This document shows, piece after piece, positions 1-64,000 of a stretch of DNA of 64,000 bases. The DNA comes from Anaerohalosphaera lusitana. GTDB lineage: Bacteria > Planctomycetota > Phycisphaerae > Sedimentisphaerales > Anaerohalosphaeraceae. The notes below the pieces were generated by a model. That model did not search any database and was not told where the DNA came from. It saw nothing but the letters and a program-made list of their open reading frames with translations. The position numbers and the translations under genes are program-made. The stretch is taken from the NCBI RefSeq assembly GCF_002007645.1, contig NZ_CP019791.1:2108001-2172000 (forward strand), read 5' to 3'. Each line of letters opens with the position of its first letter. Position 1 is the stretch's first letter.

Positions 1-1114
1 AACGGATAATGCATCCGCCGCGCCACATCAACGCGATACCGCCGTAGTTGAGGTTCCAGCCGTACTCAGCCGCAGCCGCACGCATGAGCTGGTAGCCCTG
101 TGCGTAACTGACTATCTTAGACGCATACAGCGCGAGCTTGAGATCCTCGATCATCTGCATCTTGTCACCGTCAAACTTCGCATCCGGCCCGCTCAGAACC
201 TTCGAAGCCGCAACACGTTCATCCTTGATCGCCGAAAGACATCGTGCGAACACTGCCTCGCCGATCAGAGTCAACGGCTGGCCTACATCCAGTGCCGCGA
301 TAGCGGTCCACTTGCCTGTTCCTTTTTGGCCTGCCGTATCGAGTATCTGATCCAGCACGTAGTTGCCGTCCTCGTCCTTGTAGCCCAGGATGTCGCGAGT
401 GATCTCGATAAGATAAGAGTCCAGCTCGCCTTCGTTCCATTCAGCGAATACCTTGTGCATCTCGTCGTTGCTCATTCCCAGACCTTCCTTCATCATCTGG
501 TAGGTCTCGCAGATCATCTGCATATCGCCGTACTCGATACCGTTGTGCACCATCTTCACGAAATGTCCCGCTCCGTTCTCACCGACCCAGTCACAGCAGG
601 GCTCGCCGCTTTCAGTGTGTGCAGATATCTTCTGGAAGATGGGCTTGACGTGTTCCCAGGCAGCAGGGGACCCGCCTGGCATGATAGAAGGGCCCTTGAG
701 TGCGCCTTCTTCACCGCCCGAAACACCGGTTCCGATATAAAGCAGCCCCTTGCTCTCGACGTATTCGGTTCTGCGAATAGTGTCCGGGAAGTGCGAGTTG
801 CCGCCGTCAATGATGATGTCGCCTTCCTCCAGCAACGGCAGAACCTGCTCGATGAATTTGTCAACCGGCGCGCCGGCCTTTACCATGATCATAACCTTGC
901 GGGGACGCTTGAGCGTCTGCACGAACTCTTCGACGCTGCGTGCGCCGATGATATTCTTACCGCTCGCTCGACCGTCCATGAAACGGTCAACCTTCTCAAC
1001 TGTCCGGTTATAGCACGAAACGGTAAAGCCCTTGCTCTCCATGTTTAAAATAAGATTCTCGCCCATTACCGCAAGACCTACTACACCGATGTCCGCTTTA
1101 GCTGTCGCTGTCAT
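1..1114 (-). CDS. gnd: 6-phosphogluconate dehydrogenase (decarboxylating), C-terminus cut by window edge
   Basis: The enzyme oxidatively decarboxylates 6-phosphogluconate to ribulose 5-phosphate. About 371 of the usual 470-480 residues are present. I translated the minus strand directly because the frame leaves the window. The start ATG at 1114 has AGGAG six bases upstream. An N-terminal Rossmann motif GVVGLAVMGENL, the family signature region IIDGGNSHFPDT, the substrate-binding stretch GVSGGEEGA, and the catalytic K/H/N region HFVKMVHNGIEYGDMQ are all visible. GLAVMGENL is close to the classic GLAVMGxNL of the long form. It is the last visible gene of a leftward operon with phosphofructokinase, SDR, HAD and a LarA-like enzyme, which points to sugar-acid or pentose phosphate metabolism. 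Confident family call. Confidence 0.95.
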   Translation of the reverse strand, partial: MTATAKADIGVVGLAVMGENLILNMESKGFTVSCYNRTVEKVDRFMDGRASGKNIIGARSVEEFVQTLKRPRKVMIMVKAGAPVDKFIEQVLPLLEEGDIIIDGGNSHFPDTIRRTEYVESKGLLYIGTGVSGGEEGALKGPSIMPGGSPAAWEHVKPIFQKISAHTESGEPCCDWVGENGAGHFVKMVHNGIEYGDMQMICETYQMMKEGLGMSNDEMHKVFAEWNEGELDSYLIEITRDILGYKDEDGNYVLDQILDTAGQKGTGKWTAIAALDVGQPLTLIGEAVFARCLSAIKDERVAASKVLSGPDAKFDGDKMQMIEDLKLALYASKIVSYAQGYQLMRAAAAEYGWNLNYGGIALMWRGGCIIR

Positions 1115-1201
1115 TATTCGCTCCTGATATTCTCTTCTCGTTAATTAAAAGTTTTCTATGTCTTATGCGGAAGCCGTCCTTAAAAGCCTCCAGCTCATAC
1201 G

Positions 1202-2467
1202 TTACTTAAATCTGTCAGCATGCGCCCACAGACCCATGCCCGGGTTGGATATGAAATATATTTCCTCACCGTCAACACTGTTCCAGCCGTCCTTCAGCTT
1301 CGTCGGATCGTACTTCGCCATCATCTGCCCACAGTCCGCATACTCGAAATTGACAGATTCTATTTCAGCCTGCGTAATCTTGCCCGGACAGTACGTTACT
1401 CCGAACCGCCCGTCCGATGAACCGTGCATTAGATGGGCCGCGGCACTTAGATTAACCCGCAGGTCCGCGTTTTCGTCAACCAACTCCAGCACACGATCCG
1501 TGCCTACATAGCCGTACTTCCTGATCAGCTTATCTATCTGCGGATCCTCGCCGAACTCACGCAACCCCGGCGCGAGCACTATAAGCTCACCGCCGTCCGC
1601 CATCGCCATCCGCGTTCTGTAAATGCTCTTGTTGCCAAGCCACGTGCTCTTGAACTCTTCGGGCTCGAGATATACCACAGCTTTCTTGATCGGCTTATCC
1701 AGCATCTGAAAATTTACTTTCAGCGAAAGCTCTGCAGCCTTTTCAAAGCACTCGGTATCGTCACCGATAAACAGCCCGCGTACAGCCTGACCATTTTCGG
1801 TAGCCTCTATTACCGTCTGGATGTACATAATCGGCAGATCAGCCGCAAAATGCTCCGACGCATAATTAAGCACGCGCCTCACAGGCGTATCCGCACGACC
1901 CATGATCCGCTCCATGCCGTACGCGGCACCAAGAAAATGGCTCTTGTTGATTCCTTCAACGCCGCCCGTGCCCACGAAGATATTCTTGTTGTGGTTGGCC
2001 ATGCCGATGACTTCGTGAGGCACAACCTGACCGACAGATAGTATCAGATCGAACCCGCCGTCAACAAGCAGACTGTTCACCTGTGCGGGCCAACTGAAAT
2101 CGACCTTGCCCTCGCTGACATCGCGAACGAACTCAGCCGGAACCTCACCCAGCGTCGCCAGATCGTTCCGCCAGTCATGCTTGCGAAACAGCTCCTTCGG
2201 CATATCACCGAACATGCGCTCGATCTCATCTTCCGTCATCGGAAAGTGCGTTCCCAACGCAGGCAGCACATCCGTCAGTCGATCTCCAAAATACTCCCAT
2301 GCATGCCGCGTCAGCTCTCCCGCCCGCGAATAGAACCGCGTAATATCAGGCGGGATCGCGAGCACCTTCTCTCGCTGCCCCAGCTTGTCCAGTGCTTCGA
2401 CCAGACCCTGCTGCAGGTCGGCGCTGCTAAGATTGTCAGTTTCGCTCCCTCGCGCGTAATACAGCAT
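1202..2467 (-). CDS. LarA-family nickel-pincer (NPN) dependent racemase/epimerase
   Basis: A 421-residue member of the LarA (DUF2088) family, whose members invert 2-hydroxyacids by hydride transfer on a nickel-pincer nucleotide. The residues known from lactate racemase are present at the right spacing: D41 and R44 in PPDITR, H74 in GTHFPMT, H151 in VVPHE, K161 ten residues later (the lysine that tethers the cofactor in LarA) and H177 sixteen residues after that. The sequence between differs from lactate racemase, where SGG-type residues precede the lysine, so the substrate is probably not lactate. The family includes malate, hydroxyglutarate and gluconate enzymes. Its start lies 3 bases after the HAD stop, so translation is probably coupled. 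Sitting upstream of gnd, it may act on a sugar acid such as gluconate; that is inference. Confidence 0.85.
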   Translation of the reverse strand: MLYYARGSETDNLSSADLQQGLVEALDKLGQREKVLAIPPDITRFYSRAGELTRHAWEYFGDRLTDVLPALGTHFPMTEDEIERMFGDMPKELFRKHDWRNDLATLGEVPAEFVRDVSEGKVDFSWPAQVNSLLVDGGFDLILSVGQVVPHEVIGMANHNKNIFVGTGGVEGINKSHFLGAAYGMERIMGRADTPVRRVLNYASEHFAADLPIMYIQTVIEATENGQAVRGLFIGDDTECFEKAAELSLKVNFQMLDKPIKKAVVYLEPEEFKSTWLGNKSIYRTRMAMADGGELIVLAPGLREFGEDPQIDKLIRKYGYVGTDRVLELVDENADLRVNLSAAAHLMHGSSDGRFGVTYCPGKITQAEIESVNFEYADCGQMMAKYDPTKLKDGWNSVDGEEIYFISNPGMGLWAHADRFK

Positions 2468-2470
2468 CGG

Positions 2471-3376
2471 CTACACCGCCATCCATGGTGGATTCTCGGG
2501 CAGATATTCGTCAAACTCATCGATCACCATCTGCTCGTACTGACCTGCATACTCGCCCGCCATGAACTTATCGAACGCTTCATCATGGAAACGCTTCCAG
2601 CTCATCGCCTCGGCCCCGGGATTGATCGCATAGAACATCACGTCGTTCTTCTTCGCGGCCTTCATGTCACCCGGCGCATCGCCCATCATGATGATCTTGT
2701 CCTTGTCATACTTCTCGCACATGACCGCGAGATGCTCTTCCTTCTTACCCATCTCCTGGCCTGCGATCACCTTCACATACTTCGCCACGCCGTGCTCGGC
2801 CCACTCACGCTTCAGCGCTTCTGTAGGCGTCGACGAACATACGATTATATCAGCCGTGCCCTCGATCTTTTCCAGGCTCTCACGGACATACGGGAAGGGC
2901 GGCACGTTCTTGACCACCTCTGCGACCATCTCGTTGACCCGCTGGCTCCACTTGAGCACCATTTCGAGCTCTTTTCTGGCTTCTTCACGTCTTTCCTCGG
3001 CGATTGCCTTTTTCAGCCCGGCATCACTGAGCAGACTGTCAGGCTCGTTGACCCACTGTACATAGTGCGGATAATTCGGAACATCGAAGCCGCGTTCCTT
3101 CACCATCGGATGGCTCGGCAGCAGCTCCGTCAGTATCCGCACTGCTGTCTTGTGACGATTTGCGCCGCGTGTCTTGCTGAACAGGTCCGCAAAATCCTTG
3201 CAGTCCCTGGCTGCTTCGGCCACAGGCTGCAGACCGAAATGTGCTATAAGCATCGGGCAGAAACACTCACGCTGCTTGATACCCATCGCATCGAATACGC
3301 ATCCGTCCGAATCTATCGCGACCAGGTAATCGCTGGTCGGTTTCATTTCACGAAGTTCTTTCGTATGGTCAGACAT
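2471..3376 (-). CDS. HAD-superfamily phosphatase
   Basis: A 301-residue cytoplasmic HAD hydrolase. Motif I is IDSDGCVFD, with the nucleophile Asp22 and the acid/base Asp24. Motif II is the serine pair near 181-182 in VCSSTP. Motif III is the lysine pair at 211-212, and motif IV is MMGDAPGDMKAA (Asp233 and Asp237). A helical cap of about 130 residues lies between motifs I and II. The DxD form of motif I suits a phosphatase or phosphonatase-type enzyme rather than a dehalogenase. The start ATG at 3376 is preceded by GGAG. It lies between the SDR and the LarA-like gene, so a phosphorylated sugar acid is a reasonable substrate guess, but nothing in the sequence proves it. Confidence 0.8.
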   Translation of the reverse strand: MSDHTKELREMKPTSDYLVAIDSDGCVFDAMGIKQRECFCPMLIAHFGLQPVAEAARDCKDFADLFSKTRGANRHKTAVRILTELLPSHPMVKERGFDVPNYPHYVQWVNEPDSLLSDAGLKKAIAEERREEARKELEMVLKWSQRVNEMVAEVVKNVPPFPYVRESLEKIEGTADIIVCSSTPTEALKREWAEHGVAKYVKVIAGQEMGKKEEHLAVMCEKYDKDKIIMMGDAPGDMKAAKKNDVMFYAINPGAEAMSWKRFHDEAFDKFMAGEYAGQYEQMVIDEFDEYLPENPPWMAV

Positions 3377-3425
3377 ATCAACTCCGGATAAAAATAGTTG
3401 TTAGAAAATATAGTAAAACGTGTAA

Positions 3426-4235
3426 CTATACACCGCTGAACGCACTGAACCCGCCGTCGACCGGCACGACGATACCCGTCACGAATTTCGAGGCATCGCT
3501 CACCAGCCACAGAACCGTGCCGCACAGATCCTCAGCATCGCCGAACCTGTCCATTGGGGTATGATCGATGATAGTCTTACCGCGAGGCGTCAGATCGCCA
3601 GTCTTTTCCTCAGTCAAAAGGAACCGATTCTGTTCCGTCAGGAAAAAGCCCGGCGCCAACGCATTGACGCGGATATTGTCCGAATAATTCTGGCACATAT
3701 GCACAGCCAGCCACTGAGTGAAGTTACTTACTGCAGCCTTAGCCGCACTGTACGCCGCGATCTTTGTCAAAGGCCTGAATGCGTTCATGCTTGACACGTT
3801 CAGTATGACTCCGCCGCTGTTCTCGCACATATACTTGCCGATTATCTGGCTCGGAATGACCGTCCCCAGGAAGTTCAGATCGAACACGCTGCGGATCGCA
3901 TCGGCCGGTATGTCAAAGAACGACATCTGCTCGGAAGTCGTTGCTTCCTTTCGGTTTCCTCCCGCGCCGTTGATTAGCACATCCACGCAGCCCATCTTCT
4001 CCACGGCAAAATCGAACGCAGCCTTCATGGCCTCAGTCTCGAGCACATTGCCCTTGACGCCCCAGGCCTGTCCGCCGGCTTCGTTTATTTCCTCAGCCTT
4101 ACGTTTCGCACTTTCCTCATGATAATCGACGATGCACACCTTCGCACCACGGCTGGCAAGATCCTTCGCTACCGCTCCGCACAAAACACCGCCGCCGCCG
4201 GTTACAATTACCGCTTTATCTTTAACGTCAAACAT
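3426..4235 (-). CDS. SDR-family oxidoreductase, D-mannonate/fructuronate reductase-like
   Basis: A 269-residue classical short-chain dehydrogenase. It has the nucleotide-binding glycine motif VTGGGGVLCG (residues 11-20), the NGAGGN motif (89-94), catalytic Ser148/149, and Tyr162-x3-Lys166 in AAYSAAKAAV. The acidic residue after strand 2 (VDYHEE) suggests NAD specificity. The NGAGGN stretch followed by a longer insert resembles SDR-type mannonate oxidoreductases of Bacteroidetes and Thermotoga, recognised from memory. The start is preceded by GGA. It is second in the leftward operon after phosphofructokinase, 50 bases ahead of the HAD gene. Family certain, substrate not. Confidence 0.85.
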   Translation of the reverse strand: MFDVKDKAVIVTGGGGVLCGAVAKDLASRGAKVCIVDYHEESAKRKAEEINEAGGQAWGVKGNVLETEAMKAAFDFAVEKMGCVDVLINGAGGNRKEATTSEQMSFFDIPADAIRSVFDLNFLGTVIPSQIIGKYMCENSGGVILNVSSMNAFRPLTKIAAYSAAKAAVSNFTQWLAVHMCQNYSDNIRVNALAPGFFLTEQNRFLLTEEKTGDLTPRGKTIIDHTPMDRFGDAEDLCGTVLWLVSDASKFVTGIVVPVDGGFSAFSGV

Positions 4236-4365
4236 ATCTATCCAAGAATTAAATTACAAAATCATCGACCGGCTGATCTTACCGGCCGATTTATCGAAAA
4301 ATTAATATTACCGAATCCGGAGCCCGGCTTCAACATTCGAACCAGGGCACAAACCGCAGTAACTC

Positions 4366-5631
4366 CTACTTGTACGAAGGCAGTTTCTTATCGACCGGCT
4401 TTCTTTCAAACCGCATAAATACAGGCAGCCCGTCCTCATTGATTGAAACCGGCGCCTCGCCCTGAACCAACGGCCGAACGTAATCAAGCATAGCATCCGT
4501 CACACCGTTTCCTGCCTCGTTGATAAACTCACGCGGCACGATCTTTTCGCCGTTCGCCACATCGCTCAGATTCGCCAGCCCCGTAGTACAAGAATAATCA
4601 CTGCCGTCCTCTCGAACCAGCGTTACCATCTTACCCGAAACGCCGCTAAGCGCCGCTTCAACGGCCGCATTGCCGCACATATAAGATTCCTCGATGTCGG
4701 TCAGTGACGCAAAATGCATCGCGCTTCGCTGATTCGTACCGAGCTTGTTGAATCTCGCCTTTATGCCGACTTCCCGCTCCACGATATCCTTGAGAGTTTC
4801 CGCAACACCCCCAAGCTGCTTATGGCCGAAGCTGTCCTTGCTGAACGAACCAGTATCGGACGTAATGTACTCGCCGTCTTTGTCACGAAGACCTTCGCCC
4901 GCCACGATAAACACACGCTTGAAATCGTTCAGCACACCCTTTACGTCGCTGACGAATTTATCATACTCGAACGCCACCTCGGGCAGGTAGATCAGATGCG
5001 GCGCATCCTCGGGCTCACGCCTCGCCAGTCCCGCCGAAGCCGCGATCCACCCGGCGTTTCTGCCCATAACCTCCAGGATAGTACACGTATCCGTCGTATA
5101 AAGTGCTTCCGTGTCCTTGCCAGCTTCCATCGCACATGTCGCTACATACTTTGCCACGCTGCCGTACCCGGGACAGTGATCCGTACACGCCAGATCGTTG
5201 TCGATCGTCTTCGGAATGCCCACGCACGTCAGGTCATAGCCCGTCTCGCTGGCCAGCTTGTTGACCTTGTCCGCCGTGTCCATCGAGTCATTTCCGCCGA
5301 TATAGAAGAAGTAGTGAATGTCGTGCGCCTTGAACACATCCAGTATACGCTCATAATCCTCTTTGGACTCCTCGAGCGACTTCAGTTTATACCGGCAGGA
5401 ACCGATCGCAGCCGCTGGAGTACGCTTCAGCATGCTGATCGTCTTCGGATTCTCCGAGGAAATATCGAAAATATCCTCTTGAAGTACCCCCAGAATCCCG
5501 TTTGTCGCCCCATATACCCGGCCGATCTTGTCCGACTTCATCGCCGCCTCGATCGCTCCGCAGGCACTCGAATTTATAGCAGTTGTGGGCCCGCCCGACT
5601 GCGCGATTATCGCATTGGCTTTGCTGCTCAT
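4366..5631 (-). CDS. 6-phosphofructokinase, predicted pyrophosphate-dependent type
   Basis: A 421-residue PfkA-family enzyme that phosphorylates fructose 6-phosphate. The start at 5631 was chosen because it has GGAG upstream and puts the phosphate-binding motif QSGGPTTAIN at residues 11-20; the frame is open further upstream but without family similarity. Two diagnostic positions argue for PPi over ATP: GGNDS (112-116), where ATP enzymes have GGDGS, and PKTIDND (140-146) with Lys141, where ATP enzymes have glycine. MGRNAGWIAASAGLA is also typical. It is the first gene of the operon that ends with gnd. It lies directly downstream of one copy of the 25-bp candidate operator, so the adjacent ROK regulator probably controls it. 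Confidence 0.9.
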   Translation of the reverse strand: MSSKANAIIAQSGGPTTAINSSACGAIEAAMKSDKIGRVYGATNGILGVLQEDIFDISSENPKTISMLKRTPAAAIGSCRYKLKSLEESKEDYERILDVFKAHDIHYFFYIGGNDSMDTADKVNKLASETGYDLTCVGIPKTIDNDLACTDHCPGYGSVAKYVATCAMEAGKDTEALYTTDTCTILEVMGRNAGWIAASAGLARREPEDAPHLIYLPEVAFEYDKFVSDVKGVLNDFKRVFIVAGEGLRDKDGEYITSDTGSFSKDSFGHKQLGGVAETLKDIVEREVGIKARFNKLGTNQRSAMHFASLTDIEESYMCGNAAVEAALSGVSGKMVTLVREDGSDYSCTTGLANLSDVANGEKIVPREFINEAGNGVTDAMLDYVRPLVQGEAPVSINEDGLPVFMRFERKPVDKKLPSYK

Positions 5632-5671
5632 TAGATCTTCTCCACGTGTGAATATACCTGTTCTGTAAATT

Positions 5672-5696
5672 ATTTCGAACCGTGAAATGATTTTAG
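5672..5696. promoter_or_regulatory. Candidate ROK operator, copy 1 (in front of phosphofructokinase operon)
   Basis: A 25-bp sequence matches 5801-5825 at 20 of 25 positions in the same orientation. Within it, arms ATTTC and GAAAT form a perfect inverted repeat around 7 bases, the shape expected for a dimeric winged-helix ROK repressor. It lies 41 bases upstream of the leftward phosphofructokinase start. The regulator assignment is inference. Confidence 0.5.
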
Positions 5697-5753
5697 TGGT
5701 TGACCAACCGCATTTCAAGGAAAAAATATGTCCTTAGGCGTAAGTTCTTGCCA

Positions 5754-5782
5754 TTGAAAAGGTTCCGAACTGGTGTTATAAT
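5754..5782 (+). promoter_or_regulatory. Sigma-70 type promoter of the ROK gene
   Basis: TTGAAA at 5754-5759 and TATAAT at 5777-5782 are separated by 17 bases. The predicted start near 5789 gives a leader of about 48 bases, which contains operator copy 2, so binding there would block the gene's own transcription. Confidence 0.65.
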
Positions 5783-5800
5783 CAGTTTCAATTGTGGAAT

Positions 5801-5825
5801 ATTTCGAGACGTGAGGTTATTTTAG
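5801..5825. promoter_or_regulatory. Candidate ROK operator, copy 2 (in ROK leader)
   Basis: Second copy of the 25-bp repeat found at 5672-5696. The left arm ATTTCGA, the central CGTGA and the right end ATTTTAG are identical; the inverted-repeat symmetry is weaker here. It lies between the predicted transcription start and the ATG at 5837, consistent with autorepression. Confidence 0.5.
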
Positions 5826-5836
5826 GTTCGATACGG

Positions 5837-7045
5837 ATGAACGCTACTCCAATTGACTCCCGCTGGGCAGGCAGAAGAAACGAAAAACTCATACTCAAGA
5901 TCCTCAAAGAGCAGGGCGCCATGTCCCAGACCCAGCTCTGCCGCAAGCTCGGCCTTGGCAGCTCAACCGCCAGTTACATTATCGCACGTCTCAGGGATAA
6001 GGGTCTGCTCACCGAAAAGCAGGGCGTCAGCAATCGCCGCGGCCCCAAACCCACCATCCTCAGCATCAACAACAGGGGCCGTTTCATTCTCGGCGTCGAG
6101 ATAAACCCCAGCTTTCTACTTATAGGAGCTTTTGACTTCAACGGCGACATGATCGAGAAGAAAAAGATTTCTCTCGGCGATGATCATTCACCCGAAAGGG
6201 TGGTCAGCATTCTCGCTGAAAACCTCCAGAACCTCCTCCAGGCTCAGTCCATAGAAGAGGACCTGATCCTCGGAATCGGCGTATCCCTCAGCGGCTCGGT
6301 CACCTCGCAGGGGCGCGTTCAGATGTCATCCACCCTTGGCTGGGAAGACGTACCTTTAAAAGATATGATCAGCGATAAGCTCGCTCCGCCTGTGACCGTC
6401 TTCGGAACAGCCGTCCGAGTTCTCGCGGAGATCGGCCTCGATCCCGAATTGGCATCCGCTTCCGTTCTTTACCTCAACGTCGCCGACGGTGTGGGCTCGA
6501 CGCTCTGGATGGACGACCGCCTTATCTCAGGCGCCACCGGCAAGTTCGGTGAGCTCGGCCATATCGTAGTGGATCCCGACGGACCACAGTGCGGCTGCGG
6601 CCAGCAGGGCTGTCTCGAGGCAATGATCTCCGGTCCCGCAATTGCCGACCGTATCAAAAAGGAACTGCCCGACCATCCCCAGAGCACACTCAGCGATCGC
6701 ATACCTCCCGAAATGAAAACCCCCGAGCTCATCGTTGAGCAATGGGCGTCAGCCCTCGCAGACGGTGACGAGTACGCCGCCTCGATAAGGGATTTCATCG
6801 CCGAAACACTCGCACGCATCGCTGCCGTCGCGATAAACCTCTACGATCCTGACACCATCATCCTTGCAGGCTATGTTGCGTCAGCCTGCCCGGACCAGAT
6901 AGCAGATGCGATCAAAAACCGTATGCCCACCGACGTATACGACGACAAGGTACGCGACATTTCCATCAGAACCGCAAAGTCGGGCGACGAATCACTCATC
7001 CGCGGCTCCGCAATAGCCATCCTCCACGAAGCCCTCAAAACCTGA
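5837..7045 (+). CDS. ROK-family transcriptional regulator
   Basis: About 402 residues. An N-terminal winged helix-turn-helix (about residues 15-70, SQTQLCRKLGLGSSTASYII) precedes a sugar-kinase-like ROK domain. The ROK signature GELGHIVVDPDGPQCGCG is followed by the zinc-binding cysteine set CGCGQQGC. An upstream in-frame TTG at 5792 exists, but the ATG at 5837 gives the normal family start. The gene diverges from the phosphofructokinase-LarA-gnd operon and shares with it a repeated 25-bp element, so it is probably its local regulator. The effector is unknown; ROK regulators usually bind a sugar or sugar phosphate. Confidence 0.92.
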   Translation: MNATPIDSRWAGRRNEKLILKILKEQGAMSQTQLCRKLGLGSSTASYIIARLRDKGLLTEKQGVSNRRGPKPTILSINNRGRFILGVEINPSFLLIGAFDFNGDMIEKKKISLGDDHSPERVVSILAENLQNLLQAQSIEEDLILGIGVSLSGSVTSQGRVQMSSTLGWEDVPLKDMISDKLAPPVTVFGTAVRVLAEIGLDPELASASVLYLNVADGVGSTLWMDDRLISGATGKFGELGHIVVDPDGPQCGCGQQGCLEAMISGPAIADRIKKELPDHPQSTLSDRIPPEMKTPELIVEQWASALADGDEYAASIRDFIAETLARIAAVAINLYDPDTIILAGYVASACPDQIADAIKNRMPTDVYDDKVRDISIRTAKSGDESLIRGSAIAILHEALKT

Positions 7046-7110
7046 CCGAGTCAGCCGATCAACCCATCAATTCAACCCAGGCAATGCTCCTTGCACTCTA
7101 ACTGCGCGCA

Positions 7111-7142
7111 AAAAAGACCCCTCGTCATCCGAGGGGCCTTTG
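7111..7142 (-). terminator. Rho-independent terminator between convergent genes
   Basis: CCCCTCG (7118-7124) pairs with CGAGGGG (7130-7136). Read on the minus strand the stem is followed by a run of six T, so it ends the EF-G-like transcript. It may also serve the ROK gene, which ends 65 bases to the left. Confidence 0.8.
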
Positions 7143-7167
7143 AAGTCTAACCAAATCTGAAAGCGTT

Positions 7168-9207
7168 TTACTTGCTTTCCTCTTCTTCCTGCTCAGCCTG
7201 ATACTGTGCGATCACCTGCTGCTGAACGTTCGGAGGCGTGGGCTCATAATGGCTCAGCTCCATTGAATAGCTGCCCTGACCGCCAGTCACACTCTTGAGC
7301 TGACTGTTATACTGCGTAACCTCGGACAGCGGAACCTGTGCCCTGATGATCATCATACCGCCCGGGATAACTTCCTGTCCCTGAACGCGGCCGCGGCGTG
7401 AAGAAAGGTCGCCGGTAATATCACCCATGTTCTCTGAAGGAACGGTTACCTCCATATCCACGATCGGCTCTAGCAGCACGGGCCTTGCCTTTTTCACTGC
7501 GTCGATGAATGCACCCTTACCCGCTGCCTTGAACGCAACTTCCTTACTGTCTACCGGGTGATGCTTACCGTCATAGATCGAAACCTTAATGTCCTGCATC
7601 GGGAAGCCCGCCACAGGACCATTTTCCATTACTTCATTGACACCCTTGACGATCGCAGGTTCGAACTGACCAGGGATCGAACCGCCGAAGATATCCCAAC
7701 TGTATTCCATTGGCGGATCCTGATCGCGTACACCAGGCTCGACCCGCAGATATACTTCACCGAACTGACCCGCACCACCTGTCTGCTTCTTATGTCGGTA
7801 ATGGCCGTCACCCTTCGCGGTGATGGTCTCCTTATAAGGTATCTTGGGCTGCTTGGTGTTCACGCCAACCTTGTAGCGGTTTTCCATCTTTGAAAGCATA
7901 ACACGCAGGTGCAGATCGCCAAGACCGCTGATAACTCTTTCCTTCGTCTGCGGGTCCATGCCGACAGTAAAGCAAACGTCCTCATCGGTCAGCTTATCGA
8001 GAGCCGCCGAGATCTTCGCCTCGTCGCCGCGTGATGCAGGCTCCAGGGCAAGTGAGAACATAGGCTTGGGGAACTTGGGCATCTTGAACGTGCCTGCAAA
8101 ATCGCCTTCGTGAACCAGATCGCCGACCTTCAGCTCGTCGATCTTCGGCAGCGTACCGATCTCACCTGCTGAGATCGCTTCCGTCTCATGTGTCTCCGCA
8201 CCCTGCATTACGAGCGGATGGCCGGGTCTTACCGGTTTTTTGTTGTCGTTGATATAAAGCTGTGTATTGCTGTCGATCTTGCCGCTGAATACGCGAACCG
8301 AAGCGTATTTCATGTTCGAACGCGGATCGAACGCGACTCTGAATACCTGGCCGGCAAACGGACCGCTCGGATCGACTGCTACGTCTTTTTCCTCTTCGCC
8401 TTCGATGAGCTTTGCAGGCCCTGCGTTGTCCGGTGAAGGTACGCACGTCTTGATCAGGTTGATCAGTTCGTCTACGCCGACCACATCTTTGGCGTTGGTA
8501 AATACGATCGGTATGATCGTGCCTTCCATCGTCGCCTTGACCATTACTTCCGCGATCTTCTCAGGTGAAACGGTCTCACCGCCCAGATACGCTTCCATAA
8601 GCTCGTCGTCTGCCTCGATCACGCTTTCGAAAAATTCCGTGTTTGCGTCCGCAACAGACATAACCGGCGAATCGCCGCTGTCGTTGCTGATACAGTCGAT
8701 CACGCCGTCGCCGCCTGCGTTCGGCAGATTCGCACATTTACATTGCGTTCCGAATGTCTCCTGGATAGCGCCCACAAGCTCTGAAAGATCAGCCGTATCA
8801 GAATCCATCTTGTTTATGACGATTATCCGTGGCTTGCCCATATTCTCAGCCGCACGGAACAGCTTACGGGTATTCACCTCGATGCCCGCCGCTGCGCTGA
8901 CGACGACTACTGCCGCTTCTGCAGCCGGTATCGACTGAAGCGCCGGCCCGATGAATTCAGGATAACCCGGTGTATCTATTATGTTGTAATGAACGCCCTC
9001 ATGCTCGGCAAAGGTTATCGCGGACTGAATAGAATTACCGCGTTCCTTTTCTTCCTCATCGAAATCGCTGACCGTATTCTTCTCTTCAACTGTGCCGAGA
9101 CGATTGGTCATGTCTGTCTTGTTAAGTATCGCCTCAACTAATGTCGTCTTCCCCGCGCCGCCATGGCCGACGAATACGATGTTCCGAATGTCCTGAATTT
9201 TAGCCAC
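7168..9207 (-). CDS. Elongation factor G-like translational GTPase (EF-G-2 type)
   Basis: 679 residues from a GTG start at 9207 preceded by GGAGG. The G domain shows the P-loop GHGGAGKTT, the G3 motif DTPGYPEF and NKMD, followed by EF-G domains II to V. The switch I region reads RGNSIQ, whereas canonical EF-G has RGITI. The GHGGAGKTTL form with a preceding strand IRNIVFVG matches the EF-G-like paralogue group (for example Thermus EF-G-2) rather than the main fusA product. The protein ends in an acidic tail (QAEQEEEESK). It presumably acts on the ribosome, but the role of this paralogue is poorly defined. Monocistronic, with its own terminator. Confidence 0.85.
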   Translation of the reverse strand: MAKIQDIRNIVFVGHGGAGKTTLVEAILNKTDMTNRLGTVEEKNTVSDFDEEEKERGNSIQSAITFAEHEGVHYNIIDTPGYPEFIGPALQSIPAAEAAVVVVSAAAGIEVNTRKLFRAAENMGKPRIIVINKMDSDTADLSELVGAIQETFGTQCKCANLPNAGGDGVIDCISNDSGDSPVMSVADANTEFFESVIEADDELMEAYLGGETVSPEKIAEVMVKATMEGTIIPIVFTNAKDVVGVDELINLIKTCVPSPDNAGPAKLIEGEEEKDVAVDPSGPFAGQVFRVAFDPRSNMKYASVRVFSGKIDSNTQLYINDNKKPVRPGHPLVMQGAETHETEAISAGEIGTLPKIDELKVGDLVHEGDFAGTFKMPKFPKPMFSLALEPASRGDEAKISAALDKLTDEDVCFTVGMDPQTKERVISGLGDLHLRVMLSKMENRYKVGVNTKQPKIPYKETITAKGDGHYRHKKQTGGAGQFGEVYLRVEPGVRDQDPPMEYSWDIFGGSIPGQFEPAIVKGVNEVMENGPVAGFPMQDIKVSIYDGKHHPVDSKEVAFKAAGKGAFIDAVKKARPVLLEPIVDMEVTVPSENMGDITGDLSSRRGRVQGQEVIPGGMMIIRAQVPLSEVTQYNSQLKSVTGGQGSYSMELSHYEPTPPNVQQQVIAQYQAEQEEEESK

Positions 9208-9710
9208 TTCTGAGACCTCCAAATTAAAATTGGCGTTCAAATCTAGCTTAGTGTCGCTTAAATTACGAAATTCTAATGCAAACCACAAACCTCGGCAAGA
9301 TAAAAAGCGTAAAACAGCAAAAGTGATAACGTTAAAGTTAGAGGTTAAAGCAGGTCATATGTGCCGCTAAAATGATTGCTCGAAATTTGCAGAATTTTGC
9401 GAGTGACTGGGTTGCAAGATCACATCAATTGAATATACTCGCGCGCAGTGGATTTTGGTAAACTTTGCAGATGCGGTCAACACTTTTGAAACCCGTTCTT
9501 ACACGGCCGGATCGATCGGCTATCTCCAGCCGATAAAATACAGTTCTGGGGTTGCGGCCAAACGTCGCAGCCTCTGTTTTGGAACAGGACCGCTGGGGGT
9601 GTTTTATTTTTACTATTAAGATGCGCACCCACTTGACCGATTAACCGTATGAGACCGTACGTTAACTAAATGAACAAAAACTATCTATATTATAATAGAG
9701 GGATACAGCC
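9208..9710. other. Gene-free intergenic region between divergent genes
   Basis: About 500 bases with no credible coding frame. TATAAT occurs at 9691-9696, 14 bases before the phosphorylase ATG, with GAGGG between them, but no good -35 is seen. I see no riboswitch or repeat. Confidence 0.5.
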
Positions 9711-12314
9711 ATGCAGAAGGTAAGGACCTTCACCGTTACTCCATCTCTGCCGGAACCTTTAAAAGGCCTCAAGGATATTGCCATGAATCTCTTCTGGACC
9801 TGGAATCCAGAGTTCGCGGAGCTTTTCAGGCGTATCGACTACAATCTCTGGAAGCAGTCGGGCCACAATCCGGTAAAGATGCTGGGTACGGTTTCTCAGG
9901 CCAGGCTTGAAGATCTGGCGAACAATGAAGGCTTCGTCTATCAGCTCCAGCAGGCCGAAGAAAAGATGCAGACCTCTCTTGAGGCGCCCACCTGGTTTGA
10001 CAACCTGTATTCCAAGGGTTCCAAGCCTCTTATCGCATATTTTTCAGCCGAATTCGGCATTCATGAATCTATGCCCATATATTCCGGCGGACTCGGCATT
10101 CTCGCCGGCGACCACCTCAAAAGCGCATCCGACCTCGGTATTCCGCTGGTAGGTGTGGGCCTGATGTACCAGAAGGGCTATTTCCGCCAGTACCTCAACA
10201 CCGACGGCTGGCAGCAGGAAATGTACAGCGAGAATGATTTCCACAACATGCCGATCGAACTGATCCGTAAAAAGGATGACAAGCCACTGACCGTCACGAT
10301 ACCTTTCCCAAGCCGCAACGTCCTTGCGCAGATCTGGAAGGCCAAGGTCGGGCGAGTCAGTCTTTATCTGCTCGATACAAATCTGCCGCAGAACGAACAG
10401 CAGGATCGCCACATCACCCAGACACTATATGGCGGTGATCGTGAGACACGCATCAGCCAGGAACTAGTCCTAGGTATCGGTGGCCTCAAGGCCTTGTTTG
10501 CAATGGGTATCGAACCTACCGTCTGTCATATGAACGAAGGACACGCTGCGTTCATGGCACTCGAACGCGTCAGGATCCTCCGAAGTGAAAAAGATATGAG
10601 CTTCGACGAAGCCTCCGAAGCCGCAAAGTCCAGCAACATGTTCACCGTTCACACACCTGTCGCAGCCGGTAATGACGAGTTCCCGCCCGATATGGTTGAC
10701 AAATATCTCAGCGGCTATTACTCGAAACTGGGCATCGACCGTGAGACTTTCCTCGCACTCGGCCGCATCGATCCCGCCGACAAGAACGAACCGTTTAAGA
10801 TGCCCGTGCTTGCAATAAAGATGAGCTCTTCGCGTAACGGCGTAAGTCAGCTCCACGGCGAAGTATCCCGCAAGATATGGTGGAATCTCTGGCCCGAGCT
10901 GCCCGTTGATGAGGTGCCCATTGACTCTGTAACAAACGGTATCCATGCCAAGACATGGATCAGCGGCGAGCTCACCCAGCTATACGAACGCTATCTCGGT
11001 TCGAAATGGTCCGACGAAGCGGTTGACAAATCCATCTGGCACAATGTTGATCAGATCCCGGACGAAGAACTCTGGCGAATACACCAGCGAGGCAAGGAAA
11101 GACTCGTCGCCTTCGCTCGTCAGCGTCTAAAGAGACAGCTCCAGCGCCGCGGCGCATACCACACAGAACTCGGTTGGGCCGAAGAAGTACTCGACCCCGA
11201 AGCGCTTACCATCGGTTTCGCCCGGAGGTTCGCAACATACAAACGCGGCAGCCTGCTGCTTCGTGATAAGGACAGACTCATCAAACTGCTTTCCAGTACC
11301 GATAAGCCGGTTCAGTTCATCTTTGCTGGAAAGGCTCATCCCAAGGATCACGAAGGCAAGGAACTTATCCGCCAGATCGTACACTTCACCAAGCAGCACG
11401 ATGTACGCAGAAGGTTCGTCTTCCTCGAAGATTACGATATGGACACAGCACGCTATCTTGTCCAGGGTGTGGATGTATGGCTCAACAACCCCAGACGCCC
11501 AATGGAAGCCAGCGGTACCAGCGGCATGAAGGCTGCTCTTAACGGCGTGCTGAACATGAGTACACTTGACGGCTGGTGGTGCGAAGGCTACACCCCTGAA
11601 GGCGGCTGGATAATCGGTTCAGGCGAAGAATATGACGATCTCGAGTACCAGGACCAGGTCGAATCTCAGGCGATCCTGAACCTGCTCGAAAACGAGATCG
11701 TGCCGCTGTTCTATGCACGTTCCAGCGATCGCCTGCCGCGCCGCTGGATCAGACGCATGAAAAACACCGTTCGCTGGTGTGCACCCAGATTCAACACAAG
11801 CCGAATGGTAGCAGAATACACTCGCAAACATTATAACCCTGCCGCAGCACGCTGGGATTATCTCACAGCCTCGGGCATGTCCAGGATCAAGTCACTGGCG
11901 GCATGGAAAAAACAGGTACGACAGGCCTGGCCCGAACTGGCTATTCAGGATGTCGACGTGAAAGTGGAAGAAGACACTTCGCTCGGCGACCTGACGGCCA
12001 AACAGCCGCAGCTCAGAGTTGGATCTCAGGTCAAGGTAGCTGCAAAAGTCAAACTTGGCAAGCTCAAGCCTGATGATGTGGCTGTGGAGATATACCACGG
12101 CAAGGTCGACTCGGAAGGTAACATTCAGGACGGAGCTGTTGCTCGCATGGCATACCAGGGTAACGGCGAGGCTCAGGAATATGCCGATTTTGCCGGCACT
12201 ATCCCATGCCGAGCTTCAGGTCAGCACGGCTTCGCACTTCGCGTCCTGCCCAAACACCCTGACCTCGCGGAACAATATGAACCGGGAATGATCCTTTGGG
12301 AATCAGCAAGCTGA
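9711..12314 (+). CDS. glgP: Alpha-glucan (glycogen/maltodextrin) phosphorylase
   Basis: An 867-residue GT35 phosphorylase of the form that begins with a DUF3417-type domain (residues 1-115, LFWTWNPEFAELF). It releases glucose 1-phosphate from alpha-1,4-glucan using pyridoxal phosphate. The family landmarks are AYFSAEFGIHESMPIYSGGLGILAGD, the histidine/asparagine region HMNEGHAAF, RFATYKR, and the PLP-lysine motif EASGTSGMKAALNG, followed by LDGWW. The final 150 residues form an extra beta-rich region typical of this subfamily. It stands alone, with a terminator immediately downstream. Start chosen at the ATG with GAGGG upstream. Confidence 0.95.
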   Translation: MQKVRTFTVTPSLPEPLKGLKDIAMNLFWTWNPEFAELFRRIDYNLWKQSGHNPVKMLGTVSQARLEDLANNEGFVYQLQQAEEKMQTSLEAPTWFDNLYSKGSKPLIAYFSAEFGIHESMPIYSGGLGILAGDHLKSASDLGIPLVGVGLMYQKGYFRQYLNTDGWQQEMYSENDFHNMPIELIRKKDDKPLTVTIPFPSRNVLAQIWKAKVGRVSLYLLDTNLPQNEQQDRHITQTLYGGDRETRISQELVLGIGGLKALFAMGIEPTVCHMNEGHAAFMALERVRILRSEKDMSFDEASEAAKSSNMFTVHTPVAAGNDEFPPDMVDKYLSGYYSKLGIDRETFLALGRIDPADKNEPFKMPVLAIKMSSSRNGVSQLHGEVSRKIWWNLWPELPVDEVPIDSVTNGIHAKTWISGELTQLYERYLGSKWSDEAVDKSIWHNVDQIPDEELWRIHQRGKERLVAFARQRLKRQLQRRGAYHTELGWAEEVLDPEALTIGFARRFATYKRGSLLLRDKDRLIKLLSSTDKPVQFIFAGKAHPKDHEGKELIRQIVHFTKQHDVRRRFVFLEDYDMDTARYLVQGVDVWLNNPRRPMEASGTSGMKAALNGVLNMSTLDGWWCEGYTPEGGWIIGSGEEYDDLEYQDQVESQAILNLLENEIVPLFYARSSDRLPRRWIRRMKNTVRWCAPRFNTSRMVAEYTRKHYNPAAARWDYLTASGMSRIKSLAAWKKQVRQAWPELAIQDVDVKVEEDTSLGDLTAKQPQLRVGSQVKVAAKVKLGKLKPDDVAVEIYHGKVDSEGNIQDGAVARMAYQGNGEAQEYADFAGTIPCRASGQHGFALRVLPKHPDLAEQYEPGMILWESAS

Positions 12315-12341
12315 TTCTCACCGATCCCGGACGGACATGAC

Positions 12342-12388
12342 AACTGCTTGCTCGCTGGATTTTCTTACGGCGGGTGAGCAGTTTTTTA
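12342..12388 (+). terminator. Rho-independent terminator after phosphorylase
   Basis: AACTGCT and AGCAGTT close an imperfect stem of about 14 bp, ending in TTTTTTATT. It sits 28 bases after the phosphorylase stop codon. Confidence 0.75.
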
Positions 12389-12428
12389 TTAGAAATGGCT
12401 TCTACTAAGAGCTGCTTGAAAAGAGCTT

Positions 12429-12890
12429 CTAAGCTTCGTTCTCTTTGGAACAGATAAGCTCGTAAACCTCTTCTGGCGTGTCAGAACTCTCAAGCCTGCT
12501 TTTGAACTCTTCATCGAGCATTAGTCGGCTTATTCTTGCCAACGCCTGAATATGAGGGCCCGTTCTGTCTACAGGCGAGGCCAGCAGGCAAACAACCGTA
12601 GCGGGTTTCCCATCTATGCTGTCAAAGTCAATGCCTTCCTTCGCGATGCCAATCGACATCACCAGCTCGCTGACACCGTTGCACTTGCCGTGAGGAATAG
12701 CAATGCCCGAACCGATACCTGTACTGCGGGTTTCTTCACGCATCAGAACCGCTTCAAGTACTGCATCGCGATTCTGGATCAGACCGTTCTCAGAGAGGAC
12801 ATCTACGAGTTCGGTAATTGCGGATTCTTTATCTGTTGCCTCTAGCGGCGCTTTTATACACGTTGGCTGGAGTATTTGTGTTAAGATCAT
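12429..12890 (-). CDS. PTS EIIA (PtsN/fructose-type) domain protein
   Basis: A 153-residue stand-alone IIA domain. The start at 12890 has AGGAA upstream; the frame is open further upstream but without similarity. The phosphoryl-accepting histidine is His67 in GIGSGIAIPHGK. Domain layout (ITELVDVL, VLMREETRSTGIGSG, LLASPVDRTGPHIQALARIS) matches EIIA-Ntr/fructose-type proteins over their whole length. No EIIB, EIIC, HPr or EI gene is nearby, so a regulatory role like that of PtsN is more likely than sugar transport. Confidence 0.88.
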   Translation of the reverse strand: MILTQILQPTCIKAPLEATDKESAITELVDVLSENGLIQNRDAVLEAVLMREETRSTGIGSGIAIPHGKCNGVSELVMSIGIAKEGIDFDSIDGKPATVVCLLASPVDRTGPHIQALARISRLMLDEEFKSRLESSDTPEEVYELICSKENEA

Positions 12891-13044
12891 CTGATTTCCT
12901 GACGTTAACCGTAACGACTGATTCCTTGCACAAAAACTTGAAATATACCGATTTGCCTGACGCATTGCAATGAATTTCGTCTCAGAATTCATGTGCATAT
13001 ATAAATAAAACAAAGACCTTCAATACATTCATTTGGTTGCAGCG

Positions 13045-13074
13045 CAAAAAATAGCACCGGCGGTAACCGGTGCT
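13045..13074 (-). terminator. Rho-independent terminator for the B12-domain-like gene
   Basis: AGCACCGG and CCGGTGCT form an 8-bp stem around five bases. On the minus strand it runs into TATTTTTT. It lies 42 bases past the stop codon of the gene at 13116-13850. Confidence 0.75.
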
Positions 13075-13115
13075 AACAAACTAATATTGTAGAGAAAGAG
13101 AGAAAAGGAAAAAGT

Positions 13116-13850
13116 TTATGCACTCGCTTTTGCGGTCTTTTGTGCAGTCTTTGTGTCGTTTGTGCTATGTTTTCTTCGGTTTATGATGCGTTCTGGCTGT
13201 TTTATTTCGGACTCGTCAGCTCCTGCAATCTGGACAGCCTCAGCGGGGTTTGATGCGTAAAGATCCGCGCCGATCTCTTCCCAAAGCCCCTCTGCACGGT
13301 CAAAAATGCCGCCTGAGAGCATTATCCTCATGTTCGGCCACGCGTTGACTTCCCTGATATGATCGATCAGCTTACGCGTGTGCGGAGCTCGTTTTGCGTC
13401 AACACCGTACATCAGCAGAATGTCGGGTCTGTACCCCTGTATAAAGGAAATAACGTCGTCATCCTTGACGCATCCGCCCAGAAAACGTACTTCCCAGCCG
13501 TTGCTCTCAAACAGATCAGCTATCATCTGTCCGCCCAGTTCACCCTGTTCCGTCGATTCACAGCAGATCACCAGCTTTTTTTGCTGGGCCTCGCGACGCG
13601 GCAGTTTGTTCTGCAACTGATCAACAAGCGTCCTGTTGATCCGTGTTGCAAAAGACTCCTGTGCCGAATTGATAACATCTCTGCGGTAGAGGTTATCTAT
13701 TTCGACCATTATGGGCCAGATCACATCCATGTAGACCTGATTCGCGGGAACACCGCTCTGCAGAGTCTCTTCAATTACTCTGCGGCATAGATTCCGGTCG
13801 CCTTTTAGAAGTGCGTCGAGATAACGTTCCAGGGTATTGGGCTTCAACAT
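13116..13850 (-). CDS. Cobalamin-binding-domain-like regulator lacking the B12-ligating histidine
   Basis: 244 residues. Residues 1-85 resemble the helical cap domain and 92-215 the Rossmann-like B12-binding domain of MerR/CarH-type and methionine synthase-type proteins (GGQMIADLFESNGWEVRFLGG is the usual second motif). The DxHxxG cobalt-ligand motif is replaced by EQGELG (residues 101-106), with glycine at the histidine position, and the cap-domain EH pair reads ES. Binding of base-off cobalamin is therefore doubtful. No DNA-binding domain is attached; the C-terminal 30 residues are basic, low-complexity sequence rich in K, T and A. Monocistronic. The function is unknown; it could be a partner or sensor that has lost the cofactor. 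Confidence 0.65.
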   Translation of the reverse strand: MLKPNTLERYLDALLKGDRNLCRRVIEETLQSGVPANQVYMDVIWPIMVEIDNLYRRDVINSAQESFATRINRTLVDQLQNKLPRREAQQKKLVICCESTEQGELGGQMIADLFESNGWEVRFLGGCVKDDDVISFIQGYRPDILLMYGVDAKRAPHTRKLIDHIREVNAWPNMRIMLSGGIFDRAEGLWEEIGADLYASNPAEAVQIAGADESEIKQPERIINRRKHSTNDTKTAQKTAKASA

Positions 13851-14342
13851 TTTTCGCTCTCCGTGCTTAAGGTTAACTTTCTGCTGACGTTTCCCAGATT
13901 AACTGGGTGGGTGCTGGTGTCTTTGCTGTTCGTTAAAATAGGCAAGCTGTGTAAATCCAACAAATACAGTATCGGAGGCGGGCAGAATTTTTCTTTAGTT
14001 AAAATAGGGCGTTTGCGGCAGCTTGGTAAAGTCAGTGTCTCAATGGGTAAAGATAGCTAAGTGCAGTATTGGTAGTGTCTTACGGCTTTAAGGTCTTTGG
14101 GCGGGGCCGATAATATGTTTTTGGATTTTCAATTATGGCCCTTGAAAAAATTTGCAGATTACCTAAATTAACATCTTTACGGCTTATTCCTGCACACAGC
14201 TTTACTTTTCTGCGATTCACAGCACCTTTCCGCCGATAGTATATGTGTAGTTGGTTTTGTCGAAAAAAGCACTGGTCATAACCCGAAGACCTATTATACT
14301 GCTTAATAAACAAAGTCATGTTTTCCGGACGAGTATATAGAC
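13851..14342. other. Gene-free intergenic region with a short direct repeat
   Basis: About 490 bases between divergent genes, AT-rich compared with its neighbours. GTTAAAATAGG occurs twice (13932-13942 and 13998-14008). I see no convincing gene, promoter or RNA. Confidence 0.4.
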
Positions 14343-15152
14343 ATGCTTGAGGCGTTAGGCGCGGCCACAATAAATTGGATACAGCACCTCGGGCGTTTTG
14401 CGCGATTTCTTGGCAGAACGACCAGCACCTCCGCTGTAAGCATAACTCAGCCTAAGACCTGGCCGCTGGTGACCAACCAGATGTACACCATAGGCGTCCG
14501 CTCCGTACCGGTAGTTATGATAACCGGCGCGTTTGTCGGTATGATCCTCGCGATCCAGGCTTATGACCAGCTTGCCGGTATGAAGCTCGAAGAACGTCTC
14601 GGCCAGTTGCTCAACATTTCCGTGGTCAAGGAGCTTGGACCCGTGCTCGCAGCAGTTATGCTGGCAGGGCGGGTAGGGGGTGCACTTACTGCTGAGCTCG
14701 GAACCATGAACGTGACTGAACAGATCGCCGCTGTCCGCAGCATGGGGACGGACCCGGTCAAGTACCTGGTCGCACCGCGTGTACTGGCATGTCTGCTTCT
14801 GACTCCGTTCCTTATCATATATGCCGACCTGCTCGGTATCCTCGGCGGTTATTTCGTCAGCGTCATTCAGCTCAAGATCAACAGCGGTGCATACTGGAAC
14901 TATTCGGCTCAGGGCGTGCAGATGTGGGACATCGCGACCGGTATCACCAAGGGCTTTTTCTTCGGTGCGGCCATCTCAGCGATAAGCTGCTACAAGGGTT
15001 TTCACTGCAGGCAGGGGGCTCAGGGCGTAGGTCAGGCCTGCACCGAGGCATTCGTGGGCAGCTTCATCGCCATCCTCGCGATAAATTTCGTCTTCGCGGT
15101 TATCGCAAAGGCCATTTACAACACCTTCTGGCCAATGCCTTCGCTTTTCTAA
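14343..15152 (+). CDS. mlaE: MlaE-family ABC transporter permease
   Basis: A 269-residue inner-membrane permease of the Mla/MCE lipid transport family. The family core is present: VPVVMITGAFVGMILAIQ, VVKELGPVLAAVMLAGRVGGALTAELGTM and EQIAAVRSMGTDP, then about five hydrophobic segments. It pairs with the ATPase gene 9 bases downstream. No gene for an MlaD-type MCE protein or periplasmic MlaC follows within the window, so the other parts must be elsewhere. Its role would be phospholipid transport between the two membranes. The start lacks an obvious Shine-Dalgarno. Confidence 0.92.
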   Translation: MLEALGAATINWIQHLGRFARFLGRTTSTSAVSITQPKTWPLVTNQMYTIGVRSVPVVMITGAFVGMILAIQAYDQLAGMKLEERLGQLLNISVVKELGPVLAAVMLAGRVGGALTAELGTMNVTEQIAAVRSMGTDPVKYLVAPRVLACLLLTPFLIIYADLLGILGGYFVSVIQLKINSGAYWNYSAQGVQMWDIATGITKGFFFGAAISAISCYKGFHCRQGAQGVGQACTEAFVGSFIAILAINFVFAVIAKAIYNTFWPMPSLF

Positions 15153-15161
15153 GGGGCTGCA

Positions 15162-15995
15162 GTGAAATTCGACAACTCAAAAATCGACGGAATCATACGC
15201 ATAGAAAAGCTCATCAAGAAGTTCGACTCCCGTGTCGTGCTTGACGGCATTTCCCTGTCCTGCGAAGAAGGCAAAACCACCGTCATCATAGGCCCCAGCG
15301 GCTGCGGCAAGACCGTCCTCATGAAACACATGATCGCCCTGGAGCGCCCAACGGAAGGGCAGGTCTACTTCAAGGAACAGCGAATTGACGAAATGCACGA
15401 AAAGAAACTGGCAAGACTCAGGCTCAATTTCGGTTTCCTCTTTCAGGGCGGCGCGCTTTTCGACAGCCTAAACGTCTACGAAAACATCATCTTTCCGCTC
15501 CGCCAGCACACAAAGATAAAGGACTGGGACGCCGTCGACGAACTCGTAAAGCAAAAACTCGCTCTTGTCGGAATGGACGGCTACCAGAACCATATGCCAG
15601 CAAACCTATCCGGCGGCCAGCAGAAGCGCGTCGCGCTCGCCCGCGCCATCGCACTCAATCCCCAGGTCATCCTCTACGATGAACCAACCACGGGTCTGGA
15701 CCCGATACGCTCCGACATCATCAATGAATTGATCCTCAAGCTACAACAGGAGCTGACGGTCACCTCCGTCGTCGTCACCCACGATATGAACAGCGCGTAC
15801 AAGATCGCCGACCGCATTATAATGCTGCACAACGGCAAGATCGTCGCTGACGGCGACGCCGAACACATCAGAAATCACCCGAACGACATCGTCCAGCAGT
15901 TCATCAACGGCAGAGTGGGCGAAGCCGAGCTTGCGGCACTGCGACACGGCGGAACAAAATTCACCACCCAGTTCAAACCCGAGGATTTCAAGTAA
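15162..15995 (+). CDS. mlaF: MlaF-type ABC transporter ATP-binding protein
   Basis: A 277-residue ATPase partner of the preceding permease. Walker A is GPSGCGKT, the signature is LSGGQQKR, Walker B is VILYDEPTTGLDP, and the switch histidine is in VVTHDM. FLFQGGALFDSLNVYENI matches the Q-loop region of MlaF proteins. About 35 residues follow the nucleotide-binding domain. Nine bases separate it from mlaE, so the two are co-transcribed. Confidence 0.92.
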   Translation: MKFDNSKIDGIIRIEKLIKKFDSRVVLDGISLSCEEGKTTVIIGPSGCGKTVLMKHMIALERPTEGQVYFKEQRIDEMHEKKLARLRLNFGFLFQGGALFDSLNVYENIIFPLRQHTKIKDWDAVDELVKQKLALVGMDGYQNHMPANLSGGQQKRVALARAIALNPQVILYDEPTTGLDPIRSDIINELILKLQQELTVTSVVVTHDMNSAYKIADRIIMLHNGKIVADGDAEHIRNHPNDIVQQFINGRVGEAELAALRHGGTKFTTQFKPEDFK

Positions 15996-16002
15996 TCCAC
16001 TC

Positions 16003-16032
16003 TGGACGAACCTGCCTCCCGGCCCCTATAAT
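16003..16032 (+). promoter_or_regulatory. Possible promoter of the AmrS-like gene
   Basis: TATAAT at 16027-16032, with TGGACG 18 bases upstream, gives a good -10 and a poor -35. It lies about 55 bases ahead of the ATG at 16086. Confidence 0.35.
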
Positions 16033-16085
16033 GATAGGTGCTTCGATTTTTGCTGCTCGTAATACACTCAAAAAGGAGGCATTGA

Positions 16086-17126
16086 ATGACAACGTCGAAG
16101 GAACAGCTCAAACGCGCGGTGCTCTGGCAGCCCGAATCAGACAACAAGGCCCGCTGTTATCTCTGCAATTTCCGCTGTCTTATCCCGGAGGGCAAGTACG
16201 GCCACTGTGCGGTGCGTCAGAATGTCAACGGCACGCTTCGGTCGCTAAATTATGACAGCGTGTGCGCCGCCAACCCGGACCCCATCGAAAAAAAGCCGCT
16301 CTTCCATTTTCAGCCCGGCACCCGCAGTTTTTCCATCGCATGTCCCGGCTGCAATTTCCAGTGCACCTTCTGTCAGAACTGGCAGATAAGCCAGATGGCG
16401 TTGAAATACCACCAGCTTGAAGGCGAACCCATACCGCCCGAAAAGATCGTTGCTGCCGCCCAGCGGTCGAGCTGCTGCAGCATCGCATACACCTACACCG
16501 AGCCGACTATATTCATGGAGCTGTGCGAAGAAACCGGCAAACTCGCCAAGCAGCAGGGGCTCACGAATGTCTTTGTAAGCAACGGCTATATGACCAAAGA
16601 AGCGGTCGATTTCTCGGCCGAGTGGCTTGACGGGATCAATATAGACCTCAAGGCATTCAGCGACAAGTATTACAAAGACCTGTGCAATGCACGCCTCCAG
16701 CCTGTGCTGGAGACGATCAAGTACATCGCCAAAGAAACCGACATCTGGGTGGAACTTACCACTCTGATAGTACCCGACCAGAACGATTCGGACGACGAGC
16801 TCAAGGCACTTGCTGAATTCATCGCTAACGAAGCGGGCCCGGAAGTGCCCTGGCACATAAGCCGTTTCTTTCCCGCATACGAAATGGACGGCGGCTCTGC
16901 GACCCCGCCCGAAACACTCGAACGCGCGATGGAAATAGGCAAACAGGCAGGGCTCAAATATATCTATGTCGGCAATCTGCCCGGCTCAAACGCCGAAAGC
17001 ACGTTCTGCCCGTCCTGCGGCGAAAAAGTGATCGACCGCATTTCCTACATTATCCGCCGCAACAACATAAAACACGGCGCATGCCCATCCTGCAGCGAGA
17101 AGATACCCGGCTTCGAACTGGGCTGA
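16086..17126 (+). CDS. amrS: AmmeMemoRadiSam-system radical SAM enzyme (AmrS-like)
   Basis: A 346-residue radical SAM protein with the cluster motif CX3CX2C at Cys89, Cys93 and Cys96 (CNFQCTFCQNW context). It is preceded by a conserved N-terminal cysteine set (Cys24, 27, 31, 41) characteristic of this family. FHFQPGTRSFSIACPGC and TYTEPTIF are family hallmarks. The C-terminus has two CPSC pairs that could form a zinc ribbon. Partners MEMO1 and AMMECR1 are not in the window; only some homologues carry them in the same operon. RBS AAGGAGG is close to consensus. The chemical reaction of this family is not something the sequence settles. Confidence 0.88.
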   Translation: MTTSKEQLKRAVLWQPESDNKARCYLCNFRCLIPEGKYGHCAVRQNVNGTLRSLNYDSVCAANPDPIEKKPLFHFQPGTRSFSIACPGCNFQCTFCQNWQISQMALKYHQLEGEPIPPEKIVAAAQRSSCCSIAYTYTEPTIFMELCEETGKLAKQQGLTNVFVSNGYMTKEAVDFSAEWLDGINIDLKAFSDKYYKDLCNARLQPVLETIKYIAKETDIWVELTTLIVPDQNDSDDELKALAEFIANEAGPEVPWHISRFFPAYEMDGGSATPPETLERAMEIGKQAGLKYIYVGNLPGSNAESTFCPSCGEKVIDRISYIIRRNNIKHGACPSCSEKIPGFELG

Positions 17127-17133
17127 GCAATTT

Positions 17134-17505
17134 CTATTGACCGCAACGGCCGCGTCCGGGACCACCGCCTCGCCGTCTTCTACCCCGGCCCTGGCCACGT
17201 CCACGTGCTTCCTCGGGCAGGTTCACCACGCCGCCTTCGATACTGAGCGCTTTGCCGTTCACGAGTGCTTCGGCGATCTTCTTGTGCGCAGATTCAATTA
17301 TGCGTCCAAAAGTTTGTCGCGAAACGCCCATCTTCTCGGCTGCGCACTGCTGATAATGCCCCTCCAGATCCGCAAGCCTGACCGCCTCAAGCTCGTCTAC
17401 CGTCAGGCCTACAACCTCCAAAGCCGACAGACGCACCCCCTGAGGTTTGAAGTACGTGCATTTAGGGGTCATCCCCACGCGTCTGCATCTTACCGGCCTT
17501 GGCAT
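17134..17505 (-). CDS. DUF134-family HTH protein
   Basis: 123 residues. DUF134 proteins carry a sigma-70 region 4-like helix-turn-helix, seen here as [17 protein letters not shown] after [16 protein letters not shown]. The N-terminus [21 protein letters not shown] is also typical, with two cysteines. The C-terminal 25 residues are Gly/Arg-rich. It is the last gene of the leftward Mrp/NifX cluster, so it may regulate the cluster, although that is inferred from position only. Confidence 0.85.
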
Positions 17506-17524
17506 ATCGTTCCTCTTAATTTAA

Positions 17525-17860
17525 CTAGTGGTCGCAGACATTGTCGCCGCACTGCAATTGACCGGCGAGATACGCTTCCACGACCTCTCTGGGCTCCTGC
17601 GACGGCGCGCCCACGACCACGTCGATATTATTGGCTGTGAACAACTGTTGGGCCCGCGTTCCCATTCCGCCAGCGATAACGGTATTGACGCTGAGCCCGC
17701 CAAGCCACTGCGGCAGTATGCCGGGCTCGTGTTTGGGTGGAGCAAGCCGTTCTTCAGCGGTTATCTTCTTGTTCTCATCCGCGCAGAATAGCGCGAACTC
17801 CTGGCAATGTCCGAAATGCGGACTCAAAACATTTTCACTCACTGGTACTGCTATTCTCAT
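17525..17860 (-). CDS. NifX/NifB-domain protein (dinitrogenase iron-molybdenum cofactor biosynthesis family)
   Basis: 111 residues from the ATG at 17860, which has GGAG upstream. MRIAVPVSENVLSPHFGHCQEFALF is the family N-terminus, and VNTVIAGGMGTRAQQLF the conserved central loop. Members bind metal clusters or cofactor precursors. No nif genes are present, so a nitrogenase role is not implied; in anaerobes such proteins travel with Mrp-type ATPases, as here. Confidence 0.85.
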   Translation of the reverse strand: MRIAVPVSENVLSPHFGHCQEFALFCADENKKITAEERLAPPKHEPGILPQWLGGLSVNTVIAGGMGTRAQQLFTANNIDVVVGAPSQEPREVVEAYLAGQLQCGDNVCDH

Positions 17861-17950
17861 CTTTTTGCTCCATTGAAAATAACGCAAATTATCACTTATT
17901 ACAATTGCCAATCTCACATCATCTCATACTTACAGTCTCCAACCGAGCAT

Positions 17951-18817
17951 TCACAGCAGGGCGGTTACATCCTCCCACATCTTTGTGATCCTCTCAGCCG
18001 TCTCGCATTTCGAGTACTCCACAAGCGTTTTGCGAGCGATCTGGGATTCCGTCACCGCTCTGTCGTACCCGATCCTGCCCACGACCGGCATGCCGATCTC
18101 CTGTGCCTCTGTCTCGATCTGTTCGCTCATAGCCTTGTTGATGTCCCACTTGTTCACGCATATCGCCCCTGGAAGCTCGAAATGTTTGACGAGCTCGGCA
18201 ACTCTGTGCAGGTCGTGCAGCCCCGACTGGGTGGGCTCGGTCACGATCAGCACCATATCCGCTCCTCCGATCGAGGCTATGACCGGACAACCAACCCCTG
18301 GCGACCCGTCCACGAGCACAAGCTCCTTTCCCTGCTCCTCAGCCGCCTTTCGTGCCTCTTTGCGTATAAGACTGACCAGCTTCCCGCTGTTTTCTTCTGC
18401 GATACCAAGCTTCGCATGAACCATGGGGCCGAATCTCGTATCGCTGATGAACCAGTCACCATTGACGCTGTCGACAAAATCTATCGCTGCGACCGGACAG
18501 AACTCGACACACACCTTGCAGCCCTCGCAGGCCGTCTCATCCACCCGGTAGACGTTGTCAGCTTTGCCGACAGCCGAAAAAATGCATACCCTCGCGCATA
18601 CTCCGCAGCCGGTACATTTTTCACGGTCGATAACGGCGAGCTTGCCGCCGACGAATTCATGTCGTGCGCGAACGCTCGGCCCAAGCAGAAGGTGCATATC
18701 TGCAGCATCCACATCGCAATCCGCGATCACACCGTTGTCGGCTAATGCACCAAAACACGCAGTGATACTCGTTTTGCCCGTTCCGCCTTTACCGCTTATA
18801 ACAACTAATTCTTTCAT
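17951..18817 (-). CDS. Mrp/MinD-type ATPase with inserted ferredoxin domain (first of pair)
   Basis: 288 residues. A deviant Walker A SGKGGTGKTS lies at the N-terminus. A 2[4Fe-4S] ferredoxin insert at about residues 65-110 has CTGCGVCARVC and CEGCKVCVEFC. The MinD-like core follows (LVDGSPGVGCPVIASI, VTEPTQSGLHDL). This is the COG1149 class of MinD-like ATPases, thought to handle iron-sulfur clusters or electron transfer. The next gene upstream (18872-19729) is a paralogue, and NifX-like genes flank the pair. Confidence 0.9.
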   Translation of the reverse strand: MKELVVISGKGGTGKTSITACFGALADNGVIADCDVDAADMHLLLGPSVRARHEFVGGKLAVIDREKCTGCGVCARVCIFSAVGKADNVYRVDETACEGCKVCVEFCPVAAIDFVDSVNGDWFISDTRFGPMVHAKLGIAEENSGKLVSLIRKEARKAAEEQGKELVLVDGSPGVGCPVIASIGGADMVLIVTEPTQSGLHDLHRVAELVKHFELPGAICVNKWDINKAMSEQIETEAQEIGMPVVGRIGYDRAVTESQIARKTLVEYSKCETAERITKMWEDVTALL

Positions 18818-18871
18818 CTCATTTCCATAGCATTCGATACGCTAAAATTATATGATCACCATCTTGGCCCC

Positions 18872-19729
18872 TCACACCATGTGTTCCAGCACCCGATCCA
18901 GAATCCGTCCAAATACCTTTCCATAGGTCGGCAGCGAATCCACGATCATCTCACCGCGCGAGTACGCCTCGGCAATCTTCCGGTCATATTCTATCCTGCC
19001 CAGCACCTCCAGTTCCTGCTCATCGACGTATTCGTCCAACGGCACGTATTCGCCGTAAGCGTTGTTGATCACAAGTCCGCAATCAAGCCTCAGCGCCCTG
19101 CACATATCAACCGCCAGCCGCAGGTCATTCAGTCCGAACGGCGTGGGCTCAGTAACAAGGATCACGTAATCCGCTCCCCGTACCGCGGCGATCACGGGGC
19201 AGCTTGTTCCCGGCGGGGCATCCACAAACCGCAACTCAGCATCAGTGTCCCCAGCAAGCACCTCATGTATCAGAGAAGGCGTCCGCACGCTGCCCAGTTT
19301 CAGCAGCCCGCCTGCAAAACGCAGCTTGCCAGCCGACCCGTGCGAGACGGTCCCGATCTCCATTTTCTTTGCGGTTATCGCACCCGTCGGGCATATCCGC
19401 ATGCATCCGCCGCAGCTATGGCACATGTTTTCGAAAGTGATCACGTTCTGCCCGCCCAGATGCGCTATCGCCGAATACTGACAAAGCCGGCCGCATTTGC
19501 CGCATCCGCTGCATTTGCTTATGTCCACTTGCGGTACATCCACGTGTACTGTTTTGCTGGCCTCTATTGCGGGTTTTAGGAATATGCCGCCGTTGGGCTC
19601 CTCGACATCGCAGTCCAGATACGCGGATTTGAACCGGTCCGCCGCCGTCCACGCCAGATTCGTCGAAACCGTCGTCTTGCCCGTACCGCCTTTGCCGCTG
19701 GCTATCGCGATCGTCTTAGCTGTCTTCAT
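18872..19729 (-). CDS. Mrp/MinD-type ATPase with inserted ferredoxin domain (second of pair)
   Basis: 285 residues with the same layout as its neighbour: P-loop SGKGGTGKTT, cysteine sets CSGCGKCGRLC and CHSCGGCMRIC, then VDAPPGTSCPVIAAV and VTEPTPFGLNDL. The two proteins align over their full length, pointing to an old tandem duplication; they may form a heterodimer, since the MinD class works as dimers. The gap to the partner is 54 bases. Confidence 0.9.
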   Translation of the reverse strand: MKTAKTIAIASGKGGTGKTTVSTNLAWTAADRFKSAYLDCDVEEPNGGIFLKPAIEASKTVHVDVPQVDISKCSGCGKCGRLCQYSAIAHLGGQNVITFENMCHSCGGCMRICPTGAITAKKMEIGTVSHGSAGKLRFAGGLLKLGSVRTPSLIHEVLAGDTDAELRFVDAPPGTSCPVIAAVRGADYVILVTEPTPFGLNDLRLAVDMCRALRLDCGLVINNAYGEYVPLDEYVDEQELEVLGRIEYDRKIAEAYSRGEMIVDSLPTYGKVFGRILDRVLEHMV

Positions 19730-19748
19730 GGTCGTTCCCTCATGCGTT

Positions 19749-20075
19749 TTAGATCGCCTTCAGACTGCCTTCATTATACGCCTGCACTGCTTGTTCGACC
19801 GTTCCATTTAGGCCGGTGTATATCTTGACGTCGCCGGACTGAAGCGTCTGCATGGCTTTGGGCCCGCATTCGCCCGTCAGTACGGCCGAGGCGTCGCCGT
19901 CTATCACGGTCTTGCCGGCGCTTATGCCTGCGCCCTGTGCGGCGTTCATGCTCGTATTCTCGACCGCCGAAAACTCCATCGTCGCCGGATCGATGAAAAT
20001 GAAATACGCACACCGACCGAAACGCGGATCGACTTCGCTTTGCAGGTCCGAACCTTTGCTCGTTACACATATCAT
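19749..20075 (-). CDS. NifX/NifB-domain protein (second copy)
   Basis: 108 residues from the ATG at 20075, with GGGGAT upstream. SEVDPRFGRCAYFIFID and the loop ECGPKAMQTL are typical of the family. It lacks the extended histidine region seen in the copy at 17525. The order NifX, ATPase, ATPase, NifX is nearly symmetrical within the operon. Confidence 0.85.
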   Translation of the reverse strand: MICVTSKGSDLQSEVDPRFGRCAYFIFIDPATMEFSAVENTSMNAAQGAGISAGKTVIDGDASAVLTGECGPKAMQTLQSGDVKIYTGLNGTVEQAVQAYNEGSLKAI

Positions 20076-20192
20076 CTGGTATCCCCTAACTGATGTTTGC
20101 ATACTACCGAGCCGTACCCCCCGAAAGGGGGCCAATCGCGGGAGCTGGGTGTTCTGTGCCTGGCTCCTTTCGGGATCGTCGGCTCGAAAAGA

Positions 20193-20516
20193 CTATTTCT
20201 CTTCTTTCATGGACTTGATTCGCGACTCGAGGTCGTTCAGCGACTCGCGAAGACCTTGCGCCTGGGCTTCCAGGTCCGTGAGGTTCTCGCTGGCCGGCTC
20301 ATAATTCTCGGGGTTATCGACCGGTGCGCCGCCGAAACCCCAGCCTCCGCCGGCCCAGTTGCGAAAACCTCTGCCAAAACCTCGTCCGCGTCCCGGGCCT
20401 CGACCGAAATAACCCCGACGTGGGGCCCTCCCGTAAGCATCGCCGCTGCACGGGCCCATTCCTCGACCAGTCAGCGGTCCTGCACCGTTTGGTCCTGTTC
20501 CGTCTCTAAAAGGCAT
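20193..20516 (-). CDS. DUF5320-family protein
   Basis: 107 residues. The N-terminus MPFRDGTGPNGAGPLTGRGMGPCSG followed by a Gly/Arg-rich stretch (GRGPGRGRGFGRGF) and a C-terminal coiled coil (about 78-105) is diagnostic of DUF5320. These proteins are regular neighbours of Mrp/NifX clusters in anaerobes. It is the first gene of this leftward operon. Function unknown. Confidence 0.85.
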   Translation of the reverse strand: MPFRDGTGPNGAGPLTGRGMGPCSGDAYGRAPRRGYFGRGPGRGRGFGRGFRNWAGGGWGFGGAPVDNPENYEPASENLTDLEAQAQGLRESLNDLESRIKSMKEEK

Positions 20517-20684
20517 AATGCCCTCCTTTCTGTGAGAAAACCCTAAATCTGACTATCAAACTTCCAACATCATATATTATGAGCATATGCCCATTACGGT
20601 TCAATGGTTTTCTCATTTTTTTCGCAAAATATTGATTTGCCGTTCCTCCCGCCGCCCCGATGCAAAGCCCCGCCGATCCCCCGA

Positions 20685-20712
20685 TTGACCCAACGAGAAT
20701 CGAGGCTATAGT
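20685..20712 (+). promoter_or_regulatory. Promoter of candidate small RNA
   Basis: TTGACC at 20685-20690 and TATAGT at 20707-20712 are 16 bases apart. No coding start lies within a sensible distance downstream, but a terminator is found about 110 bases on. Confidence 0.55.
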
Positions 20713-20718
20713 TTAAGC

Positions 20719-20831
20719 ACGCGTTAAGATGACGCGGACTCGAACGAAAACACGAACGACACCCTGGAAATTGAGAAAACGCGAGCATCTTTTCCATAAA
20801 AGGCCCCGGCGAGAAAACTCCCGGGGCTTTT
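20719..20831 (+). ncRNA. Candidate structured small RNA
   Basis: About 113 bases between a sigma-70 type promoter and a strong intrinsic terminator, with no convincing frame. Internally AAGATG (20726-20731) pairs with CATCTT (20786-20791), and CGCG (20733-20736) with CGCG (20780-20783), giving a long-range stem with a bulge before the terminator hairpin. I recognise no known RNA family. The ends are estimates: start from -10 spacing, end from the T-run. Confidence 0.45.
20803..20831 (+). terminator. Rho-independent terminator
   Basis: GCCCCGG (20803-20809) pairs with CCGGGGC (20821-20827), followed by TTTT. A preceding run of four A makes it potentially bidirectional. No protein gene ends upstream on the plus strand, which supports a non-coding transcript here. 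Confidence 0.75.
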
Positions 20832-20880
20832 GAACTTCATGTGTCACAAATCCACTTAAGTTTTCCCGCTTAGAAACTCC

Positions 20881-20908
20881 TTGATACTTGCGCCTCGACC
20901 TATATAAT
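20881..20908 (+). promoter_or_regulatory. Promoter of the polysaccharide block
   Basis: TTGATA at 20881-20886, 16 bases, then TATAAT at 20903-20908. The leader to the ATG at 20996 is about 80 bases. Confidence 0.65.
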
Positions 20909-20995
20909 TTCGGCAGTGTATTTTCCCCTCTTTCTAACTGGACGCGGCTATAGGGTGTATCGTGGTTTGTCTTTTGGAATTCAGGATATAAGAGC

Positions 20996-21976
20996 ATGAA
21001 ACGATTTATGCGTGGCATTAAATGCCGTCTAAGGCTTACACGTTGCTATTTGTACGATTTAGCGAGATTCAAGAGGCACTCGGGTCTGCTTAACTCGTGC
21101 CATGACAGAGTCTTGGCGGACATAACTACAACTTACCATATCATCGAAAAGGGACTTTCGTTCAAGGACTGCAGACCAGGGTTCGGGGTTAAGAAAGTTA
21201 CAAAACTGATGAATCTGCTTACGGAATTTGAACGTACCGGTGGTGACACCTCCCGTTCGCAATACAAGGCGGCATGCAATGTATTGAAAGCCTATGTCGG
21301 TTCGGGGCAAATACAGTCTTCAGATGACACACAGCTTCTTGTAGCTGATATTAAATCATTTCTTGAAGGAAAACCTACTGATAATTGTCGGTTTTTTGCG
21401 GGTGGCGTAAGGATTCTCTCTAAAACTGACTGCATTGAGGCAAGCAGGGGTGACTTTCGTAAGCTGTCTCAAAACAGATATTCCATTAGGACCTTCGCCG
21501 GCGGCAACGTGCCAATGTCTAAAATTTATGATGCAGTCGAAATGGCGCAGAAGAGTCCTTCAACATGCAACCGGCAGACAAGTCGTGTATATGTGTACTC
21601 GAAAAAGAACACAATAAACGAAATACTGGCTATTCATAAGGGCACACGCGGCTTTACGGAGCAAATTGACAAATTTATACTGGTTGCTGGTGATCAAAAA
21701 TGCTGTTTGGGAGTTGGCGACCGCAATCAGGTGTATGTAGATTGCGGTATCTTTGCGATGAGTCTGCTGTACGGTTTGCAGTACAACCGGTTGGGCGCCT
21801 GTATTTTGCACTGGAACGTAACGCCTAAAAAAGACCTTCAGCTTCGGAAAGTTGCCGGTGTTGCCGACAATCACACAGTTGTGTGTATGATAGCTGTCGG
21901 CAGACTCGCTGAAGAGTTTAAGGTTCCTGTTTCCCAGAGACGAAATCTGAAATCGATTTGTTTTGCTATGGATTAG
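20996..21976 (+). CDS. Nitroreductase-family protein of a polysaccharide locus
   Basis: 326 residues. The C-terminal half is a flavin nitroreductase fold: NRYSIRTFAGG, AVEMAQKSPSTCNRQTSRVYVY, then DCGIFAMSLLYGLQYNRLGACILHWN near the end. The N-terminal 130 residues are helical and specific to the group found next to pyruvyl transferases. The likely role is a redox modification during cell-surface glycan synthesis, but the substrate is unknown. The next gene starts 5 bases after its stop. The DNA is visibly more AT-rich than neighbours, in line with a transferred surface-polysaccharide segment. Confidence 0.8.
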   Translation: MKRFMRGIKCRLRLTRCYLYDLARFKRHSGLLNSCHDRVLADITTTYHIIEKGLSFKDCRPGFGVKKVTKLMNLLTEFERTGGDTSRSQYKAACNVLKAYVGSGQIQSSDDTQLLVADIKSFLEGKPTDNCRFFAGGVRILSKTDCIEASRGDFRKLSQNRYSIRTFAGGNVPMSKIYDAVEMAQKSPSTCNRQTSRVYVYSKKNTINEILAIHKGTRGFTEQIDKFILVAGDQKCCLGVGDRNQVYVDCGIFAMSLLYGLQYNRLGACILHWNVTPKKDLQLRKVAGVADNHTVVCMIAVGRLAEEFKVPVSQRRNLKSICFAMD

Positions 21977-21981
21977 AGGAC

Positions 21982-23124
21982 ATGAAAAAAGTCATGGTAA
22001 TTACGTTTCATTCTGTGCCGAATTATGGCGCGGTACTTCAGGCTTATGCTCTGTGCAATGTGCTGCGTCAAATTGGATTCGATGTGCATCTAATTGACTA
22101 TCAACCAAAGTCTATCAGCAAGGGGGACAGTGACTCGCCGCTGCACAAAAAATTCGCGGATTTCAGAAAAAAGCACCTCCCCCTTACACCCCAGGTGTTT
22201 ACAAATTTAAACCAGCTTAATGGCGTCGATGCAGATGTACTGGTGTGCGGCAGTGACCAGATATGGAACTTTGCAAAAAGTAAGGCCAGAAAAAATATGG
22301 ATGCGTTCTTGTTGAATTTCGGTCCTGACTCGGCTATTAGGATTTCATATGCCGCCAGTACGGGCGGAGTCGGTTTTCCCAAGGAATACCATGACAAAAT
22401 CAGTGAGTGCCTTGCATCATTTCAAAATATTTCCGTGCGCGAGAGAACTTCTTTGAAGGATGTCGGAGAAGTTACAGATAAATCGATAGACATTACCGTT
22501 GACCCAACCGTTCTCTGTGACGACTACCCGGAAGCGGATATAACATGCTATGAACTTCCTGAAAAGTATATAGTCACCTATTGTCTTCAGGCGAGCCCTG
22601 TCTTTCTAGACGCTGTTCACCGTGTAAAGACCTTGTACAACTTGCCGGTTGTTAACATTGGAGACACGGCAGCAGGTTTGGCGGATAAAAGTCTCACGAG
22701 TCTGGGGCCTGATGAATGGATATGTTTGCTTAGACAGTCTGAGTGCGTCGTCACGAACTCTTTTCATGGAACTGTTTTTTCTATTAAGGTGAAGAAAAAT
22801 TTTCTGAGTGTTCCGCTGCTGCGGAAAAAGAAGAATAAAATTTACGGCTTACAGGAGAAGCTTTACCGAAAAGGCTACAGAAAAGCCTGGTGCTTGCCGG
22901 GTAATAGCATAATGCGAAACAGGCTTTTTGCAAACTGGTCATCCAAAAATGACCGTATATCCAGTTTTCTTCGCCTCTCGGGGCTAAACTCCCGACTTTA
23001 TGACTATCCCGACAGTATTGATTTTGTTGGCCGGCCAATTGATTATGACAATGTAATGCAGAAGATCAAATATGAAAAAGATGAATCAATACGGTTTCTA
23101 CATAAAGTTTTGAAAGGAAATTAG
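21982..23124 (+). CDS. Polysaccharide pyruvyl transferase family protein
   Basis: 380 residues from the ATG at 21982. The N-terminus MVITFHSVPNYGAVLQAYAL, the SDQIWN motif and NSFHGTVFSI near the C-terminal third are hallmarks of the CsaB/WcaK-like pyruvyl transferase superfamily, which adds pyruvate ketals to surface sugars from phosphoenolpyruvate. It is a soluble protein with no signal sequence. It is tightly coupled to the nitroreductase-like gene; the same pairing recurs in capsule and exopolysaccharide clusters. Confidence 0.9.
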   Translation: MKKVMVITFHSVPNYGAVLQAYALCNVLRQIGFDVHLIDYQPKSISKGDSDSPLHKKFADFRKKHLPLTPQVFTNLNQLNGVDADVLVCGSDQIWNFAKSKARKNMDAFLLNFGPDSAIRISYAASTGGVGFPKEYHDKISECLASFQNISVRERTSLKDVGEVTDKSIDITVDPTVLCDDYPEADITCYELPEKYIVTYCLQASPVFLDAVHRVKTLYNLPVVNIGDTAAGLADKSLTSLGPDEWICLLRQSECVVTNSFHGTVFSIKVKKNFLSVPLLRKKKNKIYGLQEKLYRKGYRKAWCLPGNSIMRNRLFANWSSKNDRISSFLRLSGLNSRLYDYPDSIDFVGRPIDYDNVMQKIKYEKDESIRFLHKVLKGN

Positions 23125-23209
23125 CAGTAGCCGGTCTCTTGTGCCGGATAGTTGCTGTTCGGGGGGCGATTCTATCATCACCAGATTGAGCCTGTAAGTA
23201 AACTGTCAG

Positions 23210-23218
23210 TGCTATAAT
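23210..23218 (+). promoter_or_regulatory. Extended -10 promoter element before GT2 gene
   Basis: TGCTATAAT is an extended -10. No well-placed -35 is seen, as expected for this promoter class. It lies 56 bases before the TTG start at 23274. Confidence 0.45.
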
Positions 23219-23273
23219 GGAGGCGGGCTCACCAACACATCCTGCTTTGAACCGGTTTACAAGGAGAATTTAG

Positions 23274-24131
23274 TTGCCAAAAATAAGTGTTTGTATACCA
23301 ACATATAACCGCAGGGATTACATCTGTGAGACCATCGAAAGTATCCTTGATCAGACCTATAAGGATTACGAGATCGTGGTCGTAGACGATGGCTCGACCG
23401 ATGACACAAAGCAGGTGCTCGATGAAAAGGGTTATCCCGTTCGCTACCATTACCAGCAAAACTGCGGCGATGCTGCCGCGCGAAATACTCTCATTGACCT
23501 CGCTGATGGTGAATACATAGCCTTTCTAGATTCCGACGATCTGTACTATCCGGATACACTGGAACGAATGATCGCCGCCGCCGAGACCGAAAAGGATGAC
23601 GTCATCGTTTACGGTCCCTACATGCGGATTGACGAGAACGGTGGTGAAATCAGCAGATGTAAACGCAAACTCCACAGCGGCTGGATCACGGACAAACTTT
23701 TCCAGGATATACTCATCCACTCGTGCGGCTCGATGTTCCCCGCACACATACTTAAGGGCCGAAAACAGTTTGACACTTCGCTCAGAGTATGTTCTGATTA
23801 CGCACTCTGGCTCGAACTCTCGCTTGATTACAGGTTTATCGCTCTCAACGAGCCTACTTTCAATCGCCGGCGGCATTCGGGCAATCTCTCCGAGATAAGT
23901 GTTGATAATCGCCTCACAGAGCTCGAGGTCCTGAAACGCTTCTATTACGAGCTAGGCGGTAAGGAAAGAATAAATAAAACCGATGCGATGCGAAGGCTGA
24001 GTCGCGAAACATACCGGGTCGCCAAAAGCGCCCGCGCGGAAGGTAAGCCCGATCTCGCGAAAAAATATTTTAAGGAATCATTCAGGCTCAAACCGAACAT
24101 GAAATCGTTCTGGCACTGCCTGAGAGGATAA
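23274..24131 (+). CDS. Family 2 glycosyltransferase
   Basis: 285 residues from a TTG start with AAGGAG eight bases upstream. The GT-A fold signature is complete: ISVCIPTYNRRDYICETIESIL, VVVDDGSTDDT and the metal-binding FLDSDD (DXD). ADP/UDP-sugar donor unknown. No membrane segment, so it works at the cytoplasmic face. The gap to the ABC exporter gene is 4 bases, so the glycan product and its export are probably linked. Confidence 0.92.
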   Translation: MPKISVCIPTYNRRDYICETIESILDQTYKDYEIVVVDDGSTDDTKQVLDEKGYPVRYHYQQNCGDAAARNTLIDLADGEYIAFLDSDDLYYPDTLERMIAAAETEKDDVIVYGPYMRIDENGGEISRCKRKLHSGWITDKLFQDILIHSCGSMFPAHILKGRKQFDTSLRVCSDYALWLELSLDYRFIALNEPTFNRRRHSGNLSEISVDNRLTELEVLKRFYYELGGKERINKTDAMRRLSRETYRVAKSARAEGKPDLAKKYFKESFRLKPNMKSFWHCLRG

Positions 24132-24135
24132 TAAG

Positions 24136-26319
24136 TTGTCAAACATAAAAGATCGAAATCAGGACAAGGACCTCGGTGCTTTTCTTCGCATTCTCGGATA
24201 CGTCTGGCCGCAGTGGCCGCGACTGATCGGTGTTTTTGTATCAGCCGTCATCATCGGACTGCTCTTTTCGCTTAGCTTCATGACCATTGGCCCGCTGCTC
24301 AAGGTCATGATGGGCGAAGAAGGTCTCCACGGCTGGGTCGACCGTAATATCTGCGACTGGCGCTACGGCATGGAATTCTACGTTCCCGAGGTAAGCGACT
24401 TTAGGACCGGCGATGACGACTTCCGCACCTTCGTACAGATTACTGCAGTTGCCGAAGACGAACCCGCCGCCGGCGCGGGCCTCCAGCCGGCCGACAGGAT
24501 CATAGGCTTCGGCTCGCAAATGCCTTCCGGCCAGCAAGCCGATGTGCCTTCGCGCAAGCTCCTCGAAGAAATGGCCACCATCGAGCAGGGTGATTCCGTG
24601 CCGATCGCGATCAAACGTACCGACTCCAGAGGCAATACGAATATACAGCGGCTGACGATCAACGCGCCGCCGAAGAAATCTTATTACAACTGGATCCAGG
24701 ACACTGTAAGCGTCATACCCCGCGACGAAACCGCCTCAGACAAAGTCAAAGCCGTCACTTTCATAATCCTTGCAATGGTCGTCATTACCATCGCCCGCTG
24801 CATAGCCCGATTTTTCCAGACATATCTTGCCTCCGCAATCACTGAAACGGCTACTGCTCACGCACGATACGACTGCTTCACACACATTCTCGACATGCCG
24901 GTCGGGTACTTCTCCAGCGAGGGCACCAGTGACACCGTCAGCCGACTAATCGGCGACACGGCCAAGGCCGGAAAGGGTATTAAAGTTCTCCTCGGCAAGG
25001 CCCTCCGCGAACCCATGAAAGCCGCGGGGCTGCTGGCCGGTGCCATGCTCATATCGGTAAAGCTAACCTTGATCTTCGCCTGTGCCGCACCCGCAGCCGT
25101 CGCCCTGATGGGCCTGCTCGGCCACAGGGTCAGAAAGGCCACCCGCAAATCTCTCCAGAGCAGCGCAAGAATGCTCGGCAGGGCGGGCGAGGTCATCGCA
25201 GCCCTTCGCGTGGTGAAGGTCTATAACAGCCAGGATCGCGAAAAGAAAAATTTCGAAGGTCTGAACAACCGCTTCCTCCGTCAGACTCTTCGCGTGGCAA
25301 AGTCACAGGCCGCGACCAACCCGACAATGGAAGTGCTCGGCATGATCGCAGGCGGTGCGGCCCTGATACTCGGCGTCAGATGGGTCGCTCAGGACAATCT
25401 CGAAGCCAGCTCCTTTTTCCTGTTGCTGGTCCTTCTCGGAAGTGCTGCCGAATCGATACGCAAAGTAAGCGATGTCTGGAACAAGATCCAGGGCGCGAAC
25501 GCTGCCTGCGAAAGGGTTTTTTCGGTCATCGACAGTCCGCTCGAAAAAGAACTGCCTGACGCCAGGGCGCTGCCACCTGTAAGCGACAATGTTGAGTTCA
25601 ATGACGTATGGTTCACCTACCCCGGCAACGAGGCGCCGACACTGAAGGGCGTGGATCTCAAGGTCCGTGCGGGCCAGACCGTCGCCATCGTCGGTGCCAA
25701 CGGCTCGGGCAAGACAACGCTCGTCAATCTCCTGCCGCGTTTTTATGAGCTGGACAAGGGTTCCATCATGATCGACGGCCAGGACATCTCACGGGTAAAG
25801 CTCGCCAGCCTTCGCGAACAGATCGGCATGGTTACCCAGAACGTCGTCGCGTTCAACGACACCGTCGCATCCAACATCGCTTACGGCAAGCCCGACGCGA
25901 CGCTTGGAGAAATCATCCAGGCCGCGAAGAGCTCCTACGCCCACGAGTTCATCGAACCGCTCCCCGAAGGCTACGACACGTTCATTGGCGAGAACAATGC
26001 CGGCTTTAGCGGCGGACAGCTCCAGCGGATCGTCATCGCACGGGCGATACTCAAGAACCCGCCGATTCTTATACTCGACGAGGCAACCAGCCAGATCGAC
26101 GCCGACAGCGAAGCCAAGATACACAAGGCAATGGGCAGCCTGATGAAAGACAGAACCTGCTTCGTGATCGCTCACCGCTTCAGCACGGTCGTAGCGGCCG
26201 ACATGATCGTGGTCATGGAACAGGGCCAGATCGCCGCTCAGGGCACCCACGCCGAGCTGATGGAATCCTGCCGAATATATCGAAACCTCTATGAAAACCA
26301 GCTAAACGGAGCTGCGTGA
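24136..26319 (+). CDS. MsbA-like ABC exporter with PDZ-like domain inserted in first external loop
   Basis: 727 residues, larger than MsbA (about 580). TM1 is about residues 28-55 and TM2 about 205-225. Between them lie some 150 extra residues whose middle part (about 97-178) reads as a PDZ domain: AAGAGLQPADRIIGF is the carboxylate-loop/beta-strand region, and LLEEMATIEQGDSVPIAIKR the helix and final strand. The nucleotide-binding domain has Walker A GANGSGKTT, Q-loop, signature FSGGQLQR, Walker B LILDEATS and a switch histidine (IAHRF). TTG start with GAGG upstream. The probable cargo is a lipid-linked surface glycan or lipid A, judging from its neighbour. Same-operon context with GT2. Confidence 0.85.
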   Translation: MSNIKDRNQDKDLGAFLRILGYVWPQWPRLIGVFVSAVIIGLLFSLSFMTIGPLLKVMMGEEGLHGWVDRNICDWRYGMEFYVPEVSDFRTGDDDFRTFVQITAVAEDEPAAGAGLQPADRIIGFGSQMPSGQQADVPSRKLLEEMATIEQGDSVPIAIKRTDSRGNTNIQRLTINAPPKKSYYNWIQDTVSVIPRDETASDKVKAVTFIILAMVVITIARCIARFFQTYLASAITETATAHARYDCFTHILDMPVGYFSSEGTSDTVSRLIGDTAKAGKGIKVLLGKALREPMKAAGLLAGAMLISVKLTLIFACAAPAAVALMGLLGHRVRKATRKSLQSSARMLGRAGEVIAALRVVKVYNSQDREKKNFEGLNNRFLRQTLRVAKSQAATNPTMEVLGMIAGGAALILGVRWVAQDNLEASSFFLLLVLLGSAAESIRKVSDVWNKIQGANAACERVFSVIDSPLEKELPDARALPPVSDNVEFNDVWFTYPGNEAPTLKGVDLKVRAGQTVAIVGANGSGKTTLVNLLPRFYELDKGSIMIDGQDISRVKLASLREQIGMVTQNVVAFNDTVASNIAYGKPDATLGEIIQAAKSSYAHEFIEPLPEGYDTFIGENNAGFSGGQLQRIVIARAILKNPPILILDEATSQIDADSEAKIHKAMGSLMKDRTCFVIAHRFSTVVAADMIVVMEQGQIAAQGTHAELMESCRIYRNLYENQLNGAA

Positions 26320-26438
26320 TCTCTTTTGCGGCCATGGAAGCAAAATTTAGGCGGGTTTTTCCCGATTTTCCCTTGCTAACGAGGCCTAATTGAGTAAAAT
26401 TCCTAGCCTACGTCGCTTTGACGATGTCAAAAACCAAC

Positions 26439-26511
<73 letters not shown>

Positions 26512-26520
26512 TTTGAAATG

Positions 26521-26554
26521 AGCCCTTCAGGCATTCCCAGCCTGCGGGGCTTTT
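26521..26554 (+). terminator. Rho-independent terminator after tRNA-Lys
   Basis: AGCCC/GGGCT and CAGGC/GCCTG form one stem with a 2x2 internal loop, followed by TTTT. Confidence 0.75.
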
Positions 26555-26693
26555 CTATTGTCCATGCTTATCCCTGCGACTTCTTTTCAGCTCTATCCTT
26601 CCTAAACGCCCAAATCGGTATCTTTCCCAGCCGCACGCGCTAACATTGCGTTTTTCGGTGGAAATGTCGCTCCATCTCACTATAATCTCCTCC

Positions 26694-27779
26694 ATGAAAC
26701 CAATACACATAAGTGCAACGGTACAGGACAGCGGCAAGACTGCCGTTTCGCTCGGACTCATGCAGGTACTCCGTACCCGCGGGCTCGACCCGGGCTACTG
26801 CAAGCCGGTCGGCCAGCATTATATCCGCTACGACGACAGCGACATCGACGAGGACGCGGCTCTGGTACACCAGTACTTCAACATGCCCGACAAACCCTGC
26901 CACATGAGCCCAATCGCCATCCGCCGTGGCTTTACTCGGGATTTCATCAATAATCCCAACGTTAAGCCCCTCGAAGACGAGATACTCCGGTCCATCGCGG
27001 CCATCAACAAAAACCATCCTATGCTGATCGCCGAAGGGACTGGACACGCCGGCGTCGGCTCATGCTTCGGCCTGTCTAACGCCCGCGTCGCTCAGCTCAT
27101 AGGTGCAGAGGTCCTTATCGTCACAGCAGGCGGCATCGGCAGGCCTATGGACGAGCTCGCTCTCAACCTGGCACTCTTCCAGAAATACGATGTCAATGTC
27201 ATGGGTGTAGTCCTCAACAAGATCCGCGCAGACAAATACGAAAAAGTCACTGACACCGTTACAAAAGGCCTGAAACTGATGGGCACACGTCTCCTCGGTG
27301 CAATGCCGTATGAAAGCTGGCTGGAATCATACACTGTCAAGCAGCTTGCCGACGAGCTGAAATTCGACGTCTACTGCGGCCACGACTGTCTTTCGAATAC
27401 GATCGAAAACACCGTTATCGCAGCTATGGAACCCGAGCACGTCGTAAAATACATCCAGGACAACACCCTGATAATCACACCCGGCGACCGCATCGACAAC
27501 ATGCTCGTTTCGCTCATGCTCCTCTCAAAGCACGGACCCCATAACGGCGGCATGATCCTCACCGGCGGCTTCGAGCCCCATAAGGAGATCATACCGTTCC
27601 TCCAGGAAAGCCACATCCCCGTGCTCATAAGCGACGAAGACACCTTCTCAGTGAGCGCCAAACTTGCGAACATCGGCTTCAAAATCCGCCCGGAAGACGG
27701 CCCGAAAATAGACGAAATGCACGAACTCGTGGAAAAATACGTCGAAGTTGACAAAATCCTCGGCTACCTCGAGGAATAG
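26694..27779 (+). CDS. BioD-like P-loop/DRTGG domain protein (Pta N-terminal-like)
   Basis: 361 residues from the ATG at 26694. The N-terminal two thirds is a dethiobiotin synthetase-like ATPase (HISATVQDSGKTAVSLGL as P-loop, then AEGTGHAGVGSCFG and VTAGGIGRPMDEL). The C-terminal third is a DRTGG-type domain (ITPGDRIDNMLVSLM, GGMILTGGFEP). The same pair of domains forms the N-terminal regulatory half of long phosphotransacetylases, but the catalytic PTA domain is absent here. Function unknown; sensing a nucleotide or metabolite is the usual guess. FolD follows 48 bases downstream. TATAAT at 26681-26686 lies so close to the ATG that the transcript may be nearly leaderless. Confidence 0.75.
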   Translation: MKPIHISATVQDSGKTAVSLGLMQVLRTRGLDPGYCKPVGQHYIRYDDSDIDEDAALVHQYFNMPDKPCHMSPIAIRRGFTRDFINNPNVKPLEDEILRSIAAINKNHPMLIAEGTGHAGVGSCFGLSNARVAQLIGAEVLIVTAGGIGRPMDELALNLALFQKYDVNVMGVVLNKIRADKYEKVTDTVTKGLKLMGTRLLGAMPYESWLESYTVKQLADELKFDVYCGHDCLSNTIENTVIAAMEPEHVVKYIQDNTLIITPGDRIDNMLVSLMLLSKHGPHNGGMILTGGFEPHKEIIPFLQESHIPVLISDEDTFSVSAKLANIGFKIRPEDGPKIDEMHELVEKYVEVDKILGYLEE

Positions 27780-27827
27780 AGACAGACTTAATAAGCAAAT
27801 TTCTTTTAAGGACAGGGGAATCATTTT

Positions 27828-28715
27828 ATGACAGCACAGATCATTGACGGCAAACAGATCGCCTCACAGATGCGAGAAGAGATCAAAACCAAAGCCGCCG
27901 AGCTCACCGAAAAGGGCGTGCAGCCCGGACTCGCGGTAATACTCGTAGGCGAGGACCCGGCCTCGCAGTCTTACGTCCGCGCAAAGGAAAAGGCCTGCGA
28001 AAACTGCGGCATCTACAGCAGCGACAACCGCCTCTCAGCCGACACCACTGAAGAAGAACTGCTCGCACTTATCGACAACTTCAACAAGGACCCGAAGATC
28101 CACGGCATACTCGTCCAGCTCCCGCTTCCCAAACACATCGACGAAGGCAAGGTCCTGCTCGCCATCGACCCCAACAAGGATGTCGACGGCTTCCACCCCG
28201 TCAACGTCGGCAAAATGGTCGTCGGCGAAAAAGCCTTCCTGCCCTGCACACCGCACGGCATCATCCAACTGCTCGTCCGCAGCGGTGTCCAGCTTGAAGG
28301 CGCAGAAGTCGTCGTCGTGGGCCGATCCAACATCGTAGGCAAACCCATCGCCAACATGCTCATCCAGAAAAGCGACACTGGCAACGCCACCGTAACCGTC
28401 TGCCACACAAGAACTAAGAACATGGCCGACCACATCAAACGCGCCGACATCGTCATCGCAGCAGCAGGCGGACCCAACACCGTAACCGCAGACATGGTCA
28501 AAGAAGGCGCAGCCATCATAGACGTCGGCGTAAACCGCGTGCCTGACGACACAAAGAAAAAAGGCTACCGCCTCGTAGGCGACGTAGACTTCGAGTGTGT
28601 CAAGGAAAAGGCCGGCTTCATCACCCCCGTCCCAGGCGGCGTGGGCCCGATGACCATCACAATGCTCCTATACAACACAGTGGAATCCGCCCAGCGAGTC
28701 GCAGACGCAAAATAG
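27828..28715 (+). CDS. folD: Bifunctional methylenetetrahydrofolate dehydrogenase/methenyltetrahydrofolate cyclohydrolase
   Basis: 295 residues, the usual FolD length. The catalytic Tyr-x3-Lys is in SYVRAKEKAC. PLPKHID, KDVDGFHPVNVGK, PCTPHGIIQLL, GRSNIVGKPIANML and the C-terminal PVPGGVGPMTITMLL are the full set of FolD signatures. It interconverts 5,10-methylene- and 10-formyl-tetrahydrofolate in the cytoplasm. A strong terminator follows, so the unit with the preceding gene ends here. Confidence 0.97.
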   Translation: MTAQIIDGKQIASQMREEIKTKAAELTEKGVQPGLAVILVGEDPASQSYVRAKEKACENCGIYSSDNRLSADTTEEELLALIDNFNKDPKIHGILVQLPLPKHIDEGKVLLAIDPNKDVDGFHPVNVGKMVVGEKAFLPCTPHGIIQLLVRSGVQLEGAEVVVVGRSNIVGKPIANMLIQKSDTGNATVTVCHTRTKNMADHIKRADIVIAAAGGPNTVTADMVKEGAAIIDVGVNRVPDDTKKKGYRLVGDVDFECVKEKAGFITPVPGGVGPMTITMLLYNTVESAQRVADAK

Positions 28716-28755
28716 TTTTAAGTTCCTATTAAATAACGACTTAGCAAAACTTACA

Positions 28756-28789
28756 AAGGGTGCTGGCCCTCAGGGTCGGCACCCTTTTT
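28756..28789 (+). terminator. Rho-independent terminator after folD
   Basis: AAGGGTGC (28756-28763) pairs with GCACCCTT (28779-28786), then a T-run. Starts 40 bases after the folD stop. Confidence 0.8.
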
Positions 28790-28942
28790 CTGATGTCCGT
28801 GCACTGATTTGAGCCTGATCCCTCATTTGAACCCGAGCACATCAACGCCCCAGAAATAGGGAATTTCCTCATTGCGGATTCCATGTTTGTGGGCAAAATT
28901 GAAGTTGTAACATGGTTTTTGTCACTTAAAAGGGAACAGATA

Positions 28943-29341
28943 ATGGCTTACAAAGGGCTCAAAAACAGAGCGATTCAAACTATAGCGTGTCTCTTGCTTC
29001 TTGCTGCGGCGGTACTCGTCTCCGGCTGCAATCGATACTGGTATCAGTCCGGCATCAGCTTCGACCAGGCCGTTCAGGACTGGGAGGACTGTGAAGCCGA
29101 ACTAAGAAAAAGGTCCACTCTCGACAATCGCTGGAGCAGTTATCCCGTCGAGTTCGAAAAGGCCTGCATGAAACAGAAAGGCTACGAATTGCTTCGTGAA
29201 GGCAAACTCCCGCTCACAGCTAAGCGACAGGACCCCGAATCCGTCGATCTGGTCAACTTCGGCGTAGCAGGCGAGCTCGACAATGGTGATGCCACACTAG
29301 AAGACAGCGATGAACCCGAGGGCGACCTGGACGTCTACTGA
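28943..29341 (+). CDS. Hypothetical lipoprotein
   Basis: 132 residues from the ATG at 28943 with AGGGA upstream. An N-terminal signal (KNRAIQTIACLLLLAAAVLVSGC) ends in a lipobox with Cys at about residue 29. The mature part is small and charged, with two further cysteines (ECEAEL-type and KACMKQ) and an acidic tail rich in Asp and Glu. I recognise no domain. It stands alone between folD's terminator and the sugar porter gene. Confidence 0.6.
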   Translation: MAYKGLKNRAIQTIACLLLLAAAVLVSGCNRYWYQSGISFDQAVQDWEDCEAELRKRSTLDNRWSSYPVEFEKACMKQKGYELLREGKLPLTAKRQDPESVDLVNFGVAGELDNGDATLEDSDEPEGDLDVY

Positions 29342-29524
29342 GCGTAACATCTGCCATAAAAGAAGGTCTTTAAGCTCTCTGCAGCCCAAAGCCACATACT
29401 GAACGCCGGTCCGAGTGAAAATTAGCCAAATCCAGCCATGTTTCCCAATGTTCGCTTTTGTTCTTTTCTTACCGCCTGCCGCCCATTTTTTTCAGAATCC
29501 GATTCAAATAACCCGACCATTTTA

Positions 29525-29544
29525 CTATAACTGTATTGTTATAG
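29525..29544. promoter_or_regulatory. Palindromic candidate operator before the sugar porter
   Basis: CTATAAC (29525-29531) and GTTATAG (29538-29544) are perfect inverted arms around TGTATT. It lies 45 bases before the porter's GTG start, in AT-rich DNA where its promoter should be. The cognate regulator is unknown. Confidence 0.4.
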
Positions 29545-29588
29545 AATCACTTAATCATATCGGAGTATGCTTTAGGAAGGGAATCAAA

Positions 29589-31253
29589 GTGGCCGAAAAT
29601 TCCAGTGCAGCCCGCGTATCCAGTTCATACAATAACAAACCCACGGAAGAGCCGAAAGTGGTCCCAAGACATCTATTGGCGCCTTTCATACTGGTAACCC
29701 TGTTGTTTGCTCTTTGGGGTTTCGCAAATGACATTACCAACCCACTGGTAAAAGCATTTAAAGATGTATTTGTAATCAGTAATACTCAAAGTAGTTTTGT
29801 GCAGATGGCTTTTTATGGGGGCTATGCAACTATGGCTCTGCCGGCTGCTCTTTTCATTCGGAGGTTCAGCTATAAGTCGGGTATAATCGTCGGATTGGCA
29901 CTTTATGCGACTGGTGCACTTCTTTCTATACCTGCGGCTTCAATGGTTAATTTCAACCTCTTTCTGGTTGCACTCTATGTGTTAACATTTGGACTCGCCT
30001 TTCTTGAGACCACGGCTAATCCTTATATTCTTTCAATGGGACCGGAAAAGACTGCTACCCAAAGATTAAATCTGGCACAAGCCTTCAATCCGATAGGCTC
30101 ATTGACGGGAATGACAGTGGCTATACTTGCAATTCTTGGCAGTTTGCAGGTGCAGGATTTCAGAGATGATGTTTCGCAGTGGAGAGCTGAAAGAGCGGCC
30201 CAGTTCCGCAGTCAGGATCAGGCAACGGCGAATAGCGGGGCATTGGTGGATTCCATAATGGAGCTGCTAAATTTGGATCAGGATGATGGAAAGCCTGTTG
30301 ATCCGAAGCTCGAAGAATATCTTGATAATTTGGAAGCCGACAGGAATAAACCATTGGACTCAGAACTGGCTGCCAAACTCCAGCTTGGTGAAATTGACAT
30401 AGATCCTGAAGCTGCATCGCTGGCTGATATCAGATATGACAGCGTTTTAACAAAAGCCTTAAAGGCTTACAAGACCGGAGAGATTGAAACTTTCCGTGGA
30501 AAGCCGCACAAAAAAATGCAGGTTCAAGATCTAAAAGTTGTCAGAGCGCCTTATGTTGCTATCGGTCTACTGGTTCTGGTTGTCTTGATGGTTTTTGCCT
30601 TTATGAAGATGCCGAAGACTGGTGGACATCATAAGAGATTGCATCTGAAAGAAACTTTCGGTTCGCTACTTCGCAATAAACAATACCTTGAAGGGGTTGT
30701 TGCTCAAACGTTTTACGTAGGCGCTCAGATCATGTGCTGGACGTTTATAATTCATTACGCTACGGATCTCTTGGGATTCACGTTCGCAAAAGCTCAAGCA
30801 TACAACATCATTGCAATGATAATTTTCTGTTCAAGTCGTTTTATCTGCACCTTTCTGCTCAAATTTTTCAGTCCGGGCCGTCTTCTTATGACGCTCTCGA
30901 TCGGGGCGATGGGCCTAACGCTAGGGGCTATCTTTCTTTCGGGCATGATCGGTTTGTATTGTTTGGTGGGAATTTCAGCATGTATGTCTCTCATGTTCCC
31001 GACCATTTACGGCATAGCTCTGGAAGGTATGGGCGACGAAGCAAAAATCGCATCTGCAGGATTGATTTTTGCCATCGTTGGCGGAGCTCTTATGCCGCCA
31101 CTGCAAGGCAGAGTCATAGACCTGGGAATGGTCGGGGGTCTGGAAGCTGTTCGTGCCTCATTTTTTGTTCCGTTTGTTAGCTTTGTAGTGATTGCATTGT
31201 ATGGCTTGCGTACATGGAAATTGCATCAGGCACCAACATTAGAAAAGGTCTAG
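29589..31253 (+). CDS. FucP-family sugar/H+ symporter (MFS) with enlarged external loop
   Basis: 554 residues from a GTG start at 29589 with AGGAAGGG upstream; an ATG-less extension further upstream shows no similarity. The fucose permease family core is present: LFALWGFANDITNPLVKAFKDVF, MAFYGGYATMALPAALFIRRF, LAFLETTANPYILSMGP and NLAQAFNPIGSLTG. Between the fifth and sixth predicted membrane segments sits a charged stretch of about 150 residues (roughly 195-335), versus about 35 in E. coli FucP. The substrate could be fucose, another hexose or a sialic-acid-derived sugar; no catabolic genes adjoin it. More AT-rich than its surroundings. Confidence 0.85.
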   Translation: MAENSSAARVSSSYNNKPTEEPKVVPRHLLAPFILVTLLFALWGFANDITNPLVKAFKDVFVISNTQSSFVQMAFYGGYATMALPAALFIRRFSYKSGIIVGLALYATGALLSIPAASMVNFNLFLVALYVLTFGLAFLETTANPYILSMGPEKTATQRLNLAQAFNPIGSLTGMTVAILAILGSLQVQDFRDDVSQWRAERAAQFRSQDQATANSGALVDSIMELLNLDQDDGKPVDPKLEEYLDNLEADRNKPLDSELAAKLQLGEIDIDPEAASLADIRYDSVLTKALKAYKTGEIETFRGKPHKKMQVQDLKVVRAPYVAIGLLVLVVLMVFAFMKMPKTGGHHKRLHLKETFGSLLRNKQYLEGVVAQTFYVGAQIMCWTFIIHYATDLLGFTFAKAQAYNIIAMIIFCSSRFICTFLLKFFSPGRLLMTLSIGAMGLTLGAIFLSGMIGLYCLVGISACMSLMFPTIYGIALEGMGDEAKIASAGLIFAIVGGALMPPLQGRVIDLGMVGGLEAVRASFFVPFVSFVVIALYGLRTWKLHQAPTLEKV

Positions 31254-31301
31254 TGAACTTTTCGGAAGCACCTCGATTTTAATCAAGTTCGATCGACACA
31301 A

Positions 31302-31331
31302 AAAAAGCCTCCCGCTAATGGGAGGCTTTTT
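31302..31331. terminator. Bidirectional rho-independent terminator
   Basis: AAGCCTCCC and GGGAGGCTT form a 9-bp stem around GCTAAT, with A-run and T-run on either side, so it can end the porter transcript (plus) and the SppA/small-peptide transcript (minus). Confidence 0.85.
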
Positions 31332-31352
31332 ATTTATGTCGACTGTAATACT

Positions 31353-31451
31353 CTACCGGTGGTCCTTTTTATGGCACTGGAATATAATGCAAAATACTGC
31401 CAATACCACTGCAATCACAAAACCAATAGCAACCAGCAAGTCAGTGTCCAT
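31353..31451 (-). CDS. Possible 32-residue single-span membrane peptide
   Basis: ATG at 31451 to TAG at 31353 on the minus strand. The product is one hydrophobic helix (LLVAIGFVIAVVLAVFCIIF) with an acidic N-terminus (MDTD) and a basic C-terminus (HKKDHR), a credible membrane topology. GGGG stands 9 bases before the start. It lies between the sppA stop and the terminator at 31302-31331, so the sppA transcript would carry it. Too short for homology arguments; a real gene is plausible but unproven. Confidence 0.4.
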   Translation of the reverse strand: MDTDLLVAIGFVIAVVLAVFCIIFQCHKKDHR

Positions 31452-31567
31452 TTTCGTTGACCCCGGCAGTATTAATCAAAAAGCCCTATTATCAACTCCA
31501 AACTTCTACTTTGTATACGCAGAGACACACGGTCGAGTTTCAAAAAATTTGACTTCAGCCCCGCTTG

Positions 31568-32644
31568 TCAATTCTGCCCGTCCCAAAGATACATCAGCTT
31601 CGGCGTAGTAAGCTCATGCACCATTTCCGGGTCAAGATCCCACGGCGTCTTGTTCGACGCACCCAGCACACTCATAAAAGTGATCGGCCGCTTGTATTCG
31701 ACAACCCTTGCACCCGAGATCCCCGCCATCTCCTGTGCCTTCTGGATAGCACTGTCAACGTAACCCACCGAATCGACAAGCTTTTTCTCCAACGCCTCCT
31801 CAGCGGTATAAATGCTCCCGTCCGCCAGTTCGAGCACCTCTTCCTCGCTCAGTACGTGACTCCGGCCTTCAGCCACCAGACTGACAAACCGCTCATATGA
31901 AGGCTTGATCAGCTTTTCCCGCAGATATTCCTTCTGCTCCTCGCTCGGCTGGCTGAACATGCTCGGCCAGTCCTTCTTCTCACCCGATTTTACGACCACC
32001 GAATCGACCCCCAGCTTCTGCTCGAGCAGATCCTTAAGCACGAAATGATTCATGATCACCCCGATCGAGCCCGTAATAACCGTCGGCTCCGCCATGATAT
32101 GATCACACGCCACGGACGTATAATACCCTCCCGACGCCGCCACCGTCTGCATAAACGCGATCACGGGTATATCCTTCTCCGCCTTGAGCTGTCTGATCAT
32201 ATGATATATCTGATCCGAAGACGAAACCGCACCGCCCGGCGTTATCGTCCGCACGATCACCGCCTTGACCGTGTCATCGTTCCGCACAGCATTGATCTTG
32301 TTCCTGAACATGTCGCTGGTCTCGGTCGTGATCATACCCTCCAGCCGGACTATCGCGATCTTATTCTGCGCATCTCCTTCCCGCACCAGCTCCTCGCGTA
32401 CCATCCCGCCCGCCGCGGGCACATACATCACCGAAATCCCGATCACAAGCAGAAACAGAAATATGTTCAGCACGATCGAAACGGTAAACAGCAACCGCCA
32501 CAGCACGCGCCATCCTGACCGCTTGTCCTTCTGCTCGGGCATCTGAATATAGATCGGCTGAGCAGGATTGGCATGCGGATTCACTGGCGGCTGATCATTG
32601 CCATCCTCACGCGGCGGGTTGCCGTTATTGTTGTCGTGTTCCAT
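31568..32644 (-). CDS. sppA: Signal peptide peptidase SppA (single-domain type)
   Basis: 358 residues. A proline-rich cytoplasmic start is followed by one membrane span (about 50-75) and an S49 peptidase domain. The catalytic serine is in TVAASGGYYTSV and the general-base lysine in VVKSGEKKD, the arrangement of the short SppA form found in Bacillus and many others. ITGSIGVI is also diagnostic. It degrades membrane-embedded signal peptides after secretion. A possible small membrane peptide gene follows on the same transcript. Confidence 0.9.
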   Translation of the reverse strand: MEHDNNNGNPPREDGNDQPPVNPHANPAQPIYIQMPEQKDKRSGWRVLWRLLFTVSIVLNIFLFLLVIGISVMYVPAAGGMVREELVREGDAQNKIAIVRLEGMITTETSDMFRNKINAVRNDDTVKAVIVRTITPGGAVSSSDQIYHMIRQLKAEKDIPVIAFMQTVAASGGYYTSVACDHIMAEPTVITGSIGVIMNHFVLKDLLEQKLGVDSVVVKSGEKKDWPSMFSQPSEEQKEYLREKLIKPSYERFVSLVAEGRSHVLSEEEVLELADGSIYTAEEALEKKLVDSVGYVDSAIQKAQEMAGISGARVVEYKRPITFMSVLGASNKTPWDLDPEMVHELTTPKLMYLWDGQN

Positions 32645-32858
32645 AGTTAGGGCCTTTACAAATCAAACATTGATCAAGAAAAAACTGCCTCCACTTACAT
32701 CATATGCGATTTCCCCCGCCCGTAAACACTAAAATCGCCGCATAAGAGATTTATTAGACCTGCCGTACGGGAAATTACTTGAATTGAGTGGGTTAAGCAG
32801 ATATATTATTGCTTTACGGTTTTGCGTTCATGTGACAATATTTCGGAAAGCAGGTGTG

Positions 32859-34169
32859 ATGATGAAGAATTGCAAGCTATGGTTCCTTCTTGCGTTTGTA
32901 GTTGTAGTACTTTTTCTCAGCCGGAGTTACGGCATAACTTTTGAGGAGTGGGCAAGGCAAGAAGGTTTGACGGGTGAGGAAAAGCAAATTGCCGATATAT
33001 TTAATAGAATGCATTCTCTCGAAGGGCTTGCAGGTAACTACACAGAACTTGAAAGACTGATCCTTATTGGTTCAGTGCCCGGTTTTGAAATAATTGATGT
33101 GGGAGATTTTGCAGGTTTGGACAAGCTCAGAAGCTTGTCTTTGGAAAGCTCTGGCGTTGAGAATATAGCTCCATGGGCTTTCGCCGGCGCAGAAAATTTA
33201 TGGTATTTAAATCTGAGTAAAAATCATAACTTGAAAACATCTGCCAATGCTTTCCAGGGACTATCTCATCTCGAGGATTTGCTGCTTTCTAGTTGCTATA
33301 TTAATAACATAGCAACAGATGCTTTTTCCGGACTAAAAAGCCTGACAAAGCTGGATCTTCAAAGCAACAAAATTACCGATGTTCATGCACCAAGCTTTCA
33401 GGGTTTGCATAACCTGAAACTACTTAACCTTCGTTCTAATGACATTAGGTCAATCGACAATGGTGATTTTGCTGTATTCACCAACTTGCAAGAACTGAAC
33501 CTTGAGCGTAACCGAATAGGATCAATTGAGAGGGGAGGTTTTAGCGGGCTCAATAATTTACGAATGTTGAAGCTAGCGGAAAATCAGATAAGCTGTCTTA
33601 AGTTGGGTAGATTTGAAGGTCTCAGTTCTCTTTTGGAGCTGTCTCTAAGAAAAGGGACCGTCGATGATATAGAACTGGGCGCATTTGCTGGGCTTACAAG
33701 TCTTGAAAAGCTCGATCTTCAAAACAATCGGATCGATAAGCTTAATGTTGGGTCATTTGCTGGCCTTGCAAATTTACGCAAACTTGATTTGACATACAAT
33801 AGCATCGGTTCGCTTAAGGCTGGCCATTTTGCAGGACTTGATAAGCTGGAGGAGCTCCATTTAAGGAACAATGCGATTTGTGAAGTCGGCCCTTATGCAT
33901 TTACGGGAGCTGAAAGTCTTTTGAATTTGACCATCTCAGGAACCGAGATTGAGCTCGAAAGAGGTGCTTTTGCCGGGCTTGGCAAATTGGAAATACTTCG
34001 CATGGGTTTTAATAGGATCGAATCTATGGAGTCCGGCCTTTTGTCACCGCTCGTGTCCTTAAAAAACCTGTTTGTTACAAGTGGGGATGAGATGGGGTTG
34101 CTCAATTTCGAGGGTGCCAATTTTGCTGAGCTGGAGTGGCTTGACCCCGAAAAACTGTACCGTTGCTGA
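32859..34169 (+). pseudogene. 5' part of an exported leucine-rich-repeat PEP-CTERM protein gene, split by an IS
   Basis: From the ATG at 32859 the frame encodes a signal peptide (LWFLLAFVVVVLFLSRSYG) and then about 14 leucine-rich repeats of the BspA/extracellular type (pattern GAFAGLxxLxxLxLxxNxI). True host sequence ends at 34136; the last 10 codons (WLDPEKLYRC) are read from the insertion sequence. The rest of the gene is at 35423-35872, and joining the two pieces after removing the IS and one 4-bp duplicate keeps the frame, giving about 575 residues. AT-rich compared with its neighbours. The truncated protein lacks its C-terminal sorting tail. Confidence 0.88.
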
Positions 34170-34219
34170 TTAGAGAGTATCCGTTATAATTTGTTAGTTT
34201 TTATGGAAAGGATGCTCTT

Positions 34220-34498
34220 ATGAAACGCAAGAATCACAGTCCCGAACAGATCGTAAAGATGCTCCGTCAGGCGGATGCTGTAATCGGCTCCGGCGGTACG
34301 GTCCAGCAGGCCTGCCGTGAGCTGGGCATCAGCGAGGCGACCTACTACAACTGGCGCAAGCAGTACGGCCGCATGAAGCTCGACCAGGTCAAGCAGCTCA
34401 AGGCCCTGCAAAAAGAGAACGCTCAGCTCAAAAAGCTCGTTGCCGACCAGGCACTGGACAACGCCATCCTCAAGGAGGCGCTTTCGGGAAATTACTGA
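34220..34498 (+). CDS. IS3-family transposase OrfA
   Basis: 92 residues. MKRKNHSPEQIVKMLRQAD is the classic start of IS407-group OrfA. A helix-turn-helix (QQACRELGISEATYYNWRKQY) and a leucine-zipper-like C-terminus (LKALQKENAQLKKLVADQAL) follow. It binds the IS ends. The frame ends SGNY-stop, overlapping the start of the OrfB frame, which lies in the -1 frame; a fused product by ribosomal slippage is usual for the family. Confidence 0.95.
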   Translation: MKRKNHSPEQIVKMLRQADAVIGSGGTVQQACRELGISEATYYNWRKQYGRMKLDQVKQLKALQKENAQLKKLVADQALDNAILKEALSGNY

Positions 34499-34572
34499 GC
34501 CCGGCCCGGAGACGCAAATCGGCCAGGCATGTTCAAAAGAGTCTGGCCGTATCCGAGCGTCGGGCATGCAAG

Positions 34573-35403
34573 GTGATAGGTCAGCCGCGAGCGAGCCAGC
34601 GGTATAAACCTCAGCAACAGCCAACGAACACGGCACTGACTAGCAAGATAATCGAGCTGGCAAAGGAACACCAGTGCTACGGCTACAGGTTTATAACGGC
34701 CAAGCTTCGTCAGCATGGCTGGCGTGTGAATCACAAACGAGTTCAACGAATATGGCGAAAGGAAGCGTTACAAGTGCATCACAGACGCAAAGGGCGAAAA
34801 TCGAAAGGCAACAGCGACAACAGCTGCAGCGTGCAAAAGGCCGAGTACAAGGACCATGTCTGGACGTATGATTTCGTCAGCGACCAGAGCGAGGACGGGC
34901 GCAGCCTGAAGTTTCTCACGGTGCTCGATGAGTTCACGCGTGAGTCGCTTACGATAGAAGTAGGCAGGTCGATCAAGTCGGGCGATGTGGTTGAAACGCT
35001 GGAATACTTGTTTGCGGTCCGAGGCGTGCCTGGATTTATACGCAGCGACAATGGGCCGGAATTTGTGGCCCATGCGATCAAGAAGACGCTCGGCAAAAAG
35101 AACGTCGAAACGCTTTATATCGAGAAGGGTCAGCCGTGGGAAAACGGCTTTATAGAATCGTTCAACGGCAAGTTCAGAGATGAGGTGCTCAATCGTGAAT
35201 TGTTTTACTCGGTTAAGGAAGCGAAAGTGATTGTCGAACAGTGGCGGATGGAATATAATAACCATCGGCCGCACAGCGGGCTGGACTACGCGACCCCGGC
35301 CGAGTTCGCCGCCTCGTGCATTGCTTCCGCTTCGCCTACGGCTCAGCTACAGCAATACACGACAGATGAGAAGGATAACTCTCTAACAGAAGCTGGTACA
35401 TAA
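34573..35403 (+). CDS. IS3-family transposase OrfB (DDE integrase)
   Basis: 276 residues from the first ATG, but the frame is open back to about 34480 and encodes the typical OrfB beginning (KLLSPARRRKSARHVQ and SERRACKVIGQPRASQRY), so the functional protein probably starts there by -1 frameshift from OrfA. The rve integrase core has the catalytic triad: first Asp in VWTYDFVSD, second in RSDNGPEF, Glu in ENGFIESFNGKFRDE. The stop lies inside the right end of the element. Intact. Confidence 0.93.
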   Translation: MIGQPRASQRYKPQQQPTNTALTSKIIELAKEHQCYGYRFITAKLRQHGWRVNHKRVQRIWRKEALQVHHRRKGRKSKGNSDNSCSVQKAEYKDHVWTYDFVSDQSEDGRSLKFLTVLDEFTRESLTIEVGRSIKSGDVVETLEYLFAVRGVPGFIRSDNGPEFVAHAIKKTLGKKNVETLYIEKGQPWENGFIESFNGKFRDEVLNRELFYSVKEAKVIVEQWRMEYNNHRPHSGLDYATPAEFAASCIASASPTAQLQQYTTDEKDNSLTEAGT

Positions 35404-35422
35404 TTCGGGGGCAGGTCAGGAG

Positions 35423-35872
35423 CTGTTCAGTTTCCAGGCTGGTTCAATAGAGAAAGCTATTTTAAAGGACATCCGAATAAGTCAGAAAGGTTTCCAATCT
35501 CTATTTAGCAATTTCTGTGGTCGCGATTTGGGCGACTATCCAAGTTTGCGAGATATGGATTTCAGTACCACCAATTTCTCTGTTGTTTCAGACTTGTCTC
35601 CTCTTCGAAATGTAAAGAGTCTGGAACGCCTCAGCTTTGCGAATTGCGTTGATCTTGATGGCGACGAAGTCGCGGAGCTGGTTGCCAATCTTGATTCGCT
35701 AAACTGGCTCGATGTGACCGGGCCCTGGGACAGTTGGAACGCGGATGTGCAGGCCGATCTTCTGGCATGGGACGCGGCCGAGGGCAATGAGCTCGTCGTG
35801 CCCGAACCTGCGACATTTGCTCTGCTTGGTCTGGGAGCGATCGCAACCCTCCGCCGCCGCAAGAGGCAATAA
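35423..35872 (+). pseudogene. 3' part of the IS-split leucine-rich-repeat gene, with PEP-CTERM sorting signal
   Basis: 149 codons continuing the frame of the gene interrupted at 34136. More leucine-rich repeats (MDFSTTNFSVVSDLSPLRN, LERLSFANC) lead to the C-terminal sorting tail VPEPATFALLGLGAIATL followed by RRRKRQ, the VPEP-hydrophobic-basic tripartite signal recognised by exosortase. There is no start signal of its own; a TTG at 35528 could be read as one, but it is only an internal codon. Confidence 0.88.
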
Positions 35873-35977
35873 TGCCTTCCCACTGAATGCTGCTGCCGGC
35901 TGCCGGTACGCAGACTGTATCCGAAAATAGCGGGGCTTTTCTTGACAGTCTCGGCTGGGTCGGTAGAATTGCCCGCT

Positions 35978-36940
35978 ATGTCTGCCGAAAAGAGAAAAAA
36001 GAGAAAGAAAAAGAAAAAGCATAATCCCGTCTCGGATTATCTCACATATCTTGGGATGCGCCTCGGCGTCGCGATCATGCACTGTTTCCCCGTCGAGAAC
36101 AACCTGCGATTCGCCAAAAAGCTCGGCAGCCTGATGTGGAAACATTACCATCGCGGCCGCGACCGCGCCCTGACCAACCTCCACGCAAGCTTCCCCGAAA
36201 AGGACGAACAGTGGATCCACGCCACCGGCCAGCGCAGCTTCCAGCAGATCGTCATGCTCGTCGTCGACATACTCTTCACGCCCAAACTGGTCCGCAAGGA
36301 CAACTGGCAGCAGTACTCGCGATTCATCAACGCCGAACGCATCAAGTGGATGATGAAAGAGGAAAAGGGCCTTCTGCTCCTCACCGCCCATTACGGCAAC
36401 TTCGAGATCATGGGCTACATGATGGGCCTGTTCGGCTTCAACATCTACAGCATCGCCCGCCCCCTCGACAACAAATTCATCAACAACTGGCTCTACGGCA
36501 TACGCAAACGCAAAGGCCAGAAGATCATCGACAAAAAAGGTGCAAGCGCGATCATGACCCAGGTCGTTGACGAAGGCGCAACCCTCGGATTCATCGCCGA
36601 CCAGGACGCCGGCAAAAAGGGCGTATTTGTCGACTTCTTCGGCCGAAAGGCCAGCACATACAAAAGCATAGGCCTCATGGCCATACAGTACAACCTCCCC
36701 ATCGGCGTAGGCTGCTGCCGTCGCGTCGACGACCGCTTCTTCTTCGAGATGGAGGTCCAGCGGATCATCACCCCCGACGAATGGGCCGACAAGGACGACC
36801 CGCTCAAATGGGTCACCCAGGAATACAGCAAAGCAATGGAAAATTTCATCCGCAAGGACCCCACCCAATACTGGTGGCTCCACCGCCGCTGGAAACACCG
36901 CCCCCGCGAAGAACGCAAAAAAACCGCACGGACCGGCTGA
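35978..36940 (+). CDS. LpxL/HtrB-type lysophospholipid (lipid A) acyltransferase
   Basis: 320 residues from the ATG at 35978; a lysine/arginine-rich N-terminus (KRKKRKKKKKH) precedes the domain. The catalytic Hx4D/E motif is HYGNFE (in LLLLTAHYGNFEIMG), and FIADQDAGKKGVFVDFFGRKAST matches the substrate-binding region of the LpxL family. It would add a secondary acyl chain to lipid A or a related lipid at the inner membrane. Together with WaaA (49594-50889) and MlaEF it implies an LPS-type outer membrane. Coding strand is unusually C-rich. Confidence 0.88.
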   Translation: MSAEKRKKRKKKKKHNPVSDYLTYLGMRLGVAIMHCFPVENNLRFAKKLGSLMWKHYHRGRDRALTNLHASFPEKDEQWIHATGQRSFQQIVMLVVDILFTPKLVRKDNWQQYSRFINAERIKWMMKEEKGLLLLTAHYGNFEIMGYMMGLFGFNIYSIARPLDNKFINNWLYGIRKRKGQKIIDKKGASAIMTQVVDEGATLGFIADQDAGKKGVFVDFFGRKASTYKSIGLMAIQYNLPIGVGCCRRVDDRFFFEMEVQRIITPDEWADKDDPLKWVTQEYSKAMENFIRKDPTQYWWLHRRWKHRPREERKKTARTG

Positions 36941-37077
36941 TGCTCGGCTCTGCGGGACCGCATACCTAAGTTTCCAATTTCGCTTCCACATCTTGATTGG
37001 GACCGATCTTCCTGCTATACTCACCAGCCGTGTTGATTTTGCAAAACAACCATGCTTAGTTGTAGAGTGTATGCTCA

Positions 37078-37611
37078 ATGAGTAACGGCGAACCATGGCC
37101 GGCAGATTTGATCGCCAACCAGTACGGCGGCTTCATATACAGGGTGATATGTTCCAGGGTCACTGACCGATCACTGGTCAATGACGTATATCAGGACTTC
37201 TATCTCTCGCTGGTCCACAAGCCGGTTCCCCCCGACGTGCGCAAAATGGAAAGCTACCTGTACCGCCGAATTGCCAACCATATCGCCGATACATACCGAA
37301 AGATCAAGAGGCACAGGGATTTACTGCAGAATTATTCTGAATTTTTGAAAATTCAAGGCGATGAAGACACCTCCTCAAACGACTACTGTAAGGAGGCCGA
37401 CCGCGTCCTCAGCAAAGCAAAGAATTGCCTCTCTCAGCGGGAATACGATGCGATCATAATGAAATATAAACAGAGCTGTGCAGTAAAAGACATCGCAAGA
37501 TCAATGGGCGTCCAGAGAGAATCCGCCAGCCGGTATCTTTACAAAGGACTTCGCAAAATTCGCAAGGCTGTTGAAAACAGCAGCCTTGGTCAGGAGTGTC
37601 AGGATGGTTGA
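37078..37611 (+). CDS. ECF-type RNA polymerase sigma factor
   Basis: 177 residues. Region 2 (FIYRVICSRVTDRSLVNDVYQDFYLSL, YLYRRIANHIADTYRK) and region 4 (LSQREYDAIIMKYKQSCAVKDIARSMGVQRESASRYLYKGLRKIR) are complete, with a linker of normal length. Its last codons overlap the anti-sigma start by 8 bases (ATGGTTGA), a strong sign of translational coupling and a stoichiometric pair. Confidence 0.9.
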   Translation: MSNGEPWPADLIANQYGGFIYRVICSRVTDRSLVNDVYQDFYLSLVHKPVPPDVRKMESYLYRRIANHIADTYRKIKRHRDLLQNYSEFLKIQGDEDTSSNDYCKEADRVLSKAKNCLSQREYDAIIMKYKQSCAVKDIARSMGVQRESASRYLYKGLRKIRKAVENSSLGQECQDG

Positions 37612-39103
37612 TAACACCAAACAGCCTTTATGCGACCAGGCCGCTATCTATCTTTACGATTATCTGAGTAAAGATCTATCGGCCGACGTCCCGCCGGAAA
37701 TGCGCACGCATATCGACAGTTGTCCGTACTGTCAGCAACAGCTCAAATTGCTGAAACAGGCTTGTGCAGCCGACATTGATGAATCTGTCGATGGCTCGCC
37801 AAACCCGAAAGCATTGAATGAGATGCTGAGCCTGCATTTTGAATTTGCCGGCCGAGAAGTTCGCTGCCGTGATGCCAAACCATTCCTGCCAAGCCTCGCT
37901 GATCACGAGCTCCGTGCCAGAATTGTTACGCCGATCACGGCACATGTCGAGCATTGCCCGCAGTGTCTCGACGATCTCAAAACGATCGCACAACTGAACT
38001 TGACCGGCGAACAGTACGGACATCTAAGCCGGTTACTCACAGGCGACGAAAACATTAAGCCGCAATCCTGCAGCGATGTAACAGAGCATATCGAAAACCG
38101 TATCTGCGAAGCGGTCCCGTATGCCGGCCTTTTCAACTCCTGCTTCGAGCATAATGAAGTTCCGGCTTCAGATCAGCCCAAGGACGCACTTACCGACCAC
38201 ATCGAGAATTGCCCTGCATGCCTGCAAAAGATGCACGAACTCCATAGCAAGATCGTTGCGATGGCTGATCGGCCCGATTCCGGCATAGTTACCGAGTTGA
38301 CCATTGAAGACGCTGCAAATGATGAAGATGGGGCCGAGCCTGCTGACGTTTTGCCGGTGCATATCGAGGTAAGAGATGACTCGCAAAACCCCGGCGAAAA
38401 GCACTCTCGACAGCATACAGGCAAAACCGCCGCAAAACTGCAGAGGTTCAACCACGGCAAACAGCTAATGAAAGCCGCCGTATTTCTCGGTGCTGTCCTG
38501 CTGATAGGCTGGTCGCTGATCAGCGTAAACACCGCCCAGGCCACTGATCTCGAAAAAATAAAACAAGCAATGGCCAAAGCCCGCAATGTGCATATGGCCA
38601 AACATCATCCATACACCGAGGAGGTGATTTATGAAAAATGGTACTCTCAGGAGCTTGGTATATACATACTCAAAAATTCTGATGGGACAAAGCTGGTAGA
38701 CCTTGAAGAAAAGATAAATATAATGATTGATTCGGGTGGGAACATTGAAAAAACGAAGGCCAGCGATGGAGATATCGAAAACGCAAAACGCCAGCTTAGA
38801 AATGGCTTTGGATTGGTCCCATTCTCCGAGACTGAAAAGGACAAAAACCTGAATTGGCAGCAAATCTCAAGTGACGAACGTACAAAAACTTATGCACGCA
38901 AATACAAAAAAGAGCAATACAGCGGCCCGCCGGTTCCATACGAAAGCAAGTTTGTTGTCGAAGCTGATACCTTGTTCCCAATTCGGTACGAATCATACAG
39001 CAAAACACGACTTGATCGCACAATGTCACTGAAAACTCTCATTACTGCTGAGCAGATCAGTACGGAGCAAATGCAAAAAGTTATAGACGACATATGTCTA
39101 TGA
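37604..39103 (+). CDS. Anti-sigma factor with three zinc-binding (ZAS) repeats, membrane anchored
   Basis: 499 residues from the ATG at 37604, which overlaps the sigma stop. Three copies of the zinc anti-sigma pattern C-x25/30-H-x3-C-x2-C are present: C10/H36/C40/C43, C88/H114/C118/C121 and C168/H199/C203/C206. A single membrane span (about 290-309) leads to a 190-residue external domain with a lipoprotein-carrier-like beta pattern. Normal anti-sigma factors carry one ZAS domain. The external part presumably senses an envelope signal and releases the sigma factor. The gene ends 2 bases before the convergent pseudopilin gene. Confidence 0.85.
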   Translation: MVDNTKQPLCDQAAIYLYDYLSKDLSADVPPEMRTHIDSCPYCQQQLKLLKQACAADIDESVDGSPNPKALNEMLSLHFEFAGREVRCRDAKPFLPSLADHELRARIVTPITAHVEHCPQCLDDLKTIAQLNLTGEQYGHLSRLLTGDENIKPQSCSDVTEHIENRICEAVPYAGLFNSCFEHNEVPASDQPKDALTDHIENCPACLQKMHELHSKIVAMADRPDSGIVTELTIEDAANDEDGAEPADVLPVHIEVRDDSQNPGEKHSRQHTGKTAAKLQRFNHGKQLMKAAVFLGAVLLIGWSLISVNTAQATDLEKIKQAMAKARNVHMAKHHPYTEEVIYEKWYSQELGIYILKNSDGTKLVDLEEKINIMIDSGGNIEKTKASDGDIENAKRQLRNGFGLVPFSETEKDKNLNWQQISSDERTKTYARKYKKEQYSGPPVPYESKFVVEADTLFPIRYESYSKTRLDRTMSLKTLITAEQISTEQMQKVIDDICL

Positions 39104-39105
39104 CT

Positions 39106-39909
39106 TCATCTGGGCAGCCATAAAGGCCGGAGATTCTTGTATTCCTCAGAATTGGGTTCCGACGTCACCTTCAGCGATTCAGCAGAGAGTTTTTCAACAT
39201 GCCCGTCAACAAAAGCAGCATTTACCGTTCTATTTGAATGTCTGCCGTATACCGCATCCTCGCGGAGACCCTCATGAAGATTCTTGTATGGATTTATGCT
39301 CATGCCCGGTACATATGCTTTCTTTTCCAGCAATGGTTCTTGTTTATACGGTGGATATCGGGTAACGTCCCACCAGCCGATCATCGTATAACCGCTGTCC
39401 AGCAAAAGCACGGTCCTGCTCGGCGAAAGCACCTGATCAGCCGAAAGTGATTCACCTGCGAATTCTCTTCTTACAATGTAATCTTGCGCACTGCGGCAGA
39501 TGGAGTTGTTGACACCATAATTGCCCACCAGCATGTTAGTCTCGAATTTATAAGTTGGTACGTTTCGTGCTGGACAGATCAGCACATCCTTCTCACCCCT
39601 ATCTACAAACCTGTTGTAAAGGCCCAAATGGTTGAACCACCATATCCCCATTCTGTCGTAAGCTGCATTTCCAGCATATCCATTCGGAGGCGGTAACAAT
39701 GATATGTTGTCGATGCCCAGTGGGAAGCTGCCGTGGTCGGAGTCGTACATCGTCATCATTACTGACAGTTGCCGGATATTTGATCGGCAGCAGACATCTC
39801 TGGCCTTGCTTCGCACTGTACGAAGCACCGGCGCGACGATAGCCATCAACAAACCCATTATGCCTATCACGACAAGTAGCTCGACTAACGTAAAACCCCT
39901 GATTTTCAT
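39106..39909 (-). CDS. Type II/IV pseudopilin-like protein, planctomycete H-X9-DG type
   Basis: 267 residues. The prepilin peptidase site is RG/FTLVELLVVIGIMGLL, followed by the hydrophobic helix that anchors and assembles pseudopilins. SNIRQLSVMMTMYDSDHGSFP and the C-terminal HSNRTVNAAFVDGHVEKL (His, nine residues, Asp-Gly) are characteristic of the large pseudopilin family expanded in Planctomycetes and Lentisphaerae. These proteins are exported and presumably surface-associated; individual roles are unknown. Convergent with the anti-sigma gene and separated by 2 bases. Confidence 0.88.
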   Translation of the reverse strand: MKIRGFTLVELLVVIGIMGLLMAIVAPVLRTVRSKARDVCCRSNIRQLSVMMTMYDSDHGSFPLGIDNISLLPPPNGYAGNAAYDRMGIWWFNHLGLYNRFVDRGEKDVLICPARNVPTYKFETNMLVGNYGVNNSICRSAQDYIVRREFAGESLSADQVLSPSRTVLLLDSGYTMIGWWDVTRYPPYKQEPLLEKKAYVPGMSINPYKNLHEGLREDAVYGRHSNRTVNAAFVDGHVEKLSAESLKVTSEPNSEEYKNLRPLWLPR

Positions 39910-40008
39910 GCGGGCATAATAATTGGCTTTCCCTGCCGGGTCAAAACAAAACGCCCCGGATATACAAAACAGCGTTTTGAGGGAAACCCTGGACCCGGCC
40001 AGAACGAA

Positions 40009-40017
40009 TTATCCACC
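40009..40017 (+). other. DnaA-box-like nonamer
   Basis: TTATCCACC differs from the consensus TTATCCACA in its last base. It is a lone site in the 227-base gap where the strand composition changes. Alone it does not define an origin. Confidence 0.25.
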
Positions 40018-40030
40018 TGGCAGAATGCGC

Positions 40031-40059
40031 TTGCCTTAAACCCTTAAAGCATGTAAAGT
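40031..40059 (+). promoter_or_regulatory. Candidate promoter of aspartate kinase gene
   Basis: TTGCCT, 17 bases, TAAAGT. The transcript would start near 40066, just ahead of the hairpin at 40073-40094. Confidence 0.4.
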
Positions 40060-40072
40060 TATGGGGATTTGC

Positions 40073-40094
40073 GCCCGGACGGGAACGTTCGGGC
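40073..40094 (+). promoter_or_regulatory. Leader hairpin upstream of aspartate kinase
   Basis: GCCCGGACG and CGTTCGGGC form a 9-bp stem (one G-U pair) capped by the GNRA tetraloop GGAA. A short T-rich stretch (TTCTTTT) follows 6 bases later. It could protect the 5' end or attenuate transcription; no lysine riboswitch core is seen. Confidence 0.45.
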
Positions 40095-40136
40095 AATGCT
40101 TCTTTTGCTAACTCAATACGAAAGATCAGGAACTAC

Positions 40137-41381
40137 ATGGCAACAGTTGTACAAAAATTCGGCGGTACATCGGTAGCGGACGCGGAGAAGATCCGGCGGG
40201 CGGCCGGCCGTGCGATTAAGGCCTACAACGAAGGCAACAAGGTTGTAATGGTCTGCTCGGCACGGGGTAAGCAGACGGATGAACTGATCGCGGACGCTCA
40301 TGAACTCAATCCAAACCCGTCAAAACGCGAAATGGACATGCTGCTGGCCACAGGTGAGCAGCAGACGGTGTCGCTGATGGCGATGGCGCTGGATGCGATG
40401 GGCCATAAGGCTATCAGCTTCAACGGCGCCCAGATCGGCATGGTGACAGACTCGGCCCACTCAAAGGCACGTATACAAAGTATTGATGCCAAGCGGGTTA
40501 AAAAGCAGCTCGACAACGGGCATATCGTCATCGTTGCAGGCTTTCAGGGCGTAGATGAAAAGGGCAATGTCACGACCCTTGGCAGGGGCGGATCGGATAC
40601 TTCAGCGGTCGCTCTGGCGGTGGCAATCGGGGCGGACGTTTGTGAGATATATACTGATGTGGACGGGATTTACAGTGCAGACCCGCGTAAATTTCCGGAC
40701 GCGGTCAAGCTCGAAGAGATCAGCTATGACGAGATGCTAGAGCTGGCGAGTTTGGGCGCGGGTGTGATGCACGGCAGGAGTATCGAATTCGGCAAGAAAT
40801 ATCATGTGCCGATACGGGTCCGCAGCAGTTTGAACGATAATCCAGGAACTCTAATTACAGATGAGGTACCACAAATGGAAGGCATTCTGGTTTCAGGTGC
40901 AACTATACAAAAAGATCTCGCTAAGATCGGCCTGCTCGGGGTGGACAATACGCCGGGTACGGCAGCACAGATATTCGCGCATCTTGCTGGTGCTAATGTA
41001 GTTGTGAACGATATCATTCAGGTTGAGCTCAGTCCTGATAAGGCGAATCTGTCGTTTACGATCAGTCATTCGGATCTGGAGGACGCTAAGAAGGCTATCA
41101 ACGAGATCAAAAAAGAGGTTAACTGCCAGTCCGTATTCGTGCGGGAGGATATTGCGGAGGTTTCAGCGGTTGGTGTCGGTATGAGATCGCACAGCGGTGT
41201 GGCGAACGCGATGTTCAACGCGCTGCGTGAGGCTGAGGTAAATGTAGATGCCATAACGACTTCTGAAATACGGATAAGCTGTCTCGTCAACGAGGACCAG
41301 GCAGAGCGGGCGCTGGTTGCGGTTTGCAAGGCGTTTGAACTGGACAAGCCGGAAGAGGAACGCACTTACAACGAGGCGTAA
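40137..41381 (+). CDS. lysC: Aspartate kinase
   Basis: 414 residues. The kinase signature KFGGTSVADAEKIRRAA opens the protein. RGGSDTSAVALAVAIGADVCEIYTDVDGIYSADPR is the nucleotide and aspartate binding region. The last 150 residues form two ACT domains (LAKIGLLGVDNTPGTAAQIF, EVSAVGVGMRSHSGVANAMF) that usually bind lysine and/or threonine for feedback inhibition. It catalyses the first step of lysine, threonine and methionine synthesis. Monocistronic. The start has AGGAA upstream. Confidence 0.96.
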   Translation: MATVVQKFGGTSVADAEKIRRAAGRAIKAYNEGNKVVMVCSARGKQTDELIADAHELNPNPSKREMDMLLATGEQQTVSLMAMALDAMGHKAISFNGAQIGMVTDSAHSKARIQSIDAKRVKKQLDNGHIVIVAGFQGVDEKGNVTTLGRGGSDTSAVALAVAIGADVCEIYTDVDGIYSADPRKFPDAVKLEEISYDEMLELASLGAGVMHGRSIEFGKKYHVPIRVRSSLNDNPGTLITDEVPQMEGILVSGATIQKDLAKIGLLGVDNTPGTAAQIFAHLAGANVVVNDIIQVELSPDKANLSFTISHSDLEDAKKAINEIKKEVNCQSVFVREDIAEVSAVGVGMRSHSGVANAMFNALREAEVNVDAITTSEIRISCLVNEDQAERALVAVCKAFELDKPEEERTYNEA

Positions 41382-41569
41382 GGCTGAAGGCTGTTTTTGA
41401 TGCCGTGAGGGCTGATTTTCGGAAGTGAAACCGGTTCGTAAGGGTCCGTAAATTTAGTGCTTTTTGCGTGGTATAGGGCGTTTCCGGTGCTGGTATGTCT
41501 GTTAGGGTGTGTGTTGTAAGTTGTTTTGGGAGTTGGGTTTAGGAGAGTTTAGCAATAGTTAGATACGCT

Positions 41570-42205
41570 ATGAGCCGTAATAAACGCAGGGCACTCATTG
41601 GGATGGGTGTCCTGCTTGTTTTTGGGGTTTCCATGCTGGATCGGTGGGGCGGGGACGGGCTGCGGGAGGTTGTTACGCGGGGTCGGCCTGAGGGGGCGGA
41701 TGCGGAGAAATATCATCGTAAGTCCTTTGCTGTCAATGAGATAATTGACGGCGATACTGTGGATATCGATGTGCCTGACGGGAAGTGGCCGGACACGCGG
41801 GTGAGACTTTTGGGGGTTGATACGCCTGAGACGAAGAGCCCCAGGTACGGGGAGATGTATTACGGGCCGGAGGCGACGGAGTTTACGCGGCAACTCGTTG
41901 CCGGCAAAGAGGTTACGGTGATCATTGATACGGTTAGCGATGTGCGGGACCGGTACGGTCGGCTGTTGGCGTACCTGGAGCTGGAGGATGGGCGGGTGCT
42001 GAATGCGGAGTTGGTACGTAAAGGCTTTGCGTATGCGGACTTACGGTTTTCACACAGCCGGTATGAGGAGTACGAAAACCTCATGATAGAGGCGGTAAAA
42101 GAGGGTCACGGGTTGTGGGAGGAGGTGGAGCGGGATGAGCTTCCGCAGTGGCTGAGAAGGGAGTGGCCGGGGATATTGAAATTGCGTGAAAAGGCGGTAA
42201 AATGA
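41570..42205 (+). CDS. Staphylococcal nuclease-like (thermonuclease) protein, membrane-anchored or exported
   Basis: 211 residues. One N-terminal hydrophobic segment (ALIGMGVLLVFGVSML) precedes a nuclease domain. The catalytic residues are in DGDTVDIDV, RVRLLGVDTPETK (Arg and the Asp/Glu set) and DRYGRLLAYL. The fold ends with LVRKGFAYADL. It would cut nucleic acid outside the inner membrane in a calcium-dependent way. No clear Shine-Dalgarno close to the ATG. The coding strand is very G-rich, as in all plus-strand genes from here on. Confidence 0.85.
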   Translation: MSRNKRRALIGMGVLLVFGVSMLDRWGGDGLREVVTRGRPEGADAEKYHRKSFAVNEIIDGDTVDIDVPDGKWPDTRVRLLGVDTPETKSPRYGEMYYGPEATEFTRQLVAGKEVTVIIDTVSDVRDRYGRLLAYLELEDGRVLNAELVRKGFAYADLRFSHSRYEEYENLMIEAVKEGHGLWEEVERDELPQWLRREWPGILKLREKAVK

Positions 42206-42215
42206 GCCTGTAAGT

Positions 42216-42401
42216 GGGGTGAAGTGTGGGGTGAAATGCCTATAGATTAGCGGTGCATGGACACCTGGTAAATAAGACATTGGCTGAAATCGGCTGTTTT
42301 TGGGCGTTTTTCGGGGGTGAAAAGTTGGGCAAAAGTAGGGTAAAACTAAGAAGAAATGGGGTAAAAGTAAGCAAAGATGGGGTGAAAGTAGGGTGGAAAT
42401 A
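42216..42401 (+). repeat. Phased array of an 11-bp motif (GGGTRAAAGTA-like)
   Basis: Copies begin at 42315, 42327, 42338, 42359, 42380 and 42391, spaced 12, 11, 21, 21 and 11 bases, close to whole turns of DNA, so every copy faces the same side of the helix. Two weaker copies start at 42217 and 42229 (12 apart). The unit is not a multiple of three and no gene is present, so this is not coding repetition. Binding of a protein along one face is the simplest reading; the protein is unknown. Confidence 0.55.
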
Positions 42402-43040
42402 ACAGGCAGTATCCTACCTGTCAAGTAGGAGATCTTTGAGAGTAATTTCACCGCAGAGGGCACGAAGGAGCACGAAGAAAAGGTCTGGAGGGGTGTTTTG
42501 TTAATAATGATAATCATGATCAACACGGGATTGGGGTTTGGTATTTTTCGGCATGAAGTGTTTTGGAGTCGATGTATGTCTTTTTCTTTTTTAGTTTTTG
42601 GTTGTGGTGTTTGGGTGTGGTCGGCTTTGTGGGTTTTTGGCAGTTGGCTGCGCGGGGGCGGGTGTTCGGGATTGGTCATCCTGGGTTCTAAATTAAGAAC
42701 TGTGTAGATCGTAATTGTAGGACTGGGAGTGGTTGGGCGTTGATTGGGTGGGTCGATCGCTCGTGCTGGCGTTGGGCCGCGCAGAATTTAACAGCCGCGC
42801 CTCCGACGTACTGTCCGTTGGGTCCATTCTCGGCGAACTTTTTTCATTAATATTATGCGGCTGGTGTGTGCGGGGGATGGTCGGGGTGTTGGGACGTTGA
42901 GTTGGTTGGATGTTTTGTGATGATCTTTTGTTTGGGCTTGACCGTTTGGGGTGTGTCGGTGGATTTCAATCATGGGGCTGCAGAGCGTGCCCAGACATGA
43001 CACCAAGATGTAAATCATTGTTAAAAAAGCATTTACGAGC
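42402..43040. other. Gene-free, G-rich intergenic stretch
   Basis: No convincing gene on either strand. It holds an inverted repeat TCCTAC/GTAGGA (42412-42430), a stretch around 42450-42484 (ACCGCAGAGGGCACGAAGG) resembling GCAGAG-rich interspersed repeats seen in other bacteria (from memory), and six tandem NAT triplets at 42503-42520. Confidence 0.4.
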
Positions 43041-43068
43041 AATAAAAAGGTGTCTGACCCTTTTTATT
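43041..43068 (+). repeat. Perfect 10-bp inverted repeat hairpin
   Basis: AATAAAAAGG and CCTTTTTATT flank TGTCTGAC. It resembles a terminator in both directions. It lies 13 bases before the next gene start, so it may isolate that gene from upstream reading, or be a dispersed palindrome. Confidence 0.5.
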
Positions 43069-43081
43069 TACACGACGGAAT

Positions 43082-43336
43082 ATGGATTTAAGAAAAGATG
43101 TCAGTATTCAGAACGATAAGCTAGTCCGGCAATTAAAGCATTTTACAAGCAAACCGCAAAATGATGGTTTTTCGGAAAATCTTAAAAAGGTTGACTTTGA
43201 CGGCAAAGAGGCCTTGGAAGACTTGAAAACTGAATATCTAAATAAAGAAAGACCAATGGAGACAAAGGGTGATAAAGGAAAGGGGTCTGAAGATGCCAAA
43301 GCAGGCGAAGCTGCTCCTGACACAGGGCAGGAGTAA
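43082..43336 (+). CDS. Small hypothetical protein, charged
   Basis: 84 residues, strongly charged (Lys, Glu and Asp make up about 40%), with no hydrophobic segment and no recognised domain. The start has only a weak GGA. Its end overlaps the next gene's start by 44 bases in another frame, so the two are probably one operon. A real gene is likely but not certain. Confidence 0.45.
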   Translation: MDLRKDVSIQNDKLVRQLKHFTSKPQNDGFSENLKKVDFDGKEALEDLKTEYLNKERPMETKGDKGKGSEDAKAGEAAPDTGQE

Positions 43337-44219
43337 TCTGGACAGCGGTCGGCCCAATGCTGCGATAAAGCTGCTGCGTAAAGCTAAAGCCATGTGTGAG
43401 GATGACAAGGAGCTCATGGCGGAGATATATCTGGAGATGGCCAAGGTTTGCGAGTATGTTTCACGCGAGCACGAAGCAAGTGTGTTCTTTGTCAAGGCTT
43501 TGAGAGCAAGCTCAAAGATTCATGAAGAAGCGATCGGTTGGGTAAATCAGATTAAAATGGGGAGCAACAAGAAATTTGCCAAGGACCTCGATAAGCTGGT
43601 GAAGGTGAAAGAGGTAAGAAAGAAGCTGGCTGAAAGGGAAGAACAGCAGAAGGCCAGGAAGGCGGCAGTAAAGGAACAACCTAGTCAAGTGCCAAAAGTA
43701 GAAACAGAAGCTCGCAAGCAAACACCGCCAGCTTTACCCATGTCCGCAATTTCTGGTCAGCATGCTATTCTGACTCTTCTCGGTGGTGTCTTGTTGTCGA
43801 TTGGGGTTTTCCTGCCAATAATTGAAATGGGTGTGTTTAAATTATCTTATTTAGATTTCTGCATTGATGGTGAGGGCGAAGCTGTTGTTGAGGGATTAAT
43901 AGCGATAGCAATGGCGGGTGGCGCTATTGTTATTACAGTTTCAAAAGAGTGGGAGTTTTCCTGGATTCCGGGTGTCGGAGCCCTGGCTGTGGTGGCATAT
44001 CGATATTTTGATCTCTATACAGTTAAAAGGCAAATGCAAATGGATGCTATGAGCGATAGTGGGGGCGACTTTTTTAGCGAATTCGCGACTGGGATCGGAT
44101 CGCTTATGGCTGAATCTATTAGTGTAGGGATCGGTGGAATCATAATCGGTATTGGCGGCGTTTTGTTGTTGGCAGCTACTGCGACTTGTCCAAATTATAA
44201 GGCGAAATCGCGGCGATAG
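43293..44219 (+). CDS. Hypothetical membrane protein with N-terminal TPR-like and coiled-coil regions
   Basis: 308 residues from the ATG at 43293, with AGGGG upstream. Residues 1-75 look like two TPR-type helical hairpins (AKLLLTQGRSNLDSGRPNAAIKLLRKAKAM, ELMAEIYLEMAKVCEYVSREHEASVFFVKAL). A Lys/Glu coiled coil (about 90-130) follows, then four hydrophobic segments: about 165-185, 205-225, 228-240 and 280-300. No known family is recognised. Composition is more AT-rich than neighbouring genes. Confidence 0.6.
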   Translation: MPKQAKLLLTQGRSNLDSGRPNAAIKLLRKAKAMCEDDKELMAEIYLEMAKVCEYVSREHEASVFFVKALRASSKIHEEAIGWVNQIKMGSNKKFAKDLDKLVKVKEVRKKLAEREEQQKARKAAVKEQPSQVPKVETEARKQTPPALPMSAISGQHAILTLLGGVLLSIGVFLPIIEMGVFKLSYLDFCIDGEGEAVVEGLIAIAMAGGAIVITVSKEWEFSWIPGVGALAVVAYRYFDLYTVKRQMQMDAMSDSGGDFFSEFATGIGSLMAESISVGIGGIIIGIGGVLLLAATATCPNYKAKSRR

Positions 44220-44244
44220 ATTGGCGGCGAAAAGTATGACTTCG

Positions 44245-44285
44245 TTGAGTGTGTCACCTTTGCTGCGCTGCGGCAACACACTCAA
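44245..44285 (+). repeat. Hairpin with 10-bp perfect arms
   Basis: TTGAGTGTGT (44245-44254) and ACACACTCAA (44276-44285) enclose 21 bases. It lies 26 bases after the preceding stop. There is no T-run, so it is a weak terminator at best; it may protect the 3' end or be a repeat. Confidence 0.45.
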
Positions 44286-44382
44286 TGAAATAACACTTTT
44301 CTACCTTTTGCTTGTTTTGGGTGGTCAAGCTTTTTTGTGTCGTTTGAAATGGTCGGGCGGCTTTGCTGGTAGCGATGACTAT

Positions 44383-44546
44383 TAGAAGCGGTTTTAAAAC
44401 TCAGATTTATCTTTCGGCGGCCCTTTTTCCGCTCGGCTGCGTTGTGCAAAATCGGTAATAGAATAGCTATTGCCAATTTCACACGCCTTGGGGAGACAAA
44501 AAAATTGCTCGCCGGCAAGCCAAAAGCAGTTTTGAAACAGCTTCTA
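44383..44546. repeat. MITE-like element with 19-bp terminal inverted repeats
   Basis: TAGAAGCGGTTTTAAAACT at 44383-44401 matches the reverse complement of 44528-44546 at 17 of 19 positions. The 164-bp unit has no gene. Related sequence (TTTTGAAACAGCTTCTAG-like) occurs after tRNA-Arg at about 51163-51181 and in looser form at 12411-12433, suggesting a dispersed family. No target duplication was found. The whole 44220-44769 gap is otherwise gene-free. Confidence 0.45.
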
Positions 44547-44769
44547 GGAATGAGTCGCTTCGCGACGGCTGTTTTATGTTGGGTCAGCTTTAGGCGGATG
44601 ACAGCGAGGGGCGGCGGTCAATGGAGTGACAGGTTCGGCTTTTGGTGTTTTTGCGGGGTTGTTGGTGAAGTTGGTGGGGTTGATTGTCGAAATATGGTTG
44701 CGGCTTTTGTCGTTGGATATTTTGCTATGTTATCTTGACAATTTTTAAATTTTTTTGCAGGTGGTTAAA

Positions 44770-45231
44770 ATGGATGTTTTCAGTTCATTGTTTTCATTCA
44801 GTCCGATGGTAGTGGAGCAGTTGATGGGTGAGTTGAAGGAGAGTCTGCCGGAGGATGGGCTTTTTGTTGTAATCCGGGATGAGGACGGGAACTGGTGGAG
44901 CAGTGAGGAGAGCGAGAGCGGGGCCGTGAGTGAATTCGGCGGGGAGCTGGAGCTGCTTTGCGGGCGGATCGCGGACGGTTATGACCCGGTTGTGTGTGAA
45001 CTGGGCGATAAGATAGCGGCGGGAAGACAGTTGGAGGGTGAGGAGATTACGTGCGGGTATGTTTTTGTGATGGTGGATCGGGACCAGGTAGGCAGTGCGG
45101 AAGGTGTAAATTCGCTGATCGAGATGGTGCTGAACCAGATTTGCATGGGGGTGAGGCTGATCGAGAAGAACAATCGGCTGCACCATGACAGGCTCAAGCA
45201 GATGAGCGGGGGTAAGGCTGTGGGGGCTTGA
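44770..45231 (+). CDS. Conserved-looking hypothetical protein
   Basis: 153 residues from the ATG at 44770, with AGGTGG upstream. Soluble, acidic, with a central GLFVVIRDEDGNWWSSEESE strand region and a long C-terminal helix (SLIEMVLNQICMGVRLIEKNNRLHHDRLKQM). It has no membrane segment or metal motif that I can name. It lies ahead of the GH10-like gene but has a 200-base gap to it and a separate promoter there. No function assigned. Confidence 0.6.
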   Translation: MDVFSSLFSFSPMVVEQLMGELKESLPEDGLFVVIRDEDGNWWSSEESESGAVSEFGGELELLCGRIADGYDPVVCELGDKIAAGRQLEGEEITCGYVFVMVDRDQVGSAEGVNSLIEMVLNQICMGVRLIEKNNRLHHDRLKQMSGGKAVGA

Positions 45232-45334
45232 GGGTTGATTTGCGTCCTATAATGGGGTGAGTTTGGGGGCGATCGCTTTTTTTTGTGGAAAAATGGGCGG
45301 TATCGGTGCGCGCGGGAAGAAGCGGAGTTTGTTT

Positions 45335-45362
45335 TTGCAATTCTATACAAGGCCTGTATAAT
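45335..45362 (+). promoter_or_regulatory. Promoter with overlapping palindrome before the GH10-like operon
   Basis: TTGCAA at 45335-45340, 16 bases, TATAAT at 45357-45362. The palindrome TATACA-AGGCC-TGTATA (45344-45360) fills the spacer and overlaps the -10, a classic repressor position. The leader is about 65 bases. Confidence 0.55.
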
Positions 45363-45433
45363 CCATGTTTACCGAATTTATGTTGTTGTAAGCGGTCCGA
45401 GGACAGCTTTTTTAGTTATTTGCGGGGCAGCAA

Positions 45434-46906
45434 TTGAAATTTCTAGTTTACAGACGTGGTAAGGCGGCTAAAGATTTCGCGTTGAGCGGTGTTTATATGT
45501 TCGGGGTGGATTCGATACCTGTGCGGACATCGGTGCGGATCCGGTATAAGGACGGGGTGATAGACTGTCAGCGGAAGACGGACGAGACGGTTGGGATATC
45601 GCTTTTGTGGCCGGTGGACGGGTTCGGAAAGCTTATGCTTTCGACGACGCTGCTGCCTGAGCGGGAGCGCCCCTATATTCTGAACGTGGAGCTGGCGCGA
45701 GCGAAGCTGATGGAGATCACGCTGAAGCGGGAGGACTGGACGCTGCTGGAGGAGGATGAGACTTTTGCGGATCTGATGCGGGATGCGAGGCATCTGTTCG
45801 TAGAGGCGGTTCGGAACATACATGACGAGGCGAAGGCGGCGAGCCTGGCGGATGAGTCGCTGAAGAAGGCGCTGGTTTATGCGGAGAAGCTGGCGGAGAA
45901 GTATTCTGAGACGTTTCTGGCGGCGCGGTTCCGCAGCAGGGGGCTGGGCAGGCACAGTCTGGGGTGCAGGATCGATCCGGGGCTGATGGGGAACGAGGTG
46001 TACAGTGAGAAGCTTTTTGATATGTTCGGATTCGTGACGGTGCCGATATGCTGGCGTGAGATCGAGAAGGTGGAGGGGCATTACGATTTCAGTAAGCTGG
46101 ATCAGTGTATAATGGGGATGCGGGGCAAGAAGATGGCTGTGTGTGGGGGGCCTTTGGTGCGATTTGCGCCGGAGTATCTGCCGCAGTGGCTGATGGAGGG
46201 GGATTACAGTTTTGATGAGATCAGGGATGCGGCGTTCAAGTTTGTTACGAATATCGTAGGGCGGTACGTGAAGAAGGTGCATGCGTGGCGTGTGGTGAGC
46301 GGGATCAATGCGCTGAACTATTTCGGGTTCAAGTTCGATCAGATGATCGAGGTGACGCGGGCGCTGTGTCTGTCGGCGAAGGCTGCGGATAAGCACAGCC
46401 GGCGGATCGTGGACGTGCTGAATTTGTGGGGTGAGTATTATTCGCGTGAGAAGGATACGTCGCCGCCGATGGTGTATGCGGATACGCTGGTGCAGAGCGC
46501 GGTGAGTTTTGACGCGTTCGGGATCGAGATGAACTTCGGGAGCCCGGCGTCGGGGATGCATGTGCGGGATATGATGCAGATATCGTCGAAGCTGGACGAG
46601 TTTTCGATGATGGCGAAGCCGGTTCATGTGTGCAGCGTGAGTGTGCCGAGCGAGTATCACGAGAGCGACGAGCTGGCGGGGATATGGCACAGGAAGTGGG
46701 ATCAGGGGCTGCAGAGCAGGTGGGCGGAGCAGTTTTATAAGGCGGCGCTGGGCAGGTCGTTCGTGAGTACGGTGACGTGGGGTGATCTTGCGGATGCGGA
46801 CGGGACGATCGTGCCGACGGGTGGGCTGCTGGATGAGAAGATGGGGCCGAAGAAGATTTACAAGAGTGTGGGCAAGATACAGAAGCTTATAGGCAAGAAG
46901 AGCTGA
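45434..46906 (+). CDS. GH10-like (xylanase-fold) cytoplasmic protein, catalytic glutamates missing
   Basis: 490 residues from a TTG start with GGGG upstream. Residues 1-165 are a beta-rich N-terminal domain. Residues 170-470 follow the glycoside hydrolase 10 barrel: FGFVTVPICWREIEKVEGHYDFSKLD, then VHAWRVVSG where GH10 has WDVVNE, VHVCSVSVPS where GH10 has the ITELD nucleophile, and GLLDEKMGPKKIYKSVGKI near the end. Both catalytic Glu positions are replaced (about residues 290 and 401). There is no signal peptide. Similar proteins recur in Planctomycetes (from memory). It is probably a binding or structural protein, not a xylanase. The next gene starts 9 bases later. Confidence 0.75.
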   Translation: MKFLVYRRGKAAKDFALSGVYMFGVDSIPVRTSVRIRYKDGVIDCQRKTDETVGISLLWPVDGFGKLMLSTTLLPERERPYILNVELARAKLMEITLKREDWTLLEEDETFADLMRDARHLFVEAVRNIHDEAKAASLADESLKKALVYAEKLAEKYSETFLAARFRSRGLGRHSLGCRIDPGLMGNEVYSEKLFDMFGFVTVPICWREIEKVEGHYDFSKLDQCIMGMRGKKMAVCGGPLVRFAPEYLPQWLMEGDYSFDEIRDAAFKFVTNIVGRYVKKVHAWRVVSGINALNYFGFKFDQMIEVTRALCLSAKAADKHSRRIVDVLNLWGEYYSREKDTSPPMVYADTLVQSAVSFDAFGIEMNFGSPASGMHVRDMMQISSKLDEFSMMAKPVHVCSVSVPSEYHESDELAGIWHRKWDQGLQSRWAEQFYKAALGRSFVSTVTWGDLADADGTIVPTGGLLDEKMGPKKIYKSVGKIQKLIGKKS

Positions 46907-46915
46907 GGGGGGCGT

Positions 46916-47263
46916 ATGGAGGCGTTTGACGAGGGAGTTGGGAGTGGTGAGCAAAGGCGGAAGCTGCTGGCGGCGTGTGTCGTCGGGGCGGTGCTTGGCG
47001 GACTGTTTTTTGCGCAGTGCGTGATAGTTGCGGGTGGGGGGACGCCTGTTGTGGAGGACAGGATCGATGTGAATGCTGCTGATGCGGAGAGCCTGGTGAG
47101 GCTGCCGGGGATCGGACCGAGCAAGGCGGAGGCGATAGTGGAGTATCGTGAGGAGGCGAGGAAGTTTGAACGCGTGGAGGATATGGAGGATGTGAAGGGG
47201 ATAGGGCCGAAGACGGTCGAGAAGCTGCGGCCGTTTTTGCGATTTGATGAGAATGCAAATTAG
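46916..47263 (+). CDS. ComEA-like helix-hairpin-helix protein
   Basis: 115 residues. A membrane segment (about 17-38) is followed by two HhH motifs: VNAADAESLVRLPGIGPSKAEAIVEYR and VEDMEDVKGIGPKTVEKLRPFL. This is the layout of ComEA, which binds DNA at the cell surface during uptake. No comEC is nearby. It is co-transcribed with the GH10-like gene. Confidence 0.85.
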   Translation: MEAFDEGVGSGEQRRKLLAACVVGAVLGGLFFAQCVIVAGGGTPVVEDRIDVNAADAESLVRLPGIGPSKAEAIVEYREEARKFERVEDMEDVKGIGPKTVEKLRPFLRFDENAN

Positions 47264-47290
47264 AAATATGATTGGCGGAGCTGATCTTTA

Positions 47291-47782
47291 ATGGCTGACT
47301 GGGAAATTAAGAAGCCTTTGGGCAAGTGCGTTTGTGACGACCAGGAGTTTGAGGTCGGGCAGGAGTATTTTTCTGCGCTGCTGGAGACTGAGGAAGGTTT
47401 TGAGAGGCGTGATTATTGTGTGGAATGCTGGGAGCGGGATCGGCCGGACGCGTACTGTTTCTGGAAGACGCGGATGGCGGATGAGAAGGATAAGAACAAG
47501 AAGATATTCATCGATGATGAGATGCTGATGGCCTTTTTCGAGAGGCTGGGCGAGGAGACCGAGCAGGAGAAGCTCAATTTCCGGTTCGTGCTGACGCTGA
47601 TACTGATGCAGAAAAGGAAGCTGAAATATCAGAGCGATGCTGTCGTCGACGGGCAGGAGGTTTGGTATATGAAGGTTGCGGGGCAGGGGAGGACGGTTAA
47701 GGTTGTCAATCCGCATCTGTCGGAGGACCAGATAGAGGAGCTTTCCGGGCAGATGGGGCAGATATTGCAGGTCGATCTATAA
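47291..47782 (+). CDS. Hypothetical protein with putative zinc-binding cysteines
   Basis: 163 residues from the ATG with GGAG upstream. The N-terminal third has CVC (residues 13-15) and CVEC (about 43-46), a plausible zinc site, within GKCVCDDQEFEVGQEYFSAL. The rest is charged, with a helical middle. Its place in the operon after comEA-like suggests co-expression only. No family name is recognised. Confidence 0.65.
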   Translation: MADWEIKKPLGKCVCDDQEFEVGQEYFSALLETEEGFERRDYCVECWERDRPDAYCFWKTRMADEKDKNKKIFIDDEMLMAFFERLGEETEQEKLNFRFVLTLILMQKRKLKYQSDAVVDGQEVWYMKVAGQGRTVKVVNPHLSEDQIEELSGQMGQILQVDL

Positions 47783-47795
47783 GAAGGGGGATTTT

Positions 47796-48638
47796 ATGCT
47801 GCGTACAATTTTGAATGTGATGCTGGTTGTGACGCTTTTGGGGGTTGTGGGATGTCCGCCGCCTGTGGAGGTGGAAGAGCCGTTGATGGAGTGCGAGCGT
47901 GATATGACGGTGGGTCGGCTTGTGGAGGTGTTGGATGCGCAGCGTGAGAATGCGGCGGCGTTGAAGGCGCGCGGGAGATTGAGTATCCGCTGGGTCGAGG
48001 AGGGGAAGATAAAGGAGGAGACGCCCGATGTGCAGGTCCGTTTTGTGCCGGAGAGCAAGCTGTTTCTGGACGGGCGGATACTTGGGCAGGAGGTGATCAG
48101 GCTCGGGACGAATGATGAGGAGTTCTGGCTGAGGATGAAGCCTGACGAGATCAGTATGTATCAGTGGGGGCGGTGGGAGGATGCCGCGAAGTGTCCGGGT
48201 CAGCAGCTTCTTAATCCGCACAATCTGCTGGAGGCGCTGGGGATGGTGCGGGTTGATGACGGGTATGACCTGACGATACGAGCGGGGGAGTATGTTTTGA
48301 CGGAGGTCGATGCGAGCGGGGGGTTTGCTAAGCGGGTTTATGTCGGCTGTGCGGATTACCTGGTGCGGAAGATCGAATATTACGGGGAGGACGGCAGGGT
48401 TGATGTCGTGATCGAGCTGGAGGAATACGAAGAGGTCGGCGAGGGGCATTTTGTGCCGACGCGGATCGGTATCATCAATCACGGTAAGAACAGCAGCAAG
48501 GCAGAGTTTATGCTGAGCAGCGTGGGGGTGTATGAAGATATAAAGCCCAAGGCTTTTGTGAGACCTGAGCCTGAGGGGATTAAGAATGTTTACAGGTTGA
48601 ATGAGAATTGTGAATTTGTCCGACAGACAAGAGAATAG
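47796..48638 (+). CDS. Lipoprotein with outer-membrane lipoprotein carrier-like beta fold
   Basis: 280 residues, with a lipobox LLGVVGC and the Cys at residue 20, followed by a Pro/Glu-rich linker. The mature part alternates short beta strands (LKARGRLSIRW, VQVRFVPESKLFLDGR, EFWLRMKPDEISMYQWG, KIEYYGEDG) in the manner of LolA/LolB-like domains. It would sit in the outer membrane or periplasm. RBS AAGGGGG is strong. The methyltransferase gene starts 10 bases after its stop. Confidence 0.7.
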   Translation: MLRTILNVMLVVTLLGVVGCPPPVEVEEPLMECERDMTVGRLVEVLDAQRENAAALKARGRLSIRWVEEGKIKEETPDVQVRFVPESKLFLDGRILGQEVIRLGTNDEEFWLRMKPDEISMYQWGRWEDAAKCPGQQLLNPHNLLEALGMVRVDDGYDLTIRAGEYVLTEVDASGGFAKRVYVGCADYLVRKIEYYGEDGRVDVVIELEEYEEVGEGHFVPTRIGIINHGKNSSKAEFMLSSVGVYEDIKPKAFVRPEPEGIKNVYRLNENCEFVRQTRE

Positions 48639-48648
48639 GAAGGAATTT

Positions 48649-49557
48649 ATGTCTGAGAGGAAACTACTCGAACGAATTAACGAAGGCGTATTCTTCATCG
48701 ACGGCGCGATGGGCACCGAGCTTATGGCCAGGGGCGCGAAGATGGGCGAGTGCAACGACCATCTGAACGTGACCGAGGAGGGCAGCGCGATAGTTAAGGC
48801 TGTGCATGCTTCATACCTGGCTGCGGGCAGTGATGCGGTGATAACGAATACATTCGGCGCGAATGCGATCACGCTGAAGCGGCACGGATATGCGGATCTG
48901 GCTGGGAAGATCAGCGAGGCGGGGGCGAAGATCGCTCGCGAGGCGGCGGATGCTGCTGGGGGGGATAGGTTTGTGTTCGGTGATATCGGGCCCTGCGGGG
49001 ATTTTCTGGAGCCGTTGGGGATGCTCAAGCGTGATGAGCTGCTGGCTGCGTTTCGTGAGCAGGCGAAGGGGCTTGCCGACGGCGGGGCGGATGCGATAAT
49101 AATCGAGACGATGACGGCGGTCGAAGAGATCGAGGTAGCGGTCGAGGCTGCGAAGTCGGTGTGTGATCTGCCGGTGTTCGCGAGTCTGGCGTATGATCCG
49201 GCGGGCGAGGAGTACCGGACGATGATGGGTATCGATGCGGCAGCGGCTGTGGATCGGCTCGGCAATACGGGTGTCAGCGGTATCGGGTTCAACTGCGGTA
49301 CGCTTGATATGGAAGGCTATGTCGGGCTGGCGAAGGCGTATGCTGATGCGATCGGGGACAAGGGTCTGGTACTGCTAGCAGAGCCGAACGCGGGCAAGCC
49401 TGAGCTGGTGGAGGATAAGGCGATCTATTCGCTTTCGCCTGATGATTTCGCGGCGGCTGGTGAGAAGATAAAAGCTGTCGGTGCGGGTATCATGGGCGGG
49501 TGCTGCGGTACGTCGCCTGCGCATATCGAGGCGCTTGTCAAAAAGCTGCGGGGATGA
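48649..49557 (+). CDS. Homocysteine S-methyltransferase-family protein (BHMT/MetH N-domain type)
   Basis: 302 residues from the ATG at 48649, with AGGAAGG upstream. The zinc ligands are Cys in GFNCG and the CysCys pair in MGGCCGTSP. DGAMGTELMARG and NTFGANAITLKRHGY are signatures of the homocysteine-binding barrel. It is the size of the stand-alone MetH N-terminal domain or of BHMT. The methyl donor is uncertain; a corrinoid partner domain is not in the window. Confidence 0.88.
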   Translation: MSERKLLERINEGVFFIDGAMGTELMARGAKMGECNDHLNVTEEGSAIVKAVHASYLAAGSDAVITNTFGANAITLKRHGYADLAGKISEAGAKIAREAADAAGGDRFVFGDIGPCGDFLEPLGMLKRDELLAAFREQAKGLADGGADAIIIETMTAVEEIEVAVEAAKSVCDLPVFASLAYDPAGEEYRTMMGIDAAAAVDRLGNTGVSGIGFNCGTLDMEGYVGLAKAYADAIGDKGLVLLAEPNAGKPELVEDKAIYSLSPDDFAAAGEKIKAVGAGIMGGCCGTSPAHIEALVKKLRG

Positions 49558-49593
49558 GTCTTCCGCGGTGAGCGTGACAATTGAGTGTTGAAA

Positions 49594-50889
49594 TTACGAG
49601 CGGTTGTGGATTATGTCTGCAACCGCTTTTATTGTTTTTTTGGTGGCGCCCTGGTTTTCGATGATGACGTTGCGGGCGTTCGAGGCGATGCGGGAGGCGT
49701 ATTCTGGTTCGGTGAAGCATTTGAGGGTGGCGCGTTTTAGTTCTTGTGCGTCGGCGACTTCGATGGCTGCGTCCGCGGCGAGGAGGGCGTCGACGGTCTG
49801 TTTGAAGTTGAATGTGTGCGGGCCGAAGATGGTGCACTTGCCGAGGGCGGCGGTTTCGATCATGTCCGAGCCGCCCATTGGGACCAGTGATCTGCCAACG
49901 AAGACGATCTTTGCGAGGGAGTAGAATTTGCGGAGGTCGCCCATTGTGTCGCCGAGGATGATGTCGGGTTTGCCTTCGGCGGAGGTGTTGCCGTCTTTGA
50001 TGGTGCTGTAGCGGATGTGAGAGTAGGGGGATCGTTCGATCATTGCGTTGACTTCGTCGAAGCGTTCGGGTTTGCGCGGGACAACGGCCATGCGGAGGTT
50101 CTGGAGGTCGGGATGGGTGCGGAGTTCGGTGAAGATGTCGAGGGCGATCCATTCTTCGTCGGGGCCTGTGTTGCCTACGACCCAGAAGGGTTCGTCTCCG
50201 AGATCGATCTGTTTTGCGAGTTCGTCTGAGCCGGGGAGCTTGTCGGCGATCTGGGCGGTGTCGTACTTGAGGGAGCTGGTGACGCGGACCTTTTGGGGAT
50301 CACAGCCGAGGGCGATGAACCGCTGGGCGTATTCGTCTGTCTGGGCGAGAATGAGTTCGAGCTTGCGGAACATCCAGCGGGCGGCGGGTTTTATCTTTTT
50401 GTAGACGGGGTAGCTTTTGTCACTGAGCCGGCCGTTGACGACGATGACGGGGATGTGCTTTTTGTGGGCGATGGCGGCGAAATTTGGCCAGACTTCGAGT
50501 TCGATGAGCAGGCAGGCGGAAGGGTTCAGGTTTTTGAATGCGCGGCGGACGAAGGGTGAGAAGTCGAGGGGGTAGAAGAAGACGGTGTGGTCGTCGGCGT
50601 AGAGTTTTTGTGCGCGGGCGTGGCCGGTGTCGGTGGTGGTGCTGATGACGATCTCGTGGTCGGGGAAGCGGTCGGTCAGGTCGGTGATGAGCTTGCGGGT
50701 CTGGTTTACTTCGCCTACGCTGACGGCGTGGATCCAGATGCATGGTTTTTCGGGGTGTTTACGGTCTATCCTGCCGAAACGCTGCGCCCAGCCGGTGCGG
50801 TAGCGACCCTGTTTGAAGGCGCGATAGAGGGCCTTGGGAGCGACGAGGATCGCGGCGAGGAGGTAAATTGTGTTTAAAATATATTCCAT
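49594..50889 (-). CDS. waaA: 3-deoxy-D-manno-octulosonic acid (Kdo) transferase
   Basis: 431 residues from the ATG at 50889. An N-terminal membrane anchor (YILNTIYLLAAILVAPKAL) precedes a GT-B glycosyltransferase (GT30). IWIHAVSVGEVNQTRKLI, FFYPLDFSPFVRRAF, ELEVWPNF and the C-terminal MGGSDMIETAALGKCTIFGPHTFNF are WaaA signatures. It adds Kdo to lipid A precursors, so the organism makes an LPS core. The start has no clear Shine-Dalgarno. The gene is on the minus strand in a G-rich top-strand region, so its coding strand is C-rich. Confidence 0.95.
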   Translation of the reverse strand: MEYILNTIYLLAAILVAPKALYRAFKQGRYRTGWAQRFGRIDRKHPEKPCIWIHAVSVGEVNQTRKLITDLTDRFPDHEIVISTTTDTGHARAQKLYADDHTVFFYPLDFSPFVRRAFKNLNPSACLLIELEVWPNFAAIAHKKHIPVIVVNGRLSDKSYPVYKKIKPAARWMFRKLELILAQTDEYAQRFIALGCDPQKVRVTSSLKYDTAQIADKLPGSDELAKQIDLGDEPFWVVGNTGPDEEWIALDIFTELRTHPDLQNLRMAVVPRKPERFDEVNAMIERSPYSHIRYSTIKDGNTSAEGKPDIILGDTMGDLRKFYSLAKIVFVGRSLVPMGGSDMIETAALGKCTIFGPHTFNFKQTVDALLAADAAIEVADAQELKRATLKCFTEPEYASRIASNARNVIIENQGATKKTIKAVADIIHNRS

Positions 50890-51088
50890 TTTAATTCTTT
50901 TCGCGGCAAAAACTTTTATATTATGTCGTAAGTGCCGCTGTGTCAAATGGATAGAATGCGTTTTTGTTGATACGGCAGGTTCTCGTAAACTGCGGTTCTA
51001 TATTTGAGGATAAGGAGTCGTTTAATATGTCTGTTTATTTAGGGAATTCTTGACTTAAGGGGAAATATCGCTTATTTAGAACACTTCT

Positions 51089-51161
51089 GTCTCCGTAGCT
51101 CAACGGATAGAGCGCTGGCCTCCGAAGCCAGAGGTTGGAGGTTCGAATCCTCCCGGGGACG
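51089..51161 (+). tRNA. tRNA-Arg (anticodon CCG)
   Basis: 73 bases. Acceptor GTCTCCG pairs with CGGGGAC (one G-T pair). The anticodon stem CTGGC/GCCAG holds CTCCGAA, and the T-arm has GGTTCGAAT. Discriminator G; CCA is not encoded. Confidence 0.96.
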
Positions 51162-51426
51162 TTTTTGAGACAGCTTCCAGTCGAGGCGGCGAAGGCAGAG
51201 AGAGGGTTTGTTGGCCGTTTAGAGTTGCGAGGCAGGGTAATCAGGAGGTTTTGCTGTTTTGAGGACCGGTTTTTTGTGGGTACATATTCAAGCCATCTCA
51301 GAAACTTGTTTTGTTTTACGGGATCGCTTTGTCGTGATTTCGTCAATTTATAGAACTATCTGAACTGTGTGTGCGGTGCGCAGGGCAGGTTAAGTACGAT
51401 ACTATCAAATGTAAGGGAGTGTTTTC

Positions 51427-52734
51427 ATGTCACAGTCGAACAGGTTCAACAGACGACAGTTTTTGAAGGCAAGTGCGGGGGTGATCGGGGCGTTCACTAT
51501 CGTTCCGCGGCACGTACTTGGGGGCAACGGGCATGTGGCTCCCAGTGAGATGCTCAATCACGCGATCATCGGCTGCGGCGGCATCTGCAGTGCTCATCTG
51601 GGTTATGTAGCTGAAGATCCGAGGCGCAAGCTGGTTGCTTTGTGCGATGTCGATTCGGATCGGCTGGCAGGCAAGCTGGCGGGCGTCGACAAGGGCGTGA
51701 AGGGTTATGAGGATTTCCGGGATGTACTCGCTCGGCCGGACGTTGATGTTGTGCACGTTGCGACGCCGCCTCACTGGCACGGTCTTATGAGTGTTGCGGC
51801 TGCCGAGGCGGGCAAGGATATATGGTGCGAGAAGCCTATGACGCGGACGATCTATGAGGGTCAGAAGGTCGTCGAGGCTGTTCAGCGGAACAACCGCATA
51901 TTCAGGATCAATACGTGGTTCCGGTTCAAGGGCGGTTTTGCAGGCGGATACCATACTTATGACGGCAGCGGCGCTGAGGTAAGGCCCACACGCAAGCTGG
52001 TCAAGAGCGGTCTTTTGGGATGGCCGTTGAAGGTGACGATAGGCAGGGCGAGCGGTCTGAACTGGAAGCAGGATGTCTGGGTCGGTAAGACCGGGCTTGT
52101 TCCGCAGTCTGTGCCGGACAATCTCAATTATGACATGTGGCTGGGGCCGGCGCCGCGCAAGTATTATCATCCGCATCGCACACATGCTTCGTTCCGTGGT
52201 TACTGGGATTACGACGGCGGCGGACTGGGTGATATGGGACAGCACTACCTGGATCCTGTGCAGTTTATACTGGGCAAGGACAATACGAGTCCGCAGGAAG
52301 TTATCGTCGAGACACAGCAGCAGCATACGGATGCTGTTCTGCCGTGGCGGCGGGTGACATACAAGTATGCCGACGGCTGCGAGGTCATACTGGACGGCGA
52401 CAACCGTGACGAAAATGCAGCGTTTATCGAGGGGCCTGGCGGTAAGCTGTATAAGAATTTCAAGTCGGACATTCCGAATATCAAGCAGAAGGTGGCTGAG
52501 ATGCCTGACCTTGAGCCGGTCGTTACGGACTTCACCGAGGCGGTTCTTAATCGCAAGAAGTTTGCCCTGAACGAGGTCAACGGGCACCGTTCGTGTACGA
52601 TGGTGAACATGGCGAAGATCGCGGTGAGGCTTGGCAGAAATCTGAAGTTCGATCCGGACAAGCAGATGTTCATCGGTGACGATGAGGCGAACCGCATGAT
52701 GCGTCAGCCGATGCGTGCTCCGTGGGTTATATAG
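51427..52734 (+). CDS. Tat-exported Gfo/Idh/MocA-family oxidoreductase
   Basis: 435 residues. The twin-arginine signal is FNRRQFLKASAG. The mature protein has a Rossmann start (HAIIGCGGICSAHL) and the family motif DIWCEKPMTRT. A long C-terminal domain (WLGPAPRKYYHPHR, GGGLGDMGQHYLDP) is typical of the planctomycete secreted group. It presumably oxidises or reduces sugars in the periplasm with a tightly bound cofactor. It is the first gene of a two-gene operon with the DUF1080 protein. Confidence 0.92.
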   Translation: MSQSNRFNRRQFLKASAGVIGAFTIVPRHVLGGNGHVAPSEMLNHAIIGCGGICSAHLGYVAEDPRRKLVALCDVDSDRLAGKLAGVDKGVKGYEDFRDVLARPDVDVVHVATPPHWHGLMSVAAAEAGKDIWCEKPMTRTIYEGQKVVEAVQRNNRIFRINTWFRFKGGFAGGYHTYDGSGAEVRPTRKLVKSGLLGWPLKVTIGRASGLNWKQDVWVGKTGLVPQSVPDNLNYDMWLGPAPRKYYHPHRTHASFRGYWDYDGGGLGDMGQHYLDPVQFILGKDNTSPQEVIVETQQQHTDAVLPWRRVTYKYADGCEVILDGDNRDENAAFIEGPGGKLYKNFKSDIPNIKQKVAEMPDLEPVVTDFTEAVLNRKKFALNEVNGHRSCTMVNMAKIAVRLGRNLKFDPDKQMFIGDDEANRMMRQPMRAPWVI

Positions 52735-52804
52735 CGGCTGCGGATCAGCGACTGGCTTAGGTAAATTTTTAGAATGACGACTGGATATAAAGGAAGGTAA
52801 GAAT

Positions 52805-54955
52805 ATGAGAACTCTGAAGATGTTATTTGGGATGATGGTTGTGCTCGGCGCGATCGCGGTCGGTCAGGCGGCTAATCCTGCAATTGACAGGATCACCGAA
52901 CAGATGCCGGCGAACAGTTCTGCGATGAGGGACAGCCTGGCTGTGCAACTCGTTGGTATGACTCCGGAATCGGTTGAGTATCTTGCGGGCAAGCTGACGC
53001 CTTACGATGAGGGTCGGCCCGGAGCTGAATACGGAATAAGTGCGATGACCGATTTTATAATGGATCAGAAGAAAGATGCGATTCGCGAAGACTATGCAAT
53101 GCTGCTGGCGGAGATGATCGATGATGTGCCGGACAAGCTGGGCAAGGCGTTTTTGATCGAGCAGTTGAGGCTCGTGGGCGACGAGGAAGTTGTCGATACC
53201 GTGGCGGAATATCTGAATGACAGCTTTCTGTGTGATTTTGCGACGCGGACGCTGCTGACTATAGGCGGCGATTCTGTTGAGGCAAAACTGCTGGCTGCTT
53301 TTGACACGGCTTATCCGGAGAACAAGTTGCACCTGATGCAGGGACTTGGCGAGATGCAGAGCATGGCAGGGGCGGACAGGATCCAGCCTTATGCTGCGAG
53401 CAAGAACTGGAAGATGCGTAAGGCGGCACTGCAGGCGCTGGCGAATATCGGCAAGGCTTCTTCGCGTGGTGTTTTGAAGAATGCTGTCAATGTCGATGAT
53501 GCGTACAAGAAGGCGGACAATGCTTCGCTGTATCTTCTGTTCGCGCGTCGTCAGGCTGAGCAGGGCAAGTATGATGCATGTGCGAGAATCTGCAATGAAG
53601 TGGCGGGTATGTTCGGTGACGACAGTTATATCGGGTCCGCAGCGGGCGATAGTATGGCGAAGGCTATCGGGCTTGATAATGTCGATAAGATCAAGAACGC
53701 TCAGCTTCGCGAAAAGGCTGAGAAGCAGATCCGGGCGAGTCTTGCAACGGCTCCGACTCCGCCGGAAGGTTTCAAGGCGTTGTTCAACGGTAAGAGCCTG
53801 GCGGGCTGGAAGAAGCATGATAATCTGCCCAGCGGGCCAGGCGGCAAGTGGTACGTCGAGGACGGTGCGATCGTTGGTATGCAGCATCCGCCTAAGAAGG
53901 GCGGCTTCCTGGTGACGGAAGAGTCGTTTGAGGATTACGAGCTGCTGCTTGAGACGAAGATCGACTGGCCGTTTGACAGTGGCGTGTTTTTGCGTGTAGG
54001 ACCTGAGGGCAAGAGTCATCAGGTTACGCTGGACTATCGGCCCGGCGGTCAGATCGGGTCCATTTACTGTCCTTGGACGCACGGCAGGGTGCATGCTGTG
54101 CCGGATTCACTGGATCTGTTCAAGAGGGGCGAATGGAACAAGATCCGGATCGTTTGCGAAGGTGAGCCTGCAAGGATCAAGTTCTGGCTGAACGGCGAGA
54201 TGGTTACGGACTTCCAGCATACCGAGCAGACGACCGCGGGCATTCCTGAAGAGGGCGGTATCGCGCTGCAGGTGCACCCGGGCGGTGAGGGCTATGAGGA
54301 CAGCAAGGCGATGTTCCGCAATATCTTCGTTCGCAGGATAGAGTCGGAATCGAAGATGAACGAGCTTACCGCAGATGAAAAAGAGCAAGGGTTCGATCTG
54401 CTGTTCAACGGCAAGGACCTGACGGGCTGGGTCGGCAACAAGGCCAGCTACGGCGTTGAAAACGGTATTCTGTTCTGCCGTAAGGGTACGGGCAGGAACA
54501 TCTATACTGAGGACACTTATGATAATTTTGTGCTGCGTTTCGATTTCAGGCTGCAGCCCGGTACTAACAATGGGCTGGGAATCAGGACGCCTGCAAGCGG
54601 TGACGCAGCGTATGTTGGCATGGAACTTCAGATACTGGATAATACCGCTGACAAGTACAGCAATCTAAAGCCATATCAGTATCACGGTTCTGTCTACGGC
54701 GTAATACCGGCCAAACGCGGTTATCTGAACCCGGTCGGCGAGTGGAACCGGCAGGAAGTGATCGCGGACGGGTACGATATCAAGGTGATACTAAACGGCG
54801 AGACGATCCTGGACGGTAATATCAAGGAAGCCTCAGAGGGCGGCACGATCGACGGCAGGGACCATCCGGGTCTGCTGAACGAGTCGGGGCATATTGGATT
54901 CCTTGGTCATGGCGACTTTGTGGAATTCAAGAATATCCGCATCAAGGAACTGTAA
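52805..54955 (+). CDS. Exported protein with HEAT-like region and two DUF1080 (3-keto-disaccharide hydrolase) domains
   Basis: 716 residues. A signal peptide (MLFGMMVVLGAIAVGQA) is followed by alpha-helical repeat-like sequence (about 30-310). DUF1080 domain one is about 320-522 (FKALFNGKSLAGWKK) and domain two about 527-716 (FDLLFNGKDLTGWVG, GLGIRTP, ELQILD). DUF1080 domains have a concanavalin-like fold, and some hydrolyse 3-keto-glycosides made by Gfo/Idh-type oxidoreductases, which fits the upstream gene. The two domains differ enough to have separate substrates. A terminator follows at 54979. Confidence 0.9.
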   Translation: MRTLKMLFGMMVVLGAIAVGQAANPAIDRITEQMPANSSAMRDSLAVQLVGMTPESVEYLAGKLTPYDEGRPGAEYGISAMTDFIMDQKKDAIREDYAMLLAEMIDDVPDKLGKAFLIEQLRLVGDEEVVDTVAEYLNDSFLCDFATRTLLTIGGDSVEAKLLAAFDTAYPENKLHLMQGLGEMQSMAGADRIQPYAASKNWKMRKAALQALANIGKASSRGVLKNAVNVDDAYKKADNASLYLLFARRQAEQGKYDACARICNEVAGMFGDDSYIGSAAGDSMAKAIGLDNVDKIKNAQLREKAEKQIRASLATAPTPPEGFKALFNGKSLAGWKKHDNLPSGPGGKWYVEDGAIVGMQHPPKKGGFLVTEESFEDYELLLETKIDWPFDSGVFLRVGPEGKSHQVTLDYRPGGQIGSIYCPWTHGRVHAVPDSLDLFKRGEWNKIRIVCEGEPARIKFWLNGEMVTDFQHTEQTTAGIPEEGGIALQVHPGGEGYEDSKAMFRNIFVRRIESESKMNELTADEKEQGFDLLFNGKDLTGWVGNKASYGVENGILFCRKGTGRNIYTEDTYDNFVLRFDFRLQPGTNNGLGIRTPASGDAAYVGMELQILDNTADKYSNLKPYQYHGSVYGVIPAKRGYLNPVGEWNRQEVIADGYDIKVILNGETILDGNIKEASEGGTIDGRDHPGLLNESGHIGFLGHGDFVEFKNIRIKEL

Positions 54956-54978
54956 ACCGGTTCAAGAAGAAGATTATG

Positions 54979-55012
54979 AAGCCCGCTGATCTTGTGATTG
55001 GCGGGCTTTTTT
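54979..55012 (+). terminator. Rho-independent terminator after the DUF1080 gene
   Basis: AAGCCCGC and GCGGGCTT form an 8-bp stem with a 14-base loop, then TTTT. It separates the oxidoreductase/DUF1080 operon from the sialic acid operon. Confidence 0.85.
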
Positions 55013-55052
55013 GTTTTTGCGGCTGGAAAATTTGGTTATGCGCGAAAAAGTT

Positions 55053-55081
55053 TTGACAATTTCGCGGCAAGCCGTTAATAT
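55053..55081 (+). promoter_or_regulatory. Promoter of the sialic acid operon
   Basis: TTGACA at 55053-55058, 17 bases, TAATAT at 55076-55081: a perfect -35 and spacing with a good -10. Predicted start near 55088. Confidence 0.75.
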
Positions 55082-55093
55082 GTCCTACAATAC

Positions 55094-55101
55094 TACATGT
55101 A
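55094..55101. promoter_or_regulatory. Candidate GntR operator core
   Basis: TACATGTA is an 8-bp perfect palindrome just downstream of the predicted transcription start and 22 bases before the regulator's ATG. FadR-type proteins bind short palindromes, so autoregulation is likely, but this exact site is a guess. Confidence 0.35.
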
Positions 55102-55122
55102 ACTGTGCGAGGTTTTTGGAAG

Positions 55123-55827
55123 ATGAAATTAACTCCTGTTGCTAAGATGACGCTCGTGGATATGGCTGAAGGTAAGGTTCGCGAGGCGATAGTTGAATCG
55201 GGTATGAAAGTTGGGGATGTATTGCCCGGTGAGCTTGAGCTGGCCGAGCGGCTGGGGGTGAGTCGCAATGTTATGCGCGAGGCGCTGAGCCGTTTGCGGA
55301 TGCTGGGGGTGCTGGAGTCGAGAAAACGCCGGGGAATGGTTTTGAAGGAGCCGGACCTGCTGGACGGTCTGGCGAAGGTGATCGATCTGCCTGTGATAAG
55401 CAAGCCGGTAAAGCAGGACCTTTTTGAGCTGAGGCTGATAATCGAGCTTGGGATGGCGGAGCTGGTGTTCGATCGTAAGACGGATGAGGTGGTTGCTGAG
55501 CTGGAGGAGATAGTGGCTGAGGAGGAAAAGGAGAGCGGTGGAGGGGCCGTGGTGGCGCCCGAGGTGGAGGTAGATTTTCATACGCAATTGTTCAAGATGG
55601 CTGGGAATGGGACGCTGATGCGATTTCAGTCGCTTTTGGGGCCGTTTTTTGACTGGAAGAAGCAGGAGGGCGAGATCGCAAAGTTTCATGAGTCCGGCGA
55701 TGGTGTGACTCACAGGGATATTGTGGAGATACTGAAGGAGGGGACGAAGGCGGAATTTCTGGAGGCGATGCAGAGGCATTTACGGCCTCATGTGGAATGG
55801 ATAAATCAGAAGCGGTGTGAGAGTTAA
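55123..55827 (+). CDS. GntR/FadR-family transcriptional regulator
   Basis: 234 residues from the ATG at 55123 (GAGG ten bases upstream); a GTG at 55105 is an alternative. The winged helix is GELELAERLGVSRNVMREALSRLRMLGVLESRKRRGMVL. The C-terminal helical FCD domain carries metal-ligand type residues (ELRLIIELGMAEL, VDFHTQLFKMAGN, HRDIVEILKEG). It heads the operon for sialic acid breakdown, where E. coli uses the GntR-type NanR, so it is likely the local regulator responding to sialic acid or a breakdown product. Confidence 0.88.
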   Translation: MKLTPVAKMTLVDMAEGKVREAIVESGMKVGDVLPGELELAERLGVSRNVMREALSRLRMLGVLESRKRRGMVLKEPDLLDGLAKVIDLPVISKPVKQDLFELRLIIELGMAELVFDRKTDEVVAELEEIVAEEEKESGGGAVVAPEVEVDFHTQLFKMAGNGTLMRFQSLLGPFFDWKKQEGEIAKFHESGDGVTHRDIVEILKEGTKAEFLEAMQRHLRPHVEWINQKRCES

Positions 55828-55846
55828 TTCAATTTGAGGTATGATC

Positions 55847-57883
55847 ATGGGCAGGCGCGTTGGATTTTTCGGGCTTTTGGCAGTTGCTGTTTTCTGGGGT
55901 GTTGCGGGTTGTACGAGCGTGAGAGCGGCTGGTGATGATCCGGTGGTTGTGAATACTTCGTTCGAGGATTTTGAGCGGGGGGATTTTTCGGAGCTGGGTG
56001 CTGAGTGGGGCAAAGTATTAGCTGAGCGAGGTGATGTCCAGATCGATACGCATCATAAGAGCGGCAGTCAGTGTTTGAGGCTAATGGGCGGTGAGGGCCG
56101 ATCGGTTGTATTTGCTTTTGATGAGCCTGCGCTGGTTTATGAGATAGCTTTCTGGGCGGAGAGGTGGACTTCGCGTGCACCGTTCATGTTCCGTGTGGAC
56201 GTGAAAGGAACCGGCGGCTGGGAGGAAATTTTCAACGGCGATAAGGAAGTGCGGGTCGGCAGGGCGTTTTTGTCGCATGTGGTTATCCGGCCCGACAGTA
56301 AGATAAGTGCGGTGCGGTTCAGGTCTAATGCGCCCTCGGATACGGGGGTATTGATCGATGATCTGATGATCACGCGGCCCGTCAAGATGTCGGTGCAGTC
56401 AGTGAAGGCTGATCAGATTATCGTGCCGGTATGTCACAGGAACGAGCGTAATCCGCTTATGCGGGTCAATGTGACAACCTCCGGAAATCTCGAGCCTGCG
56501 TCGCTGGAGAAGATGGTGTTTGATCTTGAGGGAACTACGCAGGTAAGTGATATAGACGAGCTGAAGGTTTTTTACAGCGGCAGCGATGCGGGGTTTGGAG
56601 CAGGAGAGCAGTTCGGGATCGCGATGGTGCCTTATGGTAAGAGGGTGACATTCAGGGGACAGCAGCGTCTTGCTCATGGGGACAACTATTTCTGGCTTAG
56701 CTGCGAGCTGGATGAGGATGCGGACCTGATGCATAAGGTTGACGCGGTATGTGAGCGTGTCGAGATAAGCGGGTCGGCTGAGATGATCAAGCCTGCTGGT
56801 GAGAAGGATGACATTCGCAAGCGGATTGGTGTTGCGCTGCGTGATGCTGGCGATGACGGTGTACGGGCGTATCGGATACCGGGGCTTGCGACGACGAACG
56901 AGGGGACGCTGATCGCGGTTTATGATATTCGCAGGCACGGGATGGGGGATCTGCCGGGCAATATCGATGTGGGGATGAGCCGAAGTACGGATGGAGGACA
57001 GACATGGGAGCCGATGAAGGTGATCATGGATATGGGTGAGCCGCATGGACAGAATGGTGTGGGTGATCCGGCGGTTCTGGTTGATGATGTGACCGGAACG
57101 ATCTGGGTTTCGGCGCTGTGGAGCAAGGGTAACAACGGCTGGCACGGTTCTGGGCCGGGCTTGAGTCCGGATGAGACGGGGCAGTTTGTGCTCGCCAAGA
57201 GCGAGGATGACGGGAAGACCTGGTCGGAGCCTATAAATATTACGCGTCAGATCAAGAAGCCCGAGTGGCGGCTGCTGCTTCAGGGGCCGGGCAAGGGTAT
57301 TACGATGCGGGACGGTACGTTGGTTTTTCCTGCGCAGTTCCGTGATAAAAATGGAATGCCGCACAGCACGATCATTTACAGCAAAGACCGTGGTGAAACA
57401 TGGGATATCGGAACGGGTGCGAAGTCCAATACGACCGAGGCGCAGGTGGTCGAGCTTAATGACGGCAGTCTGATGCTGAATATGCGTGACAATCGGGGCG
57501 GCAGCAGGAGTGTTTATGTGACGGATGATCTGGGTAAGACGTGGGAGGCGCATCCCACGTCGCGGAAGGCTCTGATCGAGCCTGTGTGTATGGCGAGCAT
57601 TATCAGGTTCGCATCGGTGAAGGACGGCGATGAGCGGAACATACTGCTGTTCAGCAATCCTGATAGGCGATCGGGCAGGAAGGACATAACGATCAAGGCG
57701 AGTCTGGACGAGGGCATGACGTGGAAGGAAGAGAATGAGCTTTTGATACATGAGCCCTATTGTGCGGGATATTCGTGCATGACGAAGATTGATGACGAGC
57801 ATGTGGGGATATTGTATGAGGGCGGAGGGACCGCGCTGATGGTGTTCGAGAAGATACATATCGATGAGATCCTGGCTGAGTAG
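55847..57883 (+). CDS. Sialidase (GH33), lipoprotein
   Basis: 678 residues from the ATG at 55847 with GAGG upstream (an ATG 6 bases earlier is possible). Lipobox VAGC lies at about residues 19-22. Residues 40-180 are a carbohydrate-binding-like beta domain, 185-325 a linker domain, and 340-678 the six-bladed sialidase. YRIPGL is the Arg-bearing F/YRIP motif. Five Asp-boxes are seen (STDGGQTW, SEDDGKTW, SKDRGETW, TDDLGKTW, SLDEGMTW). A nucleophile-type Tyr is in EPYCAGYSC. It would cleave terminal sialic acids from glycans at the cell surface. The start of the catabolic operon fits. Confidence 0.92.
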   Translation: MGRRVGFFGLLAVAVFWGVAGCTSVRAAGDDPVVVNTSFEDFERGDFSELGAEWGKVLAERGDVQIDTHHKSGSQCLRLMGGEGRSVVFAFDEPALVYEIAFWAERWTSRAPFMFRVDVKGTGGWEEIFNGDKEVRVGRAFLSHVVIRPDSKISAVRFRSNAPSDTGVLIDDLMITRPVKMSVQSVKADQIIVPVCHRNERNPLMRVNVTTSGNLEPASLEKMVFDLEGTTQVSDIDELKVFYSGSDAGFGAGEQFGIAMVPYGKRVTFRGQQRLAHGDNYFWLSCELDEDADLMHKVDAVCERVEISGSAEMIKPAGEKDDIRKRIGVALRDAGDDGVRAYRIPGLATTNEGTLIAVYDIRRHGMGDLPGNIDVGMSRSTDGGQTWEPMKVIMDMGEPHGQNGVGDPAVLVDDVTGTIWVSALWSKGNNGWHGSGPGLSPDETGQFVLAKSEDDGKTWSEPINITRQIKKPEWRLLLQGPGKGITMRDGTLVFPAQFRDKNGMPHSTIIYSKDRGETWDIGTGAKSNTTEAQVVELNDGSLMLNMRDNRGGSRSVYVTDDLGKTWEAHPTSRKALIEPVCMASIIRFASVKDGDERNILLFSNPDRRSGRKDITIKASLDEGMTWKEENELLIHEPYCAGYSCMTKIDDEHVGILYEGGGTALMVFEKIHIDEILAE

Positions 57884-57922
57884 ATTGATGTTAAAGAGTG
57901 TGTTTTGTATGCCGGAGAAGCA

Positions 57923-58999
57923 ATGATATCGCGTGAGAGAGTATTGCTGGCCCTGAATCATATCGAGCCGGACAGGGTGCCATTTTTCTATCGGGATGTG
58001 CCCGAGGCTGAGTTCCATGTTTTGAAGGAGCTTGGGCTTAGCAGCCGGGATGAGCTGCTGGAGTATCTCGGTGTGGATTTTCGGTGGGTCGGGCCGGGGT
58101 ATGTCGGTCCGAAGCTGTTCGATCCGGAGACAGGGATAAAGCGCGATATCTGGGGGATCGAGTACAAGTATGTGAAACTTGGTGAACGTAACGGTTACTG
58201 GGAGACGGTGAGTAATCCGCTTGCGGAGTGTAAGAGTGTGGAAGAGCTGGAGGAGTATGAGTGGCCGAGGGTCGAATGGTTTGATTTTTCTGTGGTCACT
58301 GAGAAGGTTCGCAAGTACAAGGATTACGCGATCATGACCGAGCCGGGGTTTGCGTCGCCTAGTCTGTTTCAGTGTCCTGTTCAGGGGCTGCTGGGGCAGG
58401 AGAGAGCGTTTATGGATGTGATCTCGGACAGCGAATTTTTCGAGGCGATGGTCGAGAAGGTTCTCGAGTTCCAGCTTCCGTTTATTGACATGATGCTGGA
58501 GGCGGGCGGGGGCAGGATCGATCTGTTTCGGATAGGGGACGATTTCGGGACGCAGCGGGGGTTGCTGATGAGTCCGGTGCAGTGGCGGAAGGCGCTTCGG
58601 CCTGGATTGAAGGCGATGTGTGAGCTGGCGGAAAATCATCACGCGCATATTTACATGCATTCGTGCGGTGCGGTGCGTGATCTGATACCTGATCTGCTGG
58701 AGCTTGGGGTGGAGGTGCTGGATCCTTTACAGGTGACGGCGCATGGGATGGTGCCGGCTGAGCTTAAGGAGGCATATGGTGATAAGCTTTGTTTTTCGGG
58801 CGGTGTTGACGAGCAGCATCTGCTGCGTGAGGGTGATGAGCGGGCTGTATGTGAGAGTGTTGTTGAGCTGTTGGATGATATGGCGAAAGGCGGGGGATTT
58901 TTTATTGGGCCGACGCATAATTTTGAGGCAGATATTCCGGTGGGGAATATACTGGCTATGTACAGGGCGGCGGGTGATTGGTCGCAGTCGAACTATTGA
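57923..58999 (+). CDS. URO-D/MtaA-like methyltransferase-family protein, copy 1
   Basis: 358 residues from the ATG at 57923, with GGAG upstream. ISRERVLLALNHIEPDRVPFF is the family start. MHSCGAVRDLIPDLLELGVEVLDPLQ contains the H-x-C zinc-type motif of corrinoid methyltransferases (MtaA, CmuA), which true heme-pathway HemE proteins lack. It therefore more likely moves a methyl group or acts on a methylated compound than decarboxylates uroporphyrinogen. It lies between sialidase and epimerase genes. No corrinoid-binding protein is encoded here. The substrate is unknown. Confidence 0.8.
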   Translation: MISRERVLLALNHIEPDRVPFFYRDVPEAEFHVLKELGLSSRDELLEYLGVDFRWVGPGYVGPKLFDPETGIKRDIWGIEYKYVKLGERNGYWETVSNPLAECKSVEELEEYEWPRVEWFDFSVVTEKVRKYKDYAIMTEPGFASPSLFQCPVQGLLGQERAFMDVISDSEFFEAMVEKVLEFQLPFIDMMLEAGGGRIDLFRIGDDFGTQRGLLMSPVQWRKALRPGLKAMCELAENHHAHIYMHSCGAVRDLIPDLLELGVEVLDPLQVTAHGMVPAELKEAYGDKLCFSGGVDEQHLLREGDERAVCESVVELLDDMAKGGGFFIGPTHNFEADIPVGNILAMYRAAGDWSQSNY

Positions 59000-59023
59000 G
59001 AATGTCAGGTAAAGGGTTACAGA

Positions 59024-60208
59024 ATGAGTTGGGATAAGGCAGCTAAATACGCAGAGGTTTACAGGAAAGAGCTTTTCGAGAGCGTAATGCCTTTCTGGGA
59101 TGAATACTCTGTGGACAGTGAGTTCGGCGGATATTTTACGTGTCTGAACAGGGAGGGCGAGGTTTTCGATACGGATAAGTTTGTATGGCTGCAGTGCCGG
59201 CAGGTGTGGACGTATGCGATGCTGTACAATCGGTGCGAGAAGCGTGAGGAATGGCTCGAGGTCGCCAACAACGGTGCGGATTTTCTGGCTCTGCACGGTA
59301 TGGATGGTGAGGGCAACTGGTACTTTGCGCTGAATCGCGAGGGCATGCCGCTGGTGCAGCCTTACAATATATTCAGTGACTGCTTTGCGGCGATGGCTTT
59401 TGCTCAGTATGGCCTGGCGTGCGGGAGTGAGAAGGCGATCGATATTGCGTCTAAGACATACAGGAACATACTTCGGCGGAAGGACAGGCCCAAGGGCAAG
59501 TATACCAAGGCGGTGGACGGGACGCGGGATATGAAGGGGATGGCGCTGCCGATGATACTGGCGAATCTGACGCTTGAGCTGGAGGAGGTGCTGTCGGAAG
59601 ATGAGGTCGAGTCTACGCTGGACATGTGCATCGATGAGGTGATGGGGCTGTTCCTGGATGAGCGGAAGGGGATTCTTTACGAGAACGTCGGGCCTGACGG
59701 ATCGCATGTGGACTGTTTTGACGGGAGGCTGATCAATCCGGGGCATGGGATCGAGTCGATGTGGTTCATGATGGACGTTGCGAAAAGGCGGGGCGATAAG
59801 GAGCTGATCGAGCGTGCGGTACAGGTTGTGCTGAATACGCTGGAGTATGGATGGGACGAAGAATATGGCGGAATATTTTATTTCATGGATGCCGAGGGCA
59901 GGCCGCCTCAGCAGTTGGAGTGGGATCAGAAGCTGTGGTGGGTGCATCTGGAGGCGCTGGTCGGACTGATAAAGGGATATAATCTGACGGGCAGGCAGGA
60001 ATGTCTGGACTGGTTCGAGAGGGTGCATGAGTATGCGTTCGGCGGGTTCTCGGATCCGAAGTTTGGTGAGTGGTTCGGGTATTTGAATCGGCGTGGTGAA
60101 GTGCTGATGCCGTTGAAGGGCGGTAAATGGAAGGGATGTTTCCATGTGCCTAGAGGGCTGTACTTGTGCTGGCGTGAGTTCGAGAATCTTGGGGGTGAGG
60201 GCGAATAG
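59024..60208 (+). CDS. AGE-family epimerase (N-acylglucosamine/ManNAc 2-epimerase-like)
   Basis: 394 residues, the normal size for the (alpha/alpha)6 barrel family that includes renin-binding protein/GlcNAc 2-epimerase and cellobiose epimerase. [50 protein letters not shown] and [14 protein letters not shown] (catalytic His region) are typical. Next to a neuraminate lyase the obvious reaction is ManNAc to GlcNAc. The gap to the esterase gene is 8 bases. Confidence 0.9.
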
Positions 60209-60216
60209 AGGACGGA

Positions 60217-61716
60217 ATGCGAATTTGTGTTAATGTGATAATTTTGATGGTCGTTACGCTTGCGGGTGTAAGTGCGGGGGCGGTGCGGCTGCCGGATATA
60301 TTCGGCGATCACATGGTGGTGCAGCGTGATGAGGAGCTTAAGGTTTGGGGCTGGGCCGAGCATGGTGAAGATGTGCGGGTGAGTTTCAAGGGTAAGGTTG
60401 CGAAGGATACAGCGGATGCTGCGGGGCGATGGTTGGTGGATCTTGGAAAGTATGAAGCGAGCTGTGAGCCGGCGGAGTTGAAGGTTGAAGGTGAGAATAC
60501 AGTGGTGGTTAAGGATGTGCTGGTTGGGGATGTGTGGGTGTGTTCGGGGCAGTCGAATATGTATTTTCCGTTGAAGCGGTCGGCCAATTATGAGGCGTTG
60601 AAAGGGTCATTGGATAATAAGATGATCAGGCTGATGCGGATGGTGCCGGGGGCCTATCCGAGTGGGCGGCAGTTCAGTGATGAGGAGCTGGCGAAGTGTG
60701 TGCCGGTTGAGTATTATGAGGGTGGATGGGAGAGGTGCAGTGAGGAGGCGGCTGCGGAGTTTTCGGCGGTGGCGTATTATTTCGGTGCGGAGATCGAAAG
60801 GCACGTGGGGGTGCCGGTGGGGCTGGTGCAGAATGCGGTGGGAGGTGCACCTGCTGAGGCTTTTGTGAGTGAGGGGACGCTTGCGGAGGATGAAGTGCTG
60901 TGGGATGTTTGCGGGGACTGGCTGGGAAGTGAAGAGTATGCGCCGTGGTGTCGCGGGAGGGCGAAGCTGAATCTTGGGGATACGGCTGGTGATGCGGAAC
61001 AGGGGCATCCGTTCAAGCCTGGGTTTCTGTTCGAGGCGGGAATTGAGCCTTTGACGGATTTTGCGGTGAAGGGGGTGATATGGTACCAGGGCGAGTCGAA
61101 TGCGCCTTTAACGGTTGTTGATGAATCAACAGATATGGTGTATAACAAACGCCTGTTGAAGACTTTAATCGGTGACTGGCGGCGAGCCTGGGGGGATAGC
61201 GATCTGCCGTTTTTGTATGTGCAGCTTCCTAATATGAATCGCAGGTGGATGGAGTTCAGGCAGATGCAGCTCGAGGTTTTGCGAGAAGTACCTGGAGTTG
61301 GAATGGCTGTGAGTATAGATGTTGGGGATCGAAGAGATGTGCATCCGCGGAACAAGCGGCCCGTGGGGAGAAGGCTTGCTTTGATCGCGAGGGCGAAGGT
61401 TTATGGGCAGGATGTTGTGTATTCGGGGCCATTGCCTGTGGATGCTGTTGTGGAAGGAGCGGAGGTTGCGGTGAAATTGGAACATGCGGAGGCGTTGCAG
61501 GTCAGATCGGGAGAAAAGGTGCGAGGGTTTGAGCTGGTGGACAGTGCTGGTCGATGGCATGAGGCGGAGGCGAGGATAAAGAGTGATAAAGTCTTTGTGC
61601 TTTCGGATGAGGTTGAGGAGCCTTCGGCGGTGCGTTATTCGTGGGCGCCGAATCCGGAGGGGAACGTTGTGAATGGCGAAGGGCTGCCGATGAGTCCTTT
61701 CATTATATCATTATAG
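60217..61716 (+). CDS. Sialate O-acetylesterase, exported
   Basis: 499 residues with an N-terminal signal (VIILMVVTLAGVSAGA). VRLPDIFGDHMVVQRD is the family opening. The catalytic serine is in VCSGQSNM, followed by GVIWYQGESNA, and the Asp-His pair is in DVHPRNKRPVGRRLA. It removes 9- or 4-O-acetyl groups from sialic acids, which otherwise block sialidase and lyase. Co-transcribed with the epimerase (8-base gap) and lyase (39-base gap). Confident. Confidence 0.92.
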   Translation: MRICVNVIILMVVTLAGVSAGAVRLPDIFGDHMVVQRDEELKVWGWAEHGEDVRVSFKGKVAKDTADAAGRWLVDLGKYEASCEPAELKVEGENTVVVKDVLVGDVWVCSGQSNMYFPLKRSANYEALKGSLDNKMIRLMRMVPGAYPSGRQFSDEELAKCVPVEYYEGGWERCSEEAAAEFSAVAYYFGAEIERHVGVPVGLVQNAVGGAPAEAFVSEGTLAEDEVLWDVCGDWLGSEEYAPWCRGRAKLNLGDTAGDAEQGHPFKPGFLFEAGIEPLTDFAVKGVIWYQGESNAPLTVVDESTDMVYNKRLLKTLIGDWRRAWGDSDLPFLYVQLPNMNRRWMEFRQMQLEVLREVPGVGMAVSIDVGDRRDVHPRNKRPVGRRLALIARAKVYGQDVVYSGPLPVDAVVEGAEVAVKLEHAEALQVRSGEKVRGFELVDSAGRWHEAEARIKSDKVFVLSDEVEEPSAVRYSWAPNPEGNVVNGEGLPMSPFIISL

Positions 61717-61755
61717 AATTGAGAACAGACATTTGTATGAAGAGTGAGGCTTACT

Positions 61756-62670
61756 ATGAATTCTAGATTCAGTGGCATACTGGCGGCGGTATTTTCGCCG
61801 ATGGACGAAAACGGCAAGGTCAACACCGGCGTGGTGCCGGCGATCGTGGACAGTCTGGTTGCGGATGGAGTTTCCGGGATATATGTTTGCGGTAGTACTG
61901 GCGAGGGACCTTTGCTGGCTCGGGAAGAACGCATGGAAGTAGCGGAAGCGTACACAAAAGCATGCAAGGATAAGATGCCTGTGATAGTGCAGGTGGGTCA
62001 TGACAGTATTGCTGAGGCTAAGGTGCTGGCTGAGCATGCGGCCGGGCTGGGTGCGGATGCTGTGGCCGCGGTGCCGCCGACGTACTTTAAATGTCCGTCC
62101 GTGGAGAATCTGGTGGATTGTATGGCGGAGATATCTGAGGCGGCTGGGGATGCGCCTTTTTACTATTACCATGTGCCCGCGCTGACGGACGGGGTTTTCA
62201 GTATGGTAGACTTTCTTAGGCTGGGCGAGGGTAAGATAAGAAATCTGGAGGGGATCAAATACAGTGCACTGACGGTGTTCGAGTGCCAGGAGTGTTTGAA
62301 CTATGCGGAGGGCAAGTATAATATTCTGTTCGGCTGTGACGAGATGCTGCTGAGCGGGCTTGTTGTGGGTGTGCCGGGGGCAGTGGGGAGTACGTTCAAT
62401 TTTGCGGCGCCGCTGTATAACAAGATAATGGATGCGTATAAGGCGGGCGATCTGGAGAGGGCGAGGGAGCTGCAGCTTCTTTCGGTGAAGATGGTAAATA
62501 CGCTGTTCAAGTATCGCGGTCAGCCCGCGTTTAAGGCGATGATGGGTATACTGGGTGTGGACTGTGGCCCGAACCGTTTGCCGTTAAAGAGTCTGGATTC
62601 CGATGAGGTGGCTGCGTTGAAGAAGGACCTGGAAGATATAGGTTTCTTTGACTGGGGACGGACGCGGTAG
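61756..62670 (+). CDS. nanA: N-acetylneuraminate lyase (DHDPS/NAL family)
   Basis: 304 residues from the ATG at 61756, with GAGG upstream. The pyruvate-binding motif is GSTGEG, the Schiff-base lysine is in GIKYSALTVFE, and the catalytic tyrosine region reads FYYYHVPALTD, which matches the FYYYH-P-ALT signature of neuraminate lyases, not dihydrodipicolinate synthase. It splits N-acetylneuraminate to ManNAc and pyruvate in the cytoplasm. The flanking sialidase, esterase and epimerase support this strongly. Confidence 0.92.
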   Translation: MNSRFSGILAAVFSPMDENGKVNTGVVPAIVDSLVADGVSGIYVCGSTGEGPLLAREERMEVAEAYTKACKDKMPVIVQVGHDSIAEAKVLAEHAAGLGADAVAAVPPTYFKCPSVENLVDCMAEISEAAGDAPFYYYHVPALTDGVFSMVDFLRLGEGKIRNLEGIKYSALTVFECQECLNYAEGKYNILFGCDEMLLSGLVVGVPGAVGSTFNFAAPLYNKIMDAYKAGDLERARELQLLSVKMVNTLFKYRGQPAFKAMMGILGVDCGPNRLPLKSLDSDEVAALKKDLEDIGFFDWGRTR

Positions 62671-62750
62671 CTGAAAATTGGACGGGCGTATTTGCAAATT
62701 TGAGGAACCTGGTGATTACTCTCTGGGCGAAAGATTAAAGGCTTAGAATC

Positions 62751-63854
62751 ATGTTGTCCAAAGAACGTGTATTAGCGGCAATCGAACGGAGGCCGGCGGA
62801 CCGGATCCCCATTTACGACTCGTTCTGGCTGGACACAGTTGCGAGGTGGCGGCAAGAGGGTCTGAGCGAGGTAGTTTCCGTGCAGGATTACTTCGGCTTT
62901 GATATTCACGTGATGGGTATTGATGCGTCTCCACGGTTCAAGCCTGAGCTGCTCGAGACGGACGGTGAGATGGTGACTATTCGCGACCGGTTCGGTTATG
63001 TCGTCAAAAAGGAAAAAAACAAGTCCAGGACGATGATGTATTTATCGCATCCGGCAGAATCTCAGGAGCAGTGGGAATCGGTCAAGAGAGGTTTCAATAT
63101 CGATCCGGACGGCCCCGCGAGAGTAGCGAAGGATCCGTTTCCATTCAAGCTGGAGATGGGCGATTCGTGGCAGAAAGTGTATGAAGATTATTGTGATTTG
63201 CTTGAGAGCGGCAAATACATCCTCGGTTCTGCTTACGGTCCTCATGAGGCTATTCTAAGGCTGCACGGGTTCGAAAAGACGCTATACAGTCTTTGCGACA
63301 GTCCTGGTATGCTTACTGACATGGCTGAGACGTATTCTAATTTTTTGCTTCAGGTAATCAACGAGAGCCTTGAGAAGGGAGTACGTTTTGATGGTCTGTT
63401 TCTTGTCGAGGACCTTGCCGCTACGAACGGCATGCTGTTTTCGCCGGATCAGTGGCGAAATATATTCAAACCGTCGATGGCGAAAATCGGCGAATTCCTG
63501 GCGTCTAACGATCTGCACTTCTGGATGCACTGCTGCGGTAACGCTGAACCTGTGTTTGGGGATCTAATCGAATGCGGCGTGCAGGTTCTTAACCCTCTGG
63601 AGGCGAAATCCGGTCTGGATGTTTGTTGGCTCAAGGATAAGTACGGTGAAGACTTGACGTTTTTCGGCAACATCGATGCGATAAAGATGTCCGGCACGGA
63701 CGAGGAGATCGAGGAGGAACTGCAAAGAAAGGTTACCGCTGCTAAGCAGGGTGGTGGCTACATCTACCATTCGGATCATTCCGTGCCGCCGGAGGTATCG
63801 TGGGGCAGATATAAGCATATTATGGAAATGGTAAGTAAATACGGTAAATATTAG
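62751..63854 (+). CDS. URO-D/MtaA-like methyltransferase-family protein, copy 2
   Basis: 367 residues. LSKERVLAAIERRPADRIPIYDSFW is the family start. MHCCGNAEPVFGDLIECGVQVLNPLEAKSG carries the same H-x-C motif as copy 1, and VEDLAATNGMLFSPDQWRNIFKPSMAKI is the usual barrel region. It is a distant paralogue of 57923-58999, separated from it by three sugar genes. Two such proteins in one sialic acid operon are unexpected; they might handle a methylated sialic acid or glycan. Function unproven. Confidence 0.8.
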   Translation: MLSKERVLAAIERRPADRIPIYDSFWLDTVARWRQEGLSEVVSVQDYFGFDIHVMGIDASPRFKPELLETDGEMVTIRDRFGYVVKKEKNKSRTMMYLSHPAESQEQWESVKRGFNIDPDGPARVAKDPFPFKLEMGDSWQKVYEDYCDLLESGKYILGSAYGPHEAILRLHGFEKTLYSLCDSPGMLTDMAETYSNFLLQVINESLEKGVRFDGLFLVEDLAATNGMLFSPDQWRNIFKPSMAKIGEFLASNDLHFWMHCCGNAEPVFGDLIECGVQVLNPLEAKSGLDVCWLKDKYGEDLTFFGNIDAIKMSGTDEEIEEELQRKVTAAKQGGGYIYHSDHSVPPEVSWGRYKHIMEMVSKYGKY

Positions 63855-63869
63855 TGCGGAGCTTTTTTT

Positions 63870-64000
63870 ATGCTGAGGAAGATTTCATATTTTGTTTTGT
63901 TGGTTGTGCTGGTTTTAGCTGCAACGGCAAGTGCCCAGCAGCAGGTTGACAAGGATTATCTGGACTGGTCTCAGTTGCCGGAGCTGCCTGATGAGCTTGG
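63870..64000 (+). CDS. Exported protein, cut by the window edge
   Basis: Only the first 43 codons are visible. ATG at 63870 with GGAG upstream, then a clear signal peptide (ISYFVLLVVLVLAATASAQ) with a cleavage site near Ala-Gln. The mature start (QQVDKDYLDWSQLPELPDELG) shows no recognisable domain. It starts 15 bases after the methyltransferase-like gene, so it belongs to the operon and may be another glycan-degrading enzyme. Confidence 0.7.
   Translation, partial: MLRKISYFVLLVVLVLAATASAQQQVDKDYLDWSQLPELPDEL

Follow-up and report, generated by a model that had tools for sequence, protein, structure and literature searches.

A URO-D-fold protein of sialic acid operons in two phyla may be a corrinoid-dependent demethylase of methylated sialic acids

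What might two relatives of corrinoid methyltransferases contribute to an operon for the use of sialic acid? The question is raised by a 64,000-nt stretch of the Anaerohalosphaera lusitana genome (hereafter, the window; Table 1). Domain and NCBIfam matches bear out the sialic acid setting described in the original prediction, and both of the reading frames that it singled out (here UroD1 and UroD2) are present. The operon comprises eight genes behind one promoter-like site, in the order NanR-like regulator, sialidase, UroD1, N-acylglucosamine 2-epimerase (AGE), sialate O-acetylesterase family protein (SASA), lyase (NanA), UroD2, and NanM-symporter fusion, the last of which carries it past the end of the window. 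Sialidase, lyase, epimerase, and transporter genes, by which a sialic acid catabolic operon can be recognized, are found together. A terminator-like hairpin parts the operon from the gene upstream, and the promoter match is suggestive only (one found vs. 0.6 expected).

Table 1. Coordinates of the operon, its flanking signals, and a possible partner gene (positions within the window)
Feature	Position	Strand	Details
Stand-alone homocysteine S-methyltransferase	48601..49557	+	ATG at 48649
Intrinsic-terminator-like hairpin	54978..55009	+	1 found vs. 0.4 expected in shuffles
Sigma-70-like promoter TTGACA-17-TAATAT, 5' of operon	55053..55081	+	10/12 matches
GntR/FCD regulator, NanR-like	55105..55827	+	NCBIfam best match NanR, 75.7 bits, under its cut-off
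Sialidase, BNR_assoc_N and BNR domains	55841..57883	+	Domain search; YRIP and five Asp-box motifs in translation
UroD1 (P0001), URO-D-fold protein	57923..58999	+	358 aa; putative zinc site H246, C248, H332
N-acylglucosamine 2-epimerase (AGE)	59024..60208	+	NF052547, 665 bits (cut-off 600)
Sialate O-acetylesterase family protein (SASA)	60217..61716	+	Domain search
N-acetylneuraminate lyase-like, DHDPS superfamily	61744..62670	+	NCBIfam best match N-acetylneuraminate lyase, 179.8 bits, under cut-off of 281
UroD2 (P0002), URO-D-fold protein	62751..63854	+	367 aa; putative zinc site H260, C262, H343
NanM (Kelch)-sodium:solute symporter fusion, start only	63872..64000	+	890 aa; continues past window (L019:8871-11543)

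Both UroD proteins belong to the URO-D superfamily (57.6 bits for UroD1 and 72.4 bits for UroD2 against the Pfam URO-D model, cut-off 23.9), and they share only 26% identity. By HemE model score they stand apart from uroporphyrinogen decarboxylase, with no match for UroD1 and 18.6 bits for UroD2 against a cut-off of 302.95. The URO-D (TIM barrel) fold is assigned by a predicted model for UroD1 (pLDDT 90.4) and by profile only for UroD2, the model of which is poor (pLDDT 63.4). The UroD1 model aligns with MtaA (4ay7) over 304 residues (Z 26.1, 3.2 Å, 19% identity), and 4ay7 is the top PDB match of the UroD1 profile (6.3e-13), an alignment in which the H and C ligands coincide. In fold similarity, UROD decarboxylases (Z 27) are tied with MtaA (Z 26). 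UroD1 has no signal peptide, as judged by eye. The earlier label “MtaA-like” is apt for the fold only; sequence comparison does not support membership of either protein in MtaA. Three MtaA/CmuA family models were tried (TIGR01463, NF004889, and NF040654), and neither protein reaches a curated cut-off; UroD1 and UroD2 score 41 and 35.2 bits against TIGR01463 (cut-off 235.4), and 37.5 and 44.3 bits against NF004889 (cut-off 244).

The H-x-C motif is kept in both proteins, as had been noted (H246-S-C248 in UroD1 and H260-C-C262 in UroD2), the metal itself being putative, and this motif is invariant across the UroD1 alignment. The third zinc ligand of MtaA, a Cys, is replaced by His (His332 in UroD1, His343 in UroD2), and His occupies this position in all six members of the UroD1 clade described below, to which R24 is also special. 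A His-Cys-His set is not among the ligand sets described for S- or O-methyltransferases (PMC10418091).

Five relatives of UroD1 at 52%–57% identity (L020, L021, L036, L118, and L119) are all from Bacteroidota, and every one of them lies in a cluster that has genes for sialidase, NanA, or SASA, alone or in combination. Together with UroD1 they form one clade (support 99/95), which is associated with sialic acid genes in six of six cases and in two phyla. Whether the subfamily occurs together with sialidase or lyase genes had been proposed as a check, and for UroD1 the outcome is positive in a phylum other than its own. Other planctomycetes have no UroD1 relative above 39% identity among the matches listed (392 genomes of the phylum), and UroD1 was thus probably transferred between phyla. 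The sister clade (Marinilabiliaceae, 44%–49% identity) has no sialic acid context, and a dedicated corrinoid carrier is missing in three of the five genomes examined; UroD1-like proteins may therefore work without a carrier, or do something else.

In one genome (locus L118), a complete corrinoid methyl-transfer set lies inside the sialic acid operon. There, the gene for a corrinoid carrier (B12-binding_2 and B12-binding domains, D-L-H-D-I-G motif) comes immediately after that of UroD1 and is followed, on the same strand, by genes for an MtaA-thioredoxin protein, CobW, and a Met_synt_B12 activation protein of the methionine-synthase type, then by sulfatase, creatininase, a second UroD, GDSL/SASA, NanA, NanM-SSF, and AGE. 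Two other operons combine UroD with corrinoid proteins: L139 (galactosidase, galactokinase, UroD, corrinoid protein, and MtaA) and L134 (corrinoid protein, two UroD proteins, and homocysteine methyltransferase). In L134, the carrier and the two UroD genes adjoin a 41% homologue of the homocysteine S-methyltransferase of the window, for which a role as the methyl acceptor step is possible. A carrier and an MT2 are thus seen with UroD in the orthologous L118 and the related L139, and are absent from the operon in the window. In four genomes (G549, G550, G551, and G1084) the carrier is encoded elsewhere; MtaA-thioredoxin and homocysteine methyltransferase occur there as well, mostly clustered with it.

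The original prediction that no corrinoid protein is encoded nearby holds within the operon: its eight genes include neither a corrinoid protein nor a Ram/RACE activase. The only B12-binding-like protein within the window (13116-13850, minus strand) was rejected as the missing carrier, as it lacks the cobalt-binding D-x-H-x-x-G motif. The host genome does encode a carrier away from the operon (G000:C1:660742-661332), along with MtaA-thioredoxin and CobW. However, a stand-alone carrier is near universal in 44 members of the class, so its occurrence in the host proves little. The idea of a shared hub, in which the carrier tracks genomes rich in UroD, was rejected on the same grounds: candidate UroD-like proteins number from about 1 to 58 per genome, and the carrier is present whatever the count (MtaA-thioredoxin occurs in five of the 44). 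The main role of the host carrier may lie with a split methionine synthase; neither the host nor G018 showed a full-length MetH.

Given the sialic acid operons of the UroD1 relatives and the corrinoid set of L118, we suggest that anaerobes strip the methyl group from methylated sialic acids. Specifically, we consider it somewhat probable that UroD1 serves as the substrate-specific MT1 in a corrinoid O-demethylase system dedicated to these compounds. The earlier interpretation is borne out in part: genomic context supports a methyl-transfer step in the use of sialic acid well for UroD1 and weakly for UroD2. The UroD1 substrate would be an O-methylated sialic acid, or the methylated ManNAc made from it by the lyase, and 8-O-methyl forms would fit best. 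Methylated sialic acids occur in starfish. By carbon numbering, lyase cleavage turns the 8-O-methyl substituent of Neu5Ac into a 5-O-methyl substituent of the released ManNAc, where it blocks the pyranose ring. Because such a ManNAc cannot close the pyranose, normal use of 8-O-methyl sialic acids would need a demethylase.

In the proposed pathway, the sialidase would release sialic acid, SASA would strip O-acetyl groups, sulfatases would probably remove sulfate in the Bacteroidota relatives, and the NanM-symporter fusion would import the sugar. For UroD1, we infer that zinc held by the three ligands would activate the ether oxygen of the substrate, and that a small corrinoid carrier would take up the methyl group on its cob(I)alamin (here the carrier encoded away from the operon, in L118 the product of the next gene). 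From there it would probably go to homocysteine, through the stand-alone homocysteine methyltransferase, the MtaA-thioredoxin protein, or both.

Among URO-D-superfamily enzymes, O-demethylases of this two-step kind are known (PMC13222342; PMC10418091). The MT1 O-demethylases and dehalogenases MtvB, OdmB, VdmB, MtoB, CdmB, and CmuA share with UroD1 the superfamily and the proposed substrate-to-corrinoid role, with separate carrier and MT2 (PMC13222342). However, their known substrates are methoxylated aromatics or halomethanes, whereas an aliphatic sugar ether is proposed for UroD1, the profile of which matches CdmB weakly (3.5e-4). The methylcobamide:coenzyme M methyltransferases MtaA and MtbA resemble UroD1 in fold, in the placement of H-x-C, and in the corrinoid partner found in the operon of a UroD1 relative. 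They differ in the family scores and third ligand noted above, and UroD1, encoded in a catabolic sugar operon, would be expected on the methyl-donor side (MT1) rather than that of CoM. Type 1 mlp clusters (Kountz and Balskus, PMC10418091) also bring together several UroD-like proteins and a corrinoid protein, but are marked by His-Cys-Cys sites (in Mlp2 and Mlp3), a role in methyl-sulfur or methyl-selenium chemistry, and a Ram/RACE activase; the UroD1 system has His-Cys-His (the third ligand is His in both proteins), a sugar operon, and, in L118, the methionine-synthase type of activation protein.

In the literature searched, we found nothing on UroD proteins with sialic acid or on corrinoid demethylation of sugars, no breakdown route for O-methylated sialic acids, and no oxygen-free sugar demethylation. 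For a methylated sugar it offered a cytochrome P450 route, which acts on 6-O-methyl-galactose from porphyran (PMC10033563). There, too, an O-methyl group is removed so that the sugar becomes usable, but by an oxidative monooxygenase that releases formaldehyde, whereas the proposed UroD1 system would be O2-free and would keep the methyl group.

Could the methyltransferases of the operon act on some other methylated compound, for example, a neutral sugar (methylated galactose, fucose, or mannose) co-released with sialic acid? The UroD-corrinoid-MtaA set in the galactosidase-galactokinase operon and the many UroD paralogues in these genomes (18 in the host) would suit this, yet we consider it unlikely: the carbon-handling enzymes (NanA, AGE, and NanM-symporter) are all for sialic acid or ManNAc, with no other sugar kinase or isomerase in the operon, and members of the UroD1 clade are found in no setting other than among sialic acid genes. 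An alternative without methyl transfer, a lyase, isomerase, or decarboxylase of URO-D fold working on sialic acid (an alpha-keto acid) or a derivative would agree with the tied fold similarities and with the carrier-less sister-clade genomes. Such an enzyme seems improbable for UroD1 in view of the HemE scores, the H-x-C site, and the linkage to corrinoid systems in L118, L134, and L139.

URO-D relatives with His-Cys-Cys sites act on sulfur or selenium (PMC10418091), and the partners MtaA-thioredoxin and homocysteine methyltransferase belong to the sulfur side, so thiol or selenol methyltransferases for methyl-sulfur or methyl-selenium salvage might simply have been carried along in the operon. 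The His found throughout the sialic clade in place of the third Cys, and an operon devoid of sulfur or selenium genes, make this very unlikely. UroD genes are numerous enough in this class that two of the 18 might have landed in a sugar operon with no functional meaning, but a rough Poisson estimate for at least two in an operon, assuming random placement and approximate gene counts, gives 8e-4 here (2e-4 for G549, 5e-3 for G018), and the conserved association of the UroD1 clade with sialic acid genes across two phyla already contradicts chance, which we regard as scarcely credible.

If UroD1 is indeed a sialic acid demethylase, a function would be assigned to one subfamily of the UroD-like families, which are large and for the most part unassigned in planctomycetes and Bacteroidota, and sugar use would be linked to one-carbon and methionine metabolism. 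More broadly, and only tentatively, anaerobes of at least two phyla may possess an O2-independent, corrinoid-dependent sugar O-demethylase with a URO-D fold and a His-Cys-His metal site, different versions of which were recruited independently to sialic acid operons and to galactose operons. The version in sialic acid operons would make O-methylated sialic acids of marine animals (and, where sulfatases are present, O-sulfated ones) usable as food and would salvage the methyl group.

The sialic acid linkage of UroD2 is much weaker than that of UroD1. Its single close relative (45% identity) adjoins a BNR protein, relatives at 33%–36% sit elsewhere, and among wider relatives every protein keeps the His of H-x-C, whereas some have Asp in place of the Cys. 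UroD2 probably acts as another methyltransferase of this kind, on a different substrate or at a different step. Separately, G018 has a UroD gene between sialidases (L105); the tree rejects it as a member of the UroD1 clade, and it therefore represents a separate recruitment.

UroD genes within sialic acid operons are a real, conserved feature, for which the best reading is an O-demethylase step of corrinoid type in the use of sialic acid. Re-reading the ORFs confirmed the original prediction's positions for both genes in the window, UroD1 (P0001) and UroD2 (P0002). The operon runs from a GntR/FCD regulator (best match, NanR) through a sialidase, UroD1, an N-acylglucosamine 2-epimerase (AGE, scoring above its curated cut-off), a sialate O-acetylesterase family protein (SASA), an N-acetylneuraminate lyase-like protein (NanA-like) and UroD2 to a Kelch-symporter fusion (NanM-SSF). 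The intergenic gaps are 8-80 bases, and thus a single transcript is likely. The NanM-type fusion also occurs in Bacteroidota operons and, by similarity, in the planctomycete G018.

Positions of the genes and signals discussed (L, fetched locus; G000:C1, contig of the A. lusitana genome)
Feature	Position	Remark
Terminator-like hairpin, then sigma-70-like promoter	window 54978-55081	5' of operon
UroD1	window 57923-58999 (+)	358 aa
UroD2	window 62751-63854 (+)	367 aa
NanM-type Kelch domain + sodium:solute symporter fusion	window 63872 onward; L019:8871-11543	890 aa; spans window end
Stand-alone homocysteine methyltransferase	window 48649-49557	
Corrinoid carrier	G000:C1 660742-661332	
MtaA-thioredoxin + CobW	L127; G000:C1 about 3819700-3822240	fusion at L127:7709-9334
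B12-binding_2 + B12-binding protein	window 13116-13850 (-)	
Creatininase-family amidohydrolase	L118:16138-16902	Prolixibacteraceae (G1062)
Galactokinase-UroD-carrier gene set	L139:1-7366	G555
Carrier-UroD-UroD gene set	L134:7630-11576	planctomycete G039

UroD1 and UroD2 are 26% identical, and both match Pfam URO-D, as do 16 other proteins of this genome (18 matches in a single 4.25 Mb contig). Ligand patterns vary among the 18 (H-x-C...C, H-x-C...H, H-x-D...H), and some other members of the class appear to have several-fold more URO-D matches. Neither UroD1 nor UroD2 reaches the MtaA, MtaA/CmuA or HemE cut-offs. A profile of UroD1 and its relatives has the solved MtaA 4ay7 as its top match (6.3e-13); in that alignment, H246 and C248 fall on the MtaA H-x-C and His332 on the MtaA Cys position. 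In MtaA, these three residues (H-x-C...Cys) are zinc ligands. The pattern in UroD2 is the same (H260-x-C262...H343). The predicted structure of UroD1 is good (pLDDT 90.4), and its matches to UROD (Z 27) and MtaA (Z 26.1) are tied, with MtaA highest in identity (19%). The His-Cys-Cys site is stated in general terms in PMC10418091, according to which S- and Se-methyltransferases of the superfamily retain it, whereas O-methyltransferases have carboxylates or non-ligands in place of Cys. The His-Cys-His set of UroD1 and UroD2 is exactly like neither, but it is unlike the thiol type.

A scan of genome contigs returned 17 relatives of UroD1 at 44-57% identity, plus one distant match; the 17 are titled as Bacteroidetes groups, except for one MAG labelled Chlorobiota. 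Searching the family to which one of these genomes belongs gave two more (56% and 52%). All five relatives at 52-57% (L020, L021, L036, L118, L119) have sialic acid genes around them. A sialidase is present in all but L118, with varying sets of SASA, NanA, NanM-SSF, AGE and sulfatases; L118 has SASA, NanA, NanM-SSF and AGE, with no sialidase seen in the part read. These five form one clade with UroD1 (support 99/95), whose sister is a mainly Marinilabiliaceae group (100/100). In several cases the sister-group gene adjoins those of an ABC-F ATPase and a TrmH-type rRNA methyltransferase (assigned by eye). Sialic acid genes are absent from the fetched flanks of the group. Because the 52-57% relatives occupy Bacteroidota sialic acid loci and no planctomycete match above 39% is among the matches listed (392 genomes sampled), UroD1 was probably transferred between phyla, jointly with the sialic acid genes. 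R24, in the N-terminal loop, is invariant in the sialic acid clade, is Trp in the sister clade and is absent from that site in eight other relatives; it is a candidate residue for binding the carboxylate of sialic acid.

Sialic acid clusters with two UroD genes are those of the window, of L020, L036 and L118 (where UroD1 is joined by a distinct H-x-D...H type) and of L105 in G018. The two UroD genes of L105 are different ones; they lie close to sialidases or between them, in a cluster that also has a NanA-like gene and NanM-SSF. Partners vary by lineage and, in the tree, are not orthologous; therefore, pairs seem to have formed repeatedly. Such pairs would be rare under random placement, although UroD genes favour sugar clusters and the estimate used rough gene counts. 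UroD2 has a single relative at 45% (L039/L098), adjoining a BNR-domain protein, and those at 33-36% are located in other settings.

That the UroD family moves methyl groups to or from corrinoids is indicated mainly by gene linkage, because carriers adjoin UroD genes in three loci (L118, L139, L134). In L118, a carrier gene (B12-binding_2 and B12-binding domains, motif D-L-H-D-I-G) lies 27 bases 3' of UroD1, followed by genes for an MtaA-thioredoxin fusion, CobW, a protein with a methionine synthase activation domain and a sulfatase (the last named by eye), then by a creatininase-family protein, the second UroD, a GDSL-SASA protein, NanA, NanM-SSF and AGE. The creatininase-family protein, an amidohydrolase, might remove N-acyl groups. 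The genome of L118 (G1062) is the only one with corrinoid genes inside the sialic acid operon. In the other Bacteroidota of the clade (G549, G550, G551, G1084), the carrier lies outside that locus, grouped with MtaA-thioredoxin and homocysteine methyltransferase in G549, G551 and G1084, and also with CobW in the first two; in G550, one short contig comprises MtaA-thioredoxin, homocysteine methyltransferase and CobW, and the carrier is on another. L139 encodes a beta-galactosidase-like GH2, galactokinase, UroD, carrier, MtaA-thioredoxin and CobW, and looks like the corrinoid demethylation system of a galactose operon, perhaps for methylated galactose. In L134, a carrier, two UroD genes and a homocysteine S-methyltransferase are consecutive. 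Within the aligned portion, the first UroD shares 36% identity with UroD2; the methyltransferase shares 41% with that of the window.

In A. lusitana itself, the methyl-transfer parts are dispersed rather than clustered. The MtaA-thioredoxin-like fusion, next to the CobW GTPase, has F-x-C instead of H-x-C; the fusion is also present in Bacteroidota, but just 5 of the 44 class members have it. The B12-binding protein of the window is probably not a methyl carrier, having lost the cobalt-binding motif D-x-H-x-x-G (E-Q-G-E-L-G with a gap); most class genomes have a second, low-scoring protein similar to it. A class-wide test for a shared corrinoid hub gave no discrimination, and a stand-alone carrier was absent in three of five sister-clade genomes examined. 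No full-length cobalamin-dependent methionine synthase was seen in A. lusitana or G018. Both have a homocysteine methyltransferase frame (roughly 690 aa) plus stand-alone genes for a homocysteine methyltransferase and for a corrinoid carrier, apparently a methionine synthase in split form.

Echinoderm sialic acids bear O-acetyl, O-sulfate and O-methyl groups, and 8-O-methylation is abundant in starfish and sea cucumbers (PMC6994554). Set beside these groups, the operons encode an esterase and UroD, plus sulfatases in Bacteroidota. After import, the enzymes of the operon work on sialic acid and on ManNAc, and this restricts the candidate substrates. We infer that UroD1 would transfer the methyl group of a methyl ether, on sialic acid or on ManNAc, to carrier-bound cob(I)alamin, from which it would go to a thiol acceptor, ultimately homocysteine; substrate, direction and acceptor are all putative. 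Corrinoid methyltransferases of the same kind are known in the UroD superfamily; the substrate class proposed here would be new, and the ligand set is unusual.

Elsewhere in the window, at about 38000-42000, the + strand GC skew, until then mainly negative, becomes strongly positive (+0.24 to +0.45), which gives a cumulative minimum like that of a replication origin.
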